IMG/VR virus record: IMGVR_UViG_3300036770_000043
Location: 1-27,636 of that record
DNA from: a virus
DNA: 27,636 nt
Reading direction: 5' to 3' (one strand)
Shown here one piece after another: positions 1-27,636 of the stretch. A program made the translations under genes and the position numbers. How positions within the stretch are numbered: position 1 is the first letter of the stretch; each line of letters starts with the position of its first letter. The notes beneath the pieces were generated by a model. The model was not told the DNA's origin. It saw only the letters and a program-made list of their open reading frames with translations, and ran no database searches.

Positions 1-323
1 TCGTAAGTGATAGACGCGCTATTGACCGTGGACTCGTCAAACTGGTTGTCTTTCTGATATCGGTTCTGGCTGTCGAACAACGTAAACGGATTGCTAACCC
101 GTAGGCGACCAAACGCGTCCGCCTCCATGCCGGGAAAGGTTACCGGTACTGAAGATCCACTAGCCATAAGATTCCCCAGGATGCTGTCTAGACGGTTGAA
201 GTACAACCGCAGAATGTTGTTTAGCTGGTCGGTGTACTGCTGGTTGTATTGAACCGGTGCCAGCGGCAGGTTAGGCGCAGCAATCCGTTGAATCTCATAG
301 TCGGTGGTGACGATAAGACTCAC
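1..323 (-). CDS. Tail-region virion protein, 3' end beyond window (partial)
   Basis: An open minus-strand frame runs from a GTG at 321-323 to the left edge, giving 107 codons with no stop. The protein begins MSLIVTTDYEIQR and later contains FGRLRVSNPFTLFDSQNRY. I associate this FGRLRVSNP-x-TLFDS motif, from memory, with large virion or tail-associated proteins of uncultured phages. The GTG overlaps the TGA of the upstream homing endonuclease (GTGA). The only ribosome-binding-like stretch is a GGGGT a few bases upstream, inside the endonuclease gene. The frame choice is supported by sensible phage-like protein across the whole stretch. The function is not known: it may be a tail fibre or internal virion protein. 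Its size cannot be judged because the 3' part lies outside the window. Confidence 0.75.
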   Translation of the reverse strand, partial: MSLIVTTDYEIQRIAAPNLPLAPVQYNQQYTDQLNNILRLYFNRLDSILGNLMASGSSVPVTFPGMEADAFGRLRVSNPFTLFDSQNRYQKDNQFDESTVNSASITY

Positions 324-946
324 GTCGTACCCCAATGTATGCGCTCAAGTTCTTTGCGCGCGACGGCTGCTGCTTCTGCAGTGTTAAGCAACTTTGAATA
401 ATAAGCTTTTTTTCCAACAGTTATCTTTGCCAAAAACTTTTTACCAACAGCGCTTACTCCAATATAACCAGTTTTGTTATTTGCACGCAGGCGAGTATTT
501 CTATTTTGAGTTTGGACGCCAGCCCATCGGCAATTACTTGGTTCGTAGTTGCCATAAACATTGATTCGATCAAGACTTTCGTCGCCCTGCGGCTCTCCCA
601 TGTCAACCACAAACTTGGTGTAGTCCATCCACTCTGCACACACAGTCACCCCTTGACCACCATAGCGCGGATAGTCTTTGTCTGTAAGGACAGTGCATCT
701 TCTAATCATTGCTCGCCATGTGTTGTAAGAGCCTTTTCCTGTACCACCATGTTTGGTAATGCGTGACTTTAAGTAGCATCCACACGATGTGGTGTTGCCA
801 GTAACCAAACTGCCAGACGGAACGCAAACTTCTGTTCCGCATTCACACAAGCAGCGCCAAACAACCTTTTTGTTTTGATCCGTGCCTGCGCGCTCCACAA
901 CTCGCAGACGCCCAAATACCTGACCTGTCCTATCTACAAATTTCAT
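320..946 (-). CDS. HNH homing endonuclease with AP2-like DNA-binding domain
   Basis: The 208-residue protein looks like a free-standing homing endonuclease. Residues 30-57 hold a zinc-ribbon-like WRCLCECG...SCGC cysteine set. Residues 75-150 carry the nuclease pattern TWRAMIRRC, YGGQGVTVC, a DRI motif at 126-128 and PSNCRW at 136-141. Residues 157-205 look like an AP2 domain (NNKTGYIGV, then a basic strand and the helix AEAAAVARKELE). In this family the HNH part cuts DNA and AP2 contacts the target, which spreads the gene into phages lacking it. The start ATG has GGGAGGG 4-5 bases upstream. It lies between two structural genes, with a 54-base gap in front, unlike its tightly packed neighbours, and overlaps the next gene by GTGA. 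All key residues appear intact. Confidence 0.9.
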   Translation of the reverse strand: MKFVDRTGQVFGRLRVVERAGTDQNKKVVWRCLCECGTEVCVPSGSLVTGNTTSCGCYLKSRITKHGGTGKGSYNTWRAMIRRCTVLTDKDYPRYGGQGVTVCAEWMDYTKFVVDMGEPQGDESLDRINVYGNYEPSNCRWAGVQTQNRNTRLRANNKTGYIGVSAVGKKFLAKITVGKKAYYSKLLNTAEAAAVARKELERIHWGTT

Positions 947-970
947 AGAGCCCTCCCTGCATGAGACTCT

Positions 971-998
971 ATTATATCAACATAAACACCGATGGTAA
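971..998 (-). promoter_or_regulatory. Possible sigma70-type promoter for the HNH endonuclease gene
   Basis: In the 54-base gap before the endonuclease gene the minus strand reads TATAAT (971-976), a perfect -10 box. TTACCA (993-998) lies 16 bases upstream and matches the -35 consensus at four of six positions. The gap is one of only two in the window longer than 50 bases. A private promoter is common for homing endonucleases, but a single -10 match can occur by chance. Confidence 0.35.
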
Positions 999-1000
999 GG

Positions 1001-3109
1001 TCATCTCCTCCCATCAGCTCTGATATCGAGGCGCGGCGCACCAAGCTGCCATGCGGTGCCAATCTGGTCAGAGCTGATCTTAAATATCAACTGGCGACCC
1101 CGCGCTCTGGTGTAGATCTGACCAGTGAACTCTTCCGTGATGACATACGCACTGCCTTTGGCCACCGTAGCAGCTGCCGTATTGCCCGTACCAGAACCTG
1201 CGTTCTGCATCGGGAACAGAGTCATCGTTACCTTAGGTGCGTCACCATTCGGGGCGTTACTAGAGTTCTCAAACGTGATATCGGGGATGATCCGCCAGAC
1301 GTAGCCAAAGTTATGGCCGTCTTGGATATCGAACTCGGACGACGAGATATTGGCAGCGATAGCTACAGGAGTGCCTGTTTCGTTGTCATCAACGCCGTCT
1401 TCATGCTGAACCAGCAGGTTGTTATACGTCGCAGCAATCGGATACGGAAGCAAGCCAGAGTCCAGCCACGCTGACCGACCTAGAGTGCCGTAGTACCAGA
1501 TGTTCTCGATGTAGTTGTAGACGACATACCTATCGCTGGTCGTAGCGTTCTCAGAACAATAAAACCACCAGACTTCATTGAAGCCCTCGTTGGTTCCGCA
1601 ATAGACCTGTTGAGCTTGGTCCATGTTGAAGTCGGAGAACACATACCGCCGCAAGTCACAGTTAAGCGTTTGCACCCGGCCGTCATACTTGTAGAACTTG
1701 TCGATGCCCATCCAGTAGATAACACCGGACGCGATAGTCACCGCGTTCGGGCCCATGATCGAGATGTTGTCGCCTAGAAGCTGCACACCCCACACAAGCG
1801 GAGCACCCAAGTACTGCATCGAGTAAATGGCGGAGTCAGTGAAGACCGCGATTTCCTGACGGGTCTGCACCGCAGTGATTATCTCTGAGCCGTGCGATAG
1901 ACGCAGACTGCCAGCTTGGTTAGTAGCTTGAGGTGTCCAGACAAACGGATTTTCTTGGTCTGAAAACCGGATCAACATCGGATCAAGATAGGTAGAACCG
2001 TAGTCGTTGGTACCAAACACAATCACAAATCGCGAACTATCCGAGACGGTCAGGAAGTTCTGATACAACGGCGTATCAGCATCACCCAAGTCAAACAGGT
2101 CAATGCCTCGCGGCGACACATAGTTGATCCCTGAACCAGCCCCAGAAGTGGTGATAGGACTGCCACCCAGAGTTGTTGATACCTCGAACGTGTTAGCTGA
2201 AGCGTTAACAACGTAGTAGACCGTTCCTACGGTCAAACCTGTGGGAAGAGCACCCGTCGTGATGAAAGTGATTGCCGTGCCATCAGTGAACTCAAACCCT
2301 GTTGGCAGCGTAACTACGCCCGGAGTGGCAACGCTGATGGTTACTTGGATGGGCGCTGCGCCTACTTCAGCACTCCAGTAATAGATGCCACCACCACGCG
2401 GCCCGTAGAGCAGGTCCTGACCGAAGTTGATCTGATTCCACAGCTGTACTGCGTTAGGTGTCGTAGCGCCGATACCCCATGCGCCTGAACCCCAAGCACC
2501 CGCACCCCAGCCAGACAACGGGATCTGAACGGAACTGCCCGTATTCAGCTGGTACTGCGTAACTACAGTGCCGCCGCCTGGAGAGCCAGACACATCCGTG
2601 GCGTTTGCCGTTGCTGATACGGTGATGGTGTAAGTGTTGTTGCTGGTGACGACGACTTGAAACTCACCAGTCAAAACAGAGGCTGTGATGTTGCCTCCGA
2701 GACCTGTGATACCTGACCCGCTAAACGTCACAAAGTCGCCGCTACGGCACCCATGATCATTGTCCGTAACACTAATAGTTGAAGACCCATTCGTTGCAGT
2801 GAACGGGTTAGTCAGCGTAACAGTTGAACGAATCGGGGTAATGTCGTTGTACGCACTACCCTGAAGAATGTAGAACTTGAGGTTGGTGCCTACCCCAATA
2901 AGATTCAGGTTGGATAGCGTTGTCCAGTTCCACAGCGACCGACATACACCGAGGTATGTATTGGGCGAGAACTGCGTCCAACCACCAATCTTCTCCGGCG
3001 TGCCTTGACGGAAGCGCACCTTGTCGCACTCATACCAGCCACCTTCGGTGGTGTAGCGAGTGTTCTCACGGTTGACGCCAGGTTTGAAGATAGTCTTTTG
3101 AAGCGCCAT
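1001..3109 (-). CDS. Tail hub / packaged-DNA stabilisation-like protein
   Basis: This 702-residue protein begins MALQKTIFKPGVNRENTRY, followed by GGWYECDKVRFRQGTPEKIGGW. That N-terminus, and the later run ITAVQTRQEIAVFTDSAIY then YWMGIDKFYKYDGRVQTL, resemble phage tail hub proteins of the P22 gp10 / T7 gp12 type. Those close the head-tail channel and are largely beta-propeller. Two Ig-like, Ser/Thr/Gly-rich segments (about residues 95-190 and 245-335) seem inserted in the first half. The gene lies two bases after the endolysin stop and has only a weak ribosome binding site, so it is probably translated by coupling. The assignment to P22 gp10/T7 gp12 is inferred from position and general character, not from a catalytic motif. 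A different virion protein is possible. Confidence 0.6.
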   Translation of the reverse strand: MALQKTIFKPGVNRENTRYTTEGGWYECDKVRFRQGTPEKIGGWTQFSPNTYLGVCRSLWNWTTLSNLNLIGVGTNLKFYILQGSAYNDITPIRSTVTLTNPFTATNGSSTISVTDNDHGCRSGDFVTFSGSGITGLGGNITASVLTGEFQVVVTSNNTYTITVSATANATDVSGSPGGGTVVTQYQLNTGSSVQIPLSGWGAGAWGSGAWGIGATTPNAVQLWNQINFGQDLLYGPRGGGIYYWSAEVGAAPIQVTISVATPGVVTLPTGFEFTDGTAITFITTGALPTGLTVGTVYYVVNASANTFEVSTTLGGSPITTSGAGSGINYVSPRGIDLFDLGDADTPLYQNFLTVSDSSRFVIVFGTNDYGSTYLDPMLIRFSDQENPFVWTPQATNQAGSLRLSHGSEIITAVQTRQEIAVFTDSAIYSMQYLGAPLVWGVQLLGDNISIMGPNAVTIASGVIYWMGIDKFYKYDGRVQTLNCDLRRYVFSDFNMDQAQQVYCGTNEGFNEVWWFYCSENATTSDRYVVYNYIENIWYYGTLGRSAWLDSGLLPYPIAATYNNLLVQHEDGVDDNETGTPVAIAANISSSEFDIQDGHNFGYVWRIIPDITFENSSNAPNGDAPKVTMTLFPMQNAGSGTGNTAAATVAKGSAYVITEEFTGQIYTRARGRQLIFKISSDQIGTAWQLGAPRLDIRADGRR

Positions 3110-3111
3110 GA

Positions 3112-3549
3112 TCAGCCCGTATAAGTTCTGGTTCCAGCTCGATCAATCACCAGCTTCTGCATTCTAGGCTTCGCACTCGGGGTGTTAGGGATGCTGATAT
3201 GAACCCACGAGTTGAACTCCTTGATGACCTGATCGTACTTGATATTGCTACCTACGATCTTCTTCATCAAGTCATCAATGCTCATCTTCAGCGCCCGGAT
3301 ATCTGCTGCACAGCCAAACATGTGCTGACTGGTCTTGCTACCGCCAATCCCAGCATTAACCTGTGGTGACCGATACCCGGACGACACGATGATTGGCGTA
3401 CCAGATAGCGTGCGGACTTCTTCCAACAGAACAGCCAGCCTCTTCAGGTTCTCAATTACCTTTTCATCCGGCTCGTTATTCAAACCATGACGCTCGGCAT
3501 ACTCAGACTGAGCAAGCTCCTTGAGACTGAAGTTAGGCGAGAGCTTCAC
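3112..3549 (-). CDS. M15-family zinc D-Ala-D-Ala carboxypeptidase-like endolysin
   Basis: The 145-residue protein has the M15A/VanY-like pattern. SSGYRSPQVNAGIGGSKTSQH at 56-76 supplies the first zinc histidine (H76), D83 in FGCAADIR is the second ligand, and SWVHISI supplies H117. E111 is a candidate catalytic base. Such enzymes cut peptide cross-links of peptidoglycan and lyse the host at the end of infection. There is no signal peptide, which fits release through the holin encoded just upstream. The start is GTG and overlaps the holin stop as GTGA, with no strong ribosome binding site, so coupling to holin translation is likely. The length is typical of single-domain phage M15 endolysins. 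Confidence 0.88.
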   Translation of the reverse strand: MKLSPNFSLKELAQSEYAERHGLNNEPDEKVIENLKRLAVLLEEVRTLSGTPIIVSSGYRSPQVNAGIGGSKTSQHMFGCAADIRALKMSIDDLMKKIVGSNIKYDQVIKEFNSWVHISIPNTPSAKPRMQKLVIDRAGTRTYTG

Positions 3550-3914
3550 TTGGCTTTGCGTGCGTAGAACAGAGTGCGATCGCCAAACAGATAGAACCCG
3601 ATGGCCGAGGCAAAGTTGTTCACGGCATCAGAAGAGTGCCCAATGAGCATCAAGTAAGCCCAAGTCAACAACACTACGGCTACAACCGTGGGGCGTTGGA
3701 GGCGAATGATTGCCTCTACCCATGGGTAGCTTTGGTTGTTACCACCGGCCTCATTCATCGCCTTGAACATATCAAGGTCAAGCTGCCGCATCTGAGCGTA
3801 CTGTTCAATCGTGCTTGGCTTGAACTCCTCGGGTGCGATGAACCGCGCAATCAGAGACTTGCCAAGATCAAGAGCCAGGGGGCCCAACGCCGCAAGGATA
3901 GTGATTGGATCCAT
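3546..3914 (-). CDS. Holin-like membrane protein (GTA holin 3TM type)
   Basis: The 122-residue protein has an N-terminal hydrophobic stretch (ITILAALGPLALDLGKSLI), a polar middle (residues 30-65), and a hydrophobic hairpin (TVVAVVLLTWAYLMLIGHS, then NNFASAIGFYLFGDRTLFY). This resembles the three-helix holin family first described for gene-transfer-agent release, where the WVEAIIRLQRP-like segment precedes the second helix. Holins form lesions in the inner membrane so that endolysin can reach the wall. The next gene overlaps by four bases and encodes the M15 endolysin, which strongly supports a lysis cassette. The charged C-terminus YARKAK fits a cytoplasmic tail. The family is assigned by topology and context. 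Confidence 0.75.
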   Translation of the reverse strand: MDPITILAALGPLALDLGKSLIARFIAPEEFKPSTIEQYAQMRQLDLDMFKAMNEAGGNNQSYPWVEAIIRLQRPTVVAVVLLTWAYLMLIGHSSDAVNNFASAIGFYLFGDRTLFYARKAK

Positions 3915-3915
3915 G

Positions 3916-4071
3916 TCAGTTGCTCATGAAAAAGTTAAACATCCCAACGCGCCACTTCCTGGCACTTAGGTCAGCGCCAAGTTCAAAGACTGTGACCGCA
4001 CCAAGTCTTAATTTGATCTCGATGCGGTCAACGTTCTTGTTCTGGCTACGCCAGCCGTTGGTGAGCTTCAT
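3916..4071 (-). CDS. Small unknown protein upstream of holin (51 aa)
   Basis: I chose the ATG at 4069-4071, giving a 51-residue protein MKLTNGWRSQNKNVDRIEIK... ending RKWRVGMFNFFMSN. A longer reading from 4113 would run far into the preceding gene. This ATG lies two bases after the stop of that gene, matching the packing used elsewhere. The protein is basic, with a hydrophobic C-terminal stretch (WRVGMFNFF). I do not recognise a family, although endings like KWRVG-x-xNF seem familiar from phage structural regions. Its place just before the holin does not by itself show a lysis role. Confidence 0.55.
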   Translation of the reverse strand: MKLTNGWRSQNKNVDRIEIKLRLGAVTVFELGADLSARKWRVGMFNFFMSN

Positions 4072-4073
4072 GC

Positions 4074-4418
4074 TCAGCCAGCATCTAGAGCAGCCTTGCG
4101 GTCCCACACCCACTGTGCTGCAGCAACAGGGTCAAACGGGATGGTAGCGTCAAGGTCATCAGGATTGGCCGGGTCCGGTTGAGTCCAGTCTGCACCTACA
4201 GCGGTAAGGTAGGCTTCAAGATCTGCTTGAGTCGCAATGACTTCAGCGTCACCCGTGTCGTCATTCTCCGAAAGGCCAATCATGACCATGTCACGCGGGC
4301 TGGGAGTATTTGGATCCCCAACAACAAACACGCCACCAACACCTTCCGGGTGGAGGCAAAGGAACGACGGCACCGTGCCGTCAGGATTCAGTCTGTACTT
4401 GATGCAATGGTGCGCCAT
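4074..4418 (-). CDS. Hypothetical phage protein (114 aa)
   Basis: The start at 4416-4418 was chosen because AAGGAG lies six bases upstream; the in-frame ATG at 4463 has no such site. The protein begins MAHHCIKYRLNPDGTVPSFL and ends AAAQWVWDRKAALDAG. It is acidic, with Asp/Pro-rich segments (QPDPANPDDLDATIPFDP) and no membrane segment. The first 38 bases overlap the 3' end of the glycosyltransferase gene, a larger overlap than others here. I do not recognise a function; the C-terminal WVWDRKAAL ending is familiar from other uncultured phage proteins. It lies between the glycosyltransferase and lysis genes. Confidence 0.65.
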   Translation of the reverse strand: MAHHCIKYRLNPDGTVPSFLCLHPEGVGGVFVVGDPNTPSPRDMVMIGLSENDDTGDAEVIATQADLEAYLTAVGADWTQPDPANPDDLDATIPFDPVAAAQWVWDRKAALDAG

Positions 4419-5130
4419 GGTCGGCTCCTTCAGAATATTGACCGCTAAACAGATACGCCCCAAAGTGGCCTAACTTGCACCACGGAGCAGCCCAAATCTC
4501 ACCGCCACGTTCGCGGTACATGTGGCAGAAGTTGTAGTCCTCAGAGAGAAGCTCGTTGTTGACGTTCTGCACCTTGAAGAAGTCATACACCTTGTCTTCC
4601 GCATTGATGGTCACGCCACCATTCTTGTACCAGCCAACGTAGGGCATCAGCTTCTCAAAGACATCCCTGCGGATCAGCATGAACCCCGTGCCAATATGCT
4701 TCACTTGGAACGGCGTATCCGGGTCGGTCATGTGGTGACCGTCCAGATGATTGATGTTGAAGATTCCAGTTAGGGCCGACAGGTTCTTGTGGTTGAGAAC
4801 AGCGCCCATGCGAACGCGGTCCCAATTGATGCCCTTCATCGGCACCGGCCCACCGATGATGCCCTTGTCTGCCTTGATCATCTTGGCGATGTCATTCGGC
4901 TCAAACTTCTGGTCGGCATCGATGAACATCAGATGGGTGGCATCCGGCATCCGAAGGAAGTGATGCGCGATAGTGTTGCGACCCCGTTGGATCAGAGACT
5001 CATTGCCCAGAAAGACACAAGTCATCTTGATGTTGTACTGGATGCACGCCTCTTTAAGAGCCAACAGAGACTGGGTGTACTCCGTGCACATCATCCCGCC
5101 ATAGCAAGGGGTGCCGACGACTAGGTGCAT
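4381..5130 (-). CDS. GT-A fold glycosyltransferase-like protein
   Basis: The 249-residue protein has the layout of a nucleotide-sugar transferase with a GT-A fold. The N-terminal strand MHLVVGTPCYGG is followed by a helix, then SLIQRGRNTIAHHFL (45-59). The metal-binding DxD is at 71-73 in HLMFIDADQKFEPND. The acceptor-side loop contains HIGTGFMLIRRDVFEKL and the acidic LLSEDYNFC. These enzymes attach sugars to a protein, lipid or DNA acceptor using a nucleotide-sugar donor and a divalent metal. No membrane segment is seen. AGGAGG stands 8 bases before the ATG, and the gene overlaps the previous stop as TAATG. It sits among virion genes, so a virion protein or host surface glycan is a plausible target, but the acceptor is unknown. 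Confidence 0.8.
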   Translation of the reverse strand: MHLVVGTPCYGGMMCTEYTQSLLALKEACIQYNIKMTCVFLGNESLIQRGRNTIAHHFLRMPDATHLMFIDADQKFEPNDIAKMIKADKGIIGGPVPMKGINWDRVRMGAVLNHKNLSALTGIFNINHLDGHHMTDPDTPFQVKHIGTGFMLIRRDVFEKLMPYVGWYKNGGVTINAEDKVYDFFKVQNVNNELLSEDYNFCHMYRERGGEIWAAPWCKLGHFGAYLFSGQYSEGADHGAPLHQVQTES

Positions 5131-5984
5131 TACGCAGCCTCCTCGTTCGGGGGCGGAGCTTCTTCAAGAAGCGGGGTGTTAGTCAGGCTGGACTTGTCAA
5201 AGACGCTGAAGCCACGACGAGCAGCAAAGGTCTCCGGGTCTTTCTCCCACTTGTCTGCACAAGCCTCAAGCCAGCGCATAGTCATCTCATGGGTAGGAGC
5301 CTTGCCTTCGGAGATGAGTTGGTTCTCCATGTGCAGGTAGGCGAACACTTCAGCCTGGGCCTGAGCAGCGTTAATACCGAGGTCGAACAGGTAGATGAGG
5401 TTGCCTTCGTCAATCATGCCGTTGCGGCTACGCGCAGCGTTCAGAGCCTGCTTCATGCAGGTCATAATATGGTACCGCGCTTCTTCGCGCTCGTAGTCTT
5501 CTTCGGTGATTTCGTTCTTGCCAACCTTTTCCAACAGTTGCGCATGTTGGTTGACCATGAAGTTCATCTTACGGATAGCACCGTTAACGTGGTTCTGCGT
5601 GCCTTCCATCTGACCTTGAAGTTCAAGAATCTCAATCTCTAGAAGCTCCTTCTGGAACTCATCGAGAGGTTCCTTGGGGTTCTCCAGTTCGTTCTGCTTG
5701 CGCTTGAGTTCAACCTGCTTCTTGCGCATGTTGATGTACGCCTCTTGAAGGGCGGAGCGGGTGCGATCGATCTCGGCCAGCGTGTGCTTGATTGACCGGA
5801 TAGGAGTGATAGCCGTCACGTCCAGCGTGACCTGCATGAACTGTGAGTGCGACTTGTGGAAGTTCGACGTGTCCCGCACAACGGCAGGCATCTTGGTGTC
5901 GATGTTCTTCAGCATCAAGTTGTACTCCGGCTTCTTAACAGCCAGAGCAGTAGTCATGTTGCTGATGATGAGGTCGTTGCTCAA
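5130..5984 (-). CDS. Coiled-coil virion-region protein, function unknown
   Basis: The 284-residue protein starts with TTG (5982-5984), supported by AGGAG six bases upstream; no ATG near it has such a site. Residues about 80-165 are long charged helices (LQEAYINMRKKQVELKRKQNELENP, then EFQKELLEIEILELQGQME), predicted coiled coil. The C-terminus is an acidic, proline-rich tail (TPLLEEAPPPNEEAA). I do not recognise a catalytic motif. The gene directly follows the Kelch-repeat genes and precedes the glycosyltransferase. It could be a trimeric fibre component, a chaperone for the appendage proteins, or an internal virion protein; nothing in the sequence decides between these. Confidence 0.7.
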   Translation of the reverse strand: MSNDLIISNMTTALAVKKPEYNLMLKNIDTKMPAVVRDTSNFHKSHSQFMQVTLDVTAITPIRSIKHTLAEIDRTRSALQEAYINMRKKQVELKRKQNELENPKEPLDEFQKELLEIEILELQGQMEGTQNHVNGAIRKMNFMVNQHAQLLEKVGKNEITEEDYEREEARYHIMTCMKQALNAARSRNGMIDEGNLIYLFDLGINAAQAQAEVFAYLHMENQLISEGKAPTHEMTMRWLEACADKWEKDPETFAARRGFSVFDKSSLTNTPLLEEAPPPNEEAA

Positions 5985-5997
5985 TGTTATCTCCTAG

Positions 5998-7896
5998 TTA
6001 AAGACCGCCGTGGGCGTTGGAACAAGCGCCTTGGGTATTTAAAGAGCTGGCTCGCGTTTGCAAGTCACCAAAATCTGTAGCGTTGCCAGCAGAGGCGATA
6101 GTAACGTAGTCAATTACGTTTGATGTACTCCCTCCGGCAAATAACCCTGTGACACTTGACGATGCTGACGAAAGAAAACTTCTTGCAACCGTTAGGTCAC
6201 CAAAATCAATCGCATTCCCAGCGGAGGCAATTGTTATGTAGTCAATAACATTGCTTGTTGACCCCGTATCTCCTCCCCCAAATAACCCTCTGGTTGGGGA
6301 AGAGCATGAAGCCGCCGTTCCTCTCGCAACCGTTAAATCACCAAAATCTGTAGCATTACCAGTTGATGCAATGGTGACGTAATTTACGACGTTGCTTGCC
6401 GCGCCACTTACATCTCCGCCGCCAAATATGCCTCGCGTCGTAGATGAACACGCAGCAACAAATTCTATTGCCACCAACAAATCACCAAAATCCGTGGCAT
6501 TTCCCACTGATGCAATAGTGACATAATCAATGGTGTTTACAGCCGATGTGGTTGCGCCACCACCAAATAAGCCCCTTGTTTCTGATGAACAAGCAGACAG
6601 CCCGTATCTGGTTTGCGTTAAATCACCAAAATCCGTCGCTTTACCAAAAGTTGAATAACCAACATATTCAATAACATTGGTGTCTCCAGAATTTGTTGTG
6701 CCACCACCAAACAACCCCCGCGTTGACGACGAGCATGCGCCAAGATACCTTGTAGCGACACCAAGGTCTCCAAATAACATTGCATTGCCAGTTGTAGCAA
6801 TGTTGACATATTGAATGGCAGTTTGAATAAACCCATTAGACCCTCCACCAAACAGCGCAATCTCGGAACTTGTCGGCGTGGGTTGAACTGCGGCTGTGGC
6901 TGATGAGCAGGCGGCCAAACCAAATCGAGCTACCGTTAAATCACCAAAGTCTGTAGCGTTACCCGTAGAAGCAATTGTGACGTAATCAATGACATTAGTC
7001 TCACTTCCTGATGATCCGCCACCAAAAAGCCCTCTAGTGTCAGAAGAACAACCCGCCGCGTATATTATTGATTGCGTTAAATCACCAAAATCTGTGGCAT
7101 TACCAACAGAAGCAAGTGTTATATAATCAATTATATTTGTATAACTTGAGGTAGATTCGCCGCCAGCAAAAAGCCCTCTTGTTGCAGAAGAGCAACTAGC
7201 AACTGCGGATCTTGCTAATGTCAAATCGCCAAAATCAGTAGCGTTTCCAGTTGAGGCAATCGTGACGTAGTCAATTACGTTTGATTGGACTGTTGAATAA
7301 CCACCACCAAATACCCCTCTTACATCTGACGCGCATCCTCCAGAACCAGAACGAGCTTGTGTCAAATCACCAAAATCTGTAGCGTTGCCTGTTGTGGCAA
7401 TGGTTATATAATCAATAACATTAGAGCTAGAACCGCTGTCTCCGCCAGCATAAATACCTCTTACATAGTTTGAACAAGCGGCAGGCGCAAATCGAGCTAC
7501 CGTTAAATCACCAAAGTCTGTGGCATTCCCGGACGTCGCTATTGTGACGTATTCCATTACATTAGATGGGCCTAGACCGCCGCCAAAGACACCTCTTACG
7601 TTAGACGAACATCCCGACAAGTATCTCTCCGCTATAGTTAAGTCACCAAAGTCCGTGGCGTTGCCTACGGTAGCAATTATGACTTTATCTATAACGTTGA
7701 CGTCCCCCCCAGACGTTCCACCCCCAAACAGCCCAATCGGCGCCGCATTCCCAGCAATCGGCCACAGCCCTTGCTTCAGCCAATAAGACACTTGGTCTAG
7801 CGTCCACACACCGGGGGCTGCACCGTCTTGATACGGGCCTTGGGGCGTCGGAGGAGTCTTGCGGATAAGGCCACCCGGCCAGTTTTGAATCGACAT
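5998..7896 (-). CDS. Kelch-like repeat protein C, 12 repeats, probable appendage/receptor-binding protein
   Basis: The 632-residue protein has a short N-terminal anchor (SIQNWPGGLIRKTPP, then GVWTLDQVSYWLKQGLWP) and twelve repeats of about 48 residues from residue 54 to the end. Each repeat follows RGLFGGG - variable loop - NVIDYVTIASTGNATDFGDL - variable - ACSS. The GG doublet, hydrophobic strand, FGDL and following Arg match a Kelch propeller blade. A proline/threonine linker (AAVQPTPTSSE, near 6861-6905) separates repeats 6 and 7, suggesting two six-bladed propellers. Unlike its two upstream paralogues it has no Fn3-like domain. The start ATG at 7894-7896 shares its A with the preceding TGA and has GGAGGA five bases upstream; a GTG at 7899 is too close to that site. 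It ends in NAHGGL, as its paralogues do with small changes. Receptor binding is inferred. Confidence 0.85.
   Translation of the reverse strand: MSIQNWPGGLIRKTPPTPQGPYQDGAAPGVWTLDQVSYWLKQGLWPIAGNAAPIGLFGGGTSGGDVNVIDKVIIATVGNATDFGDLTIAERYLSGCSSNVRGVFGGGLGPSNVMEYVTIATSGNATDFGDLTVARFAPAACSNYVRGIYAGGDSGSSSNVIDYITIATTGNATDFGDLTQARSGSGGCASDVRGVFGGGYSTVQSNVIDYVTIASTGNATDFGDLTLARSAVASCSSATRGLFAGGESTSSYTNIIDYITLASVGNATDFGDLTQSIIYAAGCSSDTRGLFGGGSSGSETNVIDYVTIASTGNATDFGDLTVARFGLAACSSATAAVQPTPTSSEIALFGGGSNGFIQTAIQYVNIATTGNAMLFGDLGVATRYLGACSSSTRGLFGGGTTNSGDTNVIEYVGYSTFGKATDFGDLTQTRYGLSACSSETRGLFGGGATTSAVNTIDYVTIASVGNATDFGDLLVAIEFVAACSSTTRGIFGGGDVSGAASNVVNYVTIASTGNATDFGDLTVARGTAASCSSPTRGLFGGGDTGSTSNVIDYITIASAGNAIDFGDLTVARSFLSSASSSVTGLFAGGSTSNVIDYVTIASAGNATDFGDLQTRASSLNTQGACSNAHGGL
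6001..7737 (-). repeat. Twelve tandem repeats of about 145 bp in Kelch-like gene C
   Basis: Twelve diverged direct repeats encode the blades. The best-conserved DNA is the block for GNATDFGDLT (plus strand like aaatcaccaaaatctgtagc), while the block after GGG varies in length and sequence. Unit length varies from about 43 to 58 codons because of loop differences. The array is visibly more AT-rich than the anchor region at 7740-7896. Confidence 0.9.
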
Positions 7897-9122
7897 CACA
7901 GTCCTCCGTGGGCGTTAGAGCAACCCGCTAAAGCATATCGTCCAACAGACAAGTCGCCAAAATCCGTAGCATTACCGGTAGTGGCGATAGTCACATAGTT
8001 GATAGTATTGTTTTCCCCGGTGCCCCCGCAAAAAACACCTCTTAATGAGCTAGAAGTTGCCGCTATAAGCCTTTGGGAATACAAAAGATCGCCAAAGTCA
8101 ATTGCATTGCCTGTTGAAGCAATAGTGACGTAACCAATTATATTTAAATTCCCATCAACGTCGTTGTTGCCCGCAGCAAACAACCCTCTCGTAGAAGAAG
8201 AACACCCAGCTAATCCATATGTAATTTGAGTTAAATCACCAAAGTCTGCTGCATTTCCTGTTGAGCTAATAGTTATGTACTCAATGGTGTTTAATCTTAC
8301 AGAGGTAAATCCACCAGCAAATAAACCTCTTGTTGACGAAGCACAAGCACCGGCTTGGTCTAGGTTATTGCTTAAACTGCCAAAACTGGTCGCGTTTCCG
8401 GTAGAGGCAATGGTTACATATTGTATGCTGGATGTACGCCCACCAGCCGTTTCACCCCCTGCCGAAACGCCTCTTGTTTGATTAGAGCATCCAGTAAGGT
8501 AGGCAATACCCGTATACCCGCCAACATTTAACAAATCACCAAAATCTGTGGCATTGCCTATTGAGGTAATTGTTACATAGTCAATGACGTTGGTTCTAGA
8601 AGCCGCTTCACCACCTGCCCAAACCCCTCTGGTGGACGAAGAGTATGCAGATACCCCAAATCTAGCAATAGTCAAATCGCCAAAATCAACTGCATTACCA
8701 GCAGAAGCTATATTTATGTAGTCTATGACATTTACTTGGCCTGAAGCCCCATATCCTCCACCAAATAGACCTCTTTGCAACTGCTCCGGTGTCACACTCC
8801 CACTAGTACCGGCTGGGCCATACTGCACGCCATTGGTGGCCTGCACATTGAAAGTGTAAGCGGTACCGTTCGTCAGGCCAGTGACCGTAAGCGGTGATGA
8901 GGCCCCAGTAGCCGTAAACCCGCCCGGAGATGATGTGGCTAGATAACCGGTGATCCCCGGAGGCACCCCTGTGAATGTTGGGGCAGTGAACGTAATGGTT
9001 GCCTGTGCGTCACCCGCAGTAGCAGACACACTAGTAGGAGCACCGGGTCCTTGAGGCCAATTCTGCGCAGCATAAGCCTGCAACTGCGACACAAGGTTCC
9101 ATACACCGGAGTAGCTGGGCAT
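7896..9122 (-). CDS. Kelch-like repeat protein B, Fn3-like domain plus 6 repeats
   Basis: I chose the ATG at 9120-9122 (protein MPSYSGVWNLVSQ), because GGAGGA lies eight bases upstream and the longer open frame would run through the previous gene. The 408-residue protein has an N-terminal GVWNL...NWP motif, shared in kind with paralogue C (GVWTL...LWP). An Fn3-like domain follows at about 27-112 (APTSVSATAGDAQATITFT, then LTVTGLTNGTAYTFNVQA), and then six Kelch-like repeats from residue 117. Two repeats lack the usual Cys (SAYSSST and AATSSSL). Fn3-like domains in phage virion proteins are known as carbohydrate or cell-surface adhesion modules. The six blades fit one closed propeller. The protein probably forms part of a tail appendage; this is inferred from architecture and position. 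Confidence 0.87.
   Translation of the reverse strand: MPSYSGVWNLVSQLQAYAAQNWPQGPGAPTSVSATAGDAQATITFTAPTFTGVPPGITGYLATSSPGGFTATGASSPLTVTGLTNGTAYTFNVQATNGVQYGPAGTSGSVTPEQLQRGLFGGGYGASGQVNVIDYINIASAGNAVDFGDLTIARFGVSAYSSSTRGVWAGGEAASRTNVIDYVTITSIGNATDFGDLLNVGGYTGIAYLTGCSNQTRGVSAGGETAGGRTSSIQYVTIASTGNATSFGSLSNNLDQAGACASSTRGLFAGGFTSVRLNTIEYITISSTGNAADFGDLTQITYGLAGCSSSTRGLFAAGNNDVDGNLNIIGYVTIASTGNAIDFGDLLYSQRLIAATSSSLRGVFCGGTGENNTINYVTIATTGNATDFGDLSVGRYALAGCSNAHGGL
7899..8774 (-). repeat. Six tandem Kelch-like repeats in gene B
   Basis: Six diverged direct repeats of roughly 43 to 53 codons follow the same pattern as in genes A and C. Repeat 2 has a longer variable segment (LLNVGGYTGIAYLTGC) and repeat 3 a diverged FGSL in place of FGDL. 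Confidence 0.9.
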
Positions 9123-9124
9123 GA

Positions 9125-10324
9125 TCAGAGTCCTCCGTGGGCTGATGAACAACCGGCCTGATAGAAGTCTGCTTGAATCAAATCGCCAAAGTCTATCGCA
9201 TTTCCCGTAGTAGCAATAGTGACGTACTGGATTGTGTTGTTTGGCGTAAAAGACACATGCCCGCCACCCCAAACTCCGCGAGTTGACGAAGAACAAGCAG
9301 CCGAAAGAGTAACCGCAACAACCAAATCACCAAAATCTATGGCGTTGCCTGTGGTGGCAATAGTTATATAGTCGATGACATTGATATTACCGTTGCCTCC
9401 ACCAAACAAACCCCTTGTAGGGGATGAACATCCCGATAAATAATACCTTGCTACAGTTAAATCGCCAAAATTTGTTGCGTTGCCGGTTGTAGCAATCGTA
9501 ACGTATCCAATCGTGCTGAGAGCTACCCCACCAGAAGTAATACCCCCTCCAAAAATGCCTCTTGTAGAAGAAGAACACGCTGCTAAATAAGCAGGCGTAA
9601 CTGTTAAATCTCCAAAGTATGTAGCATTCCCGGTGGTAGCAATGGTGACGTATTGAATAACATTCAACGGCGGGTCAGCCAAACCCGTAGTGTACCCGCC
9701 AGCAATTAACCCTCTGGTTTCGTTAGAGCAGCCTGCGGGGGCTAAAGATGGAGTAGGCATATCCCCAAAATCAGTGGCGTTGCCGGTGGTGGCAATTGTG
9801 ACGTAATCAATGGTATTTACAGGATCAGATGTATAGCCACCACCAAACAAGCCTCTTGTTGAAGAAGAACACGCAGAAAGTCCATACCTCGATTGAGTCA
9901 AATCACCGAAGTCTAAAGAGTTGCCTGTAGTAGCAATGTTGATGTATTGAATAGTATTACTCGCGCCGCCACTAACACCACCACCAAACAAACCCCGCGC
10001 CAAAGCAGGCGTCACACTCCCACTTGCTGCGCTGTAAGGACTCGGGCCATAAGAGTTCAACGCCCACACCGTGAAGGTGTAGGACGTACCGTTAGTCAGG
10101 CCGGTGACAGTGACAGGGGAGGAAGCCGCAGTCCCAGTGATCTGTCCGGGGTTTGAGACGGCGTAGTAGGCAGTGATAGCCGACCCACCCGTATTAGAGG
10201 GCGCTGTGAAAGCTACAGAGGCTTGCGTATCCCCACCGGTAGCCGTACCGATAGTAGGCGCGTCAGCAACCTTTAGCGGGTCATAGAAGGCCGAGATAAA
10301 CCCAGCAGGCGGACGAAGCGGCAT
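9125..10324 (-). CDS. Kelch-like repeat protein A, Fn3-like domain plus 6 repeats
   Basis: The 399-residue protein is the first of three tandem paralogues. The N-terminus is MPLRPPAGFISAFYDPL. An Fn3-like domain spans about residues 21-107 (APTIGTATGGDTQASVAFT ... VTVTGLTNGTSYTFTVWA ... SGSVTP), closely similar to that of paralogue B. Six Kelch-like repeats follow from residue 110, each with GG, N-x-I-x-Y, TIATTGNA and FGDL, and all six keep the Cys in the C-S-S/N segment. The protein ends SSAHGGL, and the two GGA glycine codons form the ribosome binding site for gene B. AGGGGGG precedes the ATG. The likely role is a virion appendage or receptor-binding protein, inferred from the adhesion-type domain, propeller repeats and neighbourhood of small tail proteins. 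Confidence 0.87.
   Translation of the reverse strand: MPLRPPAGFISAFYDPLKVADAPTIGTATGGDTQASVAFTAPSNTGGSAITAYYAVSNPGQITGTAASSPVTVTGLTNGTSYTFTVWALNSYGPSPYSAASGSVTPALARGLFGGGVSGGASNTIQYINIATTGNSLDFGDLTQSRYGLSACSSSTRGLFGGGYTSDPVNTIDYVTIATTGNATDFGDMPTPSLAPAGCSNETRGLIAGGYTTGLADPPLNVIQYVTIATTGNATYFGDLTVTPAYLAACSSSTRGIFGGGITSGGVALSTIGYVTIATTGNATNFGDLTVARYYLSGCSSPTRGLFGGGNGNINVIDYITIATTGNAIDFGDLVVAVTLSAACSSSTRGVWGGGHVSFTPNNTIQYVTIATTGNAIDFGDLIQADFYQAGCSSAHGGL
9128..9997 (-). repeat. Six tandem Kelch-like repeats in gene A
   Basis: Six diverged direct repeats of about 45 to 50 codons. Compared with genes B and C, nearly all copies use ATTGN (IATTGN) rather than ASTGN or ASVGN, so repeats are more alike within this gene than between genes at this position. 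Confidence 0.88.
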
Positions 10325-10336
10325 GACGCCCCCCTA

Positions 10337-10714
10337 TCAAGAATTTATCTCTTCCCAACTGGCAGTCACCACAAGATCATTAGCCGCGCTTGCAATCGCA
10401 CCGATCGACTGGTTCTCAAGCAGGTAGAACGACGTCGTCTTGTCGGTCACGATCAGAGTCGCATCCGCCGGCACCGAGATGGTCGAGGCGATAGCAAACG
10501 CAGTGCCACCAAGAGCCGCCGCGCTGTAGATGTTGATGGTGATGTCCGCAGCATTTGTGCCATCGACGTTAGCCACAACGATGCTGTTGATCTTGAAGAC
10601 CTTGCCCGATGAAGCAGCATTGCTCACAAGACTTGTTGCGCTAGTGGTCGATAGTGATGTTTGTGACGAGTTGCCGTAGATGGCGGCAACGTTAACAATA
10701 TTTGGGTTAGCCAT
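10337..10714 (-). CDS. Small virion structural protein (125 aa)
   Basis: The protein begins MANPNIVNVAAIYGNSSQTSL and continues with alternating polar and hydrophobic beta-type sequence (INSIVVANVDGTNAADITIN, then TAFAIASTISVPADATLIV). The pattern suggests a compact beta-sandwich of the kind found in head decoration or tail accessory proteins. There are no cysteines, membrane segments or catalytic motifs. AAGGAG stands six bases before the ATG. Its position between a fibre-like gene and the Kelch-repeat genes suggests a tail or appendage part. I have a memory of similar MANPNIVN proteins in uncultured phages, but no assigned function. Confidence 0.72.
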   Translation of the reverse strand: MANPNIVNVAAIYGNSSQTSLSTTSATSLVSNAASSGKVFKINSIVVANVDGTNAADITINIYSAAALGGTAFAIASTISVPADATLIVTDKTTSFYLLENQSIGAIASAANDLVVTASWEEINS

Positions 10715-10723
10715 GACGACTCC

Positions 10724-11323
10724 TTAAATGGCAAAGATGAGATCAAACGCGATTGACTTGCCAGCTGTAATCCCACTTGTGCTCGGGATCGGCGATGAGA
10801 CCCAGTTGGTTCCGTCTGATGTCAGCACGTTACCATTTGTCCCAGGCAACGACAGTCCAGTACCGCCGTTGGCTGGAGGCAAAACCCCCGTCACATCAGT
10901 GGTCAGACTAATGGGGTTGCTGACAATTTTTACAAAGTCTGAGCCATTCCAGGCTACCAAAGCCCTTGTAGCCGCCGGTATCACCACCCCAGTCGTAGGG
11001 CCAGAGCCAACGATCTGAACACCATATCCACCAGTAGTGGAGTTGATGATGATGTAAGCCTTGGACTGCGCAGGAGCCGTGATAGTCCGTTGTGCAGTAC
11101 GCGCGCCGGTACACAGAATGATTGCTTGGCGGGCTTGGTTGGACGCACCGTTAGTAGTGCTCAACGTCACGTCTAAATCAGTACTAAGCGTTGTAGTGCC
11201 AGCTACAGCTGAATCCAGCAGCGTTGTGATCGAGTCGTTTACCGTCACGCCCCAAGTGCCGGTCAGATCCCCGGTGGTAGGGAGGGCAAGCCCAAGTAAA
11301 GAGGTAAAGTTGGTGACTGCCAT
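10724..11323 (-). CDS. Tail fibre-like structural protein (199 aa)
   Basis: The protein starts MAVTNFTSLLGLALPTTGDLTGTWGVTVNDSI. The GTWG-x-x-VN-x-SI pattern is common at the N-terminus of phage tail-fibre-type proteins. Near the C-terminus it has PPANGGTGLSLPGTNGNVLT followed by SDGTNWVS, a glycine-rich fibre motif often seen where phage fibres bind other parts. It ends GKSIAFDLIFAI. AAGGAG is seven bases upstream of the start. No enzymatic motif is present. A virion appendage role is likely from these motifs and the neighbouring genes. Confidence 0.75.
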   Translation of the reverse strand: MAVTNFTSLLGLALPTTGDLTGTWGVTVNDSITTLLDSAVAGTTTLSTDLDVTLSTTNGASNQARQAIILCTGARTAQRTITAPAQSKAYIIINSTTGGYGVQIVGSGPTTGVVIPAATRALVAWNGSDFVKIVSNPISLTTDVTGVLPPANGGTGLSLPGTNGNVLTSDGTNWVSSPIPSTSGITAGKSIAFDLIFAI

Positions 11324-11332
11324 GTTCTCTCC

Positions 11333-11677
11333 TTACAGCCCGTACACAATGTCCATCGCAAAAGCGACTGGCCGGGTAACAGACGGCGTAGCTGGATAGG
11401 TCACAAAGACATCCTTTGTGCCCGCGCTGAAACTCACCAAAGATCCAGAATTGGACGACGACAGCACAGTGTCACGCGACAGCGTGGTGCCAGAAGAAGT
11501 GTAGGTTCCAATACCCACTTCCCACTCATTACCGCCGGCTATCGTGTAGTACGTGGTGTTGCCGTTGCCAATCGCAGAGAACGATTGAAAGCCAGAGGCG
11601 GCACCCAAAAGAGTCGCGGTACCGGTTCCAACAACGGTGGTCGTTTCCTTAACTCTGTCTTTAACAACTAAAGGCAT
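11333..11677 (-). CDS. Small tail/virion structural protein (114 aa)
   Basis: The protein begins MPLVVKDRVKETTTVVGTGT and contains GFQSFSAIGNGNTTYYTI, then GNEWEVGIGTYT and LSRDTVLSSSNSGSL. I recognise this string of motifs as a widespread small phage structural family without a named function. It is a beta-rich, Ser/Thr/Gly-rich protein with no Cys. GAGGT lies about five bases before the ATG. The C-terminus PVAFAMDIVYGL resembles the end of the adjacent 199-residue fibre-like protein (SIAFDLIFAI), which may reflect a shared attachment or assembly segment. Confidence 0.75.
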   Translation of the reverse strand: MPLVVKDRVKETTTVVGTGTATLLGAASGFQSFSAIGNGNTTYYTIAGGNEWEVGIGTYTSSGTTLSRDTVLSSSNSGSLVSFSAGTKDVFVTYPATPSVTRPVAFAMDIVYGL

Positions 11678-11698
11678 GGCTACCTCTACACCTGAAAG

Positions 11699-12475
11699 TT
11701 AGTTGCTAGTCCTGATATTTGACCACACCGTACTCTGGCTGTCGTTAATGATTTCCCAGAGATACCGGCCAAGTATGCTATCTGCCGCTACAGCGGTTGC
11801 TGGGGCTGTGCAAACAAACACAGCTCTGGCGGATGACTGATCAATGCCAGAACTCTGCTCCAATACGGTTACGGCAAAATCAACCAGCGTTGATGTCTGA
11901 TCACTGATACTTGAGCTCTCAACAACGGAGTTCTGCAGCACAACCAAAGACGTAGCTTGATCAGTACCAGACGCAAGTTCTGCCACCGAGACAACAAAGT
12001 TCATGGACCCGCTGGCTACATCAAGCGCCTGTGACAGCTCGTTAATCACGCCAGACATAACAGCAGATGCAGAAGTTTGATCAAGGGCGGTGGATGCATC
12101 GCTAGCCAAACAAGCAAATGCCACAGTGGTAGAAGAAACATCAGTGGCGCTAGATGCCTCTACTACTGAGTCTGCAAAATCCAAACCGCTACTTGTCTGC
12201 TCCGAGCCTGTAGCTGCTTCCTGTATGACGCCTACAAACACCAGCAACGATGAGACTTCGTCCGCACCAGATGCAGCCTCCAACACTGACCCAGGCAGTA
12301 TGCGAAGGGCTGATACTTGATCTACCGCTGATGCTGATTCACTGGCTAATGACGCAAAAACAGCAGCTGCAAGAGCCTGATCAACAGCTGATGCAGCTTC
12401 AATGATAGATGCTTGGTACGTCGCCCCCGCTAGGGAGGAGAAAGGCGCTCCGGCAAAGGTAGCGTACCCAAACAT
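11699..12475 (-). CDS. Virion-region protein of ten exact 20-residue repeats
   Basis: The 258-residue protein has an N-terminal cap (MFGYATFAGAPFSSLAGATY), ten repeats of exactly 20 residues (residues 23-222), and a C-terminal cap with DSILGRYLWEIINDSQSTVW. The repeat consensus is about SVVEASSAxDQTSxxxVFxx. An acidic residue stands at repeat position 4 and at position 10 in all ten copies, and lysine and arginine are almost absent from the array. The fixed length with no insertion suggests a solenoid or regularly stacked structure. No catalytic motif is seen. The start overlaps nothing and has only a weak AAGG in front. From its neighbours I infer a tail or fibre component; the exact role is unknown. 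Confidence 0.78.
   Translation of the reverse strand: MFGYATFAGAPFSSLAGATYQASIIEAASAVDQALAAAVFASLASESASAVDQVSALRILPGSVLEAASGADEVSSLLVFVGVIQEAATGSEQTSSGLDFADSVVEASSATDVSSTTVAFACLASDASTALDQTSASAVMSGVINELSQALDVASGSMNFVVSVAELASGTDQATSLVVLQNSVVESSSISDQTSTLVDFAVTVLEQSSGIDQSSARAVFVCTAPATAVAADSILGRYLWEIINDSQSTVWSNIRTSN
11810..12409 (-). repeat. Ten 60-bp coding repeats (20-residue units)
   Basis: The ten units keep strict 20-codon spacing, e.g. SIIEAASAVDQ, SVLEAASGADE, SVVEASSATDV, SVVESSSISDQ and TVLEQSSGIDQ. DNA identity between units is low, so the array is old or under selection for structure rather than recently expanded. Confidence 0.85.
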
Positions 12476-12477
12476 TT

Positions 12478-12657
12478 TTAAGCCTTGGTCAGCTCAGCTT
12501 CATTGAACCAACGCTCTTGTACAACGCCGTTCGCATCAGTCCATTCCAGCTTGCAATAGACGGTACCATCTTCATCCATGCGAAAAGCCTGCACAGGGCC
12601 TTGAGGTACAACAGTCTTAACCTTAACTACATCGCCCTTCTTAAACTTAGCAGCCAT
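12478..12657 (-). CDS. Small conserved-type phage protein, SH3-like (59 aa)
   Basis: A 59-residue frame begins with ATG at 12655-12657, with AAGGAG seven bases upstream, and ends in TAA at 12478-12480. The protein is MAAKFKKGDVVKVKTVVPQG, then PVQAFRMDEDGTVYCKLEW, then TDANGVVQERWFNEAELTKA. KKGDVVKVK, the EW strand and RWF-x-EAEL suggest a small SH3/KOW-like beta barrel. It is a credible gene because it fills the 180 bases between two structural genes with good spacing on both sides. Function is unknown; such barrels often mediate binding within virions. Confidence 0.8.
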   Translation of the reverse strand: MAAKFKKGDVVKVKTVVPQGPVQAFRMDEDGTVYCKLEWTDANGVVQERWFNEAELTKA

Positions 12658-12667
12658 GATTCACTCC

Positions 12668-13258
12668 TTACGCAGCGTCGAGGCTGAACTGATAGGTGAC
12701 ATTCAGCGTATCGCCACTTACCACTGCACGATCACCCGGAGATTGAAAGTCCGAAGCCGAGAACAGAATGCCCGAGGTACCAGAAGCCGCACTAGCCAAG
12801 AAAGCACCAGCGATCGTAACCGTGCCGGTCATGTTGAACTGAGCCGGCGAACCAGAGTTGTCAATAACAGATGGGTCAGCCGTAGTTGCCGTACCAAACG
12901 TAACTGCCTTACGGTTGCCGCTGTAGTCAGTGTTTTCAGTCCAGCCGCCCGCGCCAGTAGCGCCGTGCGAGGCAAGCGTGTCACTAGCCGAGATAGTGGT
13001 ATCCACCGCAGGCCCAGTGATCAGACCAAGATACCAAGCAGCCGTGTAAGACGAACCGGCGAAATACTTGGTGTTCATGTCCTGAAGACCGACGTTCACG
13101 ACAAGGTTATGAGCCTTGTCTTCCCACTTCAGGTTGCCGTCCTTGTCAAAGCACTGAATGGTGAAGATCCCGCCGCCATGAACACCGTTCACAGCAGCGC
13201 CACCCACCTCGATAGAGGCTTTGGCCGAGTCACCGGCACTAGCGATGTTGTTAAGCAT
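12668..13258 (-). CDS. Conserved-type tail/virion protein (196 aa)
   Basis: The protein contains GGIFTIQCFDKDGNLKWED, then KAHNLVVNVGLQDMNTKYF, then GSSYTAAWYLGLITGP. I recognise this set as a recurring structural family in uncultured phage genomes, with no biochemical function that I know. The second half is beta-rich (NMTGTVTIAGAFLASAASGT, SGDTLNVTYQFSLDAA). No signal peptide or membrane segment is seen. AAGGAG lies six bases before the ATG. The gene sits between the adaptor/neck genes and the repeat-bearing tail genes, fitting a tail or decoration component. Confidence 0.72.
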   Translation of the reverse strand: MLNNIASAGDSAKASIEVGGAAVNGVHGGGIFTIQCFDKDGNLKWEDKAHNLVVNVGLQDMNTKYFAGSSYTAAWYLGLITGPAVDTTISASDTLASHGATGAGGWTENTDYSGNRKAVTFGTATTADPSVIDNSGSPAQFNMTGTVTIAGAFLASAASGTSGILFSASDFQSPGDRAVVSGDTLNVTYQFSLDAA

Positions 13259-13268
13259 CTCAAACTCC

Positions 13269-13694
13269 TTAAGTTAAACGAATGAGCGCCGAAGTGCTCG
13301 TAGCTGGCGGAAACTCCACTAGGAAAGTGGCTGTGGAAGTCTTGTCATTCCCAAAGTCCAGTACACAAACAGCCGGGTTTGTAGTCCCGTTGAACTTGTA
13401 GATCAGGGCCCCACGAGCCGTGATAGCCCCAGTCCACGATGCGTCACTAAAATCTACGTACGCAGTACCACTTAATGACGCGAGTGCTGGGGTGATTGTA
13501 GCCCCACCTGCAACATAGCTACCTCCACTTGCTTCATTGGTGGCGGTATACGACGTAGTCTGTGCATCTAAAGAGGCAGCGTTCGTATATAGGGCAATCT
13601 TGTACACGTCAGCTGTGCCAGACCCAAAATCAAACGTGCCATCAAACAGCCCCTGTTTGAAGCTGTCGCAGGTGTAGTTTCCAGTAAACGGCAT
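13269..13694 (-). CDS. Small virion structural protein (141 aa)
   Basis: I chose the ATG at 13692-13694 (protein MPFTGNYTCDSFKQGLFDG), one base after the adaptor stop (TGAGATG), with GGTGG upstream. The longer frame to 13826 lies wholly inside the adaptor gene. The protein continues with FGSGTADVYKIALYTNAASLD and ends VEFPPATSTSALIRL, a beta-rich, Thr/Ser-rich sequence. NYTCDSFKQGL...DVYKIALYT is, from memory, a recurrent start of small phage structural proteins. No catalytic motif is visible. It is probably a tail or neck accessory protein. Confidence 0.72.
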   Translation of the reverse strand: MPFTGNYTCDSFKQGLFDGTFDFGSGTADVYKIALYTNAASLDAQTTSYTATNEASGGSYVAGGATITPALASLSGTAYVDFSDASWTGAITARGALIYKFNGTTNPAVCVLDFGNDKTSTATFLVEFPPATSTSALIRLT

Positions 13695-13695
13695 C

Positions 13696-14397
13696 TCACA
13701 CCACCGGCTGACGATACTGGCCAGAACGATAAGCATCCTGGCGCTCCATGCCATCACCAAGACGCTTGGCAAGACCAAGAGCTTCTTTGTACTTGGACTC
13801 ATAGAACGCCATGACGTCGTTCTCACCCTTCATGTATGTGTAGGCTTCTACAAGAGAGCCATACAAGAGAACCGAGTCAAAGTTGTCTCCAAGCCACGTA
13901 TTAGTAGCCGTGACAATCGACTCCGGGTAATAGTAGTAATGCAACTCAACCGAATACGCCGCGTCCGGTGTAGGACCAAGAATGAACGTCAGCTCATTAG
14001 TGATGACCGGCGTAGGATCATTGGTCGTCGTGGGACCAAACAGCGCGTAGTACTTGGGAAGCGCGATATCCGTAGGTGATGGATACGCAGCACGGATGTA
14101 GTTCACATCCTTGTTCAGCAGGTACTCGTACTCACCACCGTCAATCACCGCCATCGAGTACACAGCCAAGAAGTCCGCCGGGGCAGACAAATACTTGTTG
14201 TTAGCCGTCGTAATGCCTGTGACGTTCTTACGCAAAGACGGGAACTGCACCGTGTTGTAGATGCGCTGCTCCGCTTGCTGAATGAAGCGGTTGAGCTGTT
14301 CAGTCGTAGTGTCCGAGCTCGCATCGGCGAGCGTGAACGCCGGAAAGTTATTTTCCGTGTACGACTGAATAGCATCTACAAGCTGCGTGTAGTTCAC
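13696..14397 (-). CDS. Head-tail adaptor protein (SU10-adaptor-like)
   Basis: The 233-residue protein has features of phage adaptor proteins that dock under the portal: helical N-terminus with FIQQAEQRIYNTVQFPSLRK, then NKYLSAPADFLAVYSMAVID, GGEYEYLLNKDVNYIRAAYP, and a C-terminal helical part around YGSLVEAYTYMKGENDVMAFY. This combination resembles the adaptor family known from podovirus SU10. The start is GTG at 14395-14397, overlapping the previous stop as GTGA, with GGGGA upstream. The assignment is by motif memory and by position after the head genes. A general neck or tail-completion protein is the alternative. Confidence 0.72.
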   Translation of the reverse strand: MNYTQLVDAIQSYTENNFPAFTLADASSDTTTEQLNRFIQQAEQRIYNTVQFPSLRKNVTGITTANNKYLSAPADFLAVYSMAVIDGGEYEYLLNKDVNYIRAAYPSPTDIALPKYYALFGPTTTNDPTPVITNELTFILGPTPDAAYSVELHYYYYPESIVTATNTWLGDNFDSVLLYGSLVEAYTYMKGENDVMAFYESKYKEALGLAKRLGDGMERQDAYRSGQYRQPVV

Positions 14398-14684
14398 GCC
14401 ATCGGTCCCCGTGCCATCGTGCCCTTGGTAGCAGCACCAGTACCACGAATCTTGATGCCGTCAGTCTTAACGTCATCACGGTTCGGATCGCCAACGCTAA
14501 CGCGCATCGCCGGAGTCGAAGGACGCACAGACTGCGAACGCATACGGTTCGGGTCCTCGTTGGTCGAGATGGCACGCTTCATGTCTTGAGTGCTCATGGT
14601 TTTTCCTTTCATGTCGTGAGGCGTGGCATAGACCTCCGCCGATCCGACCTCTTTACCCATGACCTTCTTGGAATACTTAGCCAC
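14394..14684 (-). CDS. Small basic phage protein (96 aa)
   Basis: The likely start is the GTG at 14682-14684, giving (M)AKYSKKVMGKEVGSAEVYA. It overlaps the preceding 59-residue gene by eight bases; the ATG at 14744 would lie inside that gene. The protein is rich in Lys, Arg, Thr and Met (KGKTMSTQDMKRAISTNEDP, then GIKIRGTGAATKGTMARGP). It has no predicted folded core, Cys or membrane segment. It belongs to the run of short basic proteins in this region. A disordered virion-associated or DNA-contacting role is possible but not shown. Start confidence is moderate, since the GGAAGAC upstream is weak. Confidence 0.6.
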   Translation of the reverse strand: MAKYSKKVMGKEVGSAEVYATPHDMKGKTMSTQDMKRAISTNEDPNRMRSQSVRPSTPAMRVSVGDPNRDDVKTDGIKIRGTGAATKGTMARGPMA

Positions 14685-14856
14685 GGCCAGTCTTCCGGTA
14701 GGTGAACGACGAGACCTTCTGGTTGGCGACCTTAGCCAGGCCACGACCCAGACGCTTCATCTCTTCGTTGGTCTTGCCACCCTTACGCAGCTTGGTCAGC
14801 GGCTTGCCGGGGTGCATGGCCTTCTCATGCTTATGTACTGCCTTCTTTGCGTCCAT
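14677..14856 (-). CDS. Very small basic phage protein (59 aa)
   Basis: A 59-residue frame has ATG at 14854-14856 with AAGGAG upstream, partly overlapping the previous stop codon (TAAGGAG), and ends in TAA at 14677-14679. The protein begins MDAKKAVHKHEKAMHPGKPL, continues TKLRKGGKTNEEMKRLGRG, then LAKVANQKVSSFTYRKTGRG. About a third of its residues are Lys, Arg or His. The excellent ribosome binding site and the fit between neighbours make it a real gene. RKGGKTNEEMKRLGRGLAK suggests a short amphipathic helix. The function is unknown; its basic charge would suit nucleic-acid contact. Confidence 0.78.
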   Translation of the reverse strand: MDAKKAVHKHEKAMHPGKPLTKLRKGGKTNEEMKRLGRGLAKVANQKVSSFTYRKTGRG

Positions 14857-14866
14857 GTCCTACTCC

Positions 14867-15295
14867 TTAAGTAGTAACCACCGTAACGGTGCCCAACTGA
14901 ATACTCAAAGCTAGATTGTTGGGCGTTAGCCCGGCGTCTTGAGCTCTTGCTCCACCTACAGGAGCCCAGCCCCACTGAATAATCCGACTACCAGCTTCAG
15001 GTGTACCAAGCGCATTTTGAGCCGTTGTGTTGGTATCCACAACCTGCAAACCACTAGTACCTGAAACTCTATAACTCACATCCGGCCGGGGCTCTCGAAC
15101 TGCCTGAGGGTCATCCACCGGATACATACCCAACTGCAACTGCGGATGATCAGGGTCCCAACACGTCGGACAGACCTTAATCTTGTACGGCTTCGTCTTA
15201 ACGATCTGAATCTTCAGATCCTTAAGCTTGTAGCGTTGGGCACAGCGATCACATTCCGCAATCGCATATTTGCCAGACGCAAACCTATTAGGCAT
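14867..15295 (-). CDS. Zinc-ribbon structural protein in the neck region (142 aa)
   Basis: The protein begins MPNRFASGKYAIAECDRCAQ, with CDRC near residues 15-18 and CPTC near 42-45 (KVCPTCWDPDHPQLQLG). The two CxxC pairs, about 25 residues apart, form a plausible treble-clef or ribbon zinc site. The rest is polar and beta-type, ending SIQLGTVTVVTT. The start overlaps the end of the connector gene by eight bases. Zinc-ribbon proteins with this start are, from memory, frequent beside neck genes in uncultured phages, suggesting a structural rather than regulatory role, but DNA binding cannot be excluded. Confidence 0.72.
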   Translation of the reverse strand: MPNRFASGKYAIAECDRCAQRYKLKDLKIQIVKTKPYKIKVCPTCWDPDHPQLQLGMYPVDDPQAVREPRPDVSYRVSGTSGLQVVDTNTTAQNALGTPEAGSRIIQWGWAPVGGARAQDAGLTPNNLALSIQLGTVTVVTT

Positions 15296-16223
15296 AGAAC
15301 ATGTTCCTCGGCACGAACCGCAGAGGAGACGTATCCCGGTCCTCCGCAGAAGCCATGTCCCACTGTTGTTCGTACTCCGCCTTCAACGCTTGAATGCGCA
15401 TCGGGTCTACTTCCTGCAGCTTCATGCTGAGCTGAAACGCCAAACCAGCCACCATGCAGGGGATAAACCGGAACGGGATGTCTTGCACCGACGTACCTGT
15501 GCCAGCGTCTTGAATGCGGCGCATGCGGTAATACACAAACATGTACTGATCGCCCGGTGCATTCGGCGTAGGCCATACGTTGATACACGGAAGGTTTTGC
15601 ACAGTCAGGGCCGCACCGTTGCTATGAGCAGCAGCCGTAGTGTTGTTCTGGCCACGGGCGCAGTTCAGCAGCTGATTGGTGACCGGGTTGACGTTCGGAT
15701 AGCTAATAGTCTCAGAACCGATCTTCACAAACCCAGACGTAGTCAGGTTGTCCACTGACGATACGGTGATGGTCGTGTCCGTAGCGGAGATGCCACCCAC
15801 CTGGTTGATTGTTACAGTCGATGCGTTCTCTTGCCCCGACTGACGGTTGAACCACACCTGAATAGGACGACCCTGGGCCAGCTTGTTCGGTAGGCTCATG
15901 TAGGTCGGTTCAGCGATACGGCTGATGTTGATGTCGATCTGATTCGACGTGGCATTGTTCTGCCGAATCACCGCATCAAGGATGTCGATCGTATCTACCG
16001 GCACTGGATAGATAGCTTGTCCAGTCACCATTGGGATCTGATTCTGCTCGACGGTCCAGAAGTTCAAGCCACGGTTAGCCCACTCGATGGTGAGCAGATT
16101 GAGGCTGCGTCGCGCAGTACGGAAGTCGTAACCGGTCCTCAGCTCCTTGCCGCAACGCTCAAACGCCTCCTCAATGAGGTCGTTCATGTCCAGATTGAAA
16201 GCTGTAGTTCCGGTGGTGCTCAT
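15288..16223 (-). CDS. Head-tail connector / neck protein with Ig-like insertion
   Basis: The 311-residue protein has a helical N-terminal part typical of phage connectors: LDMNDLIEEAFERCGKELR, then FRTARRSLNLLTIEWANRGLN, then IYPVPVDTIDILDAVIRQN. A beta-rich insertion follows at about 135-205 (STVTINQVGGISATDTTITV ... FVKIGSETISYPNV). The C-terminal part returns to the connector pattern (INVWPTPNA, YMFVYYRMRRIQDAG, FIPCMVAGLAFQLSMKL). Such proteins form a ring below the portal, comparable to P22 gp4 or T7 gp11. The start overlaps the preceding stop as ATGA. Whether this or the 233-residue adaptor binds the portal first cannot be said from sequence. Confidence 0.75.
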   Translation of the reverse strand: MSTTGTTAFNLDMNDLIEEAFERCGKELRTGYDFRTARRSLNLLTIEWANRGLNFWTVEQNQIPMVTGQAIYPVPVDTIDILDAVIRQNNATSNQIDINISRIAEPTYMSLPNKLAQGRPIQVWFNRQSGQENASTVTINQVGGISATDTTITVSSVDNLTTSGFVKIGSETISYPNVNPVTNQLLNCARGQNNTTAAAHSNGAALTVQNLPCINVWPTPNAPGDQYMFVYYRMRRIQDAGTGTSVQDIPFRFIPCMVAGLAFQLSMKLQEVDPMRIQALKAEYEQQWDMASAEDRDTSPLRFVPRNMFYA

Positions 16224-16477
16224 TTGCCTACTTTCCTATGCGGAGCCACTTTACGAGCCACGCTCTTAGGCTGTTGTACAAACTGCTTTCCGGCTGCTTT
16301 ACCGGCTCGCTTTGCACGGGTTGTGGCGGCGTACTCGGCGGGGCTGAGGGCGCGGATTGCGGCTTCGGGGAGGTATCTTTCACCTGTTGCTTTGGGGCCT
16401 TGCGTTGACGGTTTGCCACTCTTAGTCCTCCATTTCTGGGCAGTCCAAGCTTTTAGACTGCGTTGGGGGGCTTTCAC
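16220..16477 (-). CDS. Basic phage protein of SLKAWT...GERYLP type (85 aa)
   Basis: The start is GTG at 16475-16477, overlapping the previous stop as GTGA. The protein contains SLKAWTAQKWRTKSGKPSTQ, then GPKATGERYLPEAAIRALSP, then EYAATTRAKRAGKAAGKQFV and a basic tail. I recognise this as a small family recurring in aquatic phages, without a known function. It is very basic, with no Cys or membrane segment. It ends four bases into the connector gene (ATGA). The middle GERYLPEAAI-x-x-LS-x-x-EYA is probably a short helical core with disordered basic ends. Confidence 0.75.
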   Translation of the reverse strand: MKAPQRSLKAWTAQKWRTKSGKPSTQGPKATGERYLPEAAIRALSPAEYAATTRAKRAGKAAGKQFVQQPKSVARKVAPHRKVGK

Positions 16478-16650
16478 TTACCAAGCTTCCGTAGGGTTTG
16501 AGCCAAACGAGCACGTTGGCCGGTCTTGCCGGGTGCTTTAGCAGCCTTCGCCAGCTTACCTGCCGGGATCTTCTGGCCTTCCTTAACGCCCATCGACTTA
16601 CGCAGCGCGCCGGGCTTCTTGATAGCTTTCTGAATCCACTTCTCAGCCAT
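16474..16650 (-). CDS. Very small basic phage protein (58 aa)
   Basis: A 58-residue frame begins with ATG at 16648-16650, with AAGGA about seven bases upstream, and ends TGA at 16474-16476. The protein is MAEKWIQKAIKKPGALRKSM, then GVKEGQKIPAGKLAKAAKAP, then GKTGQRARLAQTLRKLGK. IQKAIKKPGALRK-x-x-G and RARLAQTLRK are familiar from many phage genomes as a small uncharacterised family. It likely forms two basic helices. It overlaps the next gene by four bases. It is one of the clearest genes among the short frames because family motif, ribosome binding site and spacing agree. Confidence 0.85.
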   Translation of the reverse strand: MAEKWIQKAIKKPGALRKSMGVKEGQKIPAGKLAKAAKAPGKTGQRARLAQTLRKLGK

Positions 16651-16652
16651 GA

Positions 16653-16931
16653 TTAGTCCTTGTACCCGCCGCCACGCTTCTTATATTGCATGGCCAGCAT
16701 CTGTGCCTTGCGGGCGCTCCACTGACCCGGAGCCCCGCCCTTGCCGCCAGCCTTGATACGGTTGAACAGCGACTTGCGCATGCCCGGCTTGGTGTAATTA
16801 CCAGCCTCGTTCACACGGCTAACTCCACCTTTGGAATACTCAGTGAAGTCCGTGTCGTCACGGCGAGCTTTCTTCTCACCCCCCGGCATCTTGGAGGGAC
16901 TGATACAGCCCATGCCGCGACTGGCTCTCAT
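16653..16931 (-). CDS. Basic phage protein of MRASRGMG...NRIKAGGKGG type (92 aa)
   Basis: The protein begins MRASRGMGCISPSKMPGG, has VNEAGNYTKPGMRKSLFNRI at about 44-63, and ends in KAGGKGGAPGQWSARKAQML and a glycine-rich tail. The NYTKP-x-MRK-x-LFN-x-IKAGGKGG-x-PGQWSARKAQ core is, to my recollection, very conserved in small proteins of uncultured phages; its function is unknown to me. The start overlaps the previous stop as ATGA. Glycine/lysine-rich segments suggest flexible, positively charged arms. A virion or DNA-contacting role is inferred only from charge and location between capsid and neck genes. Confidence 0.8.
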   Translation of the reverse strand: MRASRGMGCISPSKMPGGEKKARRDDTDFTEYSKGGVSRVNEAGNYTKPGMRKSLFNRIKAGGKGGAPGQWSARKAQMLAMQYKKRGGGYKD

Positions 16932-17224
16932 ACCATCTTGCCTCTGGTCTTGCCACGAATAGCACAGCCATCAGCACGCTTGGAAGCCGAGCTCACCTTG
17001 CCGCCCTTCTTCATGCCGTCTGGTTTCTTTTTAGGGGCCATAATTTTAGGAGCAATCTTCATGGGGCCCATGCTCTTGTCATCCTGCTTCTTGTCTGCCT
17101 CTTGCATACGGCTATCCATGCGATCTTTGTAAGCCTGCGAGATGGGATCAAGCATGCCGGGCAACGGCTCAGTCACGTCGCGGGACATATCCCGCATTTC
17201 GCGCTTGGTCGGCTTGTTGTCCAT
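16928..17224 (-). CDS. Small basic protein with C-terminal ADGCAIRGKTRG motif (98 aa)
   Basis: I chose the ATG at 17222-17224 (MDNKPTKREMRDMSRDVTEP), two bases after the previous stop, with AAGGGGTG upstream. The alternative ATG four codons earlier lies within the preceding gene. The N-terminal half is mixed-charge helix (EPLPGMLDPISQAYKDRMDSR). The middle is Lys/Met/Pro-rich, and the end reads MKKGGKVSSASKRADGC, then AIRGKTRGKMV. The upstream neighbour carries a related MKRGG...ADGIAKKGKTRG segment, so the two share a terminal module. The function is unknown. The repeated basic module in adjacent genes may bind a common partner, such as DNA or capsid. Confidence 0.78.
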   Translation of the reverse strand: MDNKPTKREMRDMSRDVTEPLPGMLDPISQAYKDRMDSRMQEADKKQDDKSMGPMKIAPKIMAPKKKPDGMKKGGKVSSASKRADGCAIRGKTRGKMV

Positions 17225-17226
17225 GA

Positions 17227-17601
17227 TTACTTGCACCCCTTGCGCATGCCGCCCTTGGCCATCTTGACTTCCATGCCACGGGTCTTGCCCTTCTTGGCGA
17301 TGCCATCAGCAGCCTTGTGACCAGCAGCCAGGCCACCAGTAGCGCAACGCTTGGTTGCACCACCGCGCTTCATGCCCTTCATCTCGGCTTCTTCGTGCTT
17401 GACCATAGCCTTCGGAGCCTTCTTGGCCTTCATGAAAGCCAGTTCCTTGCCAATCATCTTCTTCGATTCTTTCATTTCACCACCTCCTGCCTTAGTAAAT
17501 TCACGGCCCACGGACTGTGGGACACCCACTTTCTTAGCGAACTTGGGATTGTTCGCCACCGCCTGCATGAACCGTTCTTGCTTTGCTGACTTGGCAGGCA
17601 T
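17227..17601 (-). CDS. Basic protein with PAKSxxQ N-terminus and GKTRG module (124 aa)
   Basis: The protein begins MPAKSAKQERFMQAVANNPK, then FAKKVGVPQSVGREFTKA. The PAKS-x-x-Q-x-R-x-M-x-A-V start resembles the small uncharacterised family known as DUF3008-like. A Lys/Glu-rich helix (ESKKMIGKELAFMKAKKAP) follows, then MKRGGATKRCATGGLAAG and ADGIAKKGKTRG. The protein is strongly basic and low in complexity. The upstream ribosome binding site is weak (AAGAAGAA). It lies among other small basic genes between capsid and neck genes. The function is unknown; the two-part structure suggests a folded N-terminal hook and a flexible basic tail. Confidence 0.78.
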   Translation of the reverse strand: MPAKSAKQERFMQAVANNPKFAKKVGVPQSVGREFTKAGGGEMKESKKMIGKELAFMKAKKAPKAMVKHEEAEMKGMKRGGATKRCATGGLAAGHKAADGIAKKGKTRGMEVKMAKGGMRKGCK

Positions 17602-17603
17602 GA

Positions 17604-17849
17604 TCAGTTCTTCTTGGCCAACTGGTCAATCTTGGTTTCAAGACGCTGGATGCCTTGATCAAGACGTTCCATAAGGCGCTCCATGTCACTCCGTACTTCT
17701 GCACGGGTGATGTGGTCACGAGCAACTTCTTCTCGTGTCTTGTTGAGCAGAATACCCAAACGGTCCAACTCATCAAATTTGCCTTTAAGCATGAACGCCA
17801 TAACGCCTACGAATGCTGTCAGCACAATGTTCCAAACCATCATTTCCAT
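17604..17849 (-). CDS. Small membrane-anchored coiled-coil protein (81 aa)
   Basis: The start ATG at 17847-17849 follows directly after the previous TAA (TAAATG). Residues 4-21 form a single hydrophobic helix (MVWNIVLTAFVGVMAFML) and the rest is charged helix with heptad-like spacing (FDELDRLGILLNKTREEVA, then MERLMERLDQGIQRLETKI). This one-TM plus coiled-coil layout resembles small phage membrane proteins, and it could in principle be spanin-like or holin-associated. However, it lies far from the lysis cassette and among structural genes. No lipobox or cysteine is present. I do not assign a function. Confidence 0.72.
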   Translation of the reverse strand: MEMMVWNIVLTAFVGVMAFMLKGKFDELDRLGILLNKTREEVARDHITRAEVRSDMERLMERLDQGIQRLETKIDQLAKKN

Positions 17850-18104
17850 TTAGCACTTCCATGCTCGTAAGGATTTGTTGATCCGGCTGTTCGGGTCATT
17901 CGCGGTCTTGGACGAAGTCAGCTTCTTCTTCATACCGGTCATACGGGCGCAGAATGACTTCTTGCGTGCTCCACCCTCTGGTTGCGGGGCCTTAAGCCCC
18001 GGCTTCCCCGGATTTGCCTTGTTGTAAGAGGCTCGACCCTTGGCGTTCAACCCACCCTTGGGGTTCTTGCCTTCCTTGCGTTGCCACGCAGGGGTCTTAG
18101 CCAT
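17850..18104 (-). CDS. Small basic phage protein, DUF6321-like (84 aa)
   Basis: I chose the ATG at 18102-18104 (MAKTPAWQRKEGKNPKGGLN), which has GGTGG upstream and overlaps the previous stop by eight bases. The protein contains GGLNAKGRASYNKANPGKPG, then ARKKSFCARMTGMKKKLTSS, then DPNSRINKSLRAWKC. GLNAKGR, KSFCARM-x-GMK and the terminal SLRxWxC match my memory of the DUF6321 family of phage proteins, whose function is unknown. Three features recur in that family and are intact here: the NAKGR block, one internal Cys and the C-terminal WKC. It is highly basic, like its neighbours. Confidence 0.82.
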   Translation of the reverse strand: MAKTPAWQRKEGKNPKGGLNAKGRASYNKANPGKPGLKAPQPEGGARKKSFCARMTGMKKKLTSSKTANDPNSRINKSLRAWKC

Positions 18105-18381
18105 AGAACACCACCGCCGTCGTGTTGGCTGCACAAGTCACATAGACATCCGTCTTGCATAGGATGCCTTCGCCAGGGATGATGACGTTGACCGAGCCAG
18201 CCGCGCCGGGACCGGTGAATGAAAACACCGTAGTGCCACTAGACCCGCCGTCCTTGATGGTCACAGTACCACCAGACGCGTAATTGAGTACAAGCCCCTT
18301 TACGCGAGTCCTATAGCTTACAACCGTGGTGCTGGTATTAGCCGCTGCTGTACCAGACTGCACATCGTATTGCATGGCCAT
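18097..18381 (-). CDS. Small beta-rich virion protein (94 aa)
   Basis: The protein begins MAMQYDVQSGTAAANTSTTV, then VSYRTRVKGLVLNYASGGTV, then TIKDGGSSGTTVFSFTGPGA and ends in VYVTCAANTTAVVFYG. GAGGG lies six bases before the first ATG; a second ATG two codons later is possible. Alternating hydrophobic strands, Gly-rich turns and the small size fit a jelly-roll or Ig-like capsid/neck accessory protein. No catalytic motif is seen. The function is inferred only from its place two genes downstream of the capsid gene. Confidence 0.75.
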   Translation of the reverse strand: MAMQYDVQSGTAAANTSTTVVSYRTRVKGLVLNYASGGTVTIKDGGSSGTTVFSFTGPGAAGSVNVIIPGEGILCKTDVYVTCAANTTAVVFYG

Positions 18382-18393
18382 GATGTGCCCTCA

Positions 18394-18825
18394 TTAGGTA
18401 TTGGCGGTGAATACGAGCGTGTACCAGTCAGTAGCGTCGAGAGCGACCACAATCATGGTGGTGCTGTTTTCCATCTCAACAGCAGCGTTAGCCGTACCAC
18501 CGTTGATCTTGTCCGAAGTGTTCGGGTAGACCTTGAGCGGTTGAGCAGCAGCGTTGACGATCATGACAGTCACGCCACCAACTGCCGTGGGAAGCTTGAC
18601 GCCCTTGGTGCCGTCAGCCCCGGTCACGTAAGTGAAACCAGCGGTAACCGAAGCAGCGTTGCCTTGGTTAGAGCCAGCAGCAGCGACAGTAGCAGCGGGT
18701 TGATAAACGATGCCGGTGATATTGCCGGTTACATCGCCAGTGAGGTTGCCGGTCACATTGCCGGTCAAATTGCCGATAAAGCCGTTATCCGACGCTACCG
18801 GGCCAGAGAATCGAGTTTGGGCCAT
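18394..18825 (-). CDS. Structural protein with GNxTG repeats (143 aa)
   Basis: The start ATG at 18823-18825 shares its A with the stop of the homing endonuclease (TGATG), and the AAAGGAG in front lies inside that gene. The protein begins MAQTRFSGPVASDNGFIGN and has a run of four-residue repeats at about 18-37: GNLTG, NVTG, NLTG, DVTG, NITG. The remainder is beta-rich (VKLPTAVGGVTVMIVNAAAQ, STTMIVVALDATDWYTLVF). Such xNxTG runs are seen in phage fibre and decoration proteins as beta-solenoid-like shafts. A capsid-surface or neck accessory role is inferred. Before the endonuclease arrived, it would have directly followed the capsid gene. Confidence 0.77.
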   Translation of the reverse strand: MAQTRFSGPVASDNGFIGNLTGNVTGNLTGDVTGNITGIVYQPAATVAAAGSNQGNAASVTAGFTYVTGADGTKGVKLPTAVGGVTVMIVNAAAQPLKVYPNTSDKINGGTANAAVEMENSTTMIVVALDATDWYTLVFTANT

Positions 18826-19415
18826 CAAAGAACTCCTTTGAGATGTTGATACTTTAAAGCCAACCGCCTTACGGAGCTAGTATCAGATCCCAGCCTTCTA
18901 GCACGTTCTGCGTAAGACATGCACTCATTCTCTAAGATGAACTTCAGCTTCGCAAGAAACTTTGGGTCCGAGTGAAAGCGTGCCATTTGAGCCTTTGACA
19001 AAGTCTCTCGATACTCTTTGCTTCTAAAGTCAAACGTTGTTGCTCTACGCCCCAATCGAATGCGCTGCCTAGCTTCTTCCGAATGCTTGCGACCGCGCAT
19101 GGGCGCTTTGGCAAAGTCAGCGATGTTGTATACCGCTGGCTCTTCAAACCACGCATCGCCCTGCAAAAAGCTGTTTTCTAGCTGATCAAGCTCTTTTAAA
19201 GACGAACACTCGATTTCAACAGCACCGTAAAAACTTTCAGCACCATACTTGTTGTATGAGTTTTGCAGGTGTGGATTGGTGTGTTTGTTGCCTCTAAGTA
19301 AACGAAAGTGTTCTTTAAGCCTTTTCTTTACTCTCTGCGACTGACCTACATAACACTGCCCAGTCACAGTGTTCACAATTTTATAAATACCACAGACGTC
19401 TTCTTTGTATGGCAT
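18825..19415 (-). CDS. GIY-YIG homing endonuclease with NUMOD3-like motif
   Basis: The 196-residue protein starts at the ATG 19413-19415 with AGGGGGTGG upstream. The GIY triplet is at 9-11 and the second triplet is YVG at 22-24. Basic residues follow (QRVKKRLKEHF), and the expected metal-binding Glu is in LDQLENSF at about 80. A NUMOD3-like block (MRGRKHSEEARQRIRLGRR, 106-124) and a C-terminal helix-turn-helix-like part (SYAERARRLGSDTSSVRRLA) give DNA binding. Such genes cut related genomes lacking them and spread by repair copying. It lies between the capsid terminator and the next structural gene, with an inverted repeat over its start. Its last codons provide the next gene's ribosome binding site. 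It appears intact. Confidence 0.9.
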   Translation of the reverse strand: MPYKEDVCGIYKIVNTVTGQCYVGQSQRVKKRLKEHFRLLRGNKHTNPHLQNSYNKYGAESFYGAVEIECSSLKELDQLENSFLQGDAWFEEPAVYNIADFAKAPMRGRKHSEEARQRIRLGRRATTFDFRSKEYRETLSKAQMARFHSDPKFLAKLKFILENECMSYAERARRLGSDTSSVRRLALKYQHLKGVL

Positions 19416-19447
19416 ATACCACCCCCTTGGATGTAGTATGTGCCATA
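19408..19447 (-). promoter_or_regulatory. Inverted repeat spanning the homing endonuclease start
   Basis: Two 12-base arms, 19408-19419 and 19436-19447, match as an inverted repeat at 11 of 12 positions (TATGGCAxATAC), separated by 16 bases. In the mRNA the loop would hold the AGGGGGTG ribosome binding site and the second arm would contain the AUG of the endonuclease gene. It could therefore limit translation when folded, or act as a protein-binding site. This is inferred from base pairing alone. Confidence 0.5.
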
Positions 19448-19461
19448 TATTGAACAAAGAA

Positions 19462-19481
19462 AAGGGGGCCGAAGCCCCCTT
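19462..19481 (-). terminator. Rho-independent terminator after the major capsid gene
   Basis: On the minus strand AAGGGGGC-TTCG-GCCCCCTT forms an eight-pair stem with a stable UUCG loop, followed by TTCTTTG. It stands 11 bases beyond the capsid stop codon. It may set high capsid expression relative to downstream genes by partial termination, since the genes further on still need readthrough or another promoter. Confidence 0.88.
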
Positions 19482-19492
19482 CTCCTAGCTGG

Positions 19493-20401
19493 TTAGGCGC
19501 CAGCCGAGCCGAACATACCGAGCGGATCCGACCAGCCGAACGAATAACGTTCGCGAGCCTTATAACGCACGTTGCCGGTGTCGAAGTCGCCGTCCATGCT
19601 GTTTTGCAGCGGAACACGAACAAAGTGCTTCATGCCGTTCGGAACGTCGGTGGTCAGGAACCATGCGTTCGTGTCGGTCAGGAAGTGGTTGATCGTGTAG
19701 CCTTCCGGGATCGAACCGTTGTTCTTGATAGCGTTGATATCGTTATCAGCGGTCGAAACACGGAGCTCAGTTTCCAACAGGCGGGTTGCAGTGAACTGCA
19801 GTGCCGGCGGGACGATGAGCTTCTTCGGCTTAGCAGCAATCAACAGACCACGTTCGTCGGTCCACAGCGAGATCTGAATGACCGCGTTTTCCAACGAGGT
19901 TTCGTTCAGGTCAGCCGGGGTCGACGGGATGTTGCTGTTGGTGCCACCAGAGATCAGCGGGTGGGCCGACGAGAACAACGGTTGACCATCACCGCCCGCA
20001 TAGGACGACGAGAAGCCATTGTTCAGAACTGCGGCAGCCTTAACCTGCTTGGTGTACGCCATAGCACGAGCCAGGGCCTTGGTATAACGAGCCGAGAGGC
20101 TGTCATACAGGTTGTCTTCGATGGCCTCTTCGGTCAGCGAGAAACCCAAAGCGATGGTTTCGTGGTTATAGCGTGCAGTCCAAGCTTCTTGCGCATTGTC
20201 ATACGCAATCGCCTGACCTTCGTTCTTCACCGGAGCGGCCGAAAAGCCGGACAGCTTGGTTTCTTCTTCAAAGCTACGTTCCGAGGTTTCGGTTTCGTAG
20301 ATTTCCTTGTGCTCCTCGCCGTAACGGGCGTATTCCAGACCAAACAGAGCGTTCAGACCGGGCAGGAGCTCCTTAAGTAGCTGGGCACGAGAAATTGCCA
20401 T
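19493..20401 (-). CDS. Major capsid protein, HK97-fold type
   Basis: The 302-residue protein begins MAISRAQLLKELLPGLNALF. It then shows the N-arm and E-loop-like region (EEHKEIYETETSERSFEEET, AIAYDNAQEAWTARYNHETI). The helix region follows (EEAIEDNLYDSLSARYTKAL, ARAMAYTKQVKAAAVLNNGF), and then the late motif LLIAAKPKKLIVPPALQFTA, typical of HK97-fold capsids that copy this LIVPP segment. It ends RYKARERYSFGWSDPLGMFG. Position after the scaffold and a decoration protein, and a strong terminator behind it, support the assignment. AAGGAG precedes the ATG by seven bases. No protease gene is seen in the window, so maturation cleavage is uncertain. Confidence 0.9.
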   Translation of the reverse strand: MAISRAQLLKELLPGLNALFGLEYARYGEEHKEIYETETSERSFEEETKLSGFSAAPVKNEGQAIAYDNAQEAWTARYNHETIALGFSLTEEAIEDNLYDSLSARYTKALARAMAYTKQVKAAAVLNNGFSSSYAGGDGQPLFSSAHPLISGGTNSNIPSTPADLNETSLENAVIQISLWTDERGLLIAAKPKKLIVPPALQFTATRLLETELRVSTADNDINAIKNNGSIPEGYTINHFLTDTNAWFLTTDVPNGMKHFVRVPLQNSMDGDFDTGNVRYKARERYSFGWSDPLGMFGSAGA

Positions 20402-20411
20402 GATTCACTCC

Positions 20412-21215
20412 TTAGGTAGCGACGGCTTCGCCGGTCGAGTTGTAGTACGAATGCCAACCGTGGTTGAACTTGACCAGCACTTCCGGCGAACCGGCGAAGG
20501 TCAGAGTCACATCCGTAAGGTTAGCGGCCACCGACAGAGTCAGATTCGTACCCGAAATAGCCGACACATAAGTACCAGCGGTGATACCAGTGCCACTGAC
20601 GCTCATGTACGGCTTGATGTTGGCGTTAGCAGCAGTCAGGGTAACGGTAGTGCTGGAACCGCTGGTCGAACCAACCGAAGTGGTCGTAATAGCCGACTCA
20701 GGAATGATGCCCATGATTCGCATGATGTAAGCCGACGCAGCCGGAGCTCCGCCAACAGCAACAGTCGAATCGCCGGTAGTGGTAGAACCGCCGTTTTGCA
20801 ACAGGGCGATGTTCTTACCGACAGCCCACTGACCAGCTGCAGCAACGGTAGTACCAGTCGAGCACACCACAGCCTTGAAGATTGCGTCCGGATCATCGCA
20901 GACATAAGCGATGGCATCCGAAGCCACGGTACCGGCGGGCCAGTACTGTGAATTCAGGGGCTGCTTGGTTGCAGGGCTGGTGAATTGACAGCCAAGGAAC
21001 ACACCAACAATGCCCGTGGTGGGCGAAGTGCCGTTGGTGGTGCCATTCACGACCAGGGTGCCGTCAGCCGTCAGCTCAACGACCTGACCATAGAACAGGT
21101 CAGTGTTGTAGCCGCTGGCAATCGGGAACATGCGGGTCGAACCCGCAAACACCTGACCGCCGATCAGATTGATCGGTTGTAGCCCGTAGGGGCTAGAAAC
21201 AGTCGGGTAAGCCAT
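20412..21215 (-). CDS. Probable head decoration / capsid-associated protein (267 aa)
   Basis: The protein begins MAYPTVSSPYGLQPINLIGG and includes FAGSTRMFPIASGYNTDLFY, then GQVVELTADGTLVVNG. This PYGLQP...IASGY...YGQVV pattern recurs, from memory, in proteins encoded next to capsid genes in uncultured phages. A Ser/Thr-rich Ig-like domain is apparently inserted at about 175-245 (SVGSTSGSSTTVTLTAANAN ... LTLSVAANLTDVTLTFAG). The end VLVKFNHGWHSYYNSTGEAV is aromatic. GGAG stands eight bases before the ATG. It precedes the capsid gene by ten bases. A decoration or head-stabilising role is inferred; a second capsid subunit is less likely. Confidence 0.7.
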   Translation of the reverse strand: MAYPTVSSPYGLQPINLIGGQVFAGSTRMFPIASGYNTDLFYGQVVELTADGTLVVNGTTNGTSPTTGIVGVFLGCQFTSPATKQPLNSQYWPAGTVASDAIAYVCDDPDAIFKAVVCSTGTTVAAAGQWAVGKNIALLQNGGSTTTGDSTVAVGGAPAASAYIMRIMGIIPESAITTTSVGSTSGSSTTVTLTAANANIKPYMSVSGTGITAGTYVSAISGTNLTLSVAANLTDVTLTFAGSPEVLVKFNHGWHSYYNSTGEAVAT

Positions 21216-21235
21216 TATCAGCTCCTCAGATTGAT

Positions 21236-21682
21236 TTATCCTTTGCCAAAGGAACTCGACGACTTGCGCTCTTTAAAGAGCGGCATGCGCGGGTCACTTT
21301 GACGCATCAGGTTGTTGTCCACAGCTTCCGTCTGAGCTTGCGTCTGGCCGTTGTAATAAGCGGCACGCTGTTCAACAATCTCTTCCGGAGCCTTACAGAG
21401 CAGCAACCCACCGATCTCGATGTTGTCCTTATAGCGACTATCGGGATCAATCAGCAGTTGGAACTTGGGTTGTTCTTCAACGCGCACGGGCTCCCAACCT
21501 TCACGGATCTTGGCCGAAAGGTTACGAGGGTCTGCCTGTCCAAGCGTAGAGACACGAATCCAACGGTATGCAAACCCAGCCTGCTTGTCCGGCTCAGGGA
21601 GCAGCTCAGGAGGCATCCACTGCTTGGGACGCTCGGTCACTGCTCGGGTTTCCAGTTCTCGGGTCAGTCGGTTATCGGCCAT
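21236..21682 (-). CDS. Conserved-type head-region protein (148 aa)
   Basis: The protein begins MADNRLTRELETRAVTERPK and contains the distinctive stretch AYRWIRVSTLGQADPRNLSA, then KIREGWEPVRVEEQPKFQLL. A later segment reads IEIGGLLLCKAPEEIVEQRA. I recognise the YRWIR...D-x-x-N-x-x-x-K-x-REGWEPV pattern from genes between scaffold and capsid in aquatic phages, but no function has been assigned to my knowledge. It overlaps the scaffold gene by 11 bases, with GGAG inside that gene. It ends with a Ser-rich tail (KSSSSFGKG). A head-assembly role is the best inference. Confidence 0.7.
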   Translation of the reverse strand: MADNRLTRELETRAVTERPKQWMPPELLPEPDKQAGFAYRWIRVSTLGQADPRNLSAKIREGWEPVRVEEQPKFQLLIDPDSRYKDNIEIGGLLLCKAPEEIVEQRAAYYNGQTQAQTEAVDNNLMRQSDPRMPLFKERKSSSSFGKG

Positions 21683-22631
21683 TTTGCATCTCCAGTTTTC
21701 TAAGTTCGATCGCGTATTGCTCAGGTGTCAGTCCCAGCTTCTTAGCCAAGTTGACTTGGCTAGCCCGCAGCTTGATCTTGTTTGAAGATGTGCTGCGCAT
21801 CGCTGGTGCCACTACAGTTCCCGGTTTTGTGCGGGACTCTTGTCTGGACTTCGACTCCACCGGCTCCTCATCGAAATACTCAGGAAACCGCCTGCGGACC
21901 TCACGATCTAGTTCCGCAAAATACTCATCCGAACCAACTACCACTCGACCGCTGTCTACTAACTTTTTGTGAAAGCCCAGTGCCATGGCGGTCATTACCG
22001 GTTCAGGTCCGTACCAAGGATTACGCTCTTGCCACGAAATCAACTTGGGATTCGGCCTATAAACCGGCTCTTGCACTTGTTGTACTTCATCTTCTTCTTC
22101 TTGTAAAGCCGGCATTCTAAAGTTCTGCGCCTGAAATACTTTCAGCTGCGCTTCTTGCATAGCCTGCTGCGCTTCTACAAGACGATCAGAATCTCCCGAG
22201 TCATACGCCTCCTTATAAGCGCGCTTGGCCATTTCCATTTCCATATTGGCCGCGCTCTGCAAGGTGGACGCATACTCCTTGCCGCCACTGTCCAGCATCG
22301 AACGATACTTCTTGTTCTCGTCAATAAGACGCTGAGCCAGGGCAACCGCTTCTTGATGTTCACGCAGAGCTGCCTCTTTCTCACGGCGCTCGTCGTGCCA
22401 CACCTTCTTCATCTGCTTGAGCTTCTCCTTGACGCGCTCGTCGTAATCATCAAGCTCGTCTTGGTCAAGCTCTTCTACCAATGAGCGAGGCATCGGCTCC
22501 CGACCACGGTCCTCCGGTGGGGTATCGTCCTCAACCTCAACTTCAACGCGAACATCATCGCCGCCGTGTTGTACTACCAGTTCAGTCCGTTCATCTGGAA
22601 ACTTGAACTCTTCCTTTTCAAACTCAGGCAT
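21672..22631 (-). CDS. Probable scaffolding protein (319 aa)
   Basis: The protein is highly charged and mainly helical. It starts MPEFEKEEFKFPDERTELVV with an acidic segment. A long helix covers about 55-185 (DYDERVKEKLKQMKKVWHDE, then AMQEAQLKVFQAQNFRMPAL), then RNPWYGPEPVMTAMALGFHK. The basic C-terminus is KIKLRASQVNLAKKLGLTPE, then QYAIELRKLEMQNGR. A charged helical rod with a positive C-terminal helix-turn-helix-like end just upstream of the capsid gene is the usual picture of phage scaffolds, which bind capsid through that end. It has a strong AGGAGGAC ribosome binding site. A head-assembly factor of another kind cannot be excluded. Confidence 0.75.
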   Translation of the reverse strand: MPEFEKEEFKFPDERTELVVQHGGDDVRVEVEVEDDTPPEDRGREPMPRSLVEELDQDELDDYDERVKEKLKQMKKVWHDERREKEAALREHQEAVALAQRLIDENKKYRSMLDSGGKEYASTLQSAANMEMEMAKRAYKEAYDSGDSDRLVEAQQAMQEAQLKVFQAQNFRMPALQEEEDEVQQVQEPVYRPNPKLISWQERNPWYGPEPVMTAMALGFHKKLVDSGRVVVGSDEYFAELDREVRRRFPEYFDEEPVESKSRQESRTKPGTVVAPAMRSTSSNKIKLRASQVNLAKKLGLTPEQYAIELRKLEMQNGR

Positions 22632-22643
22632 CTTGTCCTCCTG

Positions 22644-23060
22644 TTATTTACGACGAATACCGCGCGGATCATCAACGACAGCTTCAACGCTGTCATCGTT
22701 AATCAGACGGAACTCACGGCCATGAATAACCAACCTAGTGCCGGCATTAGGCCGCACCAGAATAAAGTCACCCGTTTTGCACCATGCACCACTGGGGAAA
22801 CGAGACTGGTCCTTGTAACAGTCCGGGCCCAACGCGACGACGAATAGCACCGTCGTCAGGACCTCCTCATTGCGGATGGTTGTATCCGCCTTGACGATCC
22901 CACTATCAAACTCCTTCTCAATCTCTGGAATCGCACAAAGAATGCGATAACCAGAGGGCTTGGGCAGCTGGCTGGCTTTATCTTCGTTCGACGCATCGAA
23001 GTTGATTGAACCTACTACCTGCGGGCTATCGGGGTTTGTGCCGATAAGCAGCTCACTCAT
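22644..23060 (-). CDS. GroES/Cpn10-like co-chaperonin
   Basis: The 138-residue protein has an N-terminal extension (1-33) followed by a GroES-like pattern. PSGYRILCAIPEIEKEFDSG corresponds to the first strands and the start of the mobile loop, GIV at 54-56 stands where GroES uses GGIVL to bind GroEL, and TTVLFVVALGPDCY matches the VLAVG strand. KTGDFILVRPNAG corresponds to GDIVIFN, and FRLINDDSVEAVVDD to the LIMSESDILAIV ending. Phage co-chaperonins such as T4 gp31 help host GroEL fold the capsid protein. The gene lies between portal and scaffold genes, in the head-assembly block. No GroEL is in the window, so host GroEL is the presumed partner. The match is by eye. Confidence 0.8.
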   Translation of the reverse strand: MSELLIGTNPDSPQVVGSINFDASNEDKASQLPKPSGYRILCAIPEIEKEFDSGIVKADTTIRNEEVLTTVLFVVALGPDCYKDQSRFPSGAWCKTGDFILVRPNAGTRLVIHGREFRLINDDSVEAVVDDPRGIRRK

Positions 23061-23241
23061 CAGATGTCTCCATCTTGTCTTTAAGGTCTAGGATGTACCC
23101 CCTCGCTGTGAGCAGACCCTTTATCTCACCGCAAGTCCTTTTGTACTCCTCGAAGGTCTCGGCCCTTCCAGAAGCAACAGCCTGTTGTAGCTGGCCAACC
23201 TTGTCGTCTATCTGGTCAACCAGCAACTCAAATGCGTCCAT
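23053..23241 (-). CDS. Small helical head-region protein (62 aa)
   Basis: The ATG at 23239-23241 shares its A with the portal stop (TGATG) and has GAGG six bases upstream. A second ATG one codon earlier is also possible. The protein MDAFELLVDQIDDKVGQLQQ, then AVASGRAETFEEYKRTCGEI, then KGLLTARGYILDLKDKMETS is charged and predicted to be two helices. YKRTCGEIKGLLTARGYILDL is a common end of small phage proteins beside the portal; no function is known to me. It overlaps the co-chaperonin gene by eight bases. Confidence 0.75.
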   Translation of the reverse strand: MDAFELLVDQIDDKVGQLQQAVASGRAETFEEYKRTCGEIKGLLTARGYILDLKDKMETSDE

Positions 23242-25751
23242 CATTCACCTCTTGTCGGTTTGTCGGACTTTCTCGACTCACGCTGGGAATGCTGAGATGA
23301 GAGCTGCTTCATCACATCCACACCCAAGCGCATCATTTCCTTCTCGCGCTCATCCCGCATAGCTGCGGCGGTCTTTAGCGCATCCATCTTTTGATTGGCT
23401 GCCAGCTTCATTGCCTCGGTTTCGGCTTGAGTAGCAATCCGCTGACGTTCAATCTCCTGCTGTTGCATGCGCAGCTGAGCGTCCATCTGGTCTTTTTGGA
23501 CCTTACGCTGCTGCTCGGCTTGCTTGATCTGAATTTCTTGCTGCTGCATTTGGACCATTGGGTCCTGCGCCTGCTGTTGGGCCTGTTGGGCTGCCATCTC
23601 CTGGCTGTTTTGCTGGAGAAGCTGTTGTGCAGCCTGTGCCAGCAACGGTGAGAGACGCGCTTCGACCTCGGGGTCCATGTGCATGTCTTCGCCCGTCTCG
23701 TCTTTTTGCGGGGGCAGGTTAAAGCCAAGCTGGAGCTCGATCTGTTTGCGGTACTCAAAGCCCAAGTGCTCGTTGATATGAGCCTGCATCGCAGCAGCAA
23801 GCTGCTGGGCCATGGGATTACTCTGCAAAAGTTGCATGATCTTGGGGTCCTGCATGGCCGCCATGTGGACTTGGATGTGCGCTTGATGATCCTGATAGGC
23901 GAACGCCTTGACCGGCTTCATCATGAGGACGTTCTGGTTCTCAGTGACCGGGTCCTCCGGCTTCATGTCATCTTCCATCGGAACCAGCTTTTCGGCGTTC
24001 TTCACCCCCAAAACATCCAACATCTGCCGGTGCAGGAGAGGCATGTTGTACAAAGTGGGCGATTGCTGGGCCAGCTGCATGACAGCCTGATACTGGACAA
24101 TCTTCTGCGCCATGGTGGCCGCGTTGGGGTCCGATACCGGGATGACATCGACGTTGTCATAGTCCGCACGCTTGGCCTTGCGGCTGCCTTCTTCCGGCTG
24201 GTAGCTGTAATCCTCTGGCGTGTATGCCGCGATGATCTCTTTGAGCAGCCCCAGCTCCTGCTTCATGGAATAGTGGATGCGCGCCTGAACGGCTGACATC
24301 GTCTTGAGAGTTCTCTCAAGGATGGCCAGCGTGGTCCCCACGGGTGCTTGCGATGACATATCACTGATCTGAAGATCAGCGGTGTTAGCAAACCGGCGAC
24401 CTTCATCAATGATTGTGTTGAACAAACTGTAAAGGGTCTGGCTGGGCTCCTTATAAGGAAGCGGCAGCAGGTTGTCCTTGATAGTCCCACTTGGCACGTC
24501 CACATCGCGGAACTCGCCCGGAGCAATCGGGGTGTCATCACCCTTAACTCTGAGGCCACGAGCCTTGAAACCACCCGGCAGGTTCGACAGAGTCCCAGCA
24601 TCGACCAGCTGACGGATCAAAGAAGTGCCACTCTTGGCGAATGCACCAACAAGGTGGATCAGGCCGAAGTAGTAGAACCCAAAACCCGGCACATAGCCGT
24701 AGTGAACAAAGTGCTGACGACGCTGATATGTCTCATCGTCCGGCTCCCAGTTGCGCCGGATGGCTAGGATTTCGCCGCTTCCCTTCTCTACAGTCACTAC
24801 ATAAGGCAGGGCAATGCCTGTTTTCTTGCCATCCTCGGTGTGCTCGTAACCCGGTAGGTCCAGGTCAACGTGCATCTCCAAAACCTTGTATCTATCGTCC
24901 GAAGTAGCGCGAAAACCAAGCTTTTCAGCGATTTTCTTCTCTACTTCATCAAGGATATTGTCCGGCTCACCAAGGTCTACATCGCGATAAAACCCTGCAA
25001 CTTGGAGTCTCCGCAGGTCATTTTCGGTCTTGCGCATGACGTGCGTCACACGTTCAGCGGACTCAAGGTTAGAAGCGCCGTAGGGGACAACAATGTCTTC
25101 CGCAGGTACAAAAATGGAGACTTGGCGCTCCATGTGCGGGTCGTAATAGATCTTCTTGAAGGCATTCCCAGCCAGACCCAAACCCCACAGCATGCGTTCA
25201 TGCTCGGGTCTGTACTCCTTCATGACGTCCATGAGCTGGTAGTTCATGTCGTCCTGCACCCGTTGGGCAGCTTCTTTCTTCTCCGGGGTCTCTTTGCCGA
25301 TGATTTGGGTCTTCACCGGGCCAGAAGCGGGGAAGGTGGCCATCATCGTCTCGGATTGGAACTTGACGACGGCTTCACTTAGCAGGGGGTGGTACACACC
25401 ACACGCGCCTTCCCACGGTTCCGTGCGGTCCTCAAGCTTCATACCCAACAGCTCAAGGCCATCTACATAGGTTTGAATCCAATCCTTACGCGAGGCGATG
25501 TCCTCGTCGTAATCACCGATGAGTTCAGAGGCAAGCATTTGAAGATCGCTCTCATCCATGTACTCAGCGAGGTTTGCACTGAAGTCCTCTTCAGTCTCTT
25601 TGCGCGGCTCGATCTCAATCTCAAGACCGTCCATCGCAATCTTCACAGACTCGGGGTCCTCGATCTCAATCTCAACAGCCGGCTCTTGCGAAATAAGATC
25701 ATCCCCACTAATCCCCAACGGTGCCGGGTTCAACGCCTTGTCGATAGCCAT
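23241..25751 (-). CDS. Portal protein
   Basis: I chose the ATG at 25749-25751 (MAIDKALNPAPLGI), with AAAGGA seven bases upstream and just after the preceding stop. The 836-residue protein shows portal features: WIQTYVDGLELLGMKLEDRT, PWEGACGVYHPLLSEAVVKF, LAGNAFKKIYYDP, and FVPAEDIVVPYGASNLESAE. The stem region (GTTLAILERTLKTMSAVQAR) follows, with a barrel-like C-terminus that is Gln/Met-rich and coiled coil (from about 690 to the end). Portals form a twelve-fold ring at one head vertex through which DNA enters and leaves. The length is in the large class seen in podovirus-like phages. The neighbour upstream but one is the terminase large subunit. The C-terminal coiled coil could be the inner-head barrel. 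Confidence 0.9.
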   Translation of the reverse strand: MAIDKALNPAPLGISGDDLISQEPAVEIEIEDPESVKIAMDGLEIEIEPRKETEEDFSANLAEYMDESDLQMLASELIGDYDEDIASRKDWIQTYVDGLELLGMKLEDRTEPWEGACGVYHPLLSEAVVKFQSETMMATFPASGPVKTQIIGKETPEKKEAAQRVQDDMNYQLMDVMKEYRPEHERMLWGLGLAGNAFKKIYYDPHMERQVSIFVPAEDIVVPYGASNLESAERVTHVMRKTENDLRRLQVAGFYRDVDLGEPDNILDEVEKKIAEKLGFRATSDDRYKVLEMHVDLDLPGYEHTEDGKKTGIALPYVVTVEKGSGEILAIRRNWEPDDETYQRRQHFVHYGYVPGFGFYYFGLIHLVGAFAKSGTSLIRQLVDAGTLSNLPGGFKARGLRVKGDDTPIAPGEFRDVDVPSGTIKDNLLPLPYKEPSQTLYSLFNTIIDEGRRFANTADLQISDMSSQAPVGTTLAILERTLKTMSAVQARIHYSMKQELGLLKEIIAAYTPEDYSYQPEEGSRKAKRADYDNVDVIPVSDPNAATMAQKIVQYQAVMQLAQQSPTLYNMPLLHRQMLDVLGVKNAEKLVPMEDDMKPEDPVTENQNVLMMKPVKAFAYQDHQAHIQVHMAAMQDPKIMQLLQSNPMAQQLAAAMQAHINEHLGFEYRKQIELQLGFNLPPQKDETGEDMHMDPEVEARLSPLLAQAAQQLLQQNSQEMAAQQAQQQAQDPMVQMQQQEIQIKQAEQQRKVQKDQMDAQLRMQQQEIERQRIATQAETEAMKLAANQKMDALKTAAAMRDEREKEMMRLGVDVMKQLSSQHSQRESRKSDKPTRGE

Positions 25752-25753
25752 AG

Positions 25754-26233
25754 TCAGTCCTTTAGTTCGGCGCACAACTCATCAAAGGTAAGGTCCCTTG
25801 AACCATCAAGGAACTCAACACTAAACAGGTAACGGTCCCCGGAGTGATTCAAAACCATGTGTGGGACCTGAGTGTTAAACGCATAGTAGGTCTCTGGGAA
25901 GTACAAGAGCTTGTGAAAGCGAAACGACATGCCAGGCTCATCATCCAAAAACAAGCAATCACTGTGCGTATCACGCAACAACATGTTGATACTAACCTTG
26001 CGGTTGGTATCGGTATGCCAGTTATAACAAGTCCTCTCCGGCATCCTCAGAACACCGGCATGGAACGTATAACGCTTGGCTAACTCCTGAAAGAACGGAT
26101 CCATCATCACCAACTTGCGAGGGACCTGAAGAGCGTGGAAGTTGTAGTACAGCATCCACTCATCGACCAAAGACTTGTCAACCAGCTCCATAAGAGCAGG
26201 AACAATAGTCGAATGCCCAACAGGCTTATACAT
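25754..26233 (-). CDS. 2-oxoglutarate/Fe(II)-dependent oxygenase-like protein
   Basis: The 159-residue protein fits a double-stranded beta-helix oxygenase. CYNWHTDTNRKVSINMLL carries the HxD iron motif (HTD). A later PETYYAFNTQVPHMVLNHSG gives the distal His (VPHMVLN), and GDRYLFSVEFLDG gives an Arg positioned to bind 2-oxoglutarate. The spacing and the N-x-x-HMVLN...R pattern recall aspartyl/asparaginyl beta-hydroxylase-like enzymes. Such enzymes hydroxylate a protein side chain or small molecule, using O2 and 2-oxoglutarate. The gene starts with TGATG at the terminase stop and ends three bases before the portal start, an unusual place for an enzyme. The substrate is unknown, and an inactive structural role is possible. 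Confidence 0.68.
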   Translation of the reverse strand: MYKPVGHSTIVPALMELVDKSLVDEWMLYYNFHALQVPRKLVMMDPFFQELAKRYTFHAGVLRMPERTCYNWHTDTNRKVSINMLLRDTHSDCLFLDDEPGMSFRFHKLLYFPETYYAFNTQVPHMVLNHSGDRYLFSVEFLDGSRDLTFDELCAELKD

Positions 26234-27636
26234 CAGTAGTACTCACGCTTCCTTTGAAAGACCGGCTCTTCCTCTTCGTCCAGATCAGTCCTGATGAACC
26301 CGCCCCGCCTGAACCTCATGAGAGCCAGAGACACCGTATCCACATAGTCATCATGTTCCCCAGCGGGAAAGCTGGCAACCTCATCAATCACCTGTTCCGC
26401 CCAGCTGGTATTGGGAGCCCACACCATACCAGAGGCAAAAATGTCCGATACCGCGTTCAACCGAGAGATCTTGTCATTCCCACGAACAGGCGTGAACTCC
26501 TGTACTGGTATCCCCATCGACCGCAATTCATAAATCAACGGAGCACCAGAGGCTTTCTTTTCAATAATCACCGCATCAGGATCCCACTCTCGGTACAGCT
26601 GGAGCGTTTTCCTTTTCAAATCAGGGAACTCCAAACGATCCCTCTCAGCGTGTAGAAGTATAAGGTTTGGCTTATACACGCCACGGGAGTCTGGGTTATC
26701 AAATATCCCCCATACGGTGAAAGCTGAGTAGTCTGCTCTGTTATGTGCTTCGTATGCGGTATCGGCTGCGATCAAAATAAAGTCGCATGCTGGTGGGTGT
26801 TCTTCTTCCCACTCCTTCCACCATTCTCTTTTAATGAGTGCCGAGGATTCGGAGGTGGGCTGTTGTTGATACTGGGCCATCCACTTGGCGTTTGGGAGCT
26901 CATCCTTTAGAGCTTGGAGTTCTTTCCTGCTCCAGAACTCGGGCCATAGTGGGTTATCAGAAGGAAGTATCGCGGGGAACTCGATGACTTCCCATTCATC
27001 CCCTCCGCGCTGTGCGGCGGCTTTTAACACCTGGCCAGTGAGGTCTCGCTTGGACCAGCGGGTCATCACTACGATGATCGAACCGCCCGGCTGGAGACGC
27101 TGCCGGGGGCCAGAGGTAAACCACTCGTAAACTTTGTCGTAGATCTCAGGGGTCGTTTCAGCCAATGTGGCTTCTTGTTCAGAGTGTGGGTCGTCAATAA
27201 TCAAAAGGTCCGCACCCTTACCAGTGACCGTACCGCCCACACCGATAGCAAAGTACTCCCCGGACTCATTGGTAGACCACCGACCGGCAGCTTTGGAGTC
27301 ATGTCTCAAAGCTACGTTAGGAAATACCTTGGCATAGTTCTCACTATCCACAAGGTTTCTCACCTTGCGACCAAAACCTACGGCCAGTTCAGCAGTGTTA
27401 GAACACTGGATGATCTTCTTCTGCGGGAAGTTACCCAAGAACCAAGCCGGAAGAAGATAAGAAGCAAACTCAGACTTGGTATGCCGAGGAGGCATATTAA
27501 TGATGAGCCTCTTAAGTTCTCCTTTGGCTACGCGCTCAAAGGCTTTAGCCATCACGGAATGATGTCTACCCGAGATGAAGTTGGGCCACATCTCCTTAAC
27601 AAAGTGCATGAAGTCCTTCTGAGCCTTCTCTCTAGT
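26233..27636 (-). CDS. terL: Terminase large subunit (5' end outside window)
   Basis: The frame is open to the right edge of the window, so the true start lies beyond it. An internal ATG at 27607-27609 is preceded by nine sense codons (TREKAQKDF). Within the visible part the ATPase has MPPRHTKSEF (a P-loop variant, with the Lys that contacts ATP), LLIIDDPH as Walker B at about 135-142 counted from that ATG, and VMTRWSKRDLTGQV as coupling motif. The C-terminal RNase H-like nuclease has IAADTAYEAHN, AVIIEKKASGAPL and HDDYVDTVSLAL with acidic metal ligands. It pumps DNA into the head through the portal and cuts it. The layout resembles the psiM2-type terminase group. Confidence 0.93.
   Translation of the reverse strand, partial: TREKAQKDFMHFVKEMWPNFISGRHHSVMAKAFERVAKGELKRLIINMPPRHTKSEFASYLLPAWFLGNFPQKKIIQCSNTAELAVGFGRKVRNLVDSENYAKVFPNVALRHDSKAAGRWSTNESGEYFAIGVGGTVTGKGADLLIIDDPHSEQEATLAETTPEIYDKVYEWFTSGPRQRLQPGGSIIVVMTRWSKRDLTGQVLKAAAQRGGDEWEVIEFPAILPSDNPLWPEFWSRKELQALKDELPNAKWMAQYQQQPTSESSALIKREWWKEWEEEHPPACDFILIAADTAYEAHNRADYSAFTVWGIFDNPDSRGVYKPNLILLHAERDRLEFPDLKRKTLQLYREWDPDAVIIEKKASGAPLIYELRSMGIPVQEFTPVRGNDKISRLNAVSDIFASGMVWAPNTSWAEQVIDEVASFPAGEHDDYVDTVSLALMRFRRGGFIRTDLDEEEEPVFQRKREYY

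Follow-up and report, generated by a model that had tools for sequence, protein, structure and literature searches.

The gene at 11699..12475 (minus strand) of the viral DNA analysed here (27,636 nucleotides in all, hereafter the window) encodes a protein in which ten units of exactly 20 residues, each with an acidic residue at positions 4 and 10, lie between short conserved caps. Across relatives from environmental phages the unit is conserved, the number of units changes, and the gene keeps its slot in the tail module, a slot that in other phages holds an array of a different repeat. The protein is probably a beta-rich shaft, capped and variable in length, belonging to or connected with the tail-fibre assembly of a short-tailed phage whose adaptor and nozzle are of the SU10 type.

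Architecture of the repeat-array protein

The ATG of the array gene lies at 12475 and its stop codon ends at 11699 (258 aa); all window features described below are also on the minus strand. The genes are closely packed, the ATG being 2 nt past the TAA of a 59-aa ORF (12478..12657, phrog_3261) located directly upstream. Residues 1-22 (12410..12475; MFGYATFAGAPFSSL..., MFGYATFAGAPFSSLAGATYQA) form an N-cap that is conserved among relatives, where it reads MFGxxxFAxxPFA or GWGxGxWGxxxWG. The ten units follow at residues 23-222 (11810..12409), and residues 223-242 (11750..11809; TAPATAVAADSILGRYLWEI) form a degenerate eleventh unit that has lost the position-4 acid and kept the position-10 Asp, D232, which is invariant in the family alignment. 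The C-cap (approximately residues 239-258, 11702..11761; LWEIINDSQSTVWSNI..., LWEIINDSQSTVWSNIRTSN) includes W240 and W251, also invariant in the family alignment, and a single copy of a WxxIxxxQxxxWxxI motif that is multiplied in many relatives.

The initial annotation had described ten insertion-free units with two fixed acidic positions, almost no basic residues and a period kept by protein structure; the repeat was confirmed, as was a constraint at the protein level. The acid at position 4 is Glu in nine of the ten units and Asp in the other, the acid at position 10 is Asp in nine and Glu in the other, and only two of the 200 array residues are basic, both of them Arg; the array is rich in Ala, Ser, Val and Thr, and the net charge of the entire 258-aa protein is -23. 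The two-column acidic score of the ten units (best two acidic columns, periods of 10-30 tried) was 2.0, the maximum, which none of 5,000 composition shuffles equalled (1.5 or lower in every case). Mean unit-to-unit identity was 34% for protein (range 15-60%) and 44% for DNA (33-57%), and this low DNA identity between units indicates that the period is held at the protein level.

Conservation and copy number in relatives

Searches of IMG/VR revealed array relatives on many environmental contigs. The window protein has the three elements of the 20-residue E4/D10 array family as defined here, namely N-cap, units and W-rich C-cap. In a MAFFT alignment of this protein and 37 relatives, acidic cells made up 98.0% of the position 4 columns and 94.9% of the position 10 columns, and basic residues 0-5% of any column. 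Since the unmasked unit profile itself rewards acids, acid percentages were also obtained with both columns masked in the profile (99.3% for position 4 and 96.7% for position 10). Unit spacing was exactly 20 in 694 of 709 spacings from 87 non-redundant proteins (spacings of 15 to 30 counted). The regular-expression definition of the array class also takes in a few acidic non-array ORFs (L114, L115 and L119), which an autocorrelation filter (>0.15) removed from the spacing and copy-number counts; synteny counts are unfiltered.

Copy number ranged from a few units to more than 30, and indels in the arrays were mostly whole units; array proteins could differ by 40 or 180 aa in length despite upstream DNA that was ~90% identical. 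Values of dN/dS among close relatives of one group (0.17-0.37) indicated that the array protein is under purifying selection. The array evolves faster than the genes around it: identity to the window was mostly about 25-37% for the array protein and roughly 45-80% for the conserved neighbours. The initial annotation had named homologues with variable unit length or without the acidic columns as the evidence that would count against it; both unit length and acidic columns persist in relatives with other copy numbers, and its description of the array thus stands. Some contigs (L235, L238, L267 and L269) carry two capped acidic arrays in one neighbourhood, and one of the array proteins of L238 reaches 1382 residues, its extended N-terminal region being rich in beta-structure and in glycine.

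The window protein had no match in Pfam or PHROGs at E 0.01 or better; its best Pfam match, PF08366 LLGL (E 0.026), was below its cut-off and was discarded. Over 38 family members only scattered Pfam and PHROG matches were obtained, phrog_12240 matching one member. A PDB sequence search, solved fibres included, gave no match for the window protein, and the family profile gave chance-level matches only, one of them to ribosomal uL18. Protein searches of a phage collection with three members returned no full-coverage relative and one partial match (22% identity), although the low-complexity filter of BLAST may conceal some relatives there, and no array relative came from two tblastn scans over 84,980 genomes of bacteria and archaea. 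The family, which is unnamed, is thus large among IMG/VR phages and so far known only from environmental viruses, with next to no representation in Pfam, PHROGs, the PDB or cultured phages.

Genomic context of the array gene

Upstream of the array gene, the window encodes a protein possibly acting as a tail or fibre adaptor (12668..13258, phrog_8123), a phrog_644 protein (13269..13757; PHROG E 5e-16), an SU10-type tail adaptor (13696..14397; PF24175 E 2e-24, SU10 adaptor chain 7z47 E 0.0019) and a second SU10-adaptor-like protein (15288..16223; PF24175 E 9e-9). Of the 65 non-redundant loci having upstream sequence, 51 carried the adaptor, 52 the phrog_644 gene and 53 the phrog_8123 gene upstream of the array. 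The AlphaFold2 model of the phrog_8123 protein (pLDDT 79) aligned in VIA with the HFTV1 tail (Z 8.8) and with 8jou_a (Z 7.9 over 117 residues), a chain of the phage GP4 entry titled “Fiber I and fiber-tail-adaptor”, and also with the neck/connector proteins of Sf14 (Z 6.2) and Bas63 (Z 6.1); these Z-scores are middling, and the structural matches were treated as a hint.

On the downstream side, the neighbouring ORF (11333..11677) recurs in relatives of the array locus (65 loci). The next one (10724..11323) has a weak tail-fibre match (phrog_12796 tail fiber, E 0.0011), and 42 of 52 loci with acidic arrays, as well as 20 of 21 loci with the alternative array described below, have a homologue of it on the downstream side of the array. 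The motif GKSIAxxxIFxx is common to the C-termini of proteins of this 10724-11323 type in the window and in 14 related loci. Three kelch-like proteins follow (5998..10324; phrog_19111), adjacent paralogues with repeats like NVIDYVTIASTGNATDFGDLTVAR and, in two of them, fibronectin type III (fn3) domains; the three proteins are candidate adhesin heads. The tail nozzle protein is encoded at 1001..3109 (phrog_3287 E 2e-61; nozzle 8zkm_E of release VP1, E 6e-7). In SU10 the adaptor is gp11, the long-fibre proteins are gp12 and gp13, the short-fibre protein is gp16 and the nozzle is gp17 (PMC9509320). The array gene, lying in the tail module between the adaptor and nozzle genes, thus occupies the position of an SU10-type tail-fibre gene.

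The strongly basic proteins mentioned in the initial annotation are indeed present: a cluster of small ORFs at 14394-18134, flanked by the coat gene and the last adaptor-like gene, includes several with net charges of +11 to +22, and several relatives have homologues of the cluster upstream of their arrays. The window also encodes a GIY-YIG endonuclease-like ORF (18825-19457; PF01541 E 5e-6) and, at 320-946, an ORF that has by eye the look of an HNH-type homing endonuclease, without a Pfam match.

A different repeat in the same slot

In phage DSL-LC04 (OR003939) the slot of the array gene is taken by a protein annotated as “hypothetical protein” (L118:1150-2277), which has the same N- and C-cap motifs and matches the family profile (E 1e-9) within the C-cap. 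Its array is a different, 22-residue repeat (VNVTGVQATGQVGTVTV...; unit VTGVxATGxVGTVTV..., hereafter VTGV), and the protein had no Pfam or PHROG match. Many more VTGV arrays were obtained by a further IMG/VR search (L121-L200). Among clearly periodic array ORFs, the period was 20 in all 175 acidic arrays and 22 in all 73 VTGV arrays, and the two were never found together in one ORF or fetched locus. VTGV arrays were downstream of the adaptor and phrog_644 genes in 21 of 25 loci.

The two classes share cap motifs (the N-cap is conserved in the VTGV class as well), slot and tandem units of similar length; they differ in that the VTGV unit has 22 residues, is glycine-rich and has no fixed acidic column, whereas the acidic unit has 20 residues. 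The slot thus needs caps and an array, but not the acids, and the same caps and slot holding a different array is as expected of a spacer. The two array types may have arisen by cassette exchange or may have diverged from one ancestral array.

Unit anatomy and predicted fold

The unit consensus is S-V-x-E-T-A-T-G-A-D-x-V-S-A-x-A-x-F-x-x. Even positions of the unit were better conserved than odd ones (mean entropy of 1.78 and 2.77 bits respectively; Mann-Whitney p 0.007), the conserved even positions being V2, E4, A6, G8, D10, V12, A14 and F18. Every second residue of an extended strand points the same way; from their every-other-residue register, the acids E4 and D10 would therefore lie on the conserved face, whether this is a core, a turn or a subunit contact, rather than on the variable one. 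They are more likely to be packed, turn-forming or ion-binding than to form an exposed stripe, as far as can be judged from this pattern.

AlphaFold2, run on the monomer with the family alignment, gave a model of low confidence (pLDDT 53, pTM 0.43) with two 7-residue strands per unit (approximately positions 20-6 and 10-16) and two 3-residue turns, and the sequence register and the modelled secondary structure concur on two 7-residue strands per unit. CsgA curli (8c50) came first when this low-confidence model was compared by VIA-align (Z 20.3, rmsd 8.3, 5% identity); other beta-helices scored Z 13-15, so that the 8c50 match speaks for a fold class at most. Foldseek of the model against the PDB gave nothing below E 0.03, and its matches in BFVD were mostly uncharacterised proteins from uncultured phages. 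AlphaFold2 has been documented to predict beta-solenoids with confidence, stacked and uncompensated internal charges included, from repeats of random sequence, 20-residue units included (PMC11795689), and because of this bias the modelled fold and the 8c50 match lend a beta-solenoid little weight. With low confidence, the array may be described as a regular beta-rich rod, and its fold may be that of a trimeric beta-fibre.

Fusions to head domains

Receptor-binding-type heads are joined to the acidic array in two relatives; in the window, the kelch-like proteins are separate genes. In one ORF (L098, 1858-3468) the fusion partner is a kelch-like domain that shares 41-43% identity with the separate kelch proteins of the window (E about 1e-43), and another (L089, 2612-4666) joins the array to an SBBP beta-propeller (PF06739 E 2e-10). 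In a third locus (L099) the array occurs with a glycine-rich domain (PF21722). For two loci of the VTGV class (L165 and L173), the cassette also includes an upstream ORF that PHROG profiles identify as a tail fibre (E 5e-34 and 1e-16 respectively). These fusions and cassette tail fibres are the best functional clues, and suggest that the array behaves as a stalk able to carry a binding head.

Proposed role and alternative explanations

In a fibre shaft of this kind, the number of 20-residue units would set the reach or the spacing, length changing by whole units, and the short aromatic/glycine-rich ends would probably anchor the shaft at either end. Each unit probably consists of two short beta-strands and two turns; the Asp of position 10 comes after a turn (T-G-A-D), and the Glu of position 4 belongs to the conserved alternation of residues. 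Both acids probably stabilise the stack, by hydrogen-bond or cation ladders or where subunits touch, and are less likely to present charge to a basic partner.

The same rod might instead be placed elsewhere on the virion, as a whisker, a fibre decorating the head or the neck. The array gene comes after the neck genes, placement between the adaptor and the fibre genes also fits a neck decoration, the phrog_8123 model is also like the neck/connector proteins cited above, and phage 7-7-1 has long flexible capsid fibres whose protein is unidentified (PMC12796354). The tail is favoured, however, by the beta-propeller-head fusions, by the cassettes that also contain tail-fibre ORFs and by the position between adaptor and nozzle, and the whisker is unlikely. 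A low-complexity linker that is flexible or disordered and has no regular fold would agree with the Ala/Ser/Val/Thr-rich composition, with the low AlphaFold2 confidence and with the documented solenoid artefact (PMC11795689), but linkers do not keep a register such as the one seen here, with a spacing of exactly 20 in 694 of 709 cases, the hydrophobic residues V2 and F18 fixed, and purifying selection; this explanation is very improbable.

Cation ladders are well known in repeat proteins, for example in RTX beta-rolls. They lend some plausibility to the idea, put forward in the initial annotation, of a solenoid or regular rod whose two parallel acidic stripes, taken here as exposed, might bind cations or a basic partner, for which the neighbouring cluster would be the source, as do acids that are 97-99% conserved in an array with almost no basic residues, and the basic ORFs nearby. 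A beta-rich rod remains the natural reading of the (low-confidence) model, and this part of the idea was retained. The stripes fared worse, and a basic partner for them was abandoned: E4 and D10 share the conserved register, VTGV arrays occupy the slot without any fixed acid, and no basic partner was identified. Exposed stripes are accordingly quite improbable, although cation binding could still hold for a buried ladder of acids. A more specific version of the tail-fibre shaft would combine constant end caps with whole repeat cassettes (20-residue acidic or 22-residue VTGV) that are swapped and with a tuned copy number, the buried Glu/Asp ladders of the acidic rod binding cations and making fibre stiffness ion-dependent; taken as a whole, this combination is unlikely.

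Significance and comparison with known systems

The acidic unit is common in environmental phages, yet missing from the family libraries searched. Constant caps, two repeat types and length shifts by whole units provide a natural set for relating fibre length and shaft chemistry to adsorption. The array, with highly conserved acids in an almost base-free context, also lends itself to testing whether cations or turns stabilise beta-fibres, and to testing structure predictors, which are known to fail on repeats of this sort.

Among known systems, the closest in gene order is SU10 (Kuravirus): gp12/gp13 and the array gene both lie between adaptor and nozzle, and the adaptor and nozzle proteins are related. 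No sequence similarity was found between gp12/gp13 and the array protein, however, and gp12 is much longer (786 aa), docks by a coiled coil and has no reported 20-residue acidic array; a coiled-coil fibre-docking N-terminus like that of gp12 was not recognised in the array protein.

CsgA (8c50) and beta-solenoids share two strands per unit with the array model, which is of low confidence. The curlin repeat signature consists of conserved Ser, Gln, Gly and Asn; the Gln/Asn/Gly signature is absent from the array, whose SVxETATGADxVSAxAxFxx unit is without a Gln/Asn ladder and gave no Pfam match. The RTX calcium beta-roll was rejected, as the array lacks tandem GGxGxDxUx nonapeptides and has a period of 20 with one G-x-D-x-V per unit.

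The adenovirus fibre shaft is a triple beta-spiral built of tandem repeats. Like it and like T4 gp34, a triple beta-helix fibre shaft (PMC5537660), the array would be an elongated beta-rich shaft, but with another repeat length and other motifs. Repeat-built viral fibre shafts are already known; none of the libraries searched contains the acidic unit, the caps or the alternative array.
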